NCBI GenBank assembly: GCA_002709955.1
Contig: PAQY01000011.1
Span: 1 to 55,898, forward strand
Length of the DNA stretch: 55,898 nucleotides
Direction: 5' to 3'
From: Rhodospirillaceae bacterium
GTDB taxonomy: Bacteria > Pseudomonadota > Alphaproteobacteria > UBA8366 > Aestuariispiraceae
Part shown: positions 1 to 55,898 of the stretch, one piece after another
How the letters are laid out: the number at the start of each line of letters is the position of its first letter
Numbering within the stretch: position 1 is the first letter of the stretch
Position numbers and translations under genes: made by a program
Notes under the pieces: generated by a model
What the model saw: the letters and a program-made list of their open reading frames with translations, nothing else
Databases searched by the model: none
What the model was told of the DNA's origin: nothing

Positions 1-376
1 CATGGCGTTTGATGGTGCCGACCGGCACGGCCTCATAGGGGATGGCGTGATGTTCACACCAGGCGGTCACATGGGCCAGAAACCCACCATAGGCATGAGC
101 GGCATCGACACCGGCGTGACGACGGACTTCCTCAATGAAGACCGCATCCAGGCCATCGGCCATTTGCTTTACCTCGGTGAGCCATTGCTTGAACCGCAGG
201 AAACGCATTCCACCGCCTTGCCAACGATCATTTTTAAACTCGGCTGTTCCGCTGGTGGTGGTTCGGTCCGGCAGGCAAACGGCCCAACCGGTTTTAGTGC
301 CAAGATCAAGGGCCAGAATTTTGAGTGAACCCGCACAAGGATCGGTTTGAGTTTTGGTCGATGAAAGTTCAGGCAT
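1..376 (-). CDS. RuvC-like Holliday-junction resolvase of phage type (3' end outside window)
   Basis: Translating the minus strand from the ATG at 376 gives 125 codons, open to the window edge. Near residue 20 it reads LALDLGTKTGWA, the first acidic strand of the RNase H fold used by RuvC-type resolvases. A second acidic strand (VFIEEVRRH) follows near residue 84, then PVGTIKRHA, which resembles the conserved 'P.. vK....G' part of phage RuvC homologues. A strong Shine-Dalgarno GGAGG lies 5 bases upstream of the ATG. Known family role: cleaving branched DNA during phage recombination and packaging. It is the last visible gene of the leftward replication/recombination operon. The family call rests on motifs only. 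Confidence 0.72.
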   Translation of the reverse strand, partial: MPELSSTKTQTDPCAGSLKILALDLGTKTGWAVCLPDRTTTSGTAEFKNDRWQGGGMRFLRFKQWLTEVKQMADGLDAVFIEEVRRHAGVDAAHAYGGFLAHVTAWCEHHAIPYEAVPVGTIKRH

Positions 377-509
377 AATGGCCTCCGTGTTAAATGAACA
401 AAGCTGATGGGTGATTTGGCCGGACGGTATCGACAGGCATGGCAAAGAGGGGTCGCCAAGCGTCAGCGCTGGCGTAGCCCTCTCCCCCTTTAGGGGGAGG
501 TATTCACTT

Positions 510-674
510 GGATTCTGGAATTGGCTCTGAGAGCCGCAGAAAACCTCATGTTTTTTCCAGAATCCAGAATCCAAATTCAGAATCCGGCTGGGTTCTGAAA
601 CCAGCCTCAAACCCTTGGTTTTGTGCGGTTTGACGATCCAGTCAGAATCCAGAATTTTTGGATTCTGGATTCTG
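510..674. repeat. Cluster of GGATTCTGGA/TCCAGAATCC repeats with a 13-bp hairpin
   Basis: The 316 bases between the primase-helicase stop (693) and the resolvase start (376) hold no convincing gene. They hold repeated copies of one word in both orientations: GGATTCTGGAA at 510-520, TCCAGAATCC twice in tandem at 556-572, a variant at 575-587, and a perfect inverted repeat at 643-655 and 662-674 with a 6-base loop. A separate short palindrome, CTCCCCC-TTTA-GGGGGAG, lies near 482-499. The hairpin has no U-tract on either strand, so a simple terminator is unlikely. The position beside a primase-helicase makes an iteron-type origin or a protein-binding array plausible, but this is inference. Confidence 0.6.
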
Positions 675-692
675 AAATCACGAATTCGGGGG

Positions 693-2897
693 CTACTCAT
701 GGTCCACCTCGTCGTCGTGATAAACCCAGATATGAGGGCTCTCGACTTCCAGAACGGCACCCGATTGACGGCACTTGTAATGGGTCGGAAGAAGTGGATG
801 AATGGCCTGAGTGACCTCCCCGGTGTCCTCGTCCACCACGTCTTCGGCTTCGCCCAACTGCATACCTTCGACACAAAGATATCCATAACGAGTGCGCGAA
901 AGAGGCGGCAGGTCGTGCTCGTCAGGATTTCTGAAATACTTGATGTAGCCCTTGGTGGTCAGAACACTGATGCGCTCGGCAATGGTGCTGCGACCACCCA
1001 GCCCTGCGCTATTTTCAAAGCGCTCGGCAAACTGGGTTGAGGTATAAACCCGGCCTGCCAAAGCTTCTTCAAACAAGACCTGCAGAATGACGTCGCGTTT
1101 ACGCAAACGCTCGGCATCAAGTTTGTCGCCATATTCCTGGCGCACCAGACGATCGGACGATGGGTCGATCTCAATCCATCGCCCAGATTCCTTATCGACA
1201 ATCTTTGCAGCCAATGCGGGGCCGTTGCGCAGTTCCGTAATCAGTCGCCGTTCCGACTGAGCCTCGTCGGGGCGAAACAGGATCATGCCTGAGCTGTAAT
1301 AGCCCCTAAGAGACCCTGCGCCGGAAAGCGCCTGAAACGGGTCTTCATCAACCTGTTTCTTGGAGAGCTTTCGGGTGTGGTGAACGAGAATGATGCCAGC
1401 GTCCGGATCCACAGCGTCGCGCAGTTTCTCCACGCGATCACGTAAGAAAAACAGCATGGCGTTGTTGTCATTTTCGCTGGGACCGGCCTCGCCACCGTCA
1501 AAAACATTACGGATGGGATCAATGACGATGATGTCCAGCCCATCCGGGAAGTGTTTGCGGATCAGAGCGCCAACCGCCTCAACGCCCGCTTCATTCAAAA
1601 TGAGTTTTAGCTGGGGCGTGATGACCAGGTTTTCATAGGCCTGTTTGATCACCTCAGGGGGCAGCGAAATCTGCTGAATCCGTTCCCGAAGATAGTGGTA
1701 CTGGATCTCGGCTTGTAGATAGAACACGCGCAACGGGCGCGGCGGCGTAAACGACAAAAAGGAAATACCTGCCGCCATGTGAACCAACCAACAAAGCAGG
1801 AAATCGCTTTTACCGACCTTGGGCGCACCGCCAAAAACCAGCAGGCCAGACGGGGTCAGAACGCGGGGGGCTATAATATCGTCGGGCATGGGAGAGCGAT
1901 CTCCCAGCAGCTGCTTCAGGCTGAAGGCTTGGGAATTGGCATGCGGGCTCGCGATAGATTGACGGGGCGCATTGGCGATGAAGGCCTCAACGTCCATGCC
2001 CTCATCGACAGCATCCGCCGCATCCCACTTTTCCGGTTTGTCCATGGGTGGCATGAGAATGGCGACAGATACCACTCCGGCACCAAGTGCGGCCTCGGCA
2101 GCAGCTTCGGCGTATTGCCAACCTGCCGCATCCTTGTCCGGCCAGATCAGGAGACGTTTGCCCCGAAGCGGCGACCAATCGGTTTTCTCAACCGGAGCCT
2201 TGGCCCCGTTCATCGCCGTCGTGGCGCAAATGCCCTGACAAATTAATGCGTCGGCGGATTTCTCACCTTCCACCAGAACCACGTCAGAGACTGATTTCAT
2301 AGCGGGCTGGTTGTAAAGCGGGCGGGGGTCTGGAGCCTTCATCTTCCGGCAAGCGACATCCCAGGGCCGGAACTGTTTTCCGCCGGGCGGGTCGTAACGA
2401 TAAACACAGGCCAACAGACCGCCTTCACTATCGAGATAGTCCCACTTGGCGGTGACCGGACCCAACTCATCCAAAGGTGCGGTGCGCTCTGTTTCAACGG
2501 CCACACTTTCCGTGCCCGGTTCACCCAGCCACTGACGAACATCATCCAGAAGCGATGGAAAATCCGACTGGGTGTTGCGACCGGTCGCTGCGGCCCAGAG
2601 GGCAAGAACATCTCCGCCTTCACCCGTGGCAAAGTCATGCCACATCCCGGCCTTGGACCCGGTAATTTCAACGGTCAGGCTTTCGCCTTTGCGGCCTCGG
2701 ACATCGCCAACTAAGAATTTGCCATGGCGGAAAACACCGGCGGGATACAGGTAGGAGAGAAGGCCACGCAGATTGCCGAGCAATCGCGCCTTGATCTCAT
2801 CGACAGTGAGCCCGGTATGTCTGCCATCGTCCTGTCTTTGCGGAGCAGCGGAATTGAAATCCCGCCAGTCATTTATATTTACAACGTCAAGGCTCAT
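693..2897 (-). CDS. Phage/plasmid DNA primase-helicase (Toprim + RecA-like AAA_25)
   Basis: This is a replication protein of about 734 aa. The N-terminal part (around residues 65-105, GMWHDFATGEGGD) resembles the region before the Toprim domain in phage primases. A Toprim domain follows, with VEGEKSADA near residue 210 and WPDKDAAG near 255. The C-terminal half is a RecA-fold ATPase with Walker A GGAPKVGKS near 356-364, a Walker B-like strand DIIVIDP and the sensor-like segment IILVHH. This matches RepA/DnaB-type AAA_25 helicases. The ATG at 2897 overlaps the upstream stop in an ATGA and has GGAG 9 bases before it, so it is preferred over an upstream start at 2915. It probably primes and unwinds element DNA at a nearby origin, possibly the repeats at 510-674. 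Confidence 0.85.
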   Translation of the reverse strand: MSLDVVNINDWRDFNSAAPQRQDDGRHTGLTVDEIKARLLGNLRGLLSYLYPAGVFRHGKFLVGDVRGRKGESLTVEITGSKAGMWHDFATGEGGDVLALWAAATGRNTQSDFPSLLDDVRQWLGEPGTESVAVETERTAPLDELGPVTAKWDYLDSEGGLLACVYRYDPPGGKQFRPWDVACRKMKAPDPRPLYNQPAMKSVSDVVLVEGEKSADALICQGICATTAMNGAKAPVEKTDWSPLRGKRLLIWPDKDAAGWQYAEAAAEAALGAGVVSVAILMPPMDKPEKWDAADAVDEGMDVEAFIANAPRQSIASPHANSQAFSLKQLLGDRSPMPDDIIAPRVLTPSGLLVFGGAPKVGKSDFLLCWLVHMAAGISFLSFTPPRPLRVFYLQAEIQYHYLRERIQQISLPPEVIKQAYENLVITPQLKLILNEAGVEAVGALIRKHFPDGLDIIVIDPIRNVFDGGEAGPSENDNNAMLFFLRDRVEKLRDAVDPDAGIILVHHTRKLSKKQVDEDPFQALSGAGSLRGYYSSGMILFRPDEAQSERRLITELRNGPALAAKIVDKESGRWIEIDPSSDRLVRQEYGDKLDAERLRKRDVILQVLFEEALAGRVYTSTQFAERFENSAGLGGRSTIAERISVLTTKGYIKYFRNPDEHDLPPLSRTRYGYLCVEGMQLGEAEDVVDEDTGEVTQAIHPLLPTHYKCRQSGAVLEVESPHIWVYHDDEVDHE

Positions 2898-3655
2898 CCA
2901 TCGGTTCTCCAGCACCGATCGGACCAGTCACAGAATTTGCACTCGAAGAAATCAGCCGATTGCGCGATACGTGGAAGCAACTCCCCAGATTCCGTCGCCT
3001 GAATGACGCGAACCGCTTTATCGCTCATGCGTTGGGCGAGCCCTCCATCAAACGGAACCAGCTCATGGTGAAGTTCCGCTGTGTCCTTATTGATGGCGGT
3101 AAACAGCGCCGGGTTTTGCGATATGCCCGGAACCGAGGCTTCCATATATGCCTGGTAGGTGGCGATCTGCGCGGCATAGACCGGCTTGGAAACCGTGACA
3201 CCGCGTTTGACAGTATCGTTCCAGGATTTGTTGTTGAGCGATTTGCATTCCCAAAGGGCCGGGAAGCCATCCATCATCGGGGCCGCATTGATAATGCCGT
3301 CCACATGGCCACGGATACGGCCACCGGCGACACTGAACCCGAATTGCTCTCCACCGGGCGTGTTGCCTTTGGTCGTGTAGAGCTCGAACCCGGCTTTGCG
3401 CAGCCAATCAATGGCCAAGTCTTCAAATACGTGACCGGCAGCGAATATCCGCAAGGTCTGGCCATTGAAATCCCGCCCATCGTCTTTGGAGGCATGGGCG
3501 TATTCGAATTGCAACGCACGTTCGCAGGCAACACCAAGACGGGAGCCGCCGAGATATTGGCGGGGTGTTTGACTTTGGTTCTCAGCAACCAACGCCTCAT
3601 CAATGTAGGCGTTCACCTGATCGCCGAAGGTTTGGGTAGAGTTGTAGTCCAGCAT
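2894..3655 (-). CDS. PD-(D/E)XK nuclease with Cas4/AddB-like cysteine pattern
   Basis: This 253-aa protein has the ordered motifs of the RecB/Cas4 nuclease family: an early cysteine in LGVACERAL (about residue 44), GHVFED near 75-80, the metal-binding Asp of GHVDG near 119, WECKS (the E-x-K motif) near 136-140, and QIATY as the QxxxY motif near 163-167. Three more cysteines close the protein in CKFCDWSDRC. One early and three late cysteines are the layout of the [4Fe-4S] cluster in Cas4 and AddB nucleases. It overlaps the primase gene by ATGA and follows the DUF6511-type gene with a shared TGATG. No Cas genes are nearby, so a role in element recombination (end resection) is more likely than CRISPR adaptation. 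A TTG at 3658 is an alternative start. Confidence 0.8.
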   Translation of the reverse strand: MLDYNSTQTFGDQVNAYIDEALVAENQSQTPRQYLGGSRLGVACERALQFEYAHASKDDGRDFNGQTLRIFAAGHVFEDLAIDWLRKAGFELYTTKGNTPGGEQFGFSVAGGRIRGHVDGIINAAPMMDGFPALWECKSLNNKSWNDTVKRGVTVSKPVYAAQIATYQAYMEASVPGISQNPALFTAINKDTAELHHELVPFDGGLAQRMSDKAVRVIQATESGELLPRIAQSADFFECKFCDWSDRCWRTDG

Positions 3656-4059
3656 CAAAAAGGGACCTCCGTATCTTCGCCCTTGGCCGTGGCCAGCATC
3701 GCGTCTTGAAACCCGCCTACGCAGACTTCAGCGAGGGTGAGAACCTGGGTTTCTGTGAGATCAATCAGGCGGCTTTCCCAGCCGATCTCTTCCATAACCT
3801 CCGCCAACATCTTGACGGCATGACGCAGGGCGGCTTTTTCCTGTTCGGTTAGATCAACCATTCCCAAGCCCTCCTTCGCCAAGCGCGACCAGAAACCCTG
3901 GCAGTCCATGGAGCAAAACCACCGCTGAATACGTGGACGCTTCGATGAATGCCGGTCGAACCAGCCAAAACCACGGGTCGGTCGCCGACAGACGGCACAG
4001 AGCTCCCCGCGCGGATGCCATAACCTCAAACGAGCGGCTGCATTTGATGAAATCACCAT
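3655..4059 (-). CDS. DUF6511-like zinc-ribbon phage protein
   Basis: This is a 134-aa protein with two cysteine pairs near the N-terminus, CAVCRRP and CSMDCQ, spaced as in a small zinc ribbon, and an aromatic segment RGFGWFDR between them. The second half is predicted helical and acidic. It resembles, from memory, the DUF6511 family of prophage proteins next to helicases and nucleases. It sits directly after the SF2 helicase gene (start 4 bases beyond that stop) and overlaps the nuclease gene by one base, so it is co-transcribed and translationally coupled. The function is unknown. Nucleic-acid or protein binding through the zinc ribbon is an inference. Confidence 0.65.
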   Translation of the reverse strand: MVISSNAAARLRLWHPRGELCAVCRRPTRGFGWFDRHSSKRPRIQRWFCSMDCQGFWSRLAKEGLGMVDLTEQEKAALRHAVKMLAEVMEEIGWESRLIDLTETQVLTLAEVCVGGFQDAMLATAKGEDTEVPF

Positions 4060-4062
4060 GGG

Positions 4063-5739
4063 TCATGCCGCCCTCCGGTCATCTTCGGGAGCGTTCAACA
4101 CCAGATTGGTAATTGCGGCTTTGTTGAACTGGAAGGTCAGCAGGGCCGATGCGTGATACCGGGTCAGGCCAAAGTCCTGACGGTACTCGGGCGGCAAGAA
4201 TTGAAGCTGACGGCTGGTGACCGATTGATTGAGCCAAGAGCGAGATTTATGGGCGCTCTCGTCGGTTTCGTTTTCATTCAGCCAATCATCGGCTGCGGCC
4301 AGGCAAATGGTCCGCTCACCCATGGCCAGCAAATGCGATTTGAGCCCTTTGCCACCGCCGACGGCATGCCAGCGGCCTTGGTAAAAGAAAATCCCGCTCC
4401 AGGCGTTGAAGCCATTCGCAACCAGCGCCGCATCATCACCAAAGAGATCGCTCCATTGGAAGCTGGAACGTTTGAGCAGATCCACTTCCGACATGACAAA
4501 GTCAGTGATTGGCTGCTGACCTTCCTTGCCTTCTGATTGGAAGTGATATCCGCACAACGGACATTCCATGACGGCCAAAGGCACATTGGCTGCGCACTCA
4601 GGGCATTCCTTGGTCAAGGCAGGACCGGAGCCCACCTTGCCTTCAAGATTCACATCCTGCTCAAGGCTGCCGTGCAAAAGACTCGAAGTGCCAAAATCCA
4701 GAACGATACAGTCGCTTTTGACGACGCCTGGGTGCTCGCTTGGATCGATGGTGCGCAAGCCCCGACCGACCATCTGGATCATGGTTGACTTGTAAGAGGA
4801 TGGCCTCAGCAGCACGACGCAGCTGGTCGGCGGATGATCCCAGCCTTCCGTCAGCACCGCCACATTGACCAGAACCTGGGTTTCTCCCCACTCATAGGCC
4901 TGTAGCACATCGCGCCGTTCCGCCGCACCCATGTCGCCGTAGACCATGGCGGCTTCAATCCCTTGGGACAGAAAGGCATCGCGCACGTTGCGGGCATGAT
5001 CAACCGTCGAACAGAAGACGACGGTTTGACGGTCTCCGGCTTTTTCGCGCCAGTGCTGAATGACCGCATCCGTGATCGGCGCTTTGTTCATGATGGCGTC
5101 AACAGCCATCATGTCGAAATCATCAACGGTCTTGCGAACCGACTTCAGCGCTTCCTGGGCCCCCACATCGATGACGAAGGTGCGCGGCGGCACCAGATGG
5201 CCCGAGGCAACCAATTCGCCAATGAACACCTGATCGGCGACATTGGAAAAGATCGGACGCAGGCCTTTTTTGTCTCCCCTGTTGGGGGTGGCCGTTACAC
5301 CGAAGATTTTGACGTCCGGGTTTTTGTCCTTTGCCTGATCGATAATCCGGCGGTAGCTGTCGGCAGCTGCGTGATGCGCTTCGTCAATCACCAAAAGCTC
5401 AAGCGCGGGCATGGCAGCCAAGTTGGACTTGCGTGCCAGGGTCGGAACCATGGCAAAGGTGGTCCGCCCCTGCCAGGATTTGGTTTTTGCATCGACAACC
5501 GAAGTGCTGATGCCCGGATTAACCCGGTTGAACTTCGCCTCGTTCTGGCTTGTCAGCTCATCACGATGGGCAAGCACACACGCCTTGACATCGTTGCCTT
5601 TCAGTAGCTGACCGGTCACACCGGCCAGCGCGATGGTTTTGCCAAATCCGGTAGAGGCAACAGCCAGTGTGTTGCCGTGTTCGCCGAGCGCTTGAACACT
5701 GCGCTCGACGAAGGTTTTCTGGCGGGGACGGAGCAACAT
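4063..5739 (-). CDS. SF2 DEAD/DEAH-box helicase with C-terminal zinc finger
   Basis: This 558-aa protein carries superfamily 2 helicase motifs: Walker A STGFGKT near 29-35, DEAH at 119-122, VTATP at 148-152, then EGWDHPP (motif V) and QMVGRGLR (motif VI) near 290-325. After the second RecA domain it has a four-cysteine knuckle, CPEC and CPLC, near 375-395. This layout is common in prophage helicases of the SSL2/RadD-like group. The ATG at 5739 has GGGGAGG 7 bases upstream. It lies in the operon of nuclease, ssDNA-binding and RecA-fold proteins and probably remodels branched DNA or replication forks of the element. Confidence 0.85.
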   Translation of the reverse strand: MLLRPRQKTFVERSVQALGEHGNTLAVASTGFGKTIALAGVTGQLLKGNDVKACVLAHRDELTSQNEAKFNRVNPGISTSVVDAKTKSWQGRTTFAMVPTLARKSNLAAMPALELLVIDEAHHAAADSYRRIIDQAKDKNPDVKIFGVTATPNRGDKKGLRPIFSNVADQVFIGELVASGHLVPPRTFVIDVGAQEALKSVRKTVDDFDMMAVDAIMNKAPITDAVIQHWREKAGDRQTVVFCSTVDHARNVRDAFLSQGIEAAMVYGDMGAAERRDVLQAYEWGETQVLVNVAVLTEGWDHPPTSCVVLLRPSSYKSTMIQMVGRGLRTIDPSEHPGVVKSDCIVLDFGTSSLLHGSLEQDVNLEGKVGSGPALTKECPECAANVPLAVMECPLCGYHFQSEGKEGQQPITDFVMSEVDLLKRSSFQWSDLFGDDAALVANGFNAWSGIFFYQGRWHAVGGGKGLKSHLLAMGERTICLAAADDWLNENETDESAHKSRSWLNQSVTSRQLQFLPPEYRQDFGLTRYHASALLTFQFNKAAITNLVLNAPEDDRRAA

Positions 5740-5751
5740 GACCAGCCTCCC

Positions 5752-6381
5752 CTATTGAGCCCAGGACGGACGATTGGGGTTTGCGGCAGGTTGCGTTTCC
5801 GTGCTGACGTTGGCCGTCGGCTGTGCGGTTGCTGTGGGGGCAGCAGCCGATTGGCTCGGCGTCCAGAGACCGCCGCCAGTCTTAAACGTTTCCCAATCCT
5901 TATTGTTTGGAGCCACCGCAAACCGGATGTCATTTTTTGGATCGCCATTGGCATCCTTGCCAACATCGATCTTGGCCAGGAATTCAATGCCATCCAGATC
6001 CGCAAAACCGTTGATACGGCGGGCAGCCTGCGCTTGAGGGGAATTGTCTTTGTCCGAAAGGCCCCGCGACGAATTCAGAATGCCGCGCACAAAAGACCGG
6101 CCCATGTTGCCCCATTCCGGACCCTTGAGGCTGCGAAGCCCAATCAGGCTCCAGACCTTGCGCTTGGCAGACGGGCCTTCGAGGATGACAAACTCGGCGT
6201 TGAGATAAACCGAGCCGGTCGTATCGTTGTGGGTTGCGTATCCACCCGTCCAACCCTGAGCCGGATCGTCATAACCACCCGGTTTGATGGTCATCCTTAC
6301 CGGCACAATGGTGCCCTTCGGGATCAGGTCGTAGGATGTTTGGGATTCCGCGTCGTTATAGTCGTTCCATGCACCAGTCAT
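5752..6381 (-). CDS. Conserved prophage protein, candidate ssDNA-binding partner of the Sak4-like ATPase
   Basis: This 209-aa protein has a conserved beta-rich core (about residues 18-140, with KGTIVPVRMTI, GSVYLNAEFVI and RKVWSLIGL) and a low-complexity Ala/Pro/Thr/Gln tail (about 160-200) ending in a short tip, PNRPSWAQ. Core plus disordered linker plus terminal tip is the general plan of SSB proteins, though the tip is not the acidic DDDIPF type. It is common in alphaproteobacterial prophages, from memory under hypothetical or DUF669-like names. Its start lies 2 bases after the RecA-fold ATPase gene, with GGAG upstream. Sak4-type recombinases are known to work with an SSB encoded beside them, which supports the proposed role. 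The function remains inferred. Confidence 0.6.
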   Translation of the reverse strand: MTGAWNDYNDAESQTSYDLIPKGTIVPVRMTIKPGGYDDPAQGWTGGYATHNDTTGSVYLNAEFVILEGPSAKRKVWSLIGLRSLKGPEWGNMGRSFVRGILNSSRGLSDKDNSPQAQAARRINGFADLDGIEFLAKIDVGKDANGDPKNDIRFAVAPNNKDWETFKTGGGLWTPSQSAAAPTATAQPTANVSTETQPAANPNRPSWAQ

Positions 6382-6383
6382 AA

Positions 6384-7265
6384 TTACTGTGCTCCTTTGT
6401 CGTCTTCAGTGTTGGGGGTCTCGGCAACTGGTATTGGGCGACTAAAAGTCAGCCTTTCGCCTGCCGGTTTTGCGGGGCCGCCGATCTTTTCCATCAGACG
6501 GCCAAGATGGGGTTCTTCGACCTGATCTAGCCGACCGCTGCGATCCTTGGCCGGAAAGCCGAAGGGGTTCAGGGTGTGGCAAACAAAAGCCCTGTAGGGA
6601 TCGCTGCCGTCGGGACTGACCTCAGCCATGGCGACGACTTCATCCACGATGCCGGGGAGTTCGTTGCCGGTTTTGGAACCGTCGATTTGGGGAACAAAGG
6701 TCTTGCGATTGAAGTCATCAAGCTTCTCGTCGAGGATCCCGACGAACCAGACGTTCTTGTCCCGGGTGTGCTGAAGGTGCGTGAGCCAGGCGATCATCTC
6801 CTGGCCATGCAGGCCGTAAGCGCCGCGCATGTCAGGCTTGCCGGTGCGTTCGGAAACTGCCTGCGGCTGGCCCTTGGCCCACTGGAAACAAAGACGTCCG
6901 GCGACCGTGATGCTGTCGATAAAGACGGTCTGGTATTTATCCAGCGCTTCCGGGTCGCCAAACTGCTCGCACACAGCATCGTAGTGGGCCTGGCTATAGA
7001 CCTGGTCGTCACGCAAGGCCGGGTTTGGACCACCGATGAAGACGGCGAAATCACGGCATTCAATCCAAGTGCGCGGACGAATGGTGTCTCCGGACCAGCC
7101 TTCGATTGCCAGATCTCCTGCCTCCAAATCGAAGAACAAGGTGGACTGGGCATCCAACGTCCAAAGCAGTGAGGTTTTGCCGATACCGGATTTGCCGAAG
7201 ATGCAGCCTTTAATGCCGCGCTGCTCCGACAGCCGTTCATCGGCGGAAATAATGGGGAGCGGCAT
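6384..7265 (-). CDS. AAA_24 phage nucleotide-binding protein, Sak4-like RecA-fold ATPase
   Basis: This 293-aa protein begins with a P-loop, FGKSGIGKTSL, near residues 22-32, then FFDLEAGDLAI, and has a Walker B-like strand TVFIDSITV near 133-141. This is the PF13479-type (AAA_24) phage nucleotide-binding protein, whose studied members (Sak4) are single-strand annealing recombinases resembling a bare RecA core. The ATG at 7265 forms TGATG with the upstream stop and has a G-rich ribosome site. A GTG at 7268 is possible. The next gene downstream is the candidate SSB. It probably drives homologous annealing for element replication or repair. Confidence 0.8.
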   Translation of the reverse strand: MPLPIISADERLSEQRGIKGCIFGKSGIGKTSLLWTLDAQSTLFFDLEAGDLAIEGWSGDTIRPRTWIECRDFAVFIGGPNPALRDDQVYSQAHYDAVCEQFGDPEALDKYQTVFIDSITVAGRLCFQWAKGQPQAVSERTGKPDMRGAYGLHGQEMIAWLTHLQHTRDKNVWFVGILDEKLDDFNRKTFVPQIDGSKTGNELPGIVDEVVAMAEVSPDGSDPYRAFVCHTLNPFGFPAKDRSGRLDQVEEPHLGRLMEKIGGPAKPAGERLTFSRPIPVAETPNTEDDKGAQ

Positions 7266-7561
7266 CACTTACCCCCCTTCTTCGATGCAACCGCATCCAG
7301 GGCAGTGTCTGCACCCAAGGAGCCATTCTTGCGGGCCATGTCGTAGACACGGCGCAGCGCATCGATTTCTCCGTAAAGCGCGGAGGATTTGGCCTGCAAA
7401 GCAAGCTGGGCAAAAGCAATGTCGTCAATAGACGCCGCTTCAATGGGTTTGATCACCTCTTCCTGGCGATCGCCCAACGGCGGGATCCGGATGGTGTCGG
7501 GAAGATCAGTCAGGAAGCAGTTATCTTCGCGCAGTCGTTCGAGTTTGGTCTTGGCGGTCAT
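7265..7561 (-). CDS. Small helical protein of the phage recombination operon
   Basis: This is a 98-aa protein that I do not recognise. The first 40 residues are mixed, then a long amphipathic helix is likely (FAQLALQAKSSALYGEIDALRRVYDMARKNG), ending in a basic SKKGGK tail. It overlaps both neighbours by 4 bases or less (ATGA with the upstream gene, TGATG with the Sak4-like gene), so its translation is coupled to theirs. The tight placement suggests a small accessory factor of the recombinase or replication complex. No catalytic motif is visible. Confidence 0.6.
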   Translation of the reverse strand: MTAKTKLERLREDNCFLTDLPDTIRIPPLGDRQEEVIKPIEAASIDDIAFAQLALQAKSSALYGEIDALRRVYDMARKNGSLGADTALDAVASKKGGK

Positions 7562-8046
7562 GATTGCACCTCATCGTTCAGGGAGAGTTGGTAGGAGGGT
7601 TTGCCGACACGCACGGTCCTTGCGCCCTCGAACGCCGAGCGGATGTGGCTTGGCCAGGCGGCGTATTTGCGTTCGGAAACCTTGATGGTGATGTCGACGT
7701 ATTCAGCCGGGTTATCGCCCTCGGCCTTCATGCGCTCGACCAGCTGAGCCAGCTGGGACTGATCCCAGAAGACCTTCTTGGGAAGATCGGCGACGACTTG
7801 CGCCGGGCCTTCATTGAAACGAACCGTGCCCGTGTCTTTGCCAAGGGCTGCACGGCCTTCCCTCGCCTGAAGGGAAAAGCGGCACTCAAGCGCGCTGTCG
7901 AAACGGTCCTTCATCATCTTCGTGATGGTGAGGCGTTCGGCGATTTCACTTTGCAAGGCGGTCAATTGTTCGACCGGCAGAGAGGCGATATCCGCCACCT
8001 CCATGGCGCTCAGGTAGTCGATTTGGATGCGGTTGGGGATGTTCAT
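7558..8046 (-). CDS. Hypothetical protein of the phage operon
   Basis: This is a 162-aa protein starting MNIPNRIQIDYL at the ATG at 8046, preceded by GAGGGGGA. An open frame continues further upstream to 8214 but overlaps the excisionase-like gene, so the shorter form is chosen. Residues 20-60 are predicted helical (LTALQSEIAERLTITKMMKDRFD), and the C-terminal half contains a segment typical of phage proteins (KVFWDQSQLAQLVERMKAEGDNPAEYVDI, read in two parts) followed by KVSERKYAAWP. It resembles conserved prophage proteins of unknown function in alphaproteobacteria. It overlaps the next gene by ATGA. Confidence 0.65.
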   Translation of the reverse strand: MNIPNRIQIDYLSAMEVADIASLPVEQLTALQSEIAERLTITKMMKDRFDSALECRFSLQAREGRAALGKDTGTVRFNEGPAQVVADLPKKVFWDQSQLAQLVERMKAEGDNPAEYVDITIKVSERKYAAWPSHIRSAFEGARTVRVGKPSYQLSLNDEVQS

Positions 8047-8056
8047 ATCGTCCCCC

Positions 8057-8266
8057 TCACGCATAAAGATCGTTCGGGGTTTCGGTGGTGCTTTTGCAGA
8101 GGTTATCTGCTTCATACGCTTCCACGTCTTCGAGGCGATAAACGACCCGGCCACCGATTTTGAGATACGCGGGTCCTTCGCCGGTCCACCGCCAGCGTTC
8201 AAGCGTCCGTTCACTGATATTCCAGCGATCGGCCAGTTCGATCTGATTGAGATGTTTAATAGCCAT
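8057..8266 (-). CDS. Excisionase-like MerR/HTH_17 DNA-binding protein
   Basis: This 69-aa protein reads HLNQIELADRWNISERTLERWRWTGEGPAYLKIGGRVVYRLEDVEAYEA in short form: a winged helix-turn-helix of the HTH_17/AlpA/excisionase group, with the recognition helix around SERTLERWR and the wing GRVVYR. The ATG at 8266 has a perfect AAGGAGG 5 bases upstream. The longer frame back to 8401 runs through low-complexity sequence and is rejected. It is the first gene of the leftward replication/recombination operon, so it may act as a directionality factor or as an activator of the operon. Confidence 0.75.
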   Translation of the reverse strand: MAIKHLNQIELADRWNISERTLERWRWTGEGPAYLKIGGRVVYRLEDVEAYEADNLCKSTTETPNDLYA

Positions 8267-8384
8267 GGAGTCCTCCTTGGGGGCTGTTCGAAAACCTGGG
8301 AGGAGAATGGCGGTTGTGGGGGGAGGAGCCGGGGAGGCGGAAGGTAGGGCAGAAGGTAGGAATTGCCCTATCGTGGCCCGAAAC

Positions 8385-8411
8385 GAAAAAAGCCGCCCCA
8401 ATGGGACGGCT
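8385..8411 (-). terminator. Rho-independent terminator of the RES/Xre operon
   Basis: Read on the minus strand, AGCCGTCCC-ATT-GGGGCGGCT forms a GC-rich stem with one G-U pair, followed at once by six Ts (8390-8385). It lies 30 bases after the stop of the RES toxin gene (8441) and before the excisionase-like promoter region, separating the toxin-antitoxin transcript from the phage operon. Confidence 0.85.
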
Positions 8412-8440
8412 CATAGATGCTTTAAAAGGCTTTCAATGGA

Positions 8441-9133
8441 TCAGATATAGGACTCTTCAAGCTCAACTTCGGGCTCGGGTTTACCTGTCCATGTGAAACG
8501 ATACCGGGCGTGTTTACGAACATTGCCAACAAGCGCCGGGCGGAAACAGGCAAGGCAATCGCCACCGGAATGGCGCACACTTGGATATATCACGCCGGGG
8601 GAATCTTCGGCGAGAAGCCGGTCGGCCAATCCTTGAGATGCAACATAGCTGTCAGCGCTCAGGCAATCGGAGAAGTTATCATCTCCTCGGATGTCATGAT
8701 ATTCACCACCGAAGTCAGCTAGATAATCATCATAGGTGACGCTTTCATTCAGCCAGTCGATTTCGGCAAGTTCGAGCGACTTGTGCCAGGCGACCTCGGC
8801 TTGGGATGTTTCTAGTGCAAACCCCGCGTACCATGCACCCCGGTCTGGACCATTAAACCGGCTTCCCAGTGGATGGGCGTGTGTAAATGCTGCATTGATG
8901 ATCCGATAAGATGGAACACTAAATACCAGCTCATCAACACCGATGCCGGGAAGCAGATCATTTTCTGCGAGCAGCCGATCATTTGTGGCGTGATCCAGAT
9001 CGAAGATGCTTTGAAGATGATCGTCATCATCTGCAATGCGAACGAGGACACTGTCCCCGTTCTCACTGTATTTCGAAGGAATCATCCGATGTGTATCGAG
9101 TTGGCGGATCCTGTTTGTTTCGGGAAAGCTCAA
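8441..9133 (-). CDS. RES-domain toxin (NAD+-degrading type)
   Basis: This 230-aa protein starts RIRQLDTHRMIPSKY after a short lead. It then has RFNGPDRGAWYAG near 92-104 and ETSQAEVAWH near 108-117, the Arg, Tyr and Glu signature of the RES fold, and later YPSVRHSGGDCLACFRP near 188-204, which carries the Ser and Arg that name the family. Studied RES toxins (MbcT, ParT, Res) degrade or ADP-ribosylate with NAD+. The start is a TTG at 9133 in a TTGA overlap with the antitoxin stop. It is supported because the conserved RIRQxDTHR segment begins only 7 residues in, leaving no room for the next ATG. Toxin downstream of antitoxin is the usual order. Confidence 0.88.
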   Translation of the reverse strand: MSFPETNRIRQLDTHRMIPSKYSENGDSVLVRIADDDDHLQSIFDLDHATNDRLLAENDLLPGIGVDELVFSVPSYRIINAAFTHAHPLGSRFNGPDRGAWYAGFALETSQAEVAWHKSLELAEIDWLNESVTYDDYLADFGGEYHDIRGDDNFSDCLSADSYVASQGLADRLLAEDSPGVIYPSVRHSGGDCLACFRPALVGNVRKHARYRFTWTGKPEPEVELEESYI

Positions 9134-9567
9134 TGGCCACCCCGCCGCGCGTCAAGAAGCTTTCTGACTGTCGCAAAAGCCGGAAGCCCCCCATGAATTA
9201 AATAGTCGTTGGGGCTCATCCCTCTAAAGATCCTGTTCTTGTTCGGAAGCTGCATCCATTGATCCGCGAGATCTTCGCTGTAAATAATGTTCAGCGCCTT
9301 GAAGATGCCGACCAAATAGGAGATCCGGCGCAGCTTGTCCTCATCCAATGAGCGGTCTCCGTCCTTCTTCAGAGCATAGAAAGCGCCATTGGAAATTCCG
9401 CCAAGCAACTGACGAGCGGCTTCATCGCGGACCTTCCACTGGTCCATAATGTTAAAGAACGCCCGGACTGCCCCTGAGCTCAGCCGATCGCGTTCTGCTC
9501 GATCAGATAGATCGATCAAGGGAGCAACTTCGTGCCGAGTAGCTGGATAAGCGTGAGAAAGAGCCAT
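9130..9567 (-). CDS. Xre/MbcA/ParS-type antitoxin
   Basis: This is a 145-aa protein. The N-terminal two-thirds carry the Xre-like helical domain (AVRAFFNIMDQWKVRDEAARQLLGGISNGAFYALKKD, in parts). The C-terminal third has the MbcA_ParS toxin-binding signature: DEDKLRRISYLVGIFKALNIIY, then WMQLPNKNRIFRGMSPNDYLIHGG. The ATG at 9567 has GGAGG 5 bases upstream. The frame to 9675 is rejected because it runs through the operator. It neutralises the RES toxin and probably represses its own promoter through the TCCA/TGGA palindromes at 9596-9633. Confidence 0.88.
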   Translation of the reverse strand: MALSHAYPATRHEVAPLIDLSDRAERDRLSSGAVRAFFNIMDQWKVRDEAARQLLGGISNGAFYALKKDGDRSLDEDKLRRISYLVGIFKALNIIYSEDLADQWMQLPNKNRIFRGMSPNDYLIHGGLPAFATVRKLLDARRGGH

Positions 9568-9595
9568 GTGAACCTCCATTTCTGGATTCAATATA

Positions 9596-9633
9596 ACTCC
9601 ATTTATGGAGTAAATCAACCTCCAAATATGGAG
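9596..9633. promoter_or_regulatory. Paired palindromic operators of the RES/Xre operon
   Basis: Two palindromes with the same half-site lie just upstream of the antitoxin ATG: ACTCCATTTATGGAGT (9596-9611) and CTCCAAATATGGAG (9620-9633). They sit between the 315-aa gene's stop (9650) and the antitoxin start (9567), where the promoter of the pair must be. Autorepression by Xre-type antitoxins is known for this family. These being its binding sites is inference. Confidence 0.7.
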
Positions 9634-9649
9634 TTGGCGTTTTCGGGTC

Positions 9650-10597
9650 TCAAAGTGAGATCCAGCAACGTCCATTCTTCTCCTGGATAAAATCTCGCCA
9701 ATCTGACCGACCGGAAAAGGCTTTAGCGAGCGTATTCACCGAGGCACCACATTCGGCAGCTTCGAGAACAGCCGCTGTCAGGCATTCGGGCTCGCCGGAT
9801 TTCCAAGCTTGATAGAGATGCCGGATGATAGATCGCTGCTTTGTGCCGGTGAATGGATAAGGCTTGCCATGAACATTGACCGAAGCGCCATCCGCCGTGA
9901 CGACGATAGGTGCATCAGCCGTCAGAGCCCCCGACGAAACCCTGGCCGCCAAGAGATCGGGATCAACTGCCAAACCATCTGCGCAGATCACGTCCTGCAG
10001 GGAAATGATCTCATGCTCTCGATACGTCGGCTCCATCACGCGACCTGGAGTCAGATTGATGACAAGGCGCAAACCAGGGGATGGCCTTGACCGGCCAGCG
10101 TCAGCGAACATCGACCAAACTTCTGGGGCATGGAGACGTCTGGCAATCCAGACCGGGACCCGTTTACCCCTACCCGGCAACCGGACGTCACCCACTTCCC
10201 AGATAAGGCCGCGTACCAATTCTTCCGGGGCCTCGCGCGATGACACATCCAGTGGTGCCAACAGAACTTGGAATAAGTCAGGAAAACAGATTGCATACGC
10301 GGTCAGCTGATCGCCGGACACCGGCACCCATCCAGCCGAAGGGCTGAAATATCCGTAGCCTCTATGCTCCGGCGACCAAGACAGATTGACGGCCTCATCC
10401 TCATGATCGGACAGCGCGACCGCCGCAAGCTGATGGGCGTCTGGACGCAAAATACCCGAAGACTTAAGCGTGTCCGCCGAACGGCCATGAAACCCGTCCA
10501 AGGCCGCACTGGTGATCACCGCGTCTGGCGTCTGCAGGATCGACTGAACCAGTTGGACGTCAGACCGGGAAAACGGAACGACATCAGTCAACATCAT
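9650..10597 (-). CDS. Unknown protein with winged-helix-like C-terminus
   Basis: This is a 315-aa protein that I do not recognise. The first 230 residues are mixed alpha/beta without an obvious catalytic motif. The last 75 residues (from FTGTKQRSIIRHLYQAW through GASVNTLAKAFSGRSDWRDFI to GRCWISL) look like a winged helix-turn-helix ending in a beta strand. It starts within the last bases of the 390-aa gene (overlap 14 bases), so the two are translationally coupled and probably form one functional unit. With the DUF2188 gene they form an operon divergent from the XRE regulator. Confidence 0.6.
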   Translation of the reverse strand: MMLTDVVPFSRSDVQLVQSILQTPDAVITSAALDGFHGRSADTLKSSGILRPDAHQLAAVALSDHEDEAVNLSWSPEHRGYGYFSPSAGWVPVSGDQLTAYAICFPDLFQVLLAPLDVSSREAPEELVRGLIWEVGDVRLPGRGKRVPVWIARRLHAPEVWSMFADAGRSRPSPGLRLVINLTPGRVMEPTYREHEIISLQDVICADGLAVDPDLLAARVSSGALTADAPIVVTADGASVNVHGKPYPFTGTKQRSIIRHLYQAWKSGEPECLTAAVLEAAECGASVNTLAKAFSGRSDWRDFIQEKNGRCWISL

Positions 10598-11756
10598 TCA
10601 AGATGCCCCAACGACGTAGGTACCTCTCACCGATCAACTGTTCTTCTTCCGTCTGGTCCTTCAAATTACAGCCGTGCGGCATGGTGATCGTCAGCGGTAG
10701 TGTCCGCCCACGCTTAGACGAGCCCTTCGGATGAAACTTGATGGTCAACTTGGCTTGGGTCGCGACCCATCCACCAGCCAGCGGGTCGTTCGCGCCGAAC
10801 CGCTCTGCCGACATGCTCCAAATGGTCCGGTCCGCTTTGCGCAGGCATTCCAATGTGACGCGCTCGCCGTTATTGTCGAACGGCATCAGGCGCAACTGCT
10901 TCACCTCGACAGATTCAATGCCGTCATCTGGATCCGTCTGAAACGGGTGTGGGACCAACAGAACGGACAGGTCATAGTTCCGGAGCGGAACCTTCTCGCT
11001 CTGAAACTCAACGCCGAGCAGGTCGCGCGCCATGTACCGCGCCATTTCTTCACGGCTTTCGCGATCATTGGCCACCACCTCGATGACGCCGGTTTCCGGC
11101 TCGTATGTCATCGCCGCTTCAAACACGGGACGACGAGCACGGCGAACCAACTCGCCCACCTCATCGAACGCCAGAAAATCATCTGGGAGCCCCTCACGGT
11201 AAATAACGATCTGTACCAACTCGCAGTCTTCACCGTCGAATGTCGGGCGATGGCGACCAAAAATATCGATGTGAATGTTGTTGGAGGAAAAGCGTTCGCG
11301 TAAAGCCGACTTGAATGCCTCCAAGGCTTCTTCGTCACGCTTCAGGTCCAGATCGGCTGGGGCCATGAATCCATCCCAGCTGCGCCCCCGCCGACGTTCA
11401 TCGGTAAAACGCACTTCTTCAGCGAAACGAAACAATGTGGGCGCATTCAGGAACATCCAGAGCGACCGTGCATGACCGTTGACGAGGTCATCCAAAACGG
11501 TGCGATCTTCCGCGACACTATACAGTGCGGTCTGACCTGCATCGTCCGCGAGGGCACTGACACGTTCGGCGTCGTTAAGCACACGCGCTCGGGCGTCTTC
11601 AGACATTTCATCAACGGCACGTAGCGTGCCCCTAACCACCTCGGGTTCGGCAGCCTCCCAATTGATCGGATTCGGAAGCTCGATACCGGTGTGCTCGAAG
11701 TATGCCTGCAGCGACGACGCAGGCATGTTACGGATAAAAGTCGTCACTGAGGCCAT
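10584..11756 (-). CDS. Unknown protein of the XRE-divergent operon
   Basis: This is a 390-aa soluble protein without a recognised domain. Residues 1-130 are largely helical and acidic. Residues 130-220 contain a strand-rich segment (NNIHIDIFGRHRPTF, CELVQIVIYREGLP). Residues 220-270 (FEAAMTYEPETGVIEVVAND) and 330-375 (AKLTIKFHPKG, LPLTITMPHG) look like beta sandwiches. GGAG precedes the ATG at 11756. It lies between the DUF2188 gene (12 bases upstream) and the 315-aa gene, which overlaps its end. No nuclease, ATPase or protease motif is visible, so the role is open. A partner protein of the 315-aa putative DNA binder is a reasonable guess. Confidence 0.6.
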   Translation of the reverse strand: MASVTTFIRNMPASSLQAYFEHTGIELPNPINWEAAEPEVVRGTLRAVDEMSEDARARVLNDAERVSALADDAGQTALYSVAEDRTVLDDLVNGHARSLWMFLNAPTLFRFAEEVRFTDERRRGRSWDGFMAPADLDLKRDEEALEAFKSALRERFSSNNIHIDIFGRHRPTFDGEDCELVQIVIYREGLPDDFLAFDEVGELVRRARRPVFEAAMTYEPETGVIEVVANDRESREEMARYMARDLLGVEFQSEKVPLRNYDLSVLLVPHPFQTDPDDGIESVEVKQLRLMPFDNNGERVTLECLRKADRTIWSMSAERFGANDPLAGGWVATQAKLTIKFHPKGSSKRGRTLPLTITMPHGCNLKDQTEEEQLIGERYLRRWGILNDVD

Positions 11757-11767
11757 TTGTAATCTCC

Positions 11768-12004
11768 TTAGCCCTTGATGTTGCGCGGGTCGTTCCCGTG
11801 AGAATCGGACTGTGCGATGCGCCCGTCCCGATTATGAATTTTGAATTCTGTTCTGGCGTTGCGGCTGATCTCTCGACCACGATCTACTGCCTCACGCTTA
11901 GTCTCGAAATGTCCGCTGGCGCGATCAGAACCGCCGCGACGGACGTCCCAGCCACCGTTTGAGCTGGGAGTTACATGATGGGTACCGGGTGTACGTTTGG
12001 GCAT
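11768..12004 (-). CDS. DUF2188 domain protein
   Basis: This is a 78-aa protein. The core HVTPSSNGGWDVRRGGSDRASGHFETKREAVDRGREISRN matches the DUF2188 pattern: a short beta hairpin with the GGWDV motif, then a helix with 'F.tk.eAvdrgreia'. The tail TEFKIHNRDGRIAQSDSHGNDPR is typical of members described as small stress or phage-linked proteins. It is the first gene of the leftward trio and is transcribed from the divergent region bearing two GTTCG-N8-CGAAC palindromes. The biochemical role of DUF2188 is unknown. Confidence 0.75.
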   Translation of the reverse strand: MPKRTPGTHHVTPSSNGGWDVRRGGSDRASGHFETKREAVDRGREISRNARTEFKIHNRDGRIAQSDSHGNDPRNIKG

Positions 12005-12032
12005 TTGCCGAATCTCCTATTGGTACGTTTTC

Positions 12033-12100
12033 GTTCGGTATACATCGAACATTTTCGCAATTCTCTTGTCAAGTACCAATTTGTTCGGCATATATCGAAC
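12033..12100. promoter_or_regulatory. Two GTTCG-N8-CGAAC operators in the divergent XRE promoter region
   Basis: The 134 bases between the DUF2188 start (12004) and the XRE start (12139) hold two near-identical palindromes, GTTCGGTATACATCGAAC (12033-12050) and GTTCGGCATATATCGAAC (12083-12100), 50 bases apart. An additional inverted pair, TTGGTAC near 12020 and GTACCAA near 12073, brackets the first. The layout is that of a repressor controlling two divergent promoters. The adjacent XRE protein is the obvious candidate. Confidence 0.75.
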
Positions 12101-12138
12101 ATGGTCGAAAACATGAACGACCGATCCAGGGAGAAGAG

Positions 12139-12459
12139 ATGACAACCTCATTAGGCGAGAAAATCCGCCACCATCGGAAGGAAAAGGGATATTCCCTCGA
12201 TAAGCTGGCCGACATCACAGAATCCAGCAAAAGCTACATGTGGGAACTCGAAAACAGGGAAACCAGAAAACCATCTGCGGAAAAATTGACCCGAATCGCT
12301 CAGGCATTGTCAGTAACAACCGATTACCTGTTAGATGAATCTGCGACCCCCGACGAGAAGGTTCTCCAGGAAGCCTTCTTCAGAAAGTTCAGCAAGCTTG
12401 AGGATGAGGACAAAAAGAAGATCGAACAGATGATCGATATGTGGGGGAAGAAAGCTTGA
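12139..12459 (+). CDS. XRE-family transcriptional regulator (cI/ImmR-like)
   Basis: This 106-aa protein has a classic lambda-repressor-like helix-turn-helix: LGEKIRHHRKEKGYSLDKLADITESSKSYMWELENRE, in parts (residues 5-42), followed by KPSAEKLTRIAQALSVTTDYLL. The acidic C-terminal helix FRKFSKLEDEDKKKIEQMIDMW is the region usually contacted and cleaved by ImmA partners. The ATG at 12139 follows GGGAGAAGAG. The ImmA-type protease gene overlaps its end. It probably binds the two GTTCG palindromes upstream and represses the DUF2188 operon and itself. Confidence 0.85.
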   Translation: MTTSLGEKIRHHRKEKGYSLDKLADITESSKSYMWELENRETRKPSAEKLTRIAQALSVTTDYLLDESATPDEKVLQEAFFRKFSKLEDEDKKKIEQMIDMWGKKA

Positions 12460-13370
12460 ACCTGCCGAATACGCCTGAGAAATGGGCGATCCACCTTAGC
12501 AAGCTGATCAAGCTATTTCATGAAGCCCACGGATTGGACCGCTTTCCAATCAACGTGGCCGATATCGCTCGGGATTATTCTAAACAGGTTTTCCCGGATG
12601 CCCCCATCACCATGATTGAAGGAATGGATCTCTCTCGCAAATTCGAAGGCGCGATGCTCCCGCACCCGAGCGGTAATGGCGAATGGGGTATCATCTACAA
12701 TAAAAGCATCGAATCAAAAGGCCGCATCAACTTTACCCTCGCCCACGAGCTTGGACACTATCTACTTCATCGCGAGCACTCAGTTGAGGGACTCAGGTGC
12801 AGCAGCCGCGACATGCACAAATGGAATTCCGAGTACGGACAGATCGAGGCTCAAGCAAACACCTTCGCGTCATATTTGCTGATGCCCCTGGACGATTTCC
12901 GTGATCAAGTCGCGAGCAATGCAATTAATCTTGATCTCATGTCCCATCTGGCAGACCGCTATGACGTCTCCCTGACCGCGACCATTCTCAAATGGTTAGG
13001 AATGACTCACAAGCGGGCGATGATTGTCGTCGGCAAAGAAGGTTTCATTGATTGGGCTTGGAGTAGCGAGCCGCTAATAAAGTCAGGGATCTTTTATCGA
13101 GCACGTCAGGAAGTCACTCCCCTTCCTGTTTTATCCCTGGCGGCGAAGCAGGACATGCTAATTGATAATCGTACAGGGACCTTGCATCCGAAAGGCGTTT
13201 GGCTCGGCGAAGAAGACGTTCGGGAATTGACGATTTTTTCTGATCAAAACCGCTTGTCTATCTCCCTCCTCATTTATCCAGATGATGCCCCTGGGAAGTG
13301 GGATCAGGATTTTGACGAGCCGACCGAACGGGACACATACGAACAGTTTGTCATCGGAGGCCAAGTATGA
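12456..13370 (+). CDS. ImmA/IrrE-family zinc metallopeptidase
   Basis: This is a protein of about 304 aa with the gluzincin motif HELGHYLLH near residues 97-105 and the downstream acidic helix EAQANTFASYLLMP (about 132-146) that carries the third zinc ligand, the hallmark of ImmA/IrrE proteases. Known members cleave their partner XRE repressor when the element is induced. The long C-terminal half (150-304) is unrecognised and larger than in minimal ImmA proteins. A TTG at 12456 overlaps the XRE stop as TTGA and has GGGGAAG upstream; a GTG at 12441 is the alternative. The downstream gene overlaps by ATGA. Confidence 0.85.
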   Translation: MNLPNTPEKWAIHLSKLIKLFHEAHGLDRFPINVADIARDYSKQVFPDAPITMIEGMDLSRKFEGAMLPHPSGNGEWGIIYNKSIESKGRINFTLAHELGHYLLHREHSVEGLRCSSRDMHKWNSEYGQIEAQANTFASYLLMPLDDFRDQVASNAINLDLMSHLADRYDVSLTATILKWLGMTHKRAMIVVGKEGFIDWAWSSEPLIKSGIFYRARQEVTPLPVLSLAAKQDMLIDNRTGTLHPKGVWLGEEDVRELTIFSDQNRLSISLLIYPDDAPGKWDQDFDEPTERDTYEQFVIGGQV

Positions 13371-13867
13371 AGCCGGGCCTCTTAGCCGCAGCATCGGCTT
13401 TATCAGACCTAGATCTTCTTCAGCAACACGCCGATGCATTAAAAGAACTAAGGCGAAGAGGAACGATCCGCACATCCAACAATCCTGTCGGCGATTATGC
13501 AGAAACGTTATTTTGCCGTGCCTTCGGGTGGGACCAAGCCACGAATTCTGAAAAGGATGCCGACGCAATTGGCACCGATGGCACTAAGTACCAGATTAAG
13601 GCTCGTAGACTTACCCAGCACAATGCCTCTCGCCAACTTGGCGCTCTTCGGAGACTTCCCGACAAAAATTTCGACATACTTGCCGCCGTGCTGTTCAACG
13701 AAAACTTTTCTGTCATGCGGGCGGCTCTGATCCCTCATTCCTTGGCAGCTGAAAGGGCCTCATACGTAAAAGCGACCAATAGCTGGCGATTCCTTATGAC
13801 CGATGACATCTGGTCTTGTGAAGGCGTGGTCGATGTAACCGATAAAATAGAAGAAGCTGCAAAGTAA
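13367..13867 (+). CDS. DUF6998-like small restriction-endonuclease-fold protein
   Basis: This is a 166-aa protein. Residues 38-95 carry NPVGDYAETLFCRAFG, SEKDADAIGTDG and KYQIKARR, an E ... D ... QxK series that fits the PD-(D/E)XK fold with Gln in place of the usual second acidic residue. This matches, from memory, DUF6998-type proteins sometimes annotated as restriction-endonuclease-like. It is translationally coupled to the metallopeptidase gene (ATGA at 13367-13370). Nuclease activity is inferred from motifs. A DNA-binding remnant without catalysis is possible. Confidence 0.65.
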   Translation: MKPGLLAAASALSDLDLLQQHADALKELRRRGTIRTSNNPVGDYAETLFCRAFGWDQATNSEKDADAIGTDGTKYQIKARRLTQHNASRQLGALRRLPDKNFDILAAVLFNENFSVMRAALIPHSLAAERASYVKATNSWRFLMTDDIWSCEGVVDVTDKIEEAAK

Positions 13868-13890
13868 GTGTGATGATTGGATCAAAACAT

Positions 13891-13920
13891 CACCGCGAAG
13901 ACTCTGATGGTTTCGCGGTG
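13891..13920. terminator. Hairpin between the nuclease-like gene and the helicase gene
   Basis: CACCGCGAA (13891-13899) and TTCGCGGTG (13912-13920) form a 9-bp stem with a 12-base loop, 24 bases after the stop of the small nuclease-like gene. No U-tract follows directly; a run of six Ts lies 27 bases further on. It may terminate or stabilise the XRE-ImmA-nuclease transcript, leaving the helicase gene partly independent. Confidence 0.45.
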
Positions 13921-13969
13921 TTACGCAGGGACTAAGGGTGGACTAATTTTTTATTGAGGGGGATTTCTA

Positions 13970-16687
13970 ATGGAAAAAACAAATAAAGATGCGGTTCTTG
14001 CCGATATTTCTCGGGATTCCCTTGAATGCATCGAAAATGTCGCCAAAGAAGCGGAACAAGCTCGCAGCGAACACCGAGGCGGAGAAGCTAGTTCTTTTGC
14101 AAGTATCAACACCTTCACAAGCCAGCAGCAAGTTCGTAATCTCGGTAGCATCGCCGACACTAAGATGCAGCAGTTGAGCGCCCTTATTGAGCAGCCTGTT
14201 ATCGCGCGTGTCCATTTTACAGATGAGGACGGCAAAGAAGACACGATCTTCATTACCCGCAGCACACCCAGATCCGTTCCTGGATTTAAGATAGCAAGCT
14301 ACAGAGCTCCTCTTGGTCGTATTGCATCTTTGGCGGCGGGTGACGAAGGAACATTTCCTCATGCCGGCATTAACCAAGACCTTCTAATTGAAAGCACAGC
14401 TCGACTAAACCCAAAACGTGAATCTGGGCTTTGGGACTCGTTCAACACAGAAATCGACATTAGAGAGCTCGGTCGCTTCACCGTTGGCTCTCTTCGCGCA
14501 ATTCTTGAGCCGCAAGTAGAAATTGATGAGGGTGAACTTGAATCTCTATGGGAGGACGAGGGCGAAGAAAATATTGTCTCTGGATTGCGCCGAGCAATCC
14601 TTACCCATATGGGTCTTCGCGATCAACCTATTTTGGATCGACATCAAGACGAAGTTTTCCGTATGCCGATCAATAGCCAGTGCTTTCTTTCTGGCCCGCC
14701 GGGAACAGGCAAAACCACAACGTTAATTCGTAGGTTAGGTCAAAAGACAGACAGCCTCGCTCTGGAGGAATCCGATGGAGAAGCCAGGATGGTGCGCCAA
14801 GTTGAAGGTGATACAGGGCGATCGCACATATCGAGCTGGATCCTTTTCTCCCCTACTGAGCTTCTACGACAGTATGTAAAAGAGGCCTTTGCCAAGGAGG
14901 GCCTAGCTGCCTCAGACGAACACATTCGCACGTGGGAAGATTATCGCCGTGAATTGGCTCGAGATCATCTGGGCCTTCTTCGCACCGGTGCAGGCACCGG
15001 CCCATTCGTAGAAAGATCGAATGAAGATCATTTACATCCTAACACAATTGAGGATGCGGCATGGCATGATGACTTCCGCGCCCACCTTGATGAAACTAAT
15101 GCTCATGAGCTTGCCCTTGATTCAGAATGGCTTTTGAAATGCGATTCTGCTGAGTTGCAAGCCATGGGTGATAGCCTTCTCCAGATTCTCAATTCGGCAA
15201 AGCGGAATTTTTATGCCCATACGCTCAAAGGTGTATCCGAGCTAATTCCAGAAATCCGTGATGCTATCTCTGTACGGACCACGGCCATCGACCGGATACT
15301 CACCCGCACGCGAAATACCATTACCTATTCTGACCGAGATTTTCCCGACCTTCTTCGAGAACAGATTTCACGTCAATTAGCATCCGAATCTCCGGAAGTG
15401 GAAGATGAAGAAGATATCGACGCAGCACTGGACGATGACGAGGCACGGGCCTCTGAACCACAAGCTGGGCGGCCTGTAAATCGACAACAAGCCCTCTCTA
15501 GGTTTGAGCGCTCGCTTAAGGCCCTGGCCAAAGCGAAAGCACGAAAGCGTCAAGTATCGGAAAAATCACAGGATGGAATGCTGCTTGCTTGGCTGGGGCC
15601 AAAGAGAATTCCCTCGGATGAGGACTTAACTACGCTCGGCAAGCTAATCGAAGAGCAGGGACGTCTGCGTAAATTCGAAAGGCTGGAGCGGCTTTTCTTG
15701 AGAAGTATTTCACAAAAATACAAACGTTTCCGCATTGATAGAACCAAAGAAAACCGCTGGTATCAATCGGCACCGACAAAACCATCAGACATCCACTGGA
15801 AGGAGCTGGACCTTCTTGTACTATCGACGCTGCAAATAGCAAATGAGCTCCTTTCTACCTATCGGAAGCAGTCGGGAGAAGACTTGCCTTCAACCGGTCC
15901 TCTTTCTGTAATTCGTTATCTCCAGCGGGCTCAAATCCTTGTCGATGAAGCGACTGATTTCTCACGGGTTCAGCTCGCATCAATGTTTGAACTCGCTCAC
16001 CCGTTAATCAGGTCATTTTTCATGTGTGGGGACGTCAATCAGCGATTAACGTCTTGGGGTATTAAGTCCAATGAAGCGCTTGATTGGCTAAACACCCCTA
16101 TTCAACGAAAATCAATTACGGTTTCTTATCGTCAGAGCCGCCGCCTCGTTGAACTCGCAAAAGATGTCGCAAAGCTTGGAGGAGCACATGCTGAAGATAT
16201 CGTTTTACCGGATCGTCTTGATGCTGAAGGCGTGACTCCTGTTTGGCAACATGGTCTGGAAAATTACTCAGACACAGCAAAATGGCTAACTCACCGAATC
16301 CAGGAAATAGACCAGATCGTACAAAAAGGAACGACAATCGCCATACTGGTTAACACAGAAGCGCAAGTCGAACCGCTGGCCACTGAATTAAATGTTCATC
16401 TTGAGGAAATCAATTTGTCTGCAGTCGCCTGCAAGGACGGGATGGTAGTTGGGAATGATCGAGATGTACGAGTATTTAACCTCAGGCACATCAAGGGCCT
16501 AGAATTTGAAGCAGTATTTTTCATCGACCTAGATGAAACGATCGATAATCACCCGGATCTGTTTTCAAAATATCTTTACGTTGGGGCAACGCGCGCGGCG
16601 ACATATTTAGGTATTACATTCCATGGCGACACACCAGGCTTGATGGCTCCCCTTTCATCACACTTTGGAAGCCATTGGCAGCTATAA
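13970..16687 (+). CDS. UvrD/Rep-family helicase-like ATPase
   Basis: This 905-aa protein has superfamily 1 motifs: Walker A SGPPGTGKTTTLIRR near 241-252, DEATDF (Walker B) near 658, GDVNQRL near 688, SYRQSRR near 716, KGLEFEAVFFIDLDE near 847-860 and YVGATRA near 876-882. The first 240 residues are unrelated to core UvrD. About 400 residues are inserted between motifs I and II, including a strongly acidic stretch near 480-500. This is the plan of the 'ATP-binding domain' UvrD_C_2 proteins found in defence and mobile islands. Its codon use and AT-richness look different from the photolyase and cbb3 genes. It follows a nuclease-like gene and precedes the tRNA scar. A role in defence or element processing is inferred. 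Confidence 0.82.
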   Translation: MEKTNKDAVLADISRDSLECIENVAKEAEQARSEHRGGEASSFASINTFTSQQQVRNLGSIADTKMQQLSALIEQPVIARVHFTDEDGKEDTIFITRSTPRSVPGFKIASYRAPLGRIASLAAGDEGTFPHAGINQDLLIESTARLNPKRESGLWDSFNTEIDIRELGRFTVGSLRAILEPQVEIDEGELESLWEDEGEENIVSGLRRAILTHMGLRDQPILDRHQDEVFRMPINSQCFLSGPPGTGKTTTLIRRLGQKTDSLALEESDGEARMVRQVEGDTGRSHISSWILFSPTELLRQYVKEAFAKEGLAASDEHIRTWEDYRRELARDHLGLLRTGAGTGPFVERSNEDHLHPNTIEDAAWHDDFRAHLDETNAHELALDSEWLLKCDSAELQAMGDSLLQILNSAKRNFYAHTLKGVSELIPEIRDAISVRTTAIDRILTRTRNTITYSDRDFPDLLREQISRQLASESPEVEDEEDIDAALDDDEARASEPQAGRPVNRQQALSRFERSLKALAKAKARKRQVSEKSQDGMLLAWLGPKRIPSDEDLTTLGKLIEEQGRLRKFERLERLFLRSISQKYKRFRIDRTKENRWYQSAPTKPSDIHWKELDLLVLSTLQIANELLSTYRKQSGEDLPSTGPLSVIRYLQRAQILVDEATDFSRVQLASMFELAHPLIRSFFMCGDVNQRLTSWGIKSNEALDWLNTPIQRKSITVSYRQSRRLVELAKDVAKLGGAHAEDIVLPDRLDAEGVTPVWQHGLENYSDTAKWLTHRIQEIDQIVQKGTTIAILVNTEAQVEPLATELNVHLEEINLSAVACKDGMVVGNDRDVRVFNLRHIKGLEFEAVFFIDLDETIDNHPDLFSKYLYVGATRAATYLGITFHGDTPGLMAPLSSHFGSHWQL

Positions 16688-16773
16688 TTGACTTCTGAGC
16701 AGCGCGTAGATTTTCGCTCCCTCATGATTCCATAGTGATTCCATTGGCGATTTTGGGCACACGGGACAAGAAT

Positions 16774-16807
16774 AAAAAAACCCGTAACCTATTGAGGTTA
16801 CGGGTTT
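16774..16807 (-). terminator. Terminator downstream of the tRNA-Met 3' fragment
   Basis: Read on the minus strand, AAACCCGTAACCT-CAAT-AGGTTACGGGTTT forms a perfect 13-bp stem with a 4-base loop and ends in a run of seven Ts. It lies 4 bases beyond the CCA end of the tRNA fragment, the normal place for a tRNA gene terminator, which suggests that this flank is the original downstream sequence of the tRNA gene. Confidence 0.9.
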
Positions 16808-16811
16808 AATT

Positions 16812-16856
16812 TGGTTGCGGGAGTAGGATTTGAACCTACGACCTTCAGGTTATGAG
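16812..16856 (-). other. 3' half of an initiator-type tRNA-Met(CAT) gene, integration-site scar
   Basis: On the minus strand the 45 bases run from the anticodon loop CTCATAA through the variable loop AGGTC, the T arm GTAGG-TTCAAAT-CCTAC and the 3' acceptor strand TCCCGCA to A-CCA. The AGGTCGTAGGTTCAAATCC core and CCCGCAACCA end resemble initiator tRNA-fMet. The 5' half, including D arm and 5' acceptor strand, is absent: at 16857 the sequence becomes unrelated. A break at the anticodon loop with the 3' part kept is the usual footprint of a tyrosine integrase that uses a tRNA gene as att site. Confidence 0.85.
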
Positions 16857-17228
16857 TTTTCCGTTCTTTTCAAAAATTGGCTTTAGCGCCTTATCATTGC
16901 CTAAACGTCACATTTTTCATTGGTGTAAGTTTCATTTTATAGTAACGACGATTTTTTATGGTGCAGGAAAACATGTTTTGTTCTTTTGGTAATCTCAGAT
17001 TGTAGGAAAAGTAAGCTTTATGCGAAAATTACGCCTATTTATTCTAACAAAAATCTATCTAACTTGTTGATTTATAAGCACGGAAGTTATGCTCATTCTT
17101 GAAAACCGACACCTTCCCGTCAAATTCAGCCTCTGGATATCCCCAGCGTGTCGGCTCATTTTTTACTGTGACCCGTGCATGCGCCGTTTGCGTATAAAAC
17201 GTAACAAGTCGCAAATGGGGTCTGTTGC
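16857..17228. other. AT-rich non-coding stretch beyond the tRNA scar
   Basis: These 372 bases lack a supported gene and are clearly richer in A and T than either flank. A minus-strand frame that begins inside the photolyase start and ends at 17059 encodes a plausible-looking C-terminus (RVTVKNEPTRWGYPEAEF), but no start codon or ribosome site fits and no family is recognised. It may be the remnant of a gene cut by integration. By the geometry of tRNA integration, the sequence on this side of the fragment should be element DNA. Confidence 0.4.
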
Positions 17229-18776
17229 GTGCATCAATTGTCAAAAAAGCCTGTGAATGTGGTTTGGTTCAAACGGGATCTGCGGGTCGCACACAATAGG
17301 GCGCTGGTGGCCTGTGCGGCGATGGGGGTGCCTGTCCTGCCGCTGTATGTGATTGAACCCGACCTGTGGCGACAGCCAGACATGTCCTACAGGCAGTATG
17401 CCTTCATTGCCCAATGCCTTGAAGAATTGCGCGAAGACCTTGGCGCGCTTGGTCAGCCACTTATTGTGCGTGTGGGGGATGTCGAAACCGTTCTGGAGAC
17501 TCTGTCACAGCAATTTTCAATTCAGCATATCTTCAGTCATGAGGAAACTGGCAATGCCTGGACCTATACCCGCGACAAGGCGGTAAAAAGCTGGTGTGTC
17601 CGGAACGCTATCCAATGGACTGAACTGTGGCAGAATGGCGTTGTGCGCAGGCTCAAAAGCCGGAACGGCTGGGCAAACAATTGGGAGCGGCGCATGCGGA
17701 TGCCTGCACCCGAAACACTGTCAGCCCTTGCCCCGATTGACGCCCTGGATATCGGGGCGATCCCAACAGCGGAACAGCTTGGTCTTAAAAATGATGGCTG
17801 CCAATCACCACAAATTGGGGGTCGCCGGGCAGGGATTGCCTGTCTTGATAGCTTCCTGACCAAACGGGGGGAGCGGTATCGCAGCGATATGTCCAGCCCA
17901 TTGACAGCCTTTGAAGGATGTTCGCGCCTGTCCCCCTATATCGCCCAGGGCGCCCTATCGATTCAGGAAATTGCAAACGCTACAGCACAACGACAAGGCC
18001 GTCTGAATGCAGATTCAGGCCCCTGGCGCGGTTCTTTGTCGTCTTTTTCAGGGCGGCTGCATTGGCATTGCCACTTCATGCAAAAGCTGGAAGACGAACC
18101 CTCTTTAGAGTTTGACGAACAGCACCCCGCCTATCGGGGGATCAGACCCGGCACGCCGGATGCGCACAGATTGCGGGCATGGGAAAGGGGCGAAACCGGA
18201 TTGCCATTTGTCGATGCCTGCATGCGCTGCCTGCACGCCACCGGTTGGATGAATTTCCGCATGCGGGCAATGCTGGTGTCCGTGGCCAGTTACCATCTGT
18301 GGCTGGATTGGCGCCAAACGGGACATCATCTGACCCGGCTGTTCGTCGATTATGAGCCGGGCATTCACTGGCCGCAGATGCAGATGCAATCGGGGACAAC
18401 CGGCATAAATACGATCCGGATCTATAACCCCGTGAAACAGGGAATGGATCAGGATCCAGACGGTCATTTTGTCAGGCAATGGATACCAGAACTGGCTGTA
18501 GTTCCAACGGCATATATCCATCATCCCTGGACATGGGATAAAGCCGCCACGATTATGGACAAACATTACCCCCTGCCCCTCATAGACCCTATAGAGGCCG
18601 CCAAGGAAGCCCGCCAGAAAATCTGGGATGTGCGCAAAGGGGATGCGTATCGGCAAACAGCGCAGGCCATTCAGGCCAAGCATGGAAGTCGCAAAAGCGG
18701 GTTGAAAATGACCGGTCGGCGGTCAAAAACCAAAGCACAAAAACCTGTAAGGCAGTTAAGCCTGGATCTGGGATAG
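17229..18776 (+). CDS. Deoxyribodipyrimidine photolyase/cryptochrome-family flavoprotein
   Basis: This is a 515-aa protein. The N-terminal Rossmann-like domain opens with NVVWFKRDLRVAHNRAL, the photolyase signature. The helical FAD domain follows, with GERYRSDMSSPL, CSRLSPYIAQGALS (about 235-250), SGRLHWHCHF (about 275), ERGETGLPFVDACMRCL (about 318-334) and GWMNFRMRAMLVS, then DYEPGIHWPQMQMQSGTTGIN around the flavin. These are features of class I photolyases and related cryptochromes that repair cyclobutane dimers with light. The C-terminus is basic (RRSKTKAQK). The start is a GTG at 17229 with GGGG upstream; later GTG or TTG codons are possible. It converges with phrB across a DUF2256 gene. 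Confidence 0.88.
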   Translation: MHQLSKKPVNVVWFKRDLRVAHNRALVACAAMGVPVLPLYVIEPDLWRQPDMSYRQYAFIAQCLEELREDLGALGQPLIVRVGDVETVLETLSQQFSIQHIFSHEETGNAWTYTRDKAVKSWCVRNAIQWTELWQNGVVRRLKSRNGWANNWERRMRMPAPETLSALAPIDALDIGAIPTAEQLGLKNDGCQSPQIGGRRAGIACLDSFLTKRGERYRSDMSSPLTAFEGCSRLSPYIAQGALSIQEIANATAQRQGRLNADSGPWRGSLSSFSGRLHWHCHFMQKLEDEPSLEFDEQHPAYRGIRPGTPDAHRLRAWERGETGLPFVDACMRCLHATGWMNFRMRAMLVSVASYHLWLDWRQTGHHLTRLFVDYEPGIHWPQMQMQSGTTGINTIRIYNPVKQGMDQDPDGHFVRQWIPELAVVPTAYIHHPWTWDKAATIMDKHYPLPLIDPIEAAKEARQKIWDVRKGDAYRQTAQAIQAKHGSRKSGLKMTGRRSKTKAQKPVRQLSLDLG

Positions 18777-18787
18777 GCGGGCCCGTT

Positions 18788-18964
18788 ATGAAGATGCGAC
18801 GGAAAGGTGATCTGCCAACAAAGGTTTGTGCCGCGTGCAAAAGGCCCTTTGCCTGGCGCAAAAAATGGGCGCGCGACTGGGATCAAGTGCGATACTGTTC
18901 AGAGCGATGTAAGGGGGACGGACGCCGCACGGCACGGAGCCCGGATGCCGGATCGGGGCTGTAG
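18788..18964 (+). CDS. DUF2256 zinc-ribbon protein
   Basis: This is a 58-aa protein from the ATG at 18788: KVCAACKRPFAWRKKWARDW, then YCSERCKGDGRR. Two CxxC-type pairs and the RPFxWRKKWxxxW motif are diagnostic of DUF2256, a small family often encoded beside photolyase or cryptochrome genes. It starts 11 bases after the photolyase stop, so the two probably share a transcript, and it ends 13 bases before the convergent phrB stop. A role as a zinc-binding accessory of photolyases is inferred from recurring neighbourhood only. Confidence 0.85.
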   Translation: MKMRRKGDLPTKVCAACKRPFAWRKKWARDWDQVRYCSERCKGDGRRTARSPDAGSGL

Positions 18965-18977
18965 AACCGGCCATGCC

Positions 18978-20522
18978 CTAAACCCGATTTCCAGCCTCCA
19001 TATCCTTAAGAAAGCGGGCTGCTGACTGGCGCGACGCATCCTTCTTTTGATCCGCCATGCGATCCCAAGTCTGATACATCTGGGCCATGCGGGGATTATT
19101 CCCCAATGCCTGACGATTTCGGACCACAAAATCCCAATACAGGTAGTTAAATGGGCAGGCATCCGGCCCTGATTTTTCACTGACTTTATATCGACACGGG
19201 GCACAATAATTGGACATCTTGTTGATATAGTTGCCACCAGCCGCATAGGGTTTGGACCCCAACAAGCCCCCATCCGCAAACTGGCTCATACCAAGTGTGT
19301 TTGGGGCTTCGACCCATTCAAATGCGTCCACATAGACCGCCAGATACCATTCATGAATATGTTTGGGGTCAATGCCAGCCAGCATTGCGAAATTCCCTGT
19401 CACCATCAGACGCTGAATATGGTGGGCATAGGCATGGTTGATCGTTTGTCCTACCGATTGCGCGACACAATTCATATCGGTATCACCGGTCCAGTAGAAA
19501 GAGGGCAGTTCCCGTTTGTGCCCAAAGAAATTCTGTTCCAGATAACCAGGCATGTGCATCCAGTAAATGCCGCGCACATATTCGCGCCAGCCAATGATCT
19601 GCCGGATGAAGCCTTCAACCGCATTCAACGGGGCCTGTTGGCGATGCCATGCAGCCTCTGCCTTGCGACATACCTCAACAGGGTCCAGTAACCCTGCATT
19701 CAGGTACAGGGAAATCACCGAATGCGACAGAAACGGTTCGTCCTGAACCATCGCGTCCTGGAAGTCACCAAAGCTTGGCAAGGCATGCTGAATAAAATGG
19801 TCCAGGGCGGCTTCGGCCTGCGATGCCGTCACGCAATAAAAGAAGTTATCCAAGTCCCCGAACCGATCGGGAAACCGCTGTGAAACCATCGCCAGAACAT
19901 CTTGTGTGATTGCATCTGGCTTGGTTTGAAAGACCGCTGGCGGCCGCCACCCTTTGGGTGCCCGCTTCCTGTTATTGGCATCAAAATTCCACTGCCCACC
20001 AACAGGATTGTCGCCGTCCATCAACAGGCCTGTCTGGCGGCGTCGGTCGCGATAGAAATACTCCATTCGCAGCGATTTGCGCTCTTTGGCCCAATCCCTG
20101 AAGGTTGCATGGTCGCAGACAAACCGATCATCCGGACAAATTTCTAACGATACGGGCAGCGTATTTTGCAACGCCTTCAGCAACTGCAGGACCCGCCACT
20201 CGCCGGGTTCCGTGCACCGGATATACTGGCAATCATGGCGCTGAACTGCGGCTGTGATTTCTTGGTCGAATGAACCAGCGTTACGATCAGCATCCAGTTT
20301 GACATAATCCACGCGCCACCCTTGCTGCCTTAATTCATCTGCAAAATGACGCATTGCCGAAAACAGGAATGCCATCTTTTTTCTGTGATGGGGAACATGA
20401 TCCGCCTCCGCCGATACCTCCATCATCAGAACGATATCAGTTTCTCGATCACTTGCTTTAAGGCTGGCAAGATTGTGGCTTAACTGATCGGCAAAAATGG
20501 GAACCAACGCGGCGCGGGTCAT
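18978..20522 (-). CDS. phrB: PhrB-type (6-4) photolyase with FeS cluster
   Basis: This 514-aa protein belongs to the FeS-BCP (PhrB/CryB) group. The N-terminal domain begins ALVPIFADQLSHNL. YIRCTEPGEWRV near 100 and the Lys/Arg-rich YFYRDRRRQTG near 155 follow. The FAD domain holds the signature WREYVRGIYWMHMPGY near 320 and HAYAHHIQRLMVTGNFAML near 370, where the adjacent His pair lies. The last 100 residues carry NYCAPCRY and ACPFNYLYWDF, which with a Cys further upstream supply the ligands of the [4Fe-4S] cluster known in this family. Known members repair (6-4) photoproducts using light. The length matches the family. Confidence 0.92.
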   Translation of the reverse strand: MTRAALVPIFADQLSHNLASLKASDRETDIVLMMEVSAEADHVPHHRKKMAFLFSAMRHFADELRQQGWRVDYVKLDADRNAGSFDQEITAAVQRHDCQYIRCTEPGEWRVLQLLKALQNTLPVSLEICPDDRFVCDHATFRDWAKERKSLRMEYFYRDRRRQTGLLMDGDNPVGGQWNFDANNRKRAPKGWRPPAVFQTKPDAITQDVLAMVSQRFPDRFGDLDNFFYCVTASQAEAALDHFIQHALPSFGDFQDAMVQDEPFLSHSVISLYLNAGLLDPVEVCRKAEAAWHRQQAPLNAVEGFIRQIIGWREYVRGIYWMHMPGYLEQNFFGHKRELPSFYWTGDTDMNCVAQSVGQTINHAYAHHIQRLMVTGNFAMLAGIDPKHIHEWYLAVYVDAFEWVEAPNTLGMSQFADGGLLGSKPYAAGGNYINKMSNYCAPCRYKVSEKSGPDACPFNYLYWDFVVRNRQALGNNPRMAQMYQTWDRMADQKKDASRQSAARFLKDMEAGNRV

Positions 20523-20686
20523 AAAGCGTGTCCAGGAAACGTTGAGGTCATTGCATGGTATCCAATTCGCCTAGAGCCTGCGCCCTTCAGAAAATTTCGG
20601 GAAACAGACAATTGGCTTACCAAAGATGGGTTTCAACCCTTGCGCCCGGACCAGGCTTATTTCAGATATTTCCGCGAACGGAGGAT

Positions 20687-21487
20687 CTAACCGTCACTGG
20701 GCATCATTCGGCTCCAAGGAAGAACAATATCCGCTAAATCCACTGGTCCTGCGGGCACGACGCTATAGGCATCTTTCAGCGCCTGTGGGGTCAGTACCGT
20801 ATCGGGGGGGCCGTCCGCATAGATACGACCATCCTTTAACAGGACGAGCCTGTCGCAGAAACGATGCGCTAGGGTCAGGTCGTGAAGCACCACCACGACG
20901 CATCGTTGATCCTCAACCGCCTGGCGGCGTAGAATCTCCATCACATGCAGTTGATGATAGGGATCCAACCCTGCGATCGGTTCATCCGCAAACAGGATCG
21001 GGGCCTCGACGGCAAGGGCTCTGGCCAGATGAACCCGGGCGCGTTCCCCTCCTGACAAGGCCGTCACCGGGCGATTGGCAAATTCGGTTACATCCGCCGC
21101 CTTCATCGCGGCGTCAACCGCTTGTGCGTCTGTGGGGCGTGGATTTCGCCAGGGTTCCAGATGTGGCAATCGCCCAAGCGCGACGAAGCGGTCTACACGA
21201 ATAGGCCAGGCTTCCCCCCCGCTTTGCGGCACATAAGCAAGATGCCGCCCAAGGGCCCGTGCGCCCCAGTCTGCCAGGTCTTTACCCCCCAAGCGAATTT
21301 GGCCGGACTCCATGGATTGCAGTCCCATCGCCGCACGCAACAGCGTGGTTTTTCCAGCACCATTGGGGCCAATAAGGCCAATCAATTCGCCATAGTGGGC
21401 GTTAGTGGAAACAGAGCTCAGCACTGAGGCTGCGCCCCGTCTGACGGATACACTCTCAATCGTTAAAGCGGAAGCTGGATGTGTCAT
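20687..21487 (-). CDS. btuD: ABC transporter ATPase for vitamin B12
   Basis: This 266-aa ATPase has Walker A GPNGAGKTTLL near 40, the Q-loop segment LAYVPQSG near 87, the signature ALSGGERARVHLARAL near 140-155, Walker B PILFADEP near 160, and the switch His in VVLHDLTLAHRF near 195. This is the FecE/BtuD type used with cobalamin or siderophore permeases. The ATG at 21487 overlaps the permease stop by ATGA; longer frames upstream are shadows. It is the last gene of the btuB-hyp-btuF-btuC-btuD operon. The B12 substrate is inferred from the riboswitch at the operon head. Confidence 0.9.
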   Translation of the reverse strand: MTHPASALTIESVSVRRGAASVLSSVSTNAHYGELIGLIGPNGAGKTTLLRAAMGLQSMESGQIRLGGKDLADWGARALGRHLAYVPQSGGEAWPIRVDRFVALGRLPHLEPWRNPRPTDAQAVDAAMKAADVTEFANRPVTALSGGERARVHLARALAVEAPILFADEPIAGLDPYHQLHVMEILRRQAVEDQRCVVVVLHDLTLAHRFCDRLVLLKDGRIYADGPPDTVLTPQALKDAYSVVPAGPVDLADIVLPWSRMMPSDG

Positions 21488-22524
21488 TGCCCCCGCTTCC
21501 TGACTTCCAGCAACATCATCAGGAAAAACGGTGCCCCGATCAAGGCCGTCACGACACCCAGCTTTAGTTCCTGCCCTGGGGAGAGATAGCGAACCAACAG
21601 ATCTGAGAACAGAACCAATGCCGCCCCACCCAGCGCACTTGCGGGCAAAAGGCGGCTGGGCATAAACCCAACCAGGGGGCGCAGCAAATGCGGGATAACC
21701 AAACCAACAAATCCGATAACCCCCGATACTGATACAGCAGCACCAACGCTGAGACCGACACCGAAAACAACGCGCCAGCGCAGCCGGTTCAGATTGACCC
21801 CCATGCTTCTGGCGGCGTCCTCCCCAACGGTCAAGGCGTCCAGAGCCCGACCGGTCCCCGCCAATAGACCCCAGCCGATAATGGTTAAAGGCAAAGCCAG
21901 CCAGACATGATCGAAACTGCGATTGGCCAACGAGCCCATCATCCAAGTGATGACCTCTAATGTCGCATAAGGAGATGGTGCCAGATTCAAGGCCAATTGT
22001 GTCAGCGCACCTGCAAATGCTGTGACAGCAACACCCCCCAGAATGACGGTCAATACGCTGGGGTCGCGACCAACCATCATCATCAAAATACCCAGCCCCG
22101 CCATGGCCCCGATGACACCACCAATAGGCAATGCATATTGTGACAGCGCCCCAAGACCGAAATAGAAAGCAATTACAGCCCCCAGGGCCGCAGCGGCACT
22201 GGCCCCGATAAGACCTGGTTCCGCCAAGGGATTGCGCAGCCACCCTTGCAGTGCCGCGCCGGACAGGCCCAGCGTCGCCCCAACCATCGCCCCCAGAAGG
22301 ATACGCGGCAGGCGCACCTCCAACAGGATCGCCATCGCGGTGTCCGGATCCGTCTCAAACAATGTCAGAAATCCTGAAACCGCTGTGGCGGATATCCGTT
22401 CCGCGACCAGACCAATGCTGGAAGCCACAACAATAGCCAGTGCCAATCCAGCAAGAAGCACTGGAAAGGATATTTCCCAGTGTGTGGCACGCATCGCTGC
22501 GGGCTGATGGGATGATATCTTCAT
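21484..22524 (-). CDS. btuC: FecCD-family permease for vitamin B12
   Basis: This 346-aa membrane protein has about ten hydrophobic segments and FecCD motifs: RLPRILLGAMVGATLGLSGAALQGWLRNPLAEPGLIG near 70-105 (given in the usual order), EVITWMMGS near 190, and GFVGLVIPHLLRPLVG near 268-283, which contacts the ATPase. It is overlapped at both ends by 4 bases, with the binding-protein gene before and the ATPase gene after. It forms the inner-membrane channel of the cobalamin importer. Confidence 0.92.
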   Translation of the reverse strand: MKISSHQPAAMRATHWEISFPVLLAGLALAIVVASSIGLVAERISATAVSGFLTLFETDPDTAMAILLEVRLPRILLGAMVGATLGLSGAALQGWLRNPLAEPGLIGASAAAALGAVIAFYFGLGALSQYALPIGGVIGAMAGLGILMMMVGRDPSVLTVILGGVAVTAFAGALTQLALNLAPSPYATLEVITWMMGSLANRSFDHVWLALPLTIIGWGLLAGTGRALDALTVGEDAARSMGVNLNRLRWRVVFGVGLSVGAAVSVSGVIGFVGLVIPHLLRPLVGFMPSRLLPASALGGAALVLFSDLLVRYLSPGQELKLGVVTALIGAPFFLMMLLEVRKRGQ

Positions 22525-23372
22525 GACGGACGCTTCGCTAGGAATGACTCGCGTTGATCAATCAGCCTTTCGACAATGTCCAATGCTGCGGGTGTGCCAC
22601 AGGCCCAATGCCGGGTTGGAACTTCCACAATTCTTGGCATGCGATGGCGCAGGGCTGGGTGCTCTGTGACGTCCCGCGCAAGAGATGGCGCATTCTGCCG
22701 ATAAACGCCGACAACAAGCAGTTCGGGTTTCAACTGCAGAACGGCCTCAACAGGGACTGCGCCCCACTTCTGGACACCATAATCCGTTGCGACATTGCGA
22801 TAGCCGGCCAGGGTCAGCAGTGCCCCTGCAAAAGTATCGGGACCCAGCGTATATCCTCCCGCCCGGTAAATCAGGGCCCTGGATTGTGGCTGTCCCGAGA
22901 CGCGCGCTGATAAATCAGAAATCCTTTGATCCATTTGGGTGATCAGGGCCTCCCCCCTTTCCTTCACCCCCAGGGCCATGGCCACAGCCCGGATATTCGA
23001 CCGGACATCTTCAAAATTTTCAGCTGGGGGAAGGTCGAGGACCGGTATGGAGCGCTGTTTCATAATTTGCACGGTAAAGCGCGTTGTGTAGATGCCAGCG
23101 ACAACAAGATCCGGCTTTAACGGCAAAACTTCCTCTGCCTGACCATGGTTTAAGATCAATCCTTCTGTCTGATTCGCCAATAGGGAATCCTGTGCCCGTG
23201 CCGCAAGATAGGAAACCGATACGACCTGACCAGGATCTGCCAACATCAGGACAAGTTGATCCGTGCACAGATTCATTGATACGACACGTCCCGGCGGTTC
23301 AGCAAAAGCGGGTCCTGCCAATGTGGATATCAGTCCCGCCAAAAGGATCGCGATAGATTTGGAGAGTTGCAT
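22521..23372 (-). CDS. btuF: Periplasmic B12-binding protein
   Basis: This is a 283-aa protein with a signal peptide (MQLSKSIAILLAGLISTLAG, cleavage near AFA-EPP) followed by a class III periplasmic-binding fold: RVVSMNLCTDQLVLML, LKPDLVVAGIYTT and VLQLKPELLVVGVYRQ. The ATG at 23372 lies 5 bases after the stop of the upstream gene; the longer frame to 23444 overlaps that gene and lacks a signal. It delivers cobalamin to the permease and probably docks with the TonB-dependent receptor encoded at the operon head. Confidence 0.88.
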   Translation of the reverse strand: MQLSKSIAILLAGLISTLAGPAFAEPPGRVVSMNLCTDQLVLMLADPGQVVSVSYLAARAQDSLLANQTEGLILNHGQAEEVLPLKPDLVVAGIYTTRFTVQIMKQRSIPVLDLPPAENFEDVRSNIRAVAMALGVKERGEALITQMDQRISDLSARVSGQPQSRALIYRAGGYTLGPDTFAGALLTLAGYRNVATDYGVQKWGAVPVEAVLQLKPELLVVGVYRQNAPSLARDVTEHPALRHRMPRIVEVPTRHWACGTPAALDIVERLIDQRESFLAKRPS

Positions 23373-23376
23373 GATC

Positions 23377-23949
23377 CTAGCCACGGAACCCTGTTCCGGT
23401 AATATCCGCATCATCCAGTTCGCGGCCCAGATAGGTCCGGCCAATTACCTGCCAAGTATCAAGACGGGACCAGTCCGGCGTATCCGCCAGGCCGTCCGAA
23501 TCTGTCAGGAATGGGTTCGGGAAAAAGAGCGTGATCAGTTGTTCATCATGACCATTGAACAACCTAAGCCCCCAGCTAAGGGCGCAACCTGCCTTGTCAA
23601 AATTTCTAAACATCTCAGCCCGGCTTGTGCGGCGATGATGCTTCAAGGCCTCCGGTGTTGGATTATTGGGGGATCCTTTATTCTCCCCAATACATAGGTG
23701 GAAATGTGTGCCACCAAAATGAACCGTCAAATACCCATCAAATACGGTTATAGAGGTCGGTGCATTGGGGCAACGAAACTCAAAAGCGCCCCCCTCTATG
23801 ATCGGGCCAAAAACAATACTGCGCCAGTGGTTCTGAAATATATCCTGCAACAATGTGTGCAGAAATGCTTCATCGGTCGGTAAGGTCCAGACCTCTGCGA
23901 CCCGACCATTCGCGGCGGTTTCTCTCTTGCTGGTAATCATGCGTGTCAT
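23377..23949 (-). CDS. Conserved hypothetical protein in the B12-uptake operon (DUF7676-like)
   Basis: This is a 190-aa soluble protein without signal peptide, starting at the ATG at 23949. Conserved-looking segments are EVWTLPTDEAF, NHWRSIVFGPIIEGGAFEFRCP, HFGGTHFHLCIGENKGSPNNPTPEAL, RRTSRAEMFR and CALSWGLRLFNG. The His/Cys-rich HFGGTHFHLC could bind metal. It resembles, from memory, a family now called DUF7676. It lies between btuB and btuF, in the same direction and with short gaps, so it should share the B12-riboswitch control. A role in cobalamin or cobalt handling is an inference from that context. Confidence 0.7.
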   Translation of the reverse strand: MTRMITSKRETAANGRVAEVWTLPTDEAFLHTLLQDIFQNHWRSIVFGPIIEGGAFEFRCPNAPTSITVFDGYLTVHFGGTHFHLCIGENKGSPNNPTPEALKHHRRTSRAEMFRNFDKAGCALSWGLRLFNGHDEQLITLFFPNPFLTDSDGLADTPDWSRLDTWQVIGRTYLGRELDDADITGTGFRG

Positions 23950-24011
23950 TGAAAATCCCCTTGTATCATACACAGGCAATCGGGGCGGCGTGCGGGCCGC
24001 CCCGTGCATGC

Positions 24012-25952
24012 TTAAAATTCCACTTTCACACCGGCATAGCCTGAAATTCCAGGCGTTCCGTAGGTCCAGACTTCTTCATATTGTTCATTCAGAAGGTTTT
24101 CCCCACGGGCATACACATCGACCCCATCGAACAGGGTGTAAGTGCCTTTCAGGTTCACCAATGTATAGGAACTCATATCCACGATGGTGCGATTGAAGGC
24201 TGTGTCGAATTCGAAATCTGTAAAGGTTCCGTTGAAATCAACGCCCAGATTCAGGTTCGCCCGGTTTTCCAGGAAGCGATAGTTCACCGCCAGGCTGGCA
24301 ACATTGGTTGGACGGCGAACCTGCTCTGTCCCATCAGACGTTTCTGCATGGGTCCAGGTGTAACTGCCGCTGACATCAATTTGGTCGGTCAGTGCCAGGT
24401 CACCAGAAACCTCGATCCCCCGGGCCCGGGAAACACCTGCTAAATTTACGGCAGTGTTACCAGATCCGGTAATCAGGTTTTCCACATCACTGTGAAAGTA
24501 AGTGACGTCCATCCGTGCCCGGTCATTCCAGAAATGCTGTTCTATCCCTGCATCCCAGCCAACGGCGTCTTCAGGTTTCAGATTTGGATTGCCGACAAAA
24601 TTGTTCGTGGTGCCAAACAGTTCCGTCAGGGTGGGGTTCTTGATCCCACTGCCATGACTGGCGTGAAATCGTGTTCCCCAATCATCCACCAGATAGGCCG
24701 CCGACACGCGATGTGTCTGGACGCTGTCGAAGCGGTCATTGTCATCATACCGTAAGCTGCCAGACAGATAGAGGCTTTCAAAAAGACCCAAATTGTATTC
24801 CGCAGCGACAGCATTATTCGTTGTGGTCAGTTTTCCTTGCCTCAGAAAACTGGCCTTCATCGTGTCTTTCTCTGATTCCGCAAGCAGGGTGATATCGTGT
24901 TCGGCCATCGCGGCGCTTGGCGTATCGAATGAAACGGTCGTCTGATATCCGTATTTCCGCTTACTCCCATCGGCGAAACTGCTTGTTGCCCTATTCGTGC
25001 GGCTGTCATCTTTGTCGCTCGAATATGCGGCCTCAATTCGGTGGGTCCAGACGCCCTTAAACGGATCCAGCGTTACGCCCAACCGACCATAGCGTTGGTT
25101 CGTTGTGGTATCTGAATCCTGATCGAATGCGCCGGTCCCTCCCGCGAAGCCATCGGTTTCAAAAAATGCCTTTGTCGCACGAACAGCAGCATCCAGGCTC
25201 AGCCAATCGGTTGGATCAACACCGCCATTCAGCGAGAATGTGTCATTTGTATAGCCGTCGGCTTCTGTATTCCCACGGGCTTCTGACGCATTTGATATCC
25301 CACCCGTTTGATAGTGAGAGACAGTGCCTGAGATGTTAAAATGCTCATTGCCATACCGAAGGGCCGCACCAGCATCGCCTGTTTCGAAGCTTCCGCCCTC
25401 GATATGAGCAGATCCTGTTACGCCATCCCGTCCGCGTTTTGTGGTGATGTTGATGACACCACCGATCGCATCGCTGCCAAACAAGGCGGATTGCGGACCC
25501 CGTACTACTTCTATGCGTTCAATATCATCGGTCATCAACCGGGCGAAATCATAGCTTGATCCCGCGCTTTGGTCGTTCACTTCGATCCCATCAATAACCA
25601 CCAGGACGTGATCACTTTCCGTCCCCCGGATACGCACCGCCGTCAGCGCACCAGCGGCACCAGATCGGTTGACAGCAAGGCCGGGAACAGTTCGCAAAAC
25701 ATCAGACACAAAGGCTTGCCCGCGTCGTTCTAATTCCTCAGACGTAATCACCGTGACAGAGCTTCCAACATGCTCTGCTGGCAATACGATGCGGCTTGCG
25801 GATACCACAATTCCTGGAACCAACATGACAGTTCCACCCTCCTGGGCATGGGCTGTTGTCATTTCGGCCGTTGCGATAAGAACTGTCACCATGAAAGCCC
25901 CCATCCACGTAAACACCTGTCCAGCGGGTGTCGTTTCGTCAAAAAGTCTCAT
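24012..25952 (-). CDS. btuB: TonB-dependent vitamin B12 receptor
   Basis: This is a 646-aa outer-membrane receptor. A signal-like N-terminus ending at AHAQEGG is followed by a TonB-box-like PGIVVSASRI, the plug domain (SEELERRGQAFVSDVLRTVPGLAV, RIRGTESDHVLVVIDGIEVND, RIEVVRGPQSALFGSDAIGGVINI) and a 22-strand type barrel that ends in the terminal aromatic GYAGVKVEF. BtuB-like features are the short length and the plug sequence. The riboswitch upstream identifies cobalamin as the probable ligand. It is the first gene of the operon. Confidence 0.92.
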   Translation of the reverse strand: MRLFDETTPAGQVFTWMGAFMVTVLIATAEMTTAHAQEGGTVMLVPGIVVSASRIVLPAEHVGSSVTVITSEELERRGQAFVSDVLRTVPGLAVNRSGAAGALTAVRIRGTESDHVLVVIDGIEVNDQSAGSSYDFARLMTDDIERIEVVRGPQSALFGSDAIGGVINITTKRGRDGVTGSAHIEGGSFETGDAGAALRYGNEHFNISGTVSHYQTGGISNASEARGNTEADGYTNDTFSLNGGVDPTDWLSLDAAVRATKAFFETDGFAGGTGAFDQDSDTTTNQRYGRLGVTLDPFKGVWTHRIEAAYSSDKDDSRTNRATSSFADGSKRKYGYQTTVSFDTPSAAMAEHDITLLAESEKDTMKASFLRQGKLTTTNNAVAAEYNLGLFESLYLSGSLRYDDNDRFDSVQTHRVSAAYLVDDWGTRFHASHGSGIKNPTLTELFGTTNNFVGNPNLKPEDAVGWDAGIEQHFWNDRARMDVTYFHSDVENLITGSGNTAVNLAGVSRARGIEVSGDLALTDQIDVSGSYTWTHAETSDGTEQVRRPTNVASLAVNYRFLENRANLNLGVDFNGTFTDFEFDTAFNRTIVDMSSYTLVNLKGTYTLFDGVDVYARGENLLNEQYEEVWTYGTPGISGYAGVKVEF

Positions 25953-26288
25953 CTACTTCCTCCAATCGGTTATGCCGAACGGAAGAGCTGCGAGGCATCA
26001 TCACCCCGACGAATCGAAACCAGCTTGAGGAAGGAGCACGCAAAGACACACGCCGCGCATAAGGTCTCCCCCAAGCCCGATGCGAAACGCCCTGATTGAT
26101 GCATGCTGATCGCGGCCCGCCCTGAACGACGTTCCGCGTCTTGAACGGATTTCGGCTGTAGCGAGAACAGATGGCCGGAACCATCCTTGCACCCCGCGGG
26201 CCGCGAACCGTTCAACGGACGCACCTAGCAAGGCGCCACCGCGAACGGACTAAAGCCCGCGCCTCCGGCAGTCCCCGACCGGTGGCAA
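25953..26288 (-). promoter_or_regulatory. Long btuB leader between riboswitch and start codon, with hairpin
   Basis: About 330 bases separate the aptamer from btuB. A strong stem lies directly after the aptamer: GCCACCG (26235-26241) pairs with CGGTGGC (26280-26286) and encloses GGAC/GTCC (26247-26250 and 26271-26274). This is the natural place for the expression platform. Minus-strand frames here (for example 25970-26224) overlap one another, lack good ribosome sites and match no known family, so they are not called as genes. Confidence 0.55.
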
Positions 26289-26502
26289 GAGTGACGCGGC
26301 CTCTGGCAGGTCTCCTGGCTCACGGGTCATAAACGGACGGCCGGTCTTCCCGATCCTATAAGCCGATCAGTGACCAAATCTGGCCGCCGTCTCGCCGCTC
26401 ACAGTTGCGGGGACAGCCCCGGATCGCACCTCCCTGATGGGTACGGCACTACCGGCGTTCCCTTTTAATCCCCCCGAACTAAGTCGGTCAGGGGAACCAA
26501 GG
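26289..26502 (-). ncRNA. Cobalamin (B12) riboswitch
   Basis: Read on the minus strand, the element has all the hallmark blocks in order: AAAAGGGAACGCCGGT, the GGGAGGTGCGATCCGGGGCTG core, TCCCCGCAACTGT, and the B12 box AGCCAGGAGACCTGCC (complement of 26305-26320). It lies upstream of btuB in the same direction. B12 binding should reduce expression of the whole btuB-btuFCD operon. The ends are approximate. Confidence 0.96.
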
Positions 26503-26621
26503 GCCACATGCCGTCATTACAATTGATTATTAATACGCGCAAGAAAAATGAACCTGGAGAGTATCAATCATGCGTATCACGACGGCCACGCTATCCTGCA
26601 TCTTGTGCGCTGGATATGCCG

Positions 26622-28664
26622 TCAGGGTTTTTGTTTCCGTTTCAACGGGCTGTGCGCGGCGGCGGGATGGGGTTTTTCCTGCTTTTTTTCTGTCGCTCTG
26701 GCGGGTTTGGGTTTGAACATTTTGCCCTTCAGCTTTTTCGGCGTCTTGCTCCAGGGGCGTTTGTTATCGGATTTTTCCGACTTGCGATCTTGTGAGGCGT
26801 GGTCGGTGGAGTCCTTGGGCGGCGCGTGCCGGACTTTTTCCTGGCGCGGCGGCGCACCCAGGGGTTTCACATGGACCTGTGCGGGGGCGACCTGTGCGGG
26901 GGGAACCTGTGCAGGGGGGGCGGAAGATGCGGGTGCTGAGGATGCCGGACGGGATGTCATCGCAGGGGACGACGGTGCCTTGGATTGTTTACGCGGCGGT
27001 CGTGCGGGGCGGGATGGTCCCCGGTCTGATCCCCGATCTGATCCTCTCTCCGGGGCATTTTGCACCGGGGGCGCGCCAGCCAGACGGATAACCGAAATCG
27101 ACTTTTCCAATGTCCCGTTCGGGCCCAGGCCACCCAGAAACTGATCGACGCAGTGGGGGGCCAATTCTACATAGGTGATCCGGGGTTGGATGCGGATCGG
27201 GCCGATATCTGCCTTGGTCAGATTGCCCGCCCGGCATAACAGCGGCAACAGCCAGCGCGGTTCTGCCGATTGTTCCCGCCCGACCGACAGGGAAAACCAG
27301 ACCCCGTCTTTGAAGTCATCCCGTTGCTTTCGGTTCTGCTCTGGCACGGGGGCGACATCCTGCAATTCTTCAGGGGCGGCCATGGCGGAAAGCTGCTGGC
27401 GAATGAAGGCACCGGCAATCTGTTCCGGGCTGTGCCGGGCCAATAATTCCTGGGCGAATTGCGCTTCGTTTTCGGTCAAGACTTCGGTCAAGGACGCGTC
27501 CGACAGCAAGCGTTCGCGATCGCGCGCAATGACATCATCCGCGGTTGGTGGCGTTTCCCAGGTCGCGTTGATTGACGCACTGTCCAACAGCCGCTCTGCC
27601 CGTCGGCGCGCATTCTGGGGCACGATCAGCGCACAAACCCCCTTGCGCCCAGCCCGCCCCGTGCGGCCGCTTCGATGCAACAAGGTTTCACTGGTTTTTG
27701 GAATATCGGCATGAATGACCAGTTCCAGATTGGGCAGATCGATCCCCCGTGCGGCAACGTCTGTTGCGACACAGACCCGGGCACGGCCATCACGCATTGC
27801 CTGCAACGCATGGGAACGCTCATTCTGGCTCAGTTCCCCTGACAGGGCGACAACGGCAAAACCCCGATTGTTAAACCGGCTGGTCAGATGATTGACCGCC
27901 GCGCGGGTGGCGCAAAAAACCAGAGCATTTTTGGCATCATAAAAGCGCAGCACATTGATGATGGCGTTTTCCTGATCCTTTGGCGCGACCATCAGGGCGC
28001 GATAGTCGATGTCCAGATGCTGTTTCTGTTCCGATACAACATTGACCCGGACAGCATCGCGTTGATAGCGCTTGGCCAGTGTCTCAATGGATTTCGGAAC
28101 GGTCGCGGAAAACATCAGGGTGCGTCGGTCCTTTGACGCTGAATCCAGAATGAATTCCAGATCGTCCCGGAAGCCCAGATCCAGCATTTCGTCAGCCTCA
28201 TCCAGGACCACAGCTTTCAGCCCGGATGGATTGAAGGAGCCACGCTCTATATGGTCCCGCAGACGACCCGGCGTGCCAACGACGATATGCGCACCATTTT
28301 GCAGCGCGCGGCGCTCGTCACGCATATCCATGCCCCCGACGCAGGAGGCGAAGGCCGCGCCGGTCATTTCGTACAGCCACTGCAATTCACGTTTGACCTG
28401 TAGTGCCAATTCACGGGTTGGCGCGACGATCAGGGCCAAAGGCGTCGATGCACGCGCGAAACGATCCGCGCCCTCCAGCAGGTCGCCTGCCATCGCCATT
28501 CCGAAAGCAATTGTCTTACCCGAGCCAGTTTGCGCCGAAACCAGCGCGTCGGCCCCTACCAGGGTTGGGGCCAGCACCGCGTTCTGGACCGGGGTTAATG
28601 TTTCATAACCGCGTTTCGTCAACGCCTGAGCCAGCATCGGAACGACGCTTTCGAACCCTATCAT
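26622..28664 (-). CDS. DEAD-box RNA helicase with DbpA-type RNA-binding domain
   Basis: This 680-aa protein carries all DEAD-box motifs: the Q motif with TPVQ near 23, AQTGSGKT near 44-51, PTRELA near 82, GTPGR near 130, DEAD near 155-158, SAT near 186, and HRSGRTGRAG near 330. After the helicase core, residues of about 485-550 (SVGREQSAEPRWLLPLLCRAGNL, KADIGPIRIQ, TYVELAP) form a DbpA-type RNA-binding domain as in DeaD/CsdA and DbpA. The last 120 residues are a Pro/Ala/Lys/Arg-rich tail with imprecise repeats (PPAQV, GSDRG). Likely roles are ribosome assembly or cold-related RNA remodelling. Confidence 0.9.
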   Translation of the reverse strand: MIGFESVVPMLAQALTKRGYETLTPVQNAVLAPTLVGADALVSAQTGSGKTIAFGMAMAGDLLEGADRFARASTPLALIVAPTRELALQVKRELQWLYEMTGAAFASCVGGMDMRDERRALQNGAHIVVGTPGRLRDHIERGSFNPSGLKAVVLDEADEMLDLGFRDDLEFILDSASKDRRTLMFSATVPKSIETLAKRYQRDAVRVNVVSEQKQHLDIDYRALMVAPKDQENAIINVLRFYDAKNALVFCATRAAVNHLTSRFNNRGFAVVALSGELSQNERSHALQAMRDGRARVCVATDVAARGIDLPNLELVIHADIPKTSETLLHRSGRTGRAGRKGVCALIVPQNARRRAERLLDSASINATWETPPTADDVIARDRERLLSDASLTEVLTENEAQFAQELLARHSPEQIAGAFIRQQLSAMAAPEELQDVAPVPEQNRKQRDDFKDGVWFSLSVGREQSAEPRWLLPLLCRAGNLTKADIGPIRIQPRITYVELAPHCVDQFLGGLGPNGTLEKSISVIRLAGAPPVQNAPERGSDRGSDRGPSRPARPPRKQSKAPSSPAMTSRPASSAPASSAPPAQVPPAQVAPAQVHVKPLGAPPRQEKVRHAPPKDSTDHASQDRKSEKSDNKRPWSKTPKKLKGKMFKPKPARATEKKQEKPHPAAAHSPLKRKQKP

Positions 28665-28869
28665 TATATCTCTTTCAGTGTGTTGGTCGGTCCAACATCT
28701 GCAACACCGTTAAGGATGCGCGCGACTGCGCAATCCAGGGCATGACCGAACTGCCCTGATCAGGGGTCTTGTACGGCGTGTCAGGCCCGGCGTAAAGCGC
28801 GACAACAGTCACCCGCGACGGACACCCCCTCTTTTGGTGCCACAGCGCACCTTAACATCAGGCCTCAGA

Positions 28870-29598
28870 TCACGCGGCCTTTAGACCCATTACCGCCTTT
28901 TGCACAGCCCTGGCGATTTCAACGGCGTTTGGCGTATCGGAATGAATACAGACGGTTTCCGCCCGAACCTTCAGGGGAACACCATTAATGGATGCGATTG
29001 TTCCCGTGCTGACCGCATCCATAACACGGCTGGCCGCGACAGCAGGATCAACGGCGTGGTGTTCCCGCGTGATCAGCAGCCGACCGTCATCATCATAGTC
29101 CAGGTCGGCAAAGAATTCGGCCTGAAAGTCATGACCGCGCGCGCCATAGACCGTTTCATGCAGGGTATTGGCCAGACCAAGCACCGGCACCTTATAAACA
29201 TCCGCAGCATCCGCAACAGCATGGGCGATGTGTTCCATCCGCGCGGCCATGCCATACAAGGCACCATGGGGCTTTATATGGGACAGGGGCATGCCTGCCT
29301 GATCCAGAAATGCCTTCAGCGCACCGATCTGGTACAGGATGATGTTCGCCATCTCTTCGCGATCAATCTTCATCTCGCGCCGCCCAAACCCCGCCAAATC
29401 GGGTAAAGAGACATGCGCCCCGACCTTTACGCCATGCTTCTGCGCCAGTTCCACGGTGTGGCGCATATGATTAGGGTCGGACCCATGAAATCCACAGGCA
29501 ACATTGGCCTGTGAAATGAAGGGCATAACACCTTCGTCATCCCCCATTTTATACAGCCCGAAACTTTCCCCCATGTCGCAATTGATTTCGACCGACAT
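28870..29598 (-). CDS. pxpA: 5-oxoprolinase subunit A (LamB/YcsF family)
   Basis: This 242-aa protein matches the LamB/YcsF family over its whole length: EINCDMGESFG, ISQANVACGFHGSDPNHM near 30-47, VGAHVSLPDLAGFGRR, HIKPHGALYGMA near 120-131 and CIHSDTPNAVEIA near 218-230. PxpA with PxpB and PxpC hydrolyses 5-oxoproline to glutamate using ATP. The ATG at 29598 has GGGAG 8 bases upstream; the longer frame is rejected. Unusually, neither pxpB nor pxpC is adjacent: the neighbours are a TetR-family gene (84 bases upstream) and the DEAD-box helicase. Confidence 0.9.
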   Translation of the reverse strand: MSVEINCDMGESFGLYKMGDDEGVMPFISQANVACGFHGSDPNHMRHTVELAQKHGVKVGAHVSLPDLAGFGRREMKIDREEMANIILYQIGALKAFLDQAGMPLSHIKPHGALYGMAARMEHIAHAVADAADVYKVPVLGLANTLHETVYGARGHDFQAEFFADLDYDDDGRLLITREHHAVDPAVAASRVMDAVSTGTIASINGVPLKVRAETVCIHSDTPNAVEIARAVQKAVMGLKAA

Positions 29599-29682
29599 AA
29601 ACAAACTCCCCTTCCCATCATGGCTTCTGCGCTGGCATTTTATCATCGGATCCCCCAAATGGTGGCTGAGGGACAGGCGCTG

Positions 29683-30354
29683 CTATCGACGATAAGCCTG
29701 AACCATGCGGGGGGCAAGCTGTCGGGTCGTGACAGGCGGCATTTCCTGAGAGTGAACCAAGGCCCCGGCCTCCCCAGAGGGGCCCAACACCATCATACAG
29801 GCAATCCGGACCAAATCGTCTATTTGGTGTTCAGAACACCGGAAACGGCTGGTTACGATCAAGCCATCAAACGTCAAAATCACAAATCGTGAAAACTCTG
29901 TATTCTGTCCGAACATGGCGCGACGGTCTGCGGGAATGCAATGCTGCAACAGATCATTCAATCGGTCTTCCAAATATAGAACCGTATTCCGACATTCGGC
30001 ATCATCCGGCGGTGACGTCGCGATACCGTGCACAAAATTCGCCGCAAGATTGCTGTTGGCTGCCGGGATTTTTTCCCATAACCCGTATAGGACATGTTCC
30101 AGTTTGCCTGTCGGGTCCGTGATTTTTTGAATTTCCTTTTCCAGCGCATTCATTTCTTCGACCAGCCATTGACGCAGAACCGCCCACAGAATTTTAAATT
30201 TTGATGGAAAATAGACATACAGGCTGGCAGGGGAGACACCGGCTGTATGGGCGATTTCAACAAGGGACGTCGCCGCGTAATCCTTTTGAGAGAACAGGTC
30301 AAAAGCGGCCCGCATAATGGCATCCCGTACGATTGCTTTCTTAACCTGTGCCAT
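29683..30354 (-). CDS. TetR/AcrR-family transcriptional regulator
   Basis: This is a 223-aa protein. The N-terminal helix-turn-helix reads VRDAIMRAAFDLFSQKDYAATSLVEIAHTAGVSPASLYVYFPSKFKIL in parts (residues 9-56), the TetR signature. The C-terminal ligand domain is all-helical and not recognisable to a subfamily. GGAGG stands 8 bases before the ATG at 30354; other ATG or GTG codons at 30360, 30369 and 30372 fit less well. It is transcribed toward pxpA and may regulate it and itself. An 8-bp inverted repeat lies immediately upstream. Confidence 0.85.
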   Translation of the reverse strand: MAQVKKAIVRDAIMRAAFDLFSQKDYAATSLVEIAHTAGVSPASLYVYFPSKFKILWAVLRQWLVEEMNALEKEIQKITDPTGKLEHVLYGLWEKIPAANSNLAANFVHGIATSPPDDAECRNTVLYLEDRLNDLLQHCIPADRRAMFGQNTEFSRFVILTFDGLIVTSRFRCSEHQIDDLVRIACMMVLGPSGEAGALVHSQEMPPVTTRQLAPRMVQAYRR

Positions 30355-30367
30355 TTTCATGTCCTCC

Positions 30368-30390
30368 ATCACCCTGAGAACAAGGGTGAT
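30368..30390. promoter_or_regulatory. Inverted repeat before the TetR-family gene, possible operator
   Basis: ATCACCCT (30368-30375) and AGGGTGAT (30383-30390) form a perfect 8-bp inverted repeat with a 7-base spacer, directly upstream of the ribosome site of the TetR-family gene. The size fits a TetR-dimer operator. The same sequence would fold as an RNA hairpin next to the Shine-Dalgarno, or weakly end the cco transcript. Confidence 0.5.
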
Positions 30391-30422
30391 CCTATCCCGT
30401 CGAAAAAATCCGCAGCGCAGGA

Positions 30423-30584
30423 TTATCGACGTGTCTTTTCTTCGTCCGGCTCTTCATTCAACGCCCGCCACGCATCACCGTCCAGATCGGTATATTGACC
30501 GGATTTCAGGGACCACAGGAATGCCAGCAGGCCGATCAGGCCCAACACCAAAGCGGCGGGGATTAGGATTACAAGGATGCTCAT
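30423..30584 (-). CDS. ccoS: Cbb3 oxidase maturation protein CcoS
   Basis: This is a 53-aa protein: SILVILIPAALVLGLIGLL is a single membrane helix, followed by FLWSLKSGQYTDLDGDAWRAL, the CcoS signature with 'F.WslksGQydDldgda.riL'. The tail is acidic and charged (NEEPDEEKTRR). The ATG overlaps the ccoI stop by ATGA. CcoS is needed for heme insertion into the cbb3 oxidase. Confidence 0.93.
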   Translation of the reverse strand: MSILVILIPAALVLGLIGLLAFLWSLKSGQYTDLDGDAWRALNEEPDEEKTRR

Positions 30585-32890
30585 CCGACCTCTCCCACCG
30601 TTTGGATAGTGGGATGCGCACCTTGTCGTTGCGTTACCGCTGCAAACTTCTGAGGAATTTTACGACGCGCAGATGGCAGGTTCAGGCGCAATGCGTTGGC
30701 GATCACCAGACAGGAGGAACCCGACATCGCAATCGCGGCAACCAACGGCGTCGCATATCCTGCAACAGCCACCGGAACCGCGATCAAATTATAGACCACC
30801 GCCAATCCAAAATTCTGATAAATCAAGCTGCGGGCCTGGCGCGAAATTGTGATCGCCATCCGCACTGCATCCAGGCTGTTGGACAGAAATACGAAACCAG
30901 ACGCACGCCGCCCGACATCGGATGCTGTGGATGGCGCAATCGACGCATCCGCCGCATTCAGCGCCGGGGCATCATTAATGCCATCCCCCACCATCAAAAC
31001 GTGATACCCGTTTGATTGCAGGGATTGTATTCGCGCGATCTTGTCTGCGGGGCTCATCCCCGCCTGAACCTGAGCGATACCCAGAGTGTCGGCAACATGG
31101 GCAACCTTGGCGGCAGAGTCACCAGACATCACTTCTGGCGCAAAACCCTGGCCGCGCAGCCATGCGACGGTTTCCACCGCACCGTCCCGGATTGTTTCAT
31201 CAAAATAGTACAGATCCAGGGCGCAACCGTCGCGGCTGAAGACAACGCTGTCCTGACCGTCTTCCATCCTGTCTTTCAAGGCCCAGGATGCCTTCCCCAA
31301 TCGATAGCGACTGCCATCGCGTTCCGCTTCCACGCCTTTGCCAGGTTCTTCCCGCAGGTTGTCCCAGGATTCCGGATCCACGACCAGGGACAGGTCTTCA
31401 CAGGCTGTCACCAAAGCCCGTGAATAAGGATGCCGACTGGCCATTGCCAAAGATCCCGCAAGGCGCAGTACCTTTGGATTATGGCGTTCTGCCTGGCGCA
31501 GGGCCGGATTCCCCGTTGTCAATGTGCCGGTCTTATCGAACAGAACCTTATCGACCTGTGCCATTTTCTCCAGGGCTGATCCGTCGCTAAGCAGAATGCC
31601 CTGACGCGCCAAGCGTCCAGCGGCAACGACCTGCACAATCGGCACAGCAAGGCCCAGGGCACAGGGGCAGGTAATGATCAGCACGGCAATGGCGGTATAG
31701 ATGGCGTGGTGCCAGTCACCCGTCACACTGACCCAGCCAATGAATGTCAGCAAGGCGGCCAGATGAACCGTTGGCGCATAAATCGCCGCAGCCCTGTCAG
31801 AAATACGCCGAAATCTGGGTTTCGCACTTTCTGCGGCTTCCAGCATCGAAACCATTTCTGCCAGAAAGGATTGCCGGGCCGGTCGCGTGGCCCGCAGGAT
31901 CACCGGTGCCCCAACCGCAAGAGCACCTGCGGGAAAGGCTATGCCCGGTTTGGCGGCTACCGGGTCACTTTCCCCGGTGGCGATTGCGCAATCAATTTCG
32001 CCATCTCCACTGACGACGATGCCGTCAACGGGCAGGTATTGGCCGGGGGCAACAAACAAAACCATGCCTGGTACCACCGACTCCAGCGGTACCCAATCGC
32101 GGCTTCCATCCTGTGCGATCACGGTCGCGCCGCTGGGGGCCATACGCCCCAGGCTGGCAACAGCACCGCGCGCCCGTTCACGCATCACATGGTCCAGAAC
32201 GCGCCCGATCAACAGGAAGAACAGCAATGTTATCGACGCATCGAAATAGGCATTTTCGCCGTGATTGGATGTCTCATACACACTCATCCCCAGCGCCAGG
32301 ATAACGGCCAGAGAGATCGGAACATCCATCGTCAAATGTCCGGCCTTTAGCGCACGCAACGCGGGCCGAAAAAAGGGCTGACCGGCATAGCCAACCGCAG
32401 GAATGGCGATCAGAGCGGAAATCCAGTGAAACATATCACGGGTCGGACCTTTCGCCCCGGACCAGATGGAAACGGATAGCAACATGACATTGGCCGCCGC
32501 AAATCCGGCGACCCCCAGGGACAGCAGCAGGCGGCCCAGCGTATCATCCTTGCGCGCCGCCGATCCATTATCCAAATGCGCCTGATAGCCCAGGCCCGCC
32601 AACGCACCGAAAACAGCCCCCGGATCCACATCCTGCCGCGTCCAATGCAGGACAAGCCGTTTGGCTGACAGGTTGACCCTGGCCTGTTTGACACAGGGCA
32701 GCGCCCCCATTGCCTTTTCTATCGCAGACAGGCACCCGCCACAGTGTATGCCGGGAATGAATATATGGGTCTGGATCAATCCGTCACCAGCATTGGTGCT
32801 GGCAAACAGAACCTCGTCCCGGGACGGATATCCGTCCTGTCCACCCGACGGCATCGGTTGATAGACTTGCGTGGGGACACAACAGCTCAT
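30581..32890 (-). CDS. ccoI: Copper-transporting P1B-type ATPase CcoI (FixI)
   Basis: This 769-aa protein has a heavy-metal-associated domain GIHCGGCLSAIEKAM near 45-60, about eight membrane helices, the intramembrane CPC in TCPCALGLAVP near 405, the phosphorylation site DKTGTLT near 450 and the hinge GDGINDAP near 645. An extra N-terminal CC pair (MSCC) is present. CcoI supplies copper for the CuB site of the cbb3 oxidase. It is coupled by 4-base overlaps to ccoH before and ccoS after. Confidence 0.95.
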   Translation of the reverse strand: MSCCVPTQVYQPMPSGGQDGYPSRDEVLFASTNAGDGLIQTHIFIPGIHCGGCLSAIEKAMGALPCVKQARVNLSAKRLVLHWTRQDVDPGAVFGALAGLGYQAHLDNGSAARKDDTLGRLLLSLGVAGFAAANVMLLSVSIWSGAKGPTRDMFHWISALIAIPAVGYAGQPFFRPALRALKAGHLTMDVPISLAVILALGMSVYETSNHGENAYFDASITLLFFLLIGRVLDHVMRERARGAVASLGRMAPSGATVIAQDGSRDWVPLESVVPGMVLFVAPGQYLPVDGIVVSGDGEIDCAIATGESDPVAAKPGIAFPAGALAVGAPVILRATRPARQSFLAEMVSMLEAAESAKPRFRRISDRAAAIYAPTVHLAALLTFIGWVSVTGDWHHAIYTAIAVLIITCPCALGLAVPIVQVVAAGRLARQGILLSDGSALEKMAQVDKVLFDKTGTLTTGNPALRQAERHNPKVLRLAGSLAMASRHPYSRALVTACEDLSLVVDPESWDNLREEPGKGVEAERDGSRYRLGKASWALKDRMEDGQDSVVFSRDGCALDLYYFDETIRDGAVETVAWLRGQGFAPEVMSGDSAAKVAHVADTLGIAQVQAGMSPADKIARIQSLQSNGYHVLMVGDGINDAPALNAADASIAPSTASDVGRRASGFVFLSNSLDAVRMAITISRQARSLIYQNFGLAVVYNLIAVPVAVAGYATPLVAAIAMSGSSCLVIANALRLNLPSARRKIPQKFAAVTQRQGAHPTIQTVGEVG

Positions 32891-33396
32891 TCTTTTGATG
32901 CTCCGATATCACTTGTCTGGACCATAAACCGATATCGTTTGGTCCAATCCGCCTGACCCGGTATTTCAACGCGCACATCTGCGGCCCAAATACCCAACGG
33001 CAATTCGTGCTTAAGGGTGAATTCACCAGCCGTTGCGGCCACAAGGCGGACCTCGTGATCCAATTGTTCCGCCACAGGGCGCCGCAGAACAACATGCGCG
33101 ATATCACCCTGCACAGGCACGCCATTGGCATCGGTCAATTGAAGAGTCAGGACACCATGGCTGTACGTGAATTGATCTGACCATCCCAGGCTGGCCTGCT
33201 TACGCTCCTGGGCCAGATGGTCATTGAATTGCTGGCTGGCGACATAGGAATTTTTCACCACCAAGCCGGTCCAACTGTTGCTGGCAAAATACGCCAGGGT
33301 CAGGTTCACAATGATCGTGACACCGAAAAACACCGCCAGCACCCCCAGCATGTGCCAACCCGTAAAGTGTCGTGGTTTCAGGGTCAATGGTGTCAT
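32887..33396 (-). CDS. ccoH: CcoH (FixH) cbb3 assembly protein
   Basis: This 169-aa protein has a short cytoplasmic start (MTPLTLKPRHFTGWHMLG), one membrane helix (VLAVFFGVTIIVNLTLAYFA) and a periplasmic FixH domain with WTGLVVKNSYVASQQFND and LQLTDANGVPV. The ATG at 33396 follows the ccoG stop by one base and has AGGAG upstream; the longer frame to 33480 overlaps ccoG and is rejected. CcoH helps to stabilise the oxidase complex. Confidence 0.92.
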   Translation of the reverse strand: MTPLTLKPRHFTGWHMLGVLAVFFGVTIIVNLTLAYFASNSWTGLVVKNSYVASQQFNDHLAQERKQASLGWSDQFTYSHGVLTLQLTDANGVPVQGDIAHVVLRRPVAEQLDHEVRLVAATAGEFTLKHELPLGIWAADVRVEIPGQADWTKRYRFMVQTSDIGASKE

Positions 33397-33397
33397 T

Positions 33398-34957
33398 TTA
33401 TCGGTCTCCTGCTTCAAAACGCGCTGCATAGGTGGCCCGTTCAGACCCGAAAATATCCTGTGCGATAAAGTCGAAACCAATCACAGGGTCCGTCAGCAAT
33501 TCCGGTTTCACCCGAATATAGACCCGCTGGCTTTTCAACATGTCTGGTTCAACGTCGATATAGAAAACGTCCACCGTGTGACCCGACGTGCCGGGCAGAG
33601 ACATCTCCGCCCCCGGCAAACCGGACAGAGTCACCCGTACCGTGCGGGGTTCTGGCATCATGTTCAGGACCTTCAGGGTGTACCCATTTCGAATGTCGCC
33701 ATTGGCCAGCGTCACGAAGAGCGGGTTACGATCATGCAGGACGTTCAAATCCAACCGCCCCCGATTGGCGACATGATACGACATTGCCAGGCCGATCATT
33801 GCCCAGACGACGAAATAAGCGATTGTCCTGGGCCGCAGGATAGAGCGGATATTTGTGTGCTTCACAGAGTCAGATAAACGCCCATCCGGCTTTCTAACCC
33901 GCTCTGGCTGAATGGCATTATACCCATCGGGCATGGCCATGCGCATATTATGATTGTAATCCGCCAGCGTCGCATAGGATATCAGGCCCCGTTCCCGGCC
34001 GACCTTATCCATGACGGAATTACATGCATCGATGCACAAGGCACAGGTGATGCATTCCAATTGCTGCCCGTCGCGGATATCAATCCCCATGGGACAGACG
34101 GCAACACAGGCATTGCAATCGACGCAATCGCCAATCGATTTCCCTTCCTCCGCTGATCGCTTCTGGTGCCTGGACCGGGGCTCCCCCCGCCAATTGTTAT
34201 AGGTGACGGTTAAGGAATGTTCATCCAGCATCGCCCCCTGAATGCGCGGCCAGGGACACATATAGGTGCAGACCTGTTCCCGCATCAGGCCACCTAAAAC
34301 ATAGGTCGTGGCGGTCAGAATACCGACGGTCATATAGGCGACTTGCGGGGCATCCCCAGCAAGAAACGCCATCGCCAGGGTCGGTGCATCGGCGAAATAG
34401 AAAATCCACGCCCCCCCTGTTGAAACCGCGATCAACAGCCAGACCGAATGTTTTGTAACCCGTTTCAGAAGCTTTGAGGCGGATAAGGGGTCTTTATCCA
34501 ATTTGATGCGCTTGTTGCGATCCCCCTCTACCGCGCGTTCGACGACCAGAAACAGATCAACCCAGACGGTTTGGGGACAGGTATAGCCGCACCAGGCGCG
34601 CCCGACCGAGGATGTCACCAGGAACAGCCCGATCCCCGCCATTACCAACATGCCAGCCACATAGTAAAATTCCTGCGGCCATATCTCGATAAAGAAGAAG
34701 TAAAAGCGGCGGTTCGCCAGGTCGATCAGGACCGCCTGATCCGGTGCATAATCGCCGCGATCCCAGCGCAGCCAGGGCGTTACATAGTAAATTCCCAACG
34801 TGATCGCCATGACGAACCACTTGAACCGCCGGAAGGTACCCTCCGCCCGCTTAGGGTGAATTTTCTTGCGGGCAGTATATAGCGGCTGTTGCTTGTCGCG
34901 CCGATTTACCGGTTCGACATCATGAATGGGGGCAAGTGGTTCGCCAGAAATACTCAT
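33398..34957 (-). CDS. ccoG: CcoG (FixG/RdxA) iron-sulfur membrane protein
   Basis: This 519-aa membrane protein has several helices in its first half and ferredoxin-type cysteine motifs: CGYTCPQTVW, CTYMCPWPRIQ, CVDCNACVAVCPMGID and CITCALCIDACN. The C-terminal third is a periplasmic Ig-like FixG domain. CcoG is a cupric reductase acting in copper delivery to the cbb3 oxidase. The ATG at 34957 lies 4 bases after the ccoP stop; an upstream non-ATG start is unnecessary. Confidence 0.95.
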   Translation of the reverse strand: MSISGEPLAPIHDVEPVNRRDKQQPLYTARKKIHPKRAEGTFRRFKWFVMAITLGIYYVTPWLRWDRGDYAPDQAVLIDLANRRFYFFFIEIWPQEFYYVAGMLVMAGIGLFLVTSSVGRAWCGYTCPQTVWVDLFLVVERAVEGDRNKRIKLDKDPLSASKLLKRVTKHSVWLLIAVSTGGAWIFYFADAPTLAMAFLAGDAPQVAYMTVGILTATTYVLGGLMREQVCTYMCPWPRIQGAMLDEHSLTVTYNNWRGEPRSRHQKRSAEEGKSIGDCVDCNACVAVCPMGIDIRDGQQLECITCALCIDACNSVMDKVGRERGLISYATLADYNHNMRMAMPDGYNAIQPERVRKPDGRLSDSVKHTNIRSILRPRTIAYFVVWAMIGLAMSYHVANRGRLDLNVLHDRNPLFVTLANGDIRNGYTLKVLNMMPEPRTVRVTLSGLPGAEMSLPGTSGHTVDVFYIDVEPDMLKSQRVYIRVKPELLTDPVIGFDFIAQDIFGSERATYAARFEAGDR

Positions 34958-34961
34958 ACAC

Positions 34962-35837
34962 TCATTCACCCCCACCCAGCGAATGAACATAAACGCTGAG
35001 TTTCTTTACGGTCACATCGCCCAAACGATCTAACCAAGCAGGCATGACGCCATGGCTGGGGTTTTGGATCTGGGATGCGATGGCATCGGTATCAGAACCA
35101 TACAGCCAGACCGCATCAGACAGGTTTGGGGCACCCAGATCCTGGTTCCCCTCCCCCGCCTCACCATGACAGGCCGCACAGTTATCCGCGAACAACGGGG
35201 TTGCCGCCGCGACAGAGGCCGCATCATGGTCCTGACCGGACAAGGACCGAACATAATTTGCCAGGTCCCGGATTTCCGCCGCCGATAGAATGCCATCACG
35301 ACCAAAGGCGGGCATTTCAGACAGGCGTGTATCCTCATCCTGATCATAGCGGATGCCATGGGCGATGGTGGAATAGATCTGATCGACCGCCCCCCCCCAG
35401 ATCCAGGCATCATCGTTCAGGTTGGGATAGCCGACAAATCCCTGTGCACCAGACCCATGGCATTGCGAGCAGTAAACTTTGAAAGCTGAGGCACCGCCCG
35501 CTATCGCAAAACGCTGAAGCGCTTCATTCTGTGCAATATCCGCGACATCAATGGACGCCAGTTGCGCGACAAGATCGCTGTTGGCGTCGCTTGCCGCCTG
35601 CAATTCCGCGGCGACTTCTGCGCGGCTGGAATACCCGCTGACCCCCTTTGTGGCCTCATTGATCAGGGGGATCGACGGATAATAAATCGCATAGCCGATT
35701 GCAAAAACGATACAGCCATAGAAGGTCCATAACCACCAGCGTGGCAAAGGATTGTTCAATTCCTGTATGCCGTCCCAAACATGACCGGTGGTTTCAACGC
35801 CACTGATCTCGTCAATATTCTTCTTGTCGTTGTCCAT
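34962..35837 (-). CDS. ccoP: Cbb3 oxidase diheme subunit CcoP
   Basis: This 291-aa protein has an N-terminal membrane helix (WWLWTFYGCIVFAIGYAIYY near 34-53) and two cytochrome c domains, each with a CxxCH heme site: CSQCH near 123 and CAACH near 214, with matching axial Met residues in EMPAFG and GVMPAW. It passes electrons from a c-type cytochrome to CcoO. It is followed by ccoG at a 4-base distance. Confidence 0.95.
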   Translation of the reverse strand: MDNDKKNIDEISGVETTGHVWDGIQELNNPLPRWWLWTFYGCIVFAIGYAIYYPSIPLINEATKGVSGYSSRAEVAAELQAASDANSDLVAQLASIDVADIAQNEALQRFAIAGGASAFKVYCSQCHGSGAQGFVGYPNLNDDAWIWGGAVDQIYSTIAHGIRYDQDEDTRLSEMPAFGRDGILSAAEIRDLANYVRSLSGQDHDAASVAAATPLFADNCAACHGEAGEGNQDLGAPNLSDAVWLYGSDTDAIASQIQNPSHGVMPAWLDRLGDVTVKKLSVYVHSLGGGE

Positions 35838-35840
35838 CGC

Positions 35841-35990
35841 TCAATCGTCCTTCAAGGGAATGTTTGCCGCATCGTCTGCCTTCTTCTTGCCACCGGGCCA
35901 GAAGGTGTAGGTCAAGATGCCAACGAACAGGACAAACAGGTACACAAGGCCCCAGCTATCCGCGAAATGTCGGAATTCATTGTAATCCAT
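35841..35990 (-). CDS. ccoQ: Cbb3 oxidase subunit CcoQ
   Basis: This is a 49-aa protein with a single membrane helix: MDYNEFRHFADSWGLVYLF, then VLFVGILTYTFWPGGKKK and an acidic tail. Size, motif and position between ccoO and ccoP identify it. A GGAGG-like site (GAAGGAGGGGG) precedes the ATG at 35990. CcoQ stabilises the core complex. Confidence 0.95.
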   Translation of the reverse strand: MDYNEFRHFADSWGLVYLFVLFVGILTYTFWPGGKKKADDAANIPLKDD

Positions 35991-36001
35991 AGCCCCCTCC
36001 T

Positions 36002-36733
36002 TCAGCGGTAGTTCTGATCAGCCTGGTACGTCGAAAAATCGACCAACGTGCCCAGCATTTGCAGATAGGCGATCAGGGCATCCATCTCCGTAACCCGGTC
36101 CGGGTTGCCGTCGAAATCACCAACCACGGCCTTGGGATAGCGTGCCTGAACCCCATCCCAATCACCGTCAGGGGTCGCCTGTGCAAATAAGTCTGCGGTG
36201 GCATTCTCGATCATCTCTTCGGTATAGGGGACGCCGACCATCTGATTGGCTTTCAGGCTGTCGGCGGTCAGGTCGGATTTCAGGTCATTTTCCAGCAGGA
36301 AGCCATATTTCGGCATCACCGATTCCGGCACAACAGAGCGCGGATCCGCCAAATGCTGAACATGCCAGGCATTGGAATAGCGCCCACCAACCCGCGCCAG
36401 ATCCGGCCCGGTCCGCTTTGATCCCCACTGGAACGGATGGTCATACATCGACTCTGCCGCCAGCGAGTAATTGCCGTAGCGCTCTACCTCGTCCCGGAAA
36501 GGGCGGATCATCTGGGAATGGCACAGATAGCAGCCCTCCCGGACATAGACGTCGCGTCCTTTCAATTCCAAGGGAGAATAGGGTCGCACGCCCTCCACTT
36601 TCTCAATCGTGTTGTCCAGATAGAACAGGGGAGCGATTTCAACAATCCCCCCCACAGTGACCACCAGAAAGGAGAACACGAGCAGCAGAGAAGCGTTGGT
36701 TTCCAGTTTTGAATGCTTATCCAGTATAGACAT
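36002..36733 (-). CDS. ccoO: Cbb3 oxidase monoheme subunit CcoO
   Basis: This 243-aa protein has an N-terminal helix ([22 protein letters not shown]), the heme c site [14 protein letters not shown] near 66-79, and conserved blocks [33 protein letters not shown] (in parts) and SVMPKYGFL, which supplies the axial Met. The end [13 protein letters not shown]-like segment is present. It lies 12 bases after ccoN. Confidence 0.96.
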
Positions 36734-36745
36734 TGCTGGTTTCTC

Positions 36746-38380
36746 CTATTCCGCTGGCTGCGGCGCGAGGGACACGAGGGGTCGCTCGTCCCGCACCCGG
36801 CCACGGATGGTCTGATAGATATTGTAAGCCATGATCAGCGCCCCCAGGAAATACAGGCCCCCGCCCAGCACACGCAGCGCGTAATAGGGGTGCATTGCAG
36901 CCACCGTTTCCGCGAAGGAATAGACCAGGAAGCCCTGTTCATCATATTCCCGCCACATCAGGCCCTGGGTGATACCCGAAACCCACATCACGGACGCATA
37001 AACAACGATGCCCAGCGTCGCCAACCAGAAGTGCCAGTTGACCATGCGCAGGGAATACAGCTGTGTCCGGGCCCACAATTTGGGCACCAGGAAGTAAACA
37101 GCCGCGAAGGAAATCATGCCGACCCACCCCAGCGCCCCCGAATGGACGTGACCAATGGTCCAGTCCGTATAGTGGCTTAAAGAGTTAATCGACTTGATCG
37201 ACATCATCGGCCCCTCAAAGGTCGACATGCCATAGAATGCCAGCGCCATGACCATCATCCGGATCAACGGATCGGTGCGAACCTTGTCCCAGGCACCAGA
37301 CAGCGTCATCAGGCCGTTGATCATGCCACCCCAGGACGGCATCCACAGCATGATGGAAAACACCATCCCCAGGGTCTGTGCCCAATCCGGCAGCGCCGTG
37401 TAATGCAGGTGGTGCGGTCCGGCCCAGATATACAGGAAGATCAGCGACCAGAAGTGTACGATCGACAAGCGATAGGAATAGACCGGGCGGCCCGCCTGTT
37501 TGGGCATGAAATAATACATCATCCCCAGAAAGCCTGCTGTCAGGAAAAACCCGACCGCATTGTGACCATACCACCATTGGGTCAGGGCATCCTGAACCCC
37601 GGCAAAGGCGGAATAGCTTTTCGATCCCATGAAAGAGACTGGTACCGCCAGGTTGTTCACAACATGCAACATCGCCACGGTGACAATGAAAGACAGATAG
37701 AACCAGTTGGCGACATAGATATGGGATTCACGCCGGGTCATGATTGTCCCCAGGAAAACCACCAGATACGCGACCCAGACAATTGTCAGCAGCAGATCGA
37801 CATACCATTCCGGTTCGGCATATTCGCGCGATTGGGTAACCCCGATGACATAGCCGGTCGCCGCCAGGACGATAAAAAGCTGATAACCCCAGAACACGAA
37901 CCAGGCGAGGTCGCCCCCAAACAGCTTTTGCCGCGACGTGCGCTGGACCACCCAGAAACTGGTGCAGATCAGGGCATTCCCACCAAAGGCAAAAACCACT
38001 GCAGACGTGTGCAGGGGGCGCAACCGCCCAAAATTCAGATAGGGTTCAATATTCAGGTCCGGCCAAGCCAGCTGGGCGGCGATCACAATACCAACCAGAA
38101 AACCAACAATGCCCCAGAACAATGTCGCAATGACACCATAGCGGATGGGCCCATCGATATAGGCAGGCGATGACTCCCCCGCCCCCCGGAACGGTATTGC
38201 CCCGGCATCGGTTGGGACCGACAATGGAGCGCGGTTCAGAAGGAAAAACGCCGCAGCGGTCAGGATAAAGAACAGTATCCCGGAATGTGCCCGGAACAGA
38301 TCATCCCGCCCCAACGCTGCGCCCATTAAGGCCAAGACCGCGGCCACTGCCAATGCGATCACGGTTGCAGTATATTTCAT
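36746..38380 (-). CDS. ccoN: Cbb3 oxidase catalytic subunit CcoN
   Basis: This 544-aa heme-copper oxidase subunit has at least 12 membrane helices. Metal ligands are visible: [15 protein letters not shown] (heme b), [12 protein letters not shown] and [15 protein letters not shown] (CuB), and [10 protein letters not shown] (heme b3 and b). The Tyr in WWYGHNAVG fits the family's helix VI motif, and the distinctive cross-linked Tyr of cbb3 enzymes is expected in helix VII. The ATG at 38380 is preferred over a GTG three codons upstream. It is the first gene of the ccoNOQP-GHIS run, under the anaerobox at 38492. Confidence 0.96.
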
Positions 38381-38491
38381 ATCTCTCACCCTTTTGCGGT
38401 AATCAGGCCAACATCAGTGCCGACCAGCCCCGCCGCGATAAACTGAGGCCATCCAATGTTTCCAGTATGGAGCACCAGACCCGAACCGGCC

Positions 38492-38505
38492 TTGATCTGG
38501 ATCAA
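38492..38505. promoter_or_regulatory. FNR/FixK anaerobox shared by ccoN and the hemerythrin-like gene
   Basis: TTGATCTGGATCAA is a perfect match to the FNR/FixK consensus TTGAT-N4-ATCAA. Its near end is 112 bases from the ccoN ATG on one side and 97 bases from the divergent hemerythrin-like gene on the other, so it could serve either or both promoters. The FNR-type regulator encoded at 39113 is the likely binder. Confidence 0.9.
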
Positions 38506-38601
38506 CGTAAAATAACTTTCTCAGAGTCATTCTGATCGCTGTTTCAACAGATTGTCGCTGCACCCAGTGACTGAGATTTTCGGGACAGGGATGCCTGAGA
38601 A

Positions 38602-39111
38602 ATGCCGATAACGGACTCAACTGTAATCCAGTTGAAACTGGCACAAATAGAAGGTCGAGAGTCTGCGCCCGCTGGCTGTCTGACAGCCATGCGCCTCTAT
38701 CATGATTTGCTGTTATCGATGTGCGATCGCCTGGAATTCATTGCTGACACCCTACCCGTCCCCGTGAACATCACGGAATGTCAGGTCGTGACGCAAGATC
38801 TTCTGCCGTCCATGACAGCATCCCATCAATTTGAAGAGGATCGATTTTTCATGGATGCACGCCTTGTCCTGAAGGGTGGCTGTGCCCTGGATGATACAAT
38901 CGCACGCCTATGCGAAGAACACCGGGAGGATCAGTTCTTTGCAGAAGAAATTTGTGAGGAAATACGCGGTCTGATCTTAGGGGGCGGTCAAAAGAATGCG
39001 GAGGCTATGGGGTATATGCTGCGGGGCTTCTTTGGTCAGATGCGCCGTCACATCGCGTTTGAGCGTGACTTTTTATATATTCCCATGACCGAAAAACTGA
39101 TCAGGCTTTAA
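38602..39111 (+). CDS. Hemerythrin-like (HHE) protein
   Basis: This is a 169-aa all-helical protein. Four segments fit a hemerythrin-type bundle: RLYHDLLLSMCDRLEFIAD, SHQFEEDRFFMDARL, CEEHREDQFFAEEICEEI and MRRHIAFERDFLY, each with His and nearby Glu in HxxxE-like spacing. Such proteins bind a diiron site and sense or carry oxygen or NO. The divergent position from ccoN with a shared FNR site supports a function at low oxygen. It is convergent with the FNR-type gene, with stops one base apart. Confidence 0.8.
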   Translation: MPITDSTVIQLKLAQIEGRESAPAGCLTAMRLYHDLLLSMCDRLEFIADTLPVPVNITECQVVTQDLLPSMTASHQFEEDRFFMDARLVLKGGCALDDTIARLCEEHREDQFFAEEICEEIRGLILGGGQKNAEAMGYMLRGFFGQMRRHIAFERDFLYIPMTEKLIRL

Positions 39112-39112
39112 A

Positions 39113-39850
39113 TCAATTCCCCGATATTTCCCGCAAGCGGCTTAAACTGGGTATGATTATATGCCGGTTGTTTTCGACCCGGATAACATCCGCCTTGCGC
39201 ATTTTGGTCAATTGGCGACTGACAGTCTCAATCGTCAGACCCAGAAAATCCGCAATATCCGTGCGTGTCAGGGGCAGATCAAACGTCGCCTCAGTGGCCT
39301 TGCGAATATCGATTGTCGGATCAATATGCCGGGCGATCAGATACAGGAAACTCGCCAGCTTCTCTTCTGCGGATTTCCGGCCCAATGTCAGCATCAGGTC
39401 CCGCGCTTCGTCCAACTCTCCCAGGGCCTGACGCAGCAATCGACGCTCCAGTTCAGGTTGTTCCTTCAACATGGCCTCAACGGCATTTTTCGGAAAATAG
39501 CACAGCGTCACATTCGACGCCGCTTCGGCACAAACCTGACTTTCAGAATGGAACGGGCGACCCACGAAATCTGGGGCAAATTGCAGCCCGACAATCTGCT
39601 GGCGACCATCGGCCATGGTCTTGCTGAGTTTGACCACGCCATTCAACAGGTTGGCATAGCTTTTGACCGGTTCTTCTTCCGTTACCAGAATGGTCTTTGC
39701 CGGATGCTGTCGGATTGTCGTGTGACGGCTAAGGCGCGTCAGTTCATCAGGTGTCATCGCGCCACAAACACCTTTATGACGCGCTTCACAGGCCTGACAC
39801 AGCACTGGCACCGATGAATTATGAATATCCAGGCGCTTTTGATCTGACAT
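39113..39850 (-). CDS. FNR-type oxygen-sensing regulator (FnrL/AadR group)
   Basis: This is a 245-aa Crp/Fnr-family protein. The cysteines VLCQACEARHKGVC near residues 17-30 and SQVCAE near 108 are the four ligands of the FNR [4Fe-4S] cluster. The C-terminal helix-turn-helix LTRTDIADFLGLTIETVSRQLTKM has the E..SR residues that read TTGAT half-sites. The cyclic-nucleotide-like core holds PDFVGRPF. It probably activates ccoNOQP through the site at 38492 when oxygen is low. The ATG at 39850 is chosen over a GTG one codon earlier. Confidence 0.92.
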   Translation of the reverse strand: MSDQKRLDIHNSSVPVLCQACEARHKGVCGAMTPDELTRLSRHTTIRQHPAKTILVTEEEPVKSYANLLNGVVKLSKTMADGRQQIVGLQFAPDFVGRPFHSESQVCAEAASNVTLCYFPKNAVEAMLKEQPELERRLLRQALGELDEARDLMLTLGRKSAEEKLASFLYLIARHIDPTIDIRKATEATFDLPLTRTDIADFLGLTIETVSRQLTKMRKADVIRVENNRHIIIPSLSRLREISGN

Positions 39851-39930
39851 CACACCGCCACTTTTGTGCTAAAGCATCATGCACTTGCACAGGATGCCCT
39901 GACCGATTGTGTTTACAGCAGATATTTCGG

Positions 39931-39950
39931 TGCAAACAAGGTCGTTTGCA
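39931..39950. promoter_or_regulatory. Inverted repeat upstream of the FNR-type gene
   Basis: TGCAAAC-N6-GTTTGCA is a perfect 7-bp inverted repeat centred 91 bases upstream of the FNR-type gene start. The word TTGCACAGG also occurs twice nearby (around 39894 and 39946). It does not match TTGAT-N4-ATCAA, so another regulator would be expected to bind. Function is unknown. Confidence 0.5.
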
Positions 39951-40040
39951 CAGGCATTGCTGTATGAACACCAATTCCCATCATAATGAAACACGCGCTG
40001 CGGCGATACAATGCTTGTGATCAGCACCCCTCACAATACG

Positions 40041-40087
40041 CGCCGATCTGATGAATCCCTGCCCCGCAGGAATTCATCAGATCGGCG
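40041..40087. terminator. Very strong hairpin after the polyene-cluster lipoprotein gene
   Basis: A 16-bp perfect inverted repeat (40041-40056 and 40072-40087) continues into an inner CCTGC/GCAGG stem around a CCC loop, giving about 21 bp with one mismatch. It lies 23 bases after the stop of the lipoprotein gene in the leftward direction and before the FNR-type gene. There is no U-tract on either strand, so it may end transcription weakly, protect the 3' end, or serve as a protein site. Confidence 0.6.
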
Positions 40088-40109
40088 GCATTTCTGTCAG
40101 AACCGAACC

Positions 40110-40496
40110 TTAGTAAACACTGCTGCGCGCGGTGATCGCATTCTGCAAATTCTGAATCCAGCCATTGTAATTGGTGTGAATGGTCGATCCATCATATTTC
40201 AGATTTGTGCTGTCTTTGTAACGAATGCTGTAGCGTTCCATATCAAAGTTGATGTCAACGACGGCCAAATGCGACCGGATCGGCAAATTGCCCTGAATAT
40301 GCCCAGGCCCTTTGTCCTGCATCTGCCAACCCAGGCTGGCACCTGCGCCGCGTATCATTTTTGCAGCCGCATCCAGGGACGGGGCCGTGGTTGTAAAGGC
40401 ATCATTTTCAACATTGTAAACGGGGGCCGTGCGGCACGCCGCCAAGGCACCAGCAAATGCAAGAACCAGCAAAATTCGGCTAATGTTGCGGGGCAT
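40110..40496 (-). CDS. Small lipoprotein
   Basis: This is a 128-aa protein with a lipoprotein signal peptide: MPRNISRILLVLAFAGALAAC, with the lipobox LAAC. The mature part has SLDAAAKMIRGAGASLGWQMQ and a strand-rich segment, VVDINFDMERYSIRYKDS. GGAGGAG stands before the ATG at 40496; the longer frame is rejected. It resembles widespread uncharacterised envelope lipoproteins. It follows the GT2 gene by 87 bases, and membership of the polyene operon is uncertain. Confidence 0.78.
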   Translation of the reverse strand: MPRNISRILLVLAFAGALAACRTAPVYNVENDAFTTTAPSLDAAAKMIRGAGASLGWQMQDKGPGHIQGNLPIRSHLAVVDINFDMERYSIRYKDSTNLKYDGSTIHTNYNGWIQNLQNAITARSSVY

Positions 40497-40583
40497 AGTT
40501 TCTCCTCCTGTTAAGATATTGATGCGCGTGAACTTGAAAGAATTACCCCTGTCTTTCAAGGGGCATTATCATGATGGCAATAC

Positions 40584-41375
40584 TTATGCCTCTCGCTTCA
40601 AAGACCGATACAGTCCATAGGGGTTCATACCACGACGGATTAGGGCCCAAGCGACCATCATCACGATCCGGGTGATGTCCCGCACCGGCTTGAAGTGGCT
40701 GGGACGAAACAATTCACCATCATACAGCGCTGGAATGGGCGCAGAAATGCTGGGGAAACCCTTATGCGCGGCGGCGATCAGCAATTCACTTTCAAACACG
40801 AATCCGCTGCTGCGCAGCCTGGAAAAATCCATCATTTGCAACAGCGTGATGGGATAGTACCGAAATCCACTTTGTGAATCCGACACCCGATGTCCTGCGG
40901 CCCAGGATATCCAGAAATTTGCGATTCGGTTGGCCCGCAGGCGCGATTTGGGGAAGTTTTCCGGCTGATGCAGGCGCGACCCGATCACAATCCGGTTTCC
41001 CGCCAGCAACCCCGCTTCTGATATCTTGCCGATATCGCCCCATTGATGTTGGCCGTCACCATCCAGGGTAACGACGCCTTGGACGTCCAGGGTCAGGGCA
41101 TATTGGAAACCAGCGATCAAAGCCGCCGCCTTCCCTTGATTTTCTGACAAGCGAAGAACGACAACATCCAGCTGTTCGGCAATCTGTGCGGTGTCATCCT
41201 GGGATCCATCATCCACAACGATCACATGCGGGGTCATGCGCCGCGCGCCAGCCGCAACCGCCGCAATGGTTGATGCCTCATTATATGCTGGAATAACGAC
41301 CGCCAGGGCAGGATTGGGGGCCAAAGGAACTGACTTTAAAGTCAAATCCGTGGCAACAGTCTTAGAAAATCCCAT
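40584..41375 (-). CDS. Family 2 glycosyltransferase of the polyene-like cluster
   Basis: This 263-aa GT2 enzyme has VVIPAYNEASTIAAV near 25-39, VIVVDDGSQDDTA near 54-66, GKAAAL near 80 and TLDGDGQHQWGDI near 101-113, the DxD metal site. HKGFPSISAPIPALYDG comes near the C-terminus. The length and the absence of added membrane domains resemble the dolichol-phosphate-mannose-synthase-like GT2 proteins in aryl-polyene clusters. The ATG at 41375 is chosen; the gap to the upstream dehydratase gene is 51 bases. It probably glycosylates or transfers a head group to the product. Confidence 0.82.
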   Translation of the reverse strand: MGFSKTVATDLTLKSVPLAPNPALAVVIPAYNEASTIAAVAAGARRMTPHVIVVDDGSQDDTAQIAEQLDVVVLRLSENQGKAAALIAGFQYALTLDVQGVVTLDGDGQHQWGDIGKISEAGLLAGNRIVIGSRLHQPENFPKSRLRANRIANFWISWAAGHRVSDSQSGFRYYPITLLQMMDFSRLRSSGFVFESELLIAAAHKGFPSISAPIPALYDGELFRPSHFKPVRDITRIVMMVAWALIRRGMNPYGLYRSLKREA

Positions 41376-41426
41376 TACGCCCCCTCCCCTAATCGACGAA
41401 GACGGTAGCGGACGCAATCTGCCAGT

Positions 41427-41879
41427 TCAAGTTGATATACTGGAATTATTGGAATCCAGCATGACGGTGATCTGACCGGTCAACAGGCCAATATGGAGGG
41501 TTGAAACAGACTCTTCCTCAATGACGATGCGATAGATAAACGCCTCCTTTGAGGCCATCAGTCGGATCGCAGATACCAGCAGGGCCCCCTGATGATCCGA
41601 CAGGTATTTCGTATCGACCTGACAATCCTTCACACTGACCAGATACCCCCCTGCGGCCTGCCCCATCAAGGCACCATGAACCGCCGCAGCCTGTGCGCCA
41701 TACTCAATGCCTGCTATCGCGGGAAGCGCGTTCTTTCTGCGCAATGGATTATCCAGGGTGCGATGCGTATTCGTTCGGCACAGAACCCCCGCCGCATCCC
41801 AGTGCAGAATCTCCTGCAACAGGACCATAGTCCCGGCATGGGGGATCATATCCGCGATCGGTGGAACAGACGCCATCAT
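41427..41879 (-). CDS. Hotdog-fold 3-hydroxyacyl-ACP dehydratase (ApeP-like)
   Basis: This is a 150-aa single-domain protein. PPIADMIPHAGTMVLLQEI near 5-23 is the 'PH..pMlLLd' start of FabZ/FabA-like dehydratases in aryl-polyene clusters, and AGIEYGAQAAAVHGAL near 54-69 carries the catalytic-helix acidic residue. The ATG at 41879 shares a base with the upstream stop (TGATG). It should dehydrate 3-hydroxyacyl-ACP to build the polyene chain. Confidence 0.82.
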   Translation of the reverse strand: MMASVPPIADMIPHAGTMVLLQEILHWDAAGVLCRTNTHRTLDNPLRRKNALPAIAGIEYGAQAAAVHGALMGQAAGGYLVSVKDCQVDTKYLSDHQGALLVSAIRLMASKEAFIYRIVIEEESVSTLHIGLLTGQITVMLDSNNSSIST

Positions 41880-42658
41880 CAGAAAACCTCGACATCCAGA
41901 AAATACCCAGACCCTGCTTCCATCACGATCCGGGTTGGCGCAATAAGCCCTTCCAGCAATGGCAAGGCTTTGGCGGGCGGGCAATCCTTCCATAAGGTGC
42001 GCAAATCAGCCTGGCGGGGCGGGGTTGCAGCCTGCGCCTGGCTGTATGTCAATGCAAGACAGGGACCCGTTCCGGTATCGTGATCCGGGCGAAGAACCAG
42101 CGCGACACCAAAGGGCGCACCAATCGGGCGCGTTGCGTTTAATGGATCCGGGAACGGATAATCAACAGCAACCAGAATGGTGGGTCTTTTTTCCTGTGAT
42201 ACAGTCAGCATCGCCTTCAAAAGACCCGCGCCAAAGGTGTAATCCCCTGCGGCCAGGCTGGTCGATGCCGCATGATTGCCAACGCCAATGCTCCAATATC
42301 CAGCCATCGCATTATGGACTGAATTATGGAACTGAGTCGGGGATACAGCCTTTTCGGGTGTTGCCAAGGCTGTCAGGATCGCATGGGCGACTTGGCCATC
42401 GCCCAGGGCACTGGCGAAAACACAATCCATGTCCGCCCCGGACAGACCGGCATCGTCACAGGCGGCCTGTGCAACGCCAAGCGCCAGACGCACCAGCGGA
42501 CTGGCCCGGCGGCGCTCATTGGGCGGCAGAACCATCGCCTTGGGCGGCACCAGGGGCTGCGCCTGCCAGGTTTGCGCCCCCGTCAGGATCGCCCGTGTTT
42601 CTGCCCAGGATCCAAAACCTGCCCCCAGGACCGCGATTCCAGCGACCCGCGCTTTCAT
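41879..42658 (-). CDS. Ketosynthase-like chain-length factor without active-site Cys
   Basis: This 259-aa protein is related to beta-ketoacyl synthases of the short Ketoacyl-synt_2 type. ASPLVRLALGVAQAACDDAGL, FASALGDGQVAHAILTAL and FHNSVHNAMAGYWSIG are the recognisable blocks. Where a ketosynthase has its catalytic Cys, this protein reads NHAASTSLAAG, so it cannot condense by itself. Such proteins pair with a true ketosynthase and influence chain length. The ATG at 42658 overlaps the stop of the true ketosynthase gene by 4 bases, which supports a heterodimer. Confidence 0.85.
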   Translation of the reverse strand: MKARVAGIAVLGAGFGSWAETRAILTGAQTWQAQPLVPPKAMVLPPNERRRASPLVRLALGVAQAACDDAGLSGADMDCVFASALGDGQVAHAILTALATPEKAVSPTQFHNSVHNAMAGYWSIGVGNHAASTSLAAGDYTFGAGLLKAMLTVSQEKRPTILVAVDYPFPDPLNATRPIGAPFGVALVLRPDHDTGTGPCLALTYSQAQAATPPRQADLRTLWKDCPPAKALPLLEGLIAPTRIVMEAGSGYFLDVEVF

Positions 42659-43869
42659 ACCGCCGCCTCCTGGCGACTGAAAATCAGGCTGCAATTATTC
42701 CCGCCAAAGCCAAAATTATTCGTCATGACATGGGTCAGCGGCTTTTCCTGACTGGCGCGAACAAGGTTACAGCGGGATTGTGCATCAGGCTCTCGCATAT
42801 TCAGGTTACCGGGAATAAGACCCGCCTGTAAGCAGATCAGGGCAATCACAGCTTCGGTCCCACCCGCAGCCCCTAATGTGTGGCCCGTCCAACCCTTGGT
42901 CGAGCTACAGGGTACATCCTGCCCCAGCACAGCCGCAATGGCGGCGTCTTCAATCCGGTCGTTATGGGCACTGCCGGTTCCGTGCATGTTGATATAGCTG
43001 ATTTGATCTGACGCCAGCCCGGCCCTGTCTAATGCCTGTTGCATCGCCAGCCGCGCCCCCAGACCTTCGGGATGGGGCGATGACATATGATAGGCATCGG
43101 AACTTTCCCCGTATCCACTCAAGACGATATTGGGGCCAGGGCCAGGGTTTTGCTTTTCCAACAGGATGAAACACGCCGCCTCCCCAATGCAGATCCCCTT
43201 GCGGGCCTTATCATTGGGCCGACACGGCTCCGGGGACAGCAGTTGCAGGGCATTAAACCCCCGCAGCGACGTCTCGCACAGGCTATCGACCCCACCGACG
43301 ACAACCGCATCGCACAATCCGGCCTGGATCAGTTGGGCCGCATCCACAAATGTCTTAGCACTGGAAGAACACGCGGTTGAAATCGTGAAATGCGGGCCCT
43401 TCAGCGCCAGCCTTTCGCGAACATAATCGCTGAGTGACGCCAATTCGTGGGTGGTGCGGAAATTGAAATCCTGCGGCAGGGTGCCATCATCCTGCTTGTT
43501 CTGATAGGCAGTTTCCGCGCTTGCGATGCCCGATGTGCTGGTTCCCAGCAACACGCCAATCCGCGCCGCACCATAGTCCCGCCTGACACGCGCGACCTGT
43601 TCCAGAAAACCCGATTGCCCCAAGGCCTGTTCCGCAAGCCGGTTGTTACGACAGTCATAATGCGACAATGCGCTGGGCAGCGTGACCTCTTCCACCCCAT
43701 CGACCTGCCCGACATAGGTATCCAGATCCGCCAGACAGCCATTCAGGCGCCGTAATCCCCCCCTATTGTGCCTTAATGCTTGCAACAATCCATCCACACC
43801 GGACCGGATCGCAGTCACGCAGGTATAGGCGGTTACATAGGGTGGGGACGGTCTCACAGTTGCATCCAT
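42655..43869 (-). CDS. Beta-ketoacyl-ACP synthase (FabF-like) of the polyene-like cluster
   Basis: This 404-aa enzyme has the full catalytic triad: Cys in ISTACSSSAKTF near 164-175, His in NMHGTGSAHND near 293-303 and His in GWTGHTLGAAGG near 330-341. GVLLGTSTSGIAS near 105 and NNFGFGGNN near the end are family blocks. It condenses malonyl units onto the growing ACP-bound chain. The ATG at 43869 follows the exporter stop by one base. Confidence 0.9.
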   Translation of the reverse strand: MDATVRPSPPYVTAYTCVTAIRSGVDGLLQALRHNRGGLRRLNGCLADLDTYVGQVDGVEEVTLPSALSHYDCRNNRLAEQALGQSGFLEQVARVRRDYGAARIGVLLGTSTSGIASAETAYQNKQDDGTLPQDFNFRTTHELASLSDYVRERLALKGPHFTISTACSSSAKTFVDAAQLIQAGLCDAVVVGGVDSLCETSLRGFNALQLLSPEPCRPNDKARKGICIGEAACFILLEKQNPGPGPNIVLSGYGESSDAYHMSSPHPEGLGARLAMQQALDRAGLASDQISYINMHGTGSAHNDRIEDAAIAAVLGQDVPCSSTKGWTGHTLGAAGGTEAVIALICLQAGLIPGNLNMREPDAQSRCNLVRASQEKPLTHVMTNNFGFGGNNCSLIFSRQEAAV

Positions 43870-43870
43870 A

Positions 43871-46189
43871 TTACTCAGCACAAAACACGGTCAATAGGTA
43901 ACTCAACCCAGCGCCCAGGGCCACTGTCATGCCAATAGCGGACAATACCGGGATGCTGGACAAGGATAGAATGCCAAATACAGTCACTGTCGTAATGCAA
44001 CACACTGTAACAGAACGAAACTCATAAGCAGCCGTTGCTTGGGTGGATGTCGTTTGCACCTGCACGGGGTTTCGATTGCTAACAGTGGGGAAGAACAGAC
44101 TGTAATCAACACCGACGCTGGCGATCAACAAAAAGGCCAATATATGGAATAAATTAAGCTGCACATGAAACGCAAGCAACAGCATTGCTGTCAAAACCAC
44201 CGCACCGACAGGTGGCAAGGCCACCTGTATAATGCGCCGCGCATGACGCAGGCCCAAGACCAGCATCGCCATGCCAATTCCAAGGCCAATTGACAGTAAC
44301 GTCACAGCCTGATCGCGATATTCGGCAATGATCTGACCGGCGACTTGCACCAAATCAACCAGATCCTGCGTTAAACGGGGGTCTTGCAATTGGATGGGGG
44401 GGGACAGTGCGATGATACCAGCATAACCGCCCGGCACGGGCCAGGGTGCCAGAAAGAACGGACCCAGCGGGCTGTTCGCCAAAGCATCTGCATCCAATGT
44501 CTGCATGTTTTTCTGATCACGGACATCATTCATGAAAGGACCGAATGTCGCCGCAAAAACAGGCAAGGATCGCGTTGCCGCTTCCAGCCGCCCCATCAGG
44601 TCACTTCGACCCGGCAAGATGTCCTGCCTTTCCCGTTGTCTCTCCTGACTGGGCAGGATCGTCGCCGCTGCGAAGTAACGCCCCAATCGACCCGCCGCCA
44701 CAGCATCATCCAATAGCGGCAACATTATCGCCTGACGGTCCAGAACCGATTGTGCATCCGATCCTTCAATCAACAGCACTTGCCGCGCATCAGGAAGTTT
44801 GAAACTGCGGCGCAGGTCTGCATCCAGACGGCGTTCTTCATCCTGTGCAACATTCAGGCGGGACAAATCCGTCTCCCAGACGGGCGTGTTGGATTGCACC
44901 GCAAAGCCTATGGCCACAACGAACAGAATCCCAACAGCAATTCGCGCCCTGGCGCGCAGATGTGATCTTTGGCACAGCCAGTGCCAGATCGCCTGCATAT
45001 ATACAGGGTCTGGGGTGCGTGTGCGATTCCCTACCAGATAAGGCAGAAAAACAAGACTGCACAGCAGGGCGGTGACCACCCCAACGGCAGATAATGTGCC
45101 AATCTGGGCAAGGCCTGGAAAGCTGGACTGGGTTAATGCCAAAAGCCCAACCGCCGTGGTTCCGGCCCCGATAATCATCGGGCGCGAAATACGACGCGCA
45201 ACGGTGCGGGCAGTATCGCCTGGCTGCTGCAAGCCCATCAGGTGAATGGGATAATCAACGGCCACCCCGCTGAGCACCGCCCCAAAGGTCAGGGCGACCC
45301 CATGCACCGATCCAAAAAGCATCTGGGTTGCCATGGCTCCCACCAGAATCCCCAGGCACACTGGAACACCTGCCAGAAGAACAGGGCCAAGACCGCGAAA
45401 AGCCGCAAACAGGATAACGGCAACCGCCCCACCAGCCAGACTGGTCAGCACTGTCATATCCTCTTGAATGCGTTGGCTGGCACGCAGACCAAACAGCCCC
45501 GGCCCACTGGCTTCCCAAGTAAGACCCACCTGTTGAACAGCCTGCCCGATCGCATCCAGTGCCACAGACTGGGCTGACAAATCCCCAGCCGATGCGTGCA
45601 GCCGGGCTAATATCAGCGCGCGCCCCTGTGCGTCCTGCCAGATGCCCGCCACGCGATCCGGCCCTTCCTGCCACTGCAGGCCGGATACGACCTGTCGCAA
45701 GCGCCCTGTCGGGTCCCTGGGAAAAATATCCCGGAAGGCCCAGCCAGTAACAGTAGATAGACGTTGAATATTGTCCGCTATGGACTCTTGTAATCCATGG
45801 ATGGAAAAAGCAGATGGCGCGATGTCTGGCCCCAACAGATAGCGATGTTCCATCAGATAAGCCTGAACATGTGGCGAAAGGAAGGGGCGACCATTCTGAA
45901 CCTGCGCAAAGCCCGGATGGTCCCTTAATGTCCTGGTTATCTGGTCGCTGGCCTGCACCAGGTCTATTGGATCATCGCCCGTCACCCGGATCATGATGAA
46001 GCTGCCGGGGCGCTGCATCCCTACTGTTAGGGCCTGTGTTTGCGCCGTGCGCTCAGCAGGCAGGAAAAAGGACATATCCGTGACAACACGGATCCAGGAT
46101 ATGGCAAGCAGGGACAGCCCACCCATCACGACCAGCAGGACGACAAAGGCAACCAACCGGCCCTTATTGAGATCAGAAATCAGCGTCAC
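43871..46189 (-). CDS. MMPL/RND-family exporter
   Basis: This 772-aa protein has the two-fold plan of MMPL transporters: one helix at the N-terminus (LVAFVVLLVVMGGLSLLAISWI), a large periplasmic loop with PRDPTGRLRQVV, a set of helices with GVAVDYPIHLMG near 315, a second loop, and a second helical set with ASVGVDYSLFF near 690. The GVxxDY pairs are the proton-relay motif of RND/MMPL proteins. Homologues in aryl-polyene clusters move the lipid-linked product toward the outer membrane. It overlaps the LolA-like gene by ATGA. Confidence 0.9.
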   Translation of the reverse strand: MTLISDLNKGRLVAFVVLLVVMGGLSLLAISWIRVVTDMSFFLPAERTAQTQALTVGMQRPGSFIMIRVTGDDPIDLVQASDQITRTLRDHPGFAQVQNGRPFLSPHVQAYLMEHRYLLGPDIAPSAFSIHGLQESIADNIQRLSTVTGWAFRDIFPRDPTGRLRQVVSGLQWQEGPDRVAGIWQDAQGRALILARLHASAGDLSAQSVALDAIGQAVQQVGLTWEASGPGLFGLRASQRIQEDMTVLTSLAGGAVAVILFAAFRGLGPVLLAGVPVCLGILVGAMATQMLFGSVHGVALTFGAVLSGVAVDYPIHLMGLQQPGDTARTVARRISRPMIIGAGTTAVGLLALTQSSFPGLAQIGTLSAVGVVTALLCSLVFLPYLVGNRTRTPDPVYMQAIWHWLCQRSHLRARARIAVGILFVVAIGFAVQSNTPVWETDLSRLNVAQDEERRLDADLRRSFKLPDARQVLLIEGSDAQSVLDRQAIMLPLLDDAVAAGRLGRYFAAATILPSQERQRERQDILPGRSDLMGRLEAATRSLPVFAATFGPFMNDVRDQKNMQTLDADALANSPLGPFFLAPWPVPGGYAGIIALSPPIQLQDPRLTQDLVDLVQVAGQIIAEYRDQAVTLLSIGLGIGMAMLVLGLRHARRIIQVALPPVGAVVLTAMLLLAFHVQLNLFHILAFLLIASVGVDYSLFFPTVSNRNPVQVQTTSTQATAAYEFRSVTVCCITTVTVFGILSLSSIPVLSAIGMTVALGAGLSYLLTVFCAE

Positions 46190-46773
46190 GGTACAGAATG
46201 CTGTAGCGTCATAATACTGAGATCCCCGTTTTCCCCCTCAATCTCTATCGTCTCCACAAATCCCTCTGCACCAGCCAAAGTCAGTCCTGGCAGGCTTTTC
46301 CGAACAGACTCGTCCAGGGGCACCAGATGCAATGTCCAACCAGAATCCGCGCCAGACAGGGTCACCTTAAACTGGCTGTCCAAACTTTTCAGATCACCGA
46401 TCAATGTGGCCCGCAGCGCGGTCGCCAGTCCTTTGATCAAACCATGATCATTGATGTCAAAGCGATGGTGTTCCCCTTCCGCCGTATCAACCTGGACGGT
46501 GGTATCATCAATGACGATACTTTCCTGAATGGGCGACACAATGTGTTTTTCAAGGCGATTGCCCTGACGCAGAACATAGCCCGACAGGACAATTGGCGCA
46601 TCCAGATAGGAAACGGACCGTGTTTCCGTAAATGCAACGCGCCCTTCTGGTGCGTCCGCCAGCGCTTCCCCCAATTGGGCAAGCCCCCACGCGCCGGGCC
46701 AATCCGCATGAAGGGGGGCAATCCCGCTGGATAACAGGATCAACAGGCACAAAATTTTAAGCCCAGAAGTCAT
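46186..46773 (-). CDS. LolA-like periplasmic carrier protein
   Basis: This is a 195-aa protein with a signal peptide (SGLKILCLLILLSSGIAPLHA) and a LolA-like body: RVAFTETRSVSYLDAPIVLSGYVLRQ, RLEKHIVSP, SIVIDDTTVQV, and a late KSLPGLTLAGAEGFVETIEI. A LolA-type protein of this kind recurs in aryl-polyene clusters and is thought to shuttle the product or a lipid across the periplasm. The ATG at 46773 overlaps the acyltransferase gene by 17 bases. Confidence 0.82.
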   Translation of the reverse strand: MTSGLKILCLLILLSSGIAPLHADWPGAWGLAQLGEALADAPEGRVAFTETRSVSYLDAPIVLSGYVLRQGNRLEKHIVSPIQESIVIDDTTVQVDTAEGEHHRFDINDHGLIKGLATALRATLIGDLKSLDSQFKVTLSGADSGWTLHLVPLDESVRKSLPGLTLAGAEGFVETIEIEGENGDLSIMTLQHSVP

Positions 46774-47668
46774 AGAAGTTAAACCAGTTATAGGGATGGG
46801 CCCGGACCCAATCTTCCAGAGTCCCGACATAGGTATCAACCTCCGTCTGGAAGGCTGTTTCACGCCTGCCAGGGCCTGAAATATTTCCTTCTGACAGAAG
46901 CTTAAACTTTATCTGATAGCGATTGCCACCCAAATAAACGCCCGCAAACATGACAACGGGGGCTTTAGAGACATTTGCCAGAATCCAGGGAGAGACTGGA
47001 AAATCAGCGGGCTGGCCCAGGAATGGCACCGCGCGGGTCTTCCCATCCATCACTACACGATCCCCCAGAACACCGATCCAGTCACCCTGTTTCAGGCATT
47101 CATTGACCCGAAGCATGCTGCCGGATTGTCCCAATGGGATGATCATTTCTTCCAGATGCGGATTTAACGCATGCAGAATCGCCGAAATCCGGCTTTCCGA
47201 CCCCACATGCATCAAAACCTTCAGTTTGAATTCCGGGCGACCGATGGCCAAGGCGCGCATGGCATCGAAACTGCCAAAATGCGCGCCCACCAGCACGGCC
47301 CCGCGCCCTTGCGCACGAACCGCATCCAGGGCGTCCAGCCCCTGATAGTCAACGTGCAACAGGTCGGACCTGTCCGTCAGGAAATAAACCCGGTCCAGGA
47401 TTGTTGAGGCAAAGCATAAAAAATGCCGATAACTGTCCCCGATACGCGCAGGCCGATCCAGGGCGCGGTTCAAAAAGGCCTGGGACTGCCTGCGCTGTCG
47501 CGGTGCGAAAATCAGGAAATACAGCGCGATTGGATGCAACAACAGCCGCGTCGGTCCACGCCCCACCGCAACCGCCAACCAGGCGATGAAGCGAATCAGA
47601 AACGGGCTGCCACGTTCTTTACGACACAGCCAGTCTTGTATTTTGACATTACGGTCAACCGAGGTCAT
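46757..47668 (-). CDS. LpxL/HtrB-like acyltransferase
   Basis: This 303-aa protein belongs to the lysophospholipid/lipid A acyltransferase family: GAVLVGAHFGSFDAMRAL near 124-141 has the H-x4-D catalytic motif, followed by KVLMHVG, IPLGQSGSMLRVNECLKQGDWIGVLGDR and PVSPWILANVSKAPVVMF. An N-terminal hydrophobic stretch anchors it. It probably joins the polyene acyl chain to a lipid or sugar carrier. It is overlapped by 4 bases with the ligase gene. Confidence 0.88.
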   Translation of the reverse strand: MTSVDRNVKIQDWLCRKERGSPFLIRFIAWLAVAVGRGPTRLLLHPIALYFLIFAPRQRRQSQAFLNRALDRPARIGDSYRHFLCFASTILDRVYFLTDRSDLLHVDYQGLDALDAVRAQGRGAVLVGAHFGSFDAMRALAIGRPEFKLKVLMHVGSESRISAILHALNPHLEEMIIPLGQSGSMLRVNECLKQGDWIGVLGDRVVMDGKTRAVPFLGQPADFPVSPWILANVSKAPVVMFAGVYLGGNRYQIKFKLLSEGNISGPGRRETAFQTEVDTYVGTLEDWVRAHPYNWFNFYDFWA

Positions 47669-49245
47669 GGCTGTTCCAGAACAAGTTTGGCGGTCAGAAT
47701 TTTACGTGCACCAACCAGACAGGTCGCGGTGATCTGGTGCGGCCCCTGCACCACATTCACGTCACAGACGTCGCCGCCTTTCAGGGGGGAGTGAAACCGC
47801 ACTGATAACACTGTGCACGGCATTTGGGCATTAATCACATCCAAAACGTGATCCAATGTAACAACGCCTGGTACAATCGGATTGCCCGGAAAATGCCCGG
47901 GCAAGGCGGGATGATCTGCCGGGACTGAGAACCGCATCGTGGACCTTTTTTCTATCAGGGCCATCAAGGCCTGTGATTGCACTTTACCCAGACTTGTCCT
48001 GGGAATCTGGTCTGTAAAAATGATCCGCCTGGGGACAAAGGCACTGGGTATTTCCTGGCGCAAGGCCTGTTGAATATCATGGGCGGAAAGGGTTGGCGCA
48101 ACAACTACCGCAACCGGGCGCGCGGGCGATCCTGGGCTTTCCTCTTTGCCCATCGTGAAAACCCCATCCTTCACCCCCGGCAAAGCCGACAGAATAGCGC
48201 TTAATCCCGACATGGACGCACGTTTTCCCGCGACCTTGACCATGTCCTGTCCCCGACCCAACACCTGAAACCCCTCAGGGGTTAATTGCAGGCGATCTTG
48301 CAGGGATACCGGCCATTTAAAATGGGGTGCATTGACCAAGGCCCCCGTCCCCGCATCATTCAAGGTGACAATCGTATCAGAACGCACAGTGTAGGATGTT
48401 GCGCGGGCGGTCTTTCTGGTAGCAATCATGCCTGTTTCGGTGCTGCCAAAGACTTCTATCACCTGCGCGCCACAGGCTGCTTCTGCGGCAATCGCCAATT
48501 CAGGTGCCAGCGGGGCTGTCGCCGTCACAATCCGATAAATCTCTGGCAGGGCAATCTTTTGTTCCAGCAAGGCCCGCAAATGAAGCGGTGTTGTAATAAG
48601 AACACGACGATTGGGGACGGACTCCAACACCCGCACAATATCTGTGGGGTAGAACGGGCGTTCCTCCAGAACTGTTACCCAGGGGCACCCTAAGGGCAGC
48701 AATACAGCGGATTCCAGACCAAACATATGTTGTCCGGGGACAGTCGCGACCAGCGTGGTGGGATGCGCATCAGGCACAATGGCATCGCGCCAGGCTGCCA
48801 TGGCTGCCTGGATAAAATCACGGCCATGACAATGTGCGACCGGGCGTCCTGTTGTACCCGATGTGTACAGGATGACCGCGGCATCGTCGCGCCAGTCGAT
48901 TTCCGGTGCGGCTTCAGAGATATCAAAAGAATCGATATCGACAATAAGGGGGGCAAATTCATGGTAAACTGTTTCATTTGGCGCGCACAGGACCAAGGCC
49001 CCTGGATTATCGGCCATAACCAGCCGCACCGCCGACACGGCCTCATCATTTGGCAGGATCACTGCGCGACCAACCTGTTGCGCGGCCATCAGCCCCACCA
49101 TCAAATCCCCTACCCGACGAAACAGGGGAATGACTGGTCCCGGTGGCTGGGCCTTTAACAGCAGCGCCAGGGCATGGGATCGCCGGGTGATATCCTCCCG
49201 CCAGATCGGGACACCCTGTCTCAGCACGATGGGCTGTGTATTCAC
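47665..49245 (-). CDS. Acyl-CoA/ACP ligase fused to a hotdog dehydratase domain (ApeH-ApeI-like)
   Basis: This is a 526-aa fusion. The first 405 residues are an AMP-dependent ligase: ILYTSGTTGRPVAHCHG near 133-149 (P-loop A3), FGSTETG near 260, GRGQDMVKVAGKRAS near 320-334, and the Lys in RTSLGKVQSQ near 400. The last 120 residues form a FabZ-like hotdog domain with HPALPGHFPGNPIVPGVV. In E. coli-type aryl-polyene clusters these two activities are usually separate genes. The GTG at 49245 overlaps the upstream stop as GTGA; the frame to 49599 is a shadow of the membrane-protein gene. It should load and dehydrate starter or chain intermediates. Confidence 0.85.
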   Translation of the reverse strand: MNTQPIVLRQGVPIWREDITRRSHALALLLKAQPPGPVIPLFRRVGDLMVGLMAAQQVGRAVILPNDEAVSAVRLVMADNPGALVLCAPNETVYHEFAPLIVDIDSFDISEAAPEIDWRDDAAVILYTSGTTGRPVAHCHGRDFIQAAMAAWRDAIVPDAHPTTLVATVPGQHMFGLESAVLLPLGCPWVTVLEERPFYPTDIVRVLESVPNRRVLITTPLHLRALLEQKIALPEIYRIVTATAPLAPELAIAAEAACGAQVIEVFGSTETGMIATRKTARATSYTVRSDTIVTLNDAGTGALVNAPHFKWPVSLQDRLQLTPEGFQVLGRGQDMVKVAGKRASMSGLSAILSALPGVKDGVFTMGKEESPGSPARPVAVVVAPTLSAHDIQQALRQEIPSAFVPRRIIFTDQIPRTSLGKVQSQALMALIEKRSTMRFSVPADHPALPGHFPGNPIVPGVVTLDHVLDVINAQMPCTVLSVRFHSPLKGGDVCDVNVVQGPHQITATCLVGARKILTAKLVLEQP

Positions 49246-49874
49246 TGTGCGATCCACGTATCGGGGCGAAACAATGTGCGCAGCGTGTGATAGGGCGTGT
49301 TCTTGCCCAAATGTCGATAGGCTATGCCCCGATAGGCATGTTCCAGCAAAAACATGCTGGCGGTGACAATCGGCATTGCGACATTCACGGACCAGGACCA
49401 GACAGGAAGCGGGGCGAACAATCCTAACAACAGGGACACAACCGTCATAATCGACAGCATGACCGTCCATATCACGGTCAGTCGCCGCGTATAGGTTTCC
49501 AGTTCCGGTGGAAGGACCCCCCGGCTCAAGCGACTGAACCGACGGATCAAGGGTTCGCGTCCGGGCAATAGGCTGCTGCCGAACATCCATGCCAGCCATC
49601 CATGGATCAAGACCGGTGGCAGGGCAATAATATTAGCCCAATCGTGCTGACCTTGCAGGATAATGACCTGAAGGACCGCTAAGGCCACCAGGATCCCAAC
49701 CAGAATGAATAGAATCCGCCGATCAAATCCGGCCTGGTATGATAGGAACAAATGCAGCGCTGCTGCCAGTGCCAGACATGATATGGCATAGGTGCCATAA
49801 CCGGTAATGATGCAAATATGAACACCAACGATTGTAAGGGCTGGGATGGCAATCCTCAGAATCGTGGGGCCCAT
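49242..49874 (-). CDS. COG4648-type membrane protein of the polyene-like cluster
   Basis: This 210-aa protein has six likely membrane helices and the conserved-looking segment LPPVLIHGWLAWMFGSSLLPGREPLIRRFSRL (in parts, near 84-116), then LPPELETYTRRLTVIWT. This family, of unknown activity, is a regular member of aryl-polyene clusters. It starts 5 bases after the ACP stop and overlaps the ligase gene by 4 bases. Confidence 0.85.
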   Translation of the reverse strand: MGPTILRIAIPALTIVGVHICIITGYGTYAISCLALAAALHLFLSYQAGFDRRILFILVGILVALAVLQVIILQGQHDWANIIALPPVLIHGWLAWMFGSSLLPGREPLIRRFSRLSRGVLPPELETYTRRLTVIWTVMLSIMTVVSLLLGLFAPLPVWSWSVNVAMPIVTASMFLLEHAYRGIAYRHLGKNTPYHTLRTLFRPDTWIAQ

Positions 49875-49879
49875 GACAC

Positions 49880-50149
49880 TTATTCTCCCCGACGGGTCTC
49901 AATCGCTGCCGTTAGGGACCGCAAGGATCCAAACAAAACGTCAATATCCGGATCATCGGATCGGATCATACAATTGTAACGCTCTGAAATCTCCAAGGAC
50001 AGTTCTAAAGCATCGACGGAATCAAGACCCAGGCCGTCCCCGAACAAGGGATCGTCCAGCCCGATATCGTCCGCCGCAACATCCTCCAGATGCAATGCGG
50101 TGACGATCAGCTCTGCAACTTCTTGCTGAAATGGTGTTTTATCCGCCAC
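49880..50149 (-). CDS. Acyl carrier protein
   Basis: This 89-aa ACP has the phosphopantetheine site GLGLDSVDALELSLEI, with the modified Ser near residue 44, in a four-helix acidic protein typical of aryl-polyene clusters. The start is a GTG at 50149 with GGGGGAA just upstream; the frame to 50260 has no ribosome site. It is the first gene of the leftward cluster and carries the growing chain. Confidence 0.9.
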   Translation of the reverse strand: MADKTPFQQEVAELIVTALHLEDVAADDIGLDDPLFGDGLGLDSVDALELSLEISERYNCMIRSDDPDIDVLFGSLRSLTAAIETRRGE

Positions 50150-50493
50150 AGTTCCCCCAACCCTTTTCGACTTTGTAACGCAATCCTGTGTGCCACAGAA
50201 AGTACTTACATATTCAAGTAACCAAAAACCATCGGGAAAACCAAACATATGGAAAATCATTCCCCTATGTTTCCGACGCTGACTGTATTGTTATACGACC
50301 TAACTATGATAAAGTTTCTGACCTAGCAAGACGCGAACATTCAGAAACGGTTCACAGACTTTTGGCAGTGCGCGCTCCGTCTAATTCAACCACCGCATCT
50401 ATTTCTCCCGACCCGTCGTTATCCTCAGACGGGACAGATCCAACAGTGTCCGCGTCATGTTTTAAGAAATCAGTTCAACCGCGCCACAAAACG
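50150..50493. promoter_or_regulatory. AT-rich divergent promoter region between ACP and YdcF-like genes
   Basis: These 344 bases separate two divergent genes and are AT-rich from about 50200 to 50330, as expected for the promoters of the polyene-like operon and the YdcF-family gene. No clear known operator was found. The rightward open frame beginning at 50188 runs through this region, but its N-terminal 100 residues look non-coding (polar, no homology). Confidence 0.45.
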
Positions 50494-51147
50494 ATGGGTC
50501 CCGACGGCTTGGCGATGCTCTTAATTTCCAGCGTAATCATTGTCCTGACCGGCGGCCTCAGTCTTCTGGCCAGTTTAATTCATGTGCTGCGGACGGCCTG
50601 GCTGGCATCAAGCAACCTTTCTTCATCGCAAGACAAGGATCGATCCCTGATTGTTGTGCTGGGGGTTTGCCTGAATGCGGATGGCGGTCTGCCTGATGAC
50701 TATATCTTAAGGCTGCGCCGTGCGATTACACTCAACATGCGGCCCATCCTGATTTTGGGAGGGGCCACACGCGGACCACACTTTCCCACAGAATCGCAGG
50801 CCGGGCGTGACTGGTTGCTGACCCAGGACCTGCCGGCTGACACCATTCTGTGCGAAGATGTATCCCGCAGCACGCTTGAAAACCTGACCTATTTGCGATC
50901 CGCGCTGGACCCTGGCACAGATCGACCCGTGATGATAACCAATCGCTATCACATCGCCCGCCTGAAAATCATGGCGCGCGGTTTGGGTTTGCACCATCCA
51001 GTCTGTGCGGCGGAAACTTCGATCCCCTGGTCCGTGTCGCAGTGCGGGAAACTGGTGTTGGAAGCGGCCTATATCCATTGGTATTATTCCGGATACTGGA
51101 CGGCACGCCTGTTGCGCCATAAGGGAATGCTGGCAAGAATCAGCTAA
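50494..51147 (+). CDS. YdcF/DUF218 envelope protein
   Basis: This is a protein of about 217 aa with an N-terminal membrane helix (LAMLLISSVIIVLTGGLSLL) and a DUF218 domain: SLIVVLGVCLNADGGLPDD near 55-73, RPILILGGATRGPHFPTESQAGRDWL near 85-111, and EDVSRSTLENLTYLRSAL near 122-139, then MITNRYHIARL. DUF218 (YdcF/ElyC/SanA) proteins act in envelope biology in ways still poorly known. The start is uncertain: the ATG at 50494 lacks a clear ribosome site. It is divergent from the ACP gene and its 3' end overlaps the flavoenzyme gene by 8 bases. Confidence 0.78.
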   Translation: MGPDGLAMLLISSVIIVLTGGLSLLASLIHVLRTAWLASSNLSSSQDKDRSLIVVLGVCLNADGGLPDDYILRLRRAITLNMRPILILGGATRGPHFPTESQAGRDWLLTQDLPADTILCEDVSRSTLENLTYLRSALDPGTDRPVMITNRYHIARLKIMARGLGLHHPVCAAETSIPWSVSQCGKLVLEAAYIHWYYSGYWTARLLRHKGMLARIS

Positions 51148-52423
51148 CCGTATGTTCCACCTTATCCAATCGCGCACGATGGGCTTTTTGCTGACGCCAG
51201 AAGAACAGGCTGGTGACATGATATACCAGTCGGAACACCAGCAATTGCGGCCAGATTCGGGTGCGACCATACACATCCCCCGACAGAACGGATATCACCG
51301 CCCGACGCAATTGGAACCGCCGCGTTGGATTTAAAAACAGATAGCGCAAAGCCGGATCGGTGAAGCGATAGATAAACCAGGAAAATGCGCGCAACCCCTT
51401 TCTCACGCGCCTTTCATAGCGCCGCCGATGGCGCAGGGCGGCCTGTGGCTGGGTCAGAATACCTTCCACGGCCTCTGCCGCATACTCGGCACCCTGCATC
51501 GCCAAATAGACGCCGCTGGAAAACACCGGGTCTATGAATGCATAGGCATCACCGACAAGAAGGAAGCGATCCCCGGTCATTTCAGTTGACTGGTACGAGA
51601 AATTGCCGGTCCCCCGCATCTCTCCCAAAAGCTGGGCATTTTCCAGCCGTTGCGCCACGCCCTGAGTGTTGCTGACCGTTTGCCAGAACAAGTTTTGTAA
51701 ATCCCCATCGCGCTGCTTCAGATAGCCTGGATCACAGACCATCCCGACACTGGTGCATCCATCCTGCAACGGGATCAGCCAGAACCAGCCCTGATCGAAC
51801 CAATAAATGCTGATATTCCCGGCTTCTTCACCCTCTCGGCGCACCACGTTTGAAAAATGGCCAAACACAGCCGCGCTCTTATGGCGCTTGTTGCGTTGTT
51901 TCAGATCCAATCTCTGGCTCAGAAAAGTATCACGGCCCGACGCATCCACCACAAAGCGGGCCGATATCTGCCGTGCCGTGCCATCTGTGCCCAGGATTGA
52001 CGCTGTAACAGGGTCCGCGTCCAATTCAATGCCCGTTACCCTGGTTTCCTGCACCACCTGAACGCCCCGTTCAGAGGCATTGTGCAACAACATTTCGTCA
52101 AATTCAGCGCGCCGAACCTGAAAAGCAGAAGGTTCATCCGGGGCCATGGCTTCGGAAAAATCATAGACAACATGGCTTTCCGTTGCATTGCCTGAAAAAT
52201 CAGCGCCGCGCTTGGTCACACCAATATGGCGCAGGCGTTCTTCAACGCCCAATCGCCGCAAAATGGGCAGATTGCGCGGCAACAGAGATTCGCCGATATG
52301 GAATCTGGGGTGGCGGTCTTTTTCCACCAACACGACCGAAAAGCCGCGGTCAGCCAATAATGTGGAGACGGTCGATCCCGCAGGCCCACCCCCTATCACC
52401 AACACATCGCAAGAAAGCGCCAT
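51140..52423 (-). CDS. Flavin-dependent monooxygenase of halogenase type
   Basis: This 427-aa flavoprotein has the FAD-binding VIGGGPAGSTVSTLL near 10-24, HIGESLLPRNLPILRRLG near 41-58, KRGADF near 68-73 and the second nucleotide-binding segment VGDAYAFIDPVFSSGVYLAM near 291-310. WFDQGWFWLIPLQDG near 211-225 contains WFWLIP, matching the WxWxIP signature of flavin-dependent halogenases, and the Lys in TKRGADF lies where the halogenase catalytic Lys is usually aligned, from memory. Related proteins occur in xanthomonadin-type pigment clusters. A geranylgeranyl-reductase-like oxidoreductase is the alternative. It runs leftward and converges with the YdcF-like gene. Confidence 0.82.
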   Translation of the reverse strand: MALSCDVLVIGGGPAGSTVSTLLADRGFSVVLVEKDRHPRFHIGESLLPRNLPILRRLGVEERLRHIGVTKRGADFSGNATESHVVYDFSEAMAPDEPSAFQVRRAEFDEMLLHNASERGVQVVQETRVTGIELDADPVTASILGTDGTARQISARFVVDASGRDTFLSQRLDLKQRNKRHKSAAVFGHFSNVVRREGEEAGNISIYWFDQGWFWLIPLQDGCTSVGMVCDPGYLKQRDGDLQNLFWQTVSNTQGVAQRLENAQLLGEMRGTGNFSYQSTEMTGDRFLLVGDAYAFIDPVFSSGVYLAMQGAEYAAEAVEGILTQPQAALRHRRRYERRVRKGLRAFSWFIYRFTDPALRYLFLNPTRRFQLRRAVISVLSGDVYGRTRIWPQLLVFRLVYHVTSLFFWRQQKAHRARLDKVEHTVS

Positions 52424-52649
52424 TGCACAACCCTATAAAATTTAAGGAAATCAGTCAGAACTGCGATTGCGACCTTAATTCTCACCCTACATGGCAACTG
52501 TTCAGCGACGCAAGATTGCTCTGATAGGGTCCCTCATGATCCTGACTTACGGGACGATCAGGCCATCTGGAAGTATCGTGTTTCCACTTGTTCCGATGCG
52601 TCACCACTGTGAATACAAATAGAATAAAATTTAGGCCTTTCACCATATT

Positions 52650-52668
52650 GCGAATGACTCTCATTCGC
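52650..52668. promoter_or_regulatory. Fur-box-like palindrome upstream of hemP
   Basis: GCGAATGA-CTC-TCATTCGC is a perfect 8-3-8 palindrome very close to alphaproteobacterial Fur or Irr sites. It lies 65 bases before the hemP ATG. The rest of the stretch from the flavoenzyme start (52423) to hemP (52734) shows no gene, and the palindrome could also act on the leftward flavoenzyme. Confidence 0.8.
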
Positions 52669-52733
52669 GCTATTGTCCACAGTAACATTGGGGTAAAACG
52701 GAGTATCAATTGCTTAACTCAAGGGGCAGTGCG

Positions 52734-52898
52734 ATGACGACCAAACAAACGCCAAACAGGCCAGGGCTGGACTCTGATCCTTTGGTCGTGACCAGTGATG
52801 CCCTGTTGCAGAACAGGAATGAAGTGGTGATAGAGCATCGCGGCGAACAGTATCGTTTACGTAGGACCCGTCAGGACAAGCTGATTTTAACAAAATAA
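52734..52898 (+). CDS. hemP: Hemin uptake protein HemP
   Basis: This is a 54-aa protein. LLQNRNEVVIEHRGEQYRLRRTRQDKLILTK is the HemP core ('l..g..e..I.H.g..Y.LR.Tr.gKLILTK', shown in parts). The ATG at 52734 has AAGGGG upstream. Small HemP proteins are iron-regulated and promote heme-receptor expression or heme uptake. No heme receptor or heme ABC transporter lies next to it in this window. Confidence 0.92.
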   Translation: MTTKQTPNRPGLDSDPLVVTSDALLQNRNEVVIEHRGEQYRLRRTRQDKLILTK

Positions 52899-52930
52899 TC
52901 CGGCTTGGATTCCCTGAAACCTTACATAAA

Positions 52931-53671
52931 TTATGTTTCACCAACACGCCGAACCAGGGCAATTCCCGGTAAGCTGGGGCTCAGGCGCGCATTTTGCAGC
53001 GCTTCGAAATTGACCCGCTTGTTGCGTCCACTGCGATAAGCGTGTTCCCGAATGAGCGACGCCGCGCGCGTCCCCTGACGGTTTATGATCGCGTCCAGAA
53101 TTTGATGATGATCTTCTTCCGCCGCGCGAACCTGAATCAGGCCTTTTTCAGGTTGGGCACTGTTGAAGACGATGGCCCTGGGCCCCGCCAACGGAACCCG
53201 GCATATATTCAGTATGGCGGGTAACAATGCCTTATTCGATGCCGCTTCCAGAATACGGTCATGAAATGCCGCGTTTAAATCAATCCAGCGTGTACGCGCG
53301 GCGATATCTGTCAGCCCCTGATCTGACAGGGCAGAGGCTTCTTCCAAAATCTTGCGCATTCGGCGCTCCTGCGCCGCAGGCAGGCCACGCTCCGCCGCTT
53401 GCCGTGCCGCCAGGGCTTCCAACTCACCGCGCACTTCAATTGCGTCAGCAACTTCATCGACCGTGAACAAGCGCACCCGAAAGCCGCGATTGGGCATTCG
53501 GATTAACAGGCCTTCCTGCTCCAATGCCCCCATGGCCAGCCGCGCCAGTGTGCGCGACACCATCAGGCCATCGGCAACCGCAACCTCGCGCAAGGCCTCC
53601 CCCGGTTCATAGACCCCGGAAAGGACCGTCTCTCTAAGACTTTGGGTTACTTGATCCAACTGCGTCGCCAT
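52931..53671 (-). CDS. GntR/FadR-type (FCD) transcriptional regulator
   Basis: This is a 246-aa protein. The N-terminal winged helix has VYEPGEALREVAVADGLMVSRTLARLAMGALEQEGLL in parts (residues 20-56). The C-terminal all-helical FCD domain has EVRGELEALAARQAAERGL, LNAAFHDRILEAASN (metal-binding His) and AAEEDHHQILDAIINRQ. Members usually sense small organic acids or amides. It is divergent from the M29-like gene with two TGCATGCAA palindromes between them. Confidence 0.9.
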   Translation of the reverse strand: MATQLDQVTQSLRETVLSGVYEPGEALREVAVADGLMVSRTLARLAMGALEQEGLLIRMPNRGFRVRLFTVDEVADAIEVRGELEALAARQAAERGLPAAQERRMRKILEEASALSDQGLTDIAARTRWIDLNAAFHDRILEAASNKALLPAILNICRVPLAGPRAIVFNSAQPEKGLIQVRAAEEDHHQILDAIINRQGTRAASLIREHAYRSGRNKRVNFEALQNARLSPSLPGIALVRRVGET

Positions 53672-53690
53672 ACCTCACCCTTACCTTATT

Positions 53691-53763
53691 CTGCATGCAA
53701 TACAATCAGTCATAGTGAAAATAAACTGAATTCCTGCTTGAAATCCAGCCACATTGCATGCAA
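53691..53763. promoter_or_regulatory. Two TGCATGCAA palindromes between the GntR and M29-like genes
   Basis: CTGCATGCAA (53691-53700) and TTGCATGCAA (53754-53763) share the GCATGC core. Their centres are exactly 63 bases apart, six turns of B-DNA, so both sites face the same side of the helix. They lie 20 and 83 bases upstream of the GntR start. They are likely operators for that regulator. Confidence 0.7.
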
Positions 53764-53803
53764 CTTCGTTGTAACAAACATTTTATTAGGGAGTACGCGT
53801 CCA

Positions 53804-55375
53804 ATGCCAGACAGTCTCGACCCACGGTCCCGGCCTGTTCAAAAACCCCATTTCGATGCGCCGCCGCTGCAATCCAGCCGGCCGCCGCGCTGCCCTCCCT
53901 TTGTGGAAATCACCAAGTCCGATCAATTGCTACCCTATTTGGAGCATGTCGCACAACGGCCCTATAACCATGGCCTGAATGCGTGCTGGGACTTGAAAGA
54001 GGGCGAGCGCGTGATGCTGCGTGTCGATAATTGGCACAGCGAGCTGACGATTGAGGCGTGCAAAAAGATCCTTGAGAAATACAAGGTCAAATATGAAATC
54101 AAATATATCGACCGTGGACCGATCCCCCAATGGGTCGGCGCAGATGAAGTCGATTACTACCTTTTCCGCACCAAAGAACTCGCTGAGTGGATGGACATGT
54201 GGGAAGAGGAAGAGAAGAACCAGAAATACGACAAAATCCTAATGGGCTATGGCGGTCCGGTATTGGCCGAACGCTTCATCAAGATTCAGCGCATGCCCTT
54301 CATCACGCCGGAAATCCTGGCCTCCCCGGCCCATGCCATGCCGATTGAAGTCATCAATGCCATGGACAAATGGACCTGGGACCGGATTCGCAATGCCAAA
54401 CGGGCGCGGATCACCGATCCCGAAGGCACCGATATGTCCTTTACCAATCACGATGAATATTGGGATGCCAATCGCGAATTCTACAATCCGGAACTGACCG
54501 CGCGGACCTGGACGGGCAACGAGCATTTCGGCAAGACCTATCTGCCGGGCCACATTACCGGACGCCCCTGGATGTTCCACCCGTTCAAAGAAGACGGCTG
54601 CGGCATCATCGCAGGTACGACCAATCATATCGCCCCCTGTGACTGGACCCAGCTGGTCGTGGAAAACTCCAAGATCACGCAGATCAATGAAGGCGGCGAA
54701 TTTGGCCGCAAACTGCGCGATGTTATGGAGCAGACCAAGGATATCCAATATCCGACCTTCCCGGACAAGGGCATCATGCATTGGTGGGAAGCGTCCATCG
54801 GCACGAACCCGCATATCCATCGCCCGCGCAAGGACTTCCCGTCAGGCTTCGTCAATTGCCTGTATGAGCGTGTCCGATCTGGCGTCATTCATATGGGCTT
54901 TGGCACCATCATCTCGTCCATGGCAGAGCGGGAAGCCGCCCGCATGGGTCATCTGGTGGGCCATTGGCACCTGCATCTGTATTTCCCGACCTATACCTGC
55001 GAAATGGACGGGGATAACGAGAATATCATTGAAAACGGTCGCCTTCAGGCACTGGACGATCCAGAAATCCGCAAACTGTGCGCCAAATATGGTGACCCAG
55101 AACTGTGGCTGGATGAAAGCTGGAATCCCGCTGTCCCCGGTATCAATATGGATGGGGATTATTGGGATCATTATGCCAAAGATCCGCTTCACTGGGTGAA
55201 AACGGAATTGGAAGTTTGCCGCAACTATCATCCGATGTTCATGAAGATGGTTGGTGCGGACGACAAATATTGCCACGGTGCCGGGGCTGATTGGTGGAAG
55301 GGCGGATGCTGTGATCACAGCGGCGTCTCTGCACCGGTCCTGCCTGGAAATTGCTGTGGACATGACCACGACTGA
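53804..55375 (+). CDS. M29-aminopeptidase-like metalloprotein with Cys/His-rich tail
   Basis: This 523-aa protein starts at the ATG at 53804 after AGGGAG. The N-terminal domain has NACWDLKEGERVMLRVDN and a mixed alpha/beta core. The C-terminal half resembles the M29 aminopeptidase/NicX superfamily: GIIAGTTNHIAPCDWTQLVVENSKITQINEGGEF (in parts), then MHWWEASIGTNPHIHRP and GHWHLHLYFPTY, rich in possible metal ligands. The last 40 residues add CHGAGADWW, GGCCDHS and NCCGHDHD, a tail I do not know from M29 enzymes. Typical M29 and NicX proteins are shorter, about 350-410 aa. Position between a GntR regulator and a TRAP solute-binding gene suggests catabolism of an imported acid or amide. Confidence 0.6.
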   Translation: MPDSLDPRSRPVQKPHFDAPPLQSSRPPRCPPFVEITKSDQLLPYLEHVAQRPYNHGLNACWDLKEGERVMLRVDNWHSELTIEACKKILEKYKVKYEIKYIDRGPIPQWVGADEVDYYLFRTKELAEWMDMWEEEEKNQKYDKILMGYGGPVLAERFIKIQRMPFITPEILASPAHAMPIEVINAMDKWTWDRIRNAKRARITDPEGTDMSFTNHDEYWDANREFYNPELTARTWTGNEHFGKTYLPGHITGRPWMFHPFKEDGCGIIAGTTNHIAPCDWTQLVVENSKITQINEGGEFGRKLRDVMEQTKDIQYPTFPDKGIMHWWEASIGTNPHIHRPRKDFPSGFVNCLYERVRSGVIHMGFGTIISSMAEREAARMGHLVGHWHLHLYFPTYTCEMDGDNENIIENGRLQALDDPEIRKLCAKYGDPELWLDESWNPAVPGINMDGDYWDHYAKDPLHWVKTELEVCRNYHPMFMKMVGADDKYCHGAGADWWKGGCCDHSGVSAPVLPGNCCGHDHD

Positions 55376-55395
55376 ACATAGCAAGGGGGCATGCC

Positions 55396-55416
55396 GCCCC
55401 TGGAATTATCAGGGGC
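55396..55416. other. Intercistronic hairpin between the M29-like and TRAP genes
   Basis: GCCCCTG (55396-55402) and CAGGGGC (55410-55416) form a 7-bp GC-rich stem with a 7-base loop, and further G/C tracts (GGGGGC, GGGGCCCCC) surround it. There is no U-tract, so an mRNA-stabilising or attenuating structure that lets the TRAP gene be expressed at a different level is plausible. Confidence 0.5.
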
Positions 55417-55487
55417 ATGGGGCCCCCAACAAAGAAGGGGCATAAGCCCCCAAAGATAAAATTTATGAAACCCTGATGGGAGGAAGA

Positions 55488-55898
55488 ATGATGAGTCGTA
55501 TTACAAAACTGGCTGCTGTGACTCTGGCCGCCGCGACATTGGTTGCCAGCGCAAGCCTGGCTCAAGCGCAAACCCGTGTATTGCGTTATGCAGATTTTGG
55601 CCCTGACCGTGGCAGCCGCGCCGAAGTCATTAAATGGATGGATTCCGAAATGCGTGCCCGCAGTGACGGCGCATTGGGTCTGGACATCACCTGGGGCGGT
55701 ACGCTGCTGGGTGCAAAGAATGCCATTGATGGCGTCGGTAATGGCGTTGCTGACCTGGCCTCTGTTGTTCCGGTTTACGAGCCGGGCAAGCTGACCGCAT
55801 GGCGCGTGTCTGATGTTCGCCAGATCGCCGATGAATATGTCGGCATGATGGCAACCTATGAGCTGATGACCCAGAATGAAGCGGCAATTAAGAACTTT
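55488..55898 (+). CDS. TRAP-type solute-binding protein DctP family (3' end outside window)
   Basis: 137 codons are visible. A signal peptide (MSRITKLAAVTLAAATLVAS, cleavage near AQA-QTR) is followed by VLRYADFGPDRGSRAEVIKWMDSEM, LDITWGGTLLGAKNAIDGVGNGVADLASVVPVY in parts and LTAWRVSDVRQI, matching the start of DctP-family periplasmic proteins for carboxylate-type ligands. GGAGG precedes two adjacent ATGs (55488 and 55491), either of which may be used. The membrane subunits would be expected beyond the right edge. Confidence 0.9.
   Translation, partial: MMSRITKLAAVTLAAATLVASASLAQAQTRVLRYADFGPDRGSRAEVIKWMDSEMRARSDGALGLDITWGGTLLGAKNAIDGVGNGVADLASVVPVYEPGKLTAWRVSDVRQIADEYVGMMATYELMTQNEAAIKNF

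Follow-up and report, generated by a model that had tools for sequence, protein, structure and literature searches.

In the locus analyzed here we recognize a prophage immunity region, which is seated at a tRNA-Met scar and carries additional genes as cargo. It lies within a 55,898 nt stretch of DNA from a Rhodospirillaceae bacterium, the whole of which is referred to below as the window. We consider it probable that a prophage has integrated in a tRNA-Met gene and that the locus is the end at which its immunity genes and its cargo are located. A regulatory switch known from CBASS faces prophage early genes at this locus and heads an operon with a restriction enzyme. The genes named in a preliminary description of this DNA, namely those for a repressor, a protease, a small nuclease and a large helicase-like protein, opposite a DUF2188 gene and two further genes, are all present.

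Prophage setting and attachment scar

The prophage reading follows from the tRNA-Met scar, from the early phage genes at the left of the window and from the recurrence of p390, p315 and capH-capP in viral contigs. The scar, anticipated in the preliminary description, is the 3' half of a tRNA-Met(CAT) gene (positions 16812–16856, minus strand), which matches the intact tRNA-Met of contig 23 at 44 of its 45 bases; it is the attachment-site scar at the right end of the prophage. At the left, the list of open reading frames includes phage early replication and recombination genes (615–8214, minus strand), which, as read from these frames, we take to encode primase-like, Cas4-like exonuclease, helicase, DUF669-like and Sak4-like proteins. 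Similar genes are found in conserved order, as compared by eye, in prophage L072 of genome G301. Of the prophage, the contig carries the right end alone; no integrase was recognized within the window, and no phage genes that could represent the other half were recognized by eye on contigs 7, 21 and 23. The window also contains a RES toxin with an Xre/MbcA antitoxin (8441–9675, minus strand; Pfam RES, 1.1e-27; Xre-like-HTH, 1.5e-6), and such a pair is likewise located 3' of p315 in loci L035, L038 and L050.

The leftward arm of the locus consists of three genes on the minus strand, encoding a DUF2188 protein (11768–12004; assigned by Pfam and by PADLOC, as candidate PDC-S16), p390 (10584–11756; 390 aa; phrog_37634, 8.7e-88) and p315 (9650–10597; 315 aa). 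The latter two genes, which overlap by 14 bp, are situated to the left of the interval 11768–16687 that the preliminary description delimited. All three belong to the early gene set of a phage family that is widespread. Homologues of p390 are present in 36 viral contigs, p315 is retained in 36 of these 36 loci, and, among the 27 loci with sufficient room, DUF2188 is found in 25 and capH-capP in 23. For p315 itself, there was no family match, with PHROG yielding only 0.06, and nothing useful was obtained by searching a phage collection with p390 and p315, or plasmids with p315. RdgC- or CENP-N-like folds were considered for p390 and p315 but not supported: the Foldseek likeness was weak (TM 0.2–0.4; for the p390 model, to CENP-N/L and RdgC), and the profiles of both proteins, whether aligned to E. 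coli RdgC or to one another, scored below the best of 30 shuffles. The RdgC family was found in 0 of 58 genomes of the class.

A CapH/CapP-type switch between two divergent operons

The repressor and its cognate protease, as the pair had been described, match CapH and CapP. The XRE repressor (12139–12459, plus strand; 106 aa) was identified as CapH by PADLOC (3.3e-32) and by structure 7t5u over the helix-turn-helix (HTH) domain (4.9e-20); the 166-aa frame listed for it, from a TTG at 11959, has an over-long start. The ImmA metallopeptidase (12441–13370, plus strand) was identified as CapP by PADLOC (9.3e-70) and by structure 7t5t (8.9e-67; 228 bits), with residues 11–283 of 309 aligned. The peptidase has a C-terminal domain, a HELGH motif at 102 and a single cysteine, Cys 120, that aligns with a cysteine of 7t5t, and Pfam confirms the HTH of the repressor and the Peptidase_M78 domain of its partner. 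Thus, near full-length homology of the protease, the HExxH motif, the aligned cysteine, the HTH repressor and the position of the regulator genes at the head of an operon are all shared with the CapH/CapP pairs (7t5t, 7t5u) that regulate CBASS and further immune operons. The difference is that here the switch also faces a phage early operon, which CapH should repress, and that the cargo is a BisI-family nuclease and perhaps a HelD-like ATPase.

The window contains two copies of the sequence GTTCGNNNTANATCGAAC, each of them within the 134-bp intergenic region, with 0 occurrences expected from 100 shuffles. Operator 1 (12033–12050) covers the putative leftward −10 element and operator 2 (12083–12100) the putative rightward one. 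Between them lies CTTGTCAAG (12065–12073), in which the putative −35 elements of both divergent promoters overlap and which is conserved between phages. Similar operator boxes are present in the related phages L039 and L043, alongside CapH proteins that are 77–83% identical. The proposal that both arms share operators is borne out by these data and, because the two operators flank the shared −35 region and recur in two related phages, co-release of the two arms is supported as well.

Bound to both operators, CapH would hold down the leftward early operon (DUF2188-p390-p315 and the recombination and replication genes) and would also repress its own rightward operon, capH-capP-nuclease, possibly through to the ATPase gene. 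In other CapH/CapP pairs, CapP activated by single-stranded DNA has been reported to cleave CapH (PMC13373217). By analogy, DNA damage that exposes single-stranded DNA would activate CapP at this locus, and the resulting cleavage of CapH would release both arms, inducing the phage and raising the expression of the cargo.

A BisI-family nuclease directly downstream of capP

The first cargo gene (13367–13867, plus strand; 166 aa) overlaps capP by 4 bp. Its product, noted previously as a small PD-(D/E)XK-like protein, belongs to the BisI family of modification-dependent restriction endonucleases, as judged from its sequence. The homology to Eco15I (8q5m, 7.5e-33) and NhoI (8q5n, 7.3e-22) spans the whole domain, the PADLOC match is mREase_II (7.2e-56), and the conserved Asp, the QXK motif and the helix Glu of the PD-(D/E)XK domain are aligned, with AD from residue 65 and QIK from 76, as in the catalytic motif described for Eco15I (PMC11347163). 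Compared with Eco15I, NhoI and EcoBLMcrX, the nuclease differs in being prophage-borne and in the overlap of its gene with capP. If its specificity follows that of the family, it would cut incoming phage DNA containing 5-methyl- or hydroxymethylcytosine at GCNGC-type sites. A search of the phage collection with the nuclease returned nothing useful.

In some related prophages, the cargo next to capP is McrBC, GmrSD, Lit, SIR2-Argonaute or Abi_C, in part touching capP, and most of the related prophages examined have no recognized defense gene adjoining capP. Prophages of the P2/P4 type harbor defense hotspots, in which defense cargo is similarly exchangeable at a fixed place; here, in contrast, that place is directly 3' of capP in an immunity region of the CapH/CapP type.

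The 905-aa ATPase is closer to HelD than to UvrD

The second cargo gene (13970–16687, plus strand) encodes an SF1 ATPase of 905 aa, with a coiled coil and a Gre-like region in residues 1–215, Walker A at 242, a long helical insertion, DEATD at 659 and KGLEFEAV at 842. The N-terminus had been called unusual, and indeed Walker A begins only at residue 242. It had been described as a UvrD-type helicase, but the comparisons place it closer to HelD, the motor that clears RNA polymerase, than to either UvrD or GajB, the N-terminal region included. In a Foldseek search of the PDB, the best seven matches were all HelD (3.9e-19 to 2.1e-14), with UvrD at 3.7e-11; profile matches were 4.1e-15 and 2.4e-11 for HelD and 2.1e-7 for UvrD; and the profile-profile alignment with HelD extended over 651 columns (E 1.3e-17). 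The N-terminal region alone scored 37.7 against HelD, compared with at most 18.8 among 100 column shuffles; this alignment covers 87 columns, with an hhalign probability of 68%, and the predicted coiled coil (helices 3–34 and 52–74) is outside the aligned columns. To our knowledge, an N-terminal region of this kind is absent from UvrD and PcrA.

The order of parts is that of HelD from B. subtilis (6wvk) and M. smegmatis (6yxu): coiled coil, Gre-like globular region, domain 1A, long helical insertion, 1B and domain 2. The differences are a longer insertion, a shorter coiled coil, the lack of the DWR motif and the occurrence in Pseudomonadota, beside defense genes. At the place of DWR, which has been called absolutely conserved in HelD (PMC8655204), the ATPase has SYR, within SYRAP at 110–114. 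The predicted coiled coil does not reach the length of the HelD pike (residues 4–96; PMC7749165), and its conserved tip is not acidic; the NCBIfam HelD model scored 44 bits, with a cut-off of 419. Gram-negative RNA polymerase has inserts, which were thought to hinder HelD (PMC8655204). The ATPase may nevertheless bind RNA polymerase, in which case it would reach into the enzyme with its Gre-like N-terminal coiled coil and, at the expense of ATP, displace the enzyme from DNA, so that foreign DNA would be left untranscribed or cleared.

Alternatively, the 905-aa protein could be a UvrD-type DNA helicase that feeds a nuclease, in a Gabija-like manner or with Mre11-Rad50, rather than an RNA polymerase motor; this is a real possibility, although not the probable one. 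UvrD_C_2 exceeds the Pfam cut-off, UvrD structures match as well, and close relatives of the ATPase are encoded directly 3' of Mre11-Rad50-like genes at six loci in three clusters; no Rad50-like gene was seen elsewhere in the genome, in a search that is not proof of absence. On the other hand, HelD is the better match in both structure and sequence, the N-terminal regions align, and there was no match to GajA, with its OLD-type ATPase and TOPRIM domains, among the nine window proteins scanned. The best GajB match (2.6e-8, 30.6 bits) covered only part of the ATPase.

The resemblance to Gabija, as previously suggested, is limited to a nuclease gene upstream of an SF1 ATPase gene: the nuclease is of the BisI family and not OLD/TOPRIM, the ATPase has a long N-terminal region and resembles HelD more closely than it does UvrD or GajB, and the pair was not found together elsewhere. 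In particular, the flanking sequences retrieved for 102 ATPase loci contained no nuclease homologue.

Recurrence of the genes as a unit or singly

The preliminary description had proposed an undescribed system formed by all these genes and had named independent occurrence, or a standard prophage immunity region, as outcomes that would speak against it. Such an outcome was found for the DUF2188-p390-p315 arm, because this arm is part of the early region of a widespread family of phages, whereas another part of the proposal stands: related prophages (L082, L084, L090 and L170) also carry the ATPase on their att side, and its family is linked to defense. That all seven genes constitute a single multi-gene defense system, as the shared operators and gene overlaps might suggest, is very improbable and largely contradicted by the recurrence data. 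Among the 36 viral p390 loci, the ATPase was found in none (only 10 of them extend at least 4 kb beyond capP) and the nuclease in one (19 had room); among 385 genomes of the class, the ATPase and p390 co-occur only in the genome of the window; and the p390 arm accompanies phage replication genes.

The evidence is evenly balanced on whether the locus is an ordinary prophage immunity region, with CapH and CapP as phage repressor and protease, in which the nuclease and the ATPase were acquired singly and act, if at all, independently. This explanation is partly compatible with the prophage reading that we favor, and the probabilities of the two do not sum to one. The early operon and the switch recur without the nuclease and ATPase cargo, the ATPase occurs without the other genes of the locus in many replicons, and the nuclease and ATPase genes are separated by a gap of 102 bp, in which the ATPase gene may have its own promoter; no hairpin stood out between the two genes (z −0.5). 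No observation spoke against the two cargo genes being independent. By contrast, the defense genes on the capP side of several related prophages and the defense link of the ATPase family argue against unrelated cargo.

Defense links of the ATPase family

Members of the ATPase family are found near named defense modules, BREX included, in 42 of 79 clusters (six modules tested, without a matched control), and inside BREX loci. The remaining 37 clusters contain none of the six modules, and PADLOC matches adjoin some of them. At the present locus, BrxC, PglX and PglZ had no match in the nine window proteins scanned, and single-protein scans for the ATPase in the genome and viral contigs, as well as a search of the phage collection, yielded nothing useful. 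No description of the family was found in the open-access literature searched, and neither HelD nor UvrD occurs as a whole word in the main text of PMC12839542 (0 occurrences each).

Tentatively, and with more doubt than confidence, we propose that proteobacterial anti-phage loci widely share, as a mobile component, a HelD-type motor that clears RNA polymerase. It would be located in BREX operons between brxC and pglX, in HKD-SNF2/type III restriction-modification operons, downstream of Mre11-Rad50, next to GmrSD and Dnd-like genes, and at the CapH/CapP-controlled cargo site of the prophage family, and would halt transcription of invading DNA or strip RNA polymerase off for partner enzymes. 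The type 3 BREX helicase has been compared, in a survey of BREX from January 2026, with RapA, which also recycles RNA polymerase (PMC12839542); if BREX contained a second motor of this kind, unrelated to the first, transcription would therefore emerge as a shared target. If the HelD reading is correct, bacteria would use an RNA-polymerase-removing motor in phage defense, and for proteins annotated only as 'ATP-binding domain-containing protein' there would be a role to test, in BREX as well as in several further systems.

A prophage immunity region with two cargo genes

The locus is a prophage immunity region, in which a CapH/CapP-type switch is accompanied by two cargo genes, one encoding a known kind of restriction enzyme and the other a HelD-like motor. 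On the plus strand, the XRE repressor gene (12139-12459) overlaps the gene of the ImmA-type protease (12441-13370) by 19 bp, the latter overlaps the gene of a 166-aa nuclease (13367-13867) by 4 bp, and the gene of a 905-aa SF1 ATPase (13970-16687) follows 102 bp past the nuclease gene. The minus strand carries DUF2188 (11768-12004) and the phage early genes p390 (10584-11756) and p315 (9650-10597), encoding proteins of 390 and 315 aa. A RES/Xre toxin-antitoxin pair (8441-9675, minus strand; also present in the related loci L035, L038 and L050) lies inside this early operon, and to its left further phage early genes extend on the same strand to about base 615. A partial tRNA-Met(CAT) gene, its 3' half, lies at 16812-16856 and matches the intact gene on contig 23 in 44 of 45 bases; to the right of it the gene list, read by eye, continues with photolyase-like host genes. 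Because the contig starts at base 1 of the window, inside the prophage early region, the remainder of the prophage lies off this contig; no integrase was recognised within the window.

The preliminary description of a regulator with its cognate protease was confirmed. Residues 11-283 of the protease align with the solved CapP 7t5t (8.9e-67), with HELGH and Cys 120, presumably the inhibitory switch, both kept, and the repressor matches PADLOC capH (3.3e-32) and 7t5u (4.9e-20). According to PMC13373217, ssDNA activates CapP, which cleaves CapH. Two 18-bp operators lie on either side of CTTGTCAAG, which can be read as possible overlapping -35 elements of both promoters, with modest promoter matches of 8 and 9 bases out of 12. 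Both operator boxes and the centre are retained in L039 and L043 (CapH 83% and 77% identical), and in more distant loci inspection by eye showed a box of related sequence, GTTCG...CGAAC, together with TGTCAAG, the order being unchanged. The retention in L039 and L043 of operators around a putative shared -35 supports, at the level of sequence, the earlier idea that both arms would be released jointly.

Related capH-capP pairs were also seen beside CD-NTase-like genes in L196 and L197, next to another phage-like region with DUF2188 in L194, and beside an SNF2 gene in L190, all these labels being by eye except for blast matches. L190 (2700-7793) encodes the closest CapP in the class search (74%), after which an SNF2-type gene and another gene occupy the cargo position.

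The divergent arm belongs to a phage family

The DUF2188, p390 and p315 arm is part of a phage family. A p390 scan of viral contigs yielded 36 loci, all of which contain p315 (tblastn, as for the following counts). Nine of them begin too near p390 to reveal the preceding genes; among the 27 informative loci, DUF2188 is present in 25, and both capH and capP face the operon in 23, the pair not being found by tblastn in L046, L050, L052 and L055. Recurrence of the whole set as one unit had been proposed as a check, and it was not seen in these loci: the nuclease was found in one of the 36 (L036), 19 of which hold at least 0.6 kb beyond capP, and the ATPase in none, only 10 holding at least 4 kb there, and the absences refer to those 19 and 10 loci. 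The nuclease also occurs in the same-genus genome G301 (L072). In a sample of 385 genomes of the class, four had the ATPase and eight had p390, the window's own genome being the only one with both; CapP was found at 1e-20 in 11, three of them with p390 (G000, G301 and G042). A weak likeness of the predicted p390 fold to kinetochore CENP-N/L and RdgC was unconfirmed by profiles.

A BisI-family nuclease at a cargo site beside capP

The nuclease is a member of the BisI family, matching Eco15I (7.5e-33), NhoI (7.3e-22) and PADLOC mREase_II (7.2e-56), and it contains the AD...QIK motif described for Eco15I in PMC11347163. The same paper describes BisI-class enzymes as cutting multiply methylated or hydroxymethylated GCNGC, a specificity that is putative here. 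The capP-side ORFs were listed in 18 related viral loci, and ten proteins from seven of these were scanned. The scans identified a Lit-type peptidase adjoining the BisI gene in L036, a McrC-type protein together with its AAA partner in L049, a GmrSD enzyme in L054 (its gene shares 4 bp with capP), an Abi_C protein in L058, SIR2 with a short Argonaute in L061, and a serine integrase with a DUF2924 gene in L053; one scanned protein of L035 was left without identification. From their sequence starts alone, L057 resembles L049 and L067 resembles L058, and no defence gene was recognised by eye in the remaining loci. Thus, a minority of the loci (7/18, including the two judged from sequence starts) have defence genes next to capP, often ones for modification-dependent restriction.

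The ATPase is HelD-like

The earlier label of a UvrD-type helicase holds for the Pfam family, UvrD_C_2, but HelD is nearer in both model and profile. The best seven PDB matches of an AlphaFold2 model (61 sequences, pLDDT 83.5) are seven HelD chains (3.9e-19 to 2.1e-14), followed by AddA (1.5e-12) and UvrD (3.7e-11), and the family profile matches HelD of M. smegmatis (4.1e-15) and B. subtilis (2.4e-11) ahead of UvrD (2.1e-7). A profile-profile alignment against seven proteins from plasmids, of which six carry the annotation HelD and one, from Hymenobacter, UvrD-helicase although it has the DWR motif, spanned 651 columns (63-891 to 82-766, E 1.3e-17) with a score of 155, versus 21 for the reversed control. 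The N-terminal region alone scored 37.7 over 87 columns (probability 68%), whereas 100 column shuffles reached at most 18.8, the reversed control 10.3, and four comparisons with p390 and p315 10-18. The aligned columns correspond to the Gre-like globular portion, and a coiled coil predicted in the ATPase falls outside the alignment. UvrD and PcrA are not known to have this N-terminal region.

PMC7749165 describes HelD as running from a Gre-like N-terminal region through domain 1A, a helical bumper and 1B to domain 2, and the model of the ATPase has its parts in that order. However, the DWR motif, "absolutely conserved" in HelD according to PMC8655204, reads SYR in the ATPase, whose score also falls well short of the NCBIfam cut-off for HelD; the protein is therefore named HelD-like rather than HelD. 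RNA polymerase may be its target, a best guess from homology to which we give slightly less than an even chance.

The ATPase recurs among defence genes

Altogether, 102 ATPase loci were collected, forming 79 clusters at 90% identity: 80 of 200 kept from a genome scan, nine from viral contigs, ten from plasmids, and three from the class search besides the window. In 42 of the 79 clusters, the fetched flanks contain one or more of six named modules, namely HKD-SNF2 (16), DUF262/GmrSD (14), type III RM (10), BREX (8), Mre11-Rad50 (6) and DUF4007/PAPS (Dnd-like; 6); as the modules were picked after viewing the neighbours and without a matched control, 42/79 is an association and not an enrichment test. 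None of the six was seen in the other 37 clusters, partly owing to short flanks, and PADLOC, run on 73 of their 122 listed neighbours, returned 63 families, including BrxC, BrxHI, LmuB, NsnB and PD-Lambda-5. In 12 BREX loci of four clusters (L094-L098, L103, L104, L108, L113, L115, L164 and L165), the ATPase gene lies about 9-45 bp after brxC and ahead of pglX. No description of a defence association of a HelD-like motor was found in the open-access literature searched. A recurring operon (L003:4078-16921 and similar) has the order WYL, HKD/SNF2, DUF4391, HelD-like ATPase, type III methylase and type III restriction subunit.

In the closest ATPase clade (at least 55% identity), Mre11-Rad50-like genes are present in 7 of 11 loci, directly upstream in six, and the Mre11-like/Rad50-like/ATPase group is a candidate for a cassette of its own. 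Three genomes of this clade with Mre11-Rad50 (L082, L084 and L090) also contain p390 and p315, as does, together with the ATPase, the viral contig L170, whose layout is that of L084 and which perhaps stems from the same genome; a tRNA-Met lies downstream in L082 and L090. Thus, the ATPase recurs at the attachment-site (att) side of this prophage family, with a partner differing from that in the window. The Mre11-like and Rad50-like genes were seen directly upstream of the ATPase in L082 (5243-12718), L083, L084, L090 and L077; in L082 and L083 two DUF262 genes follow. L148 (9518-11734) carries an apparently broken HelD-like gene near a Rad50-like gene.
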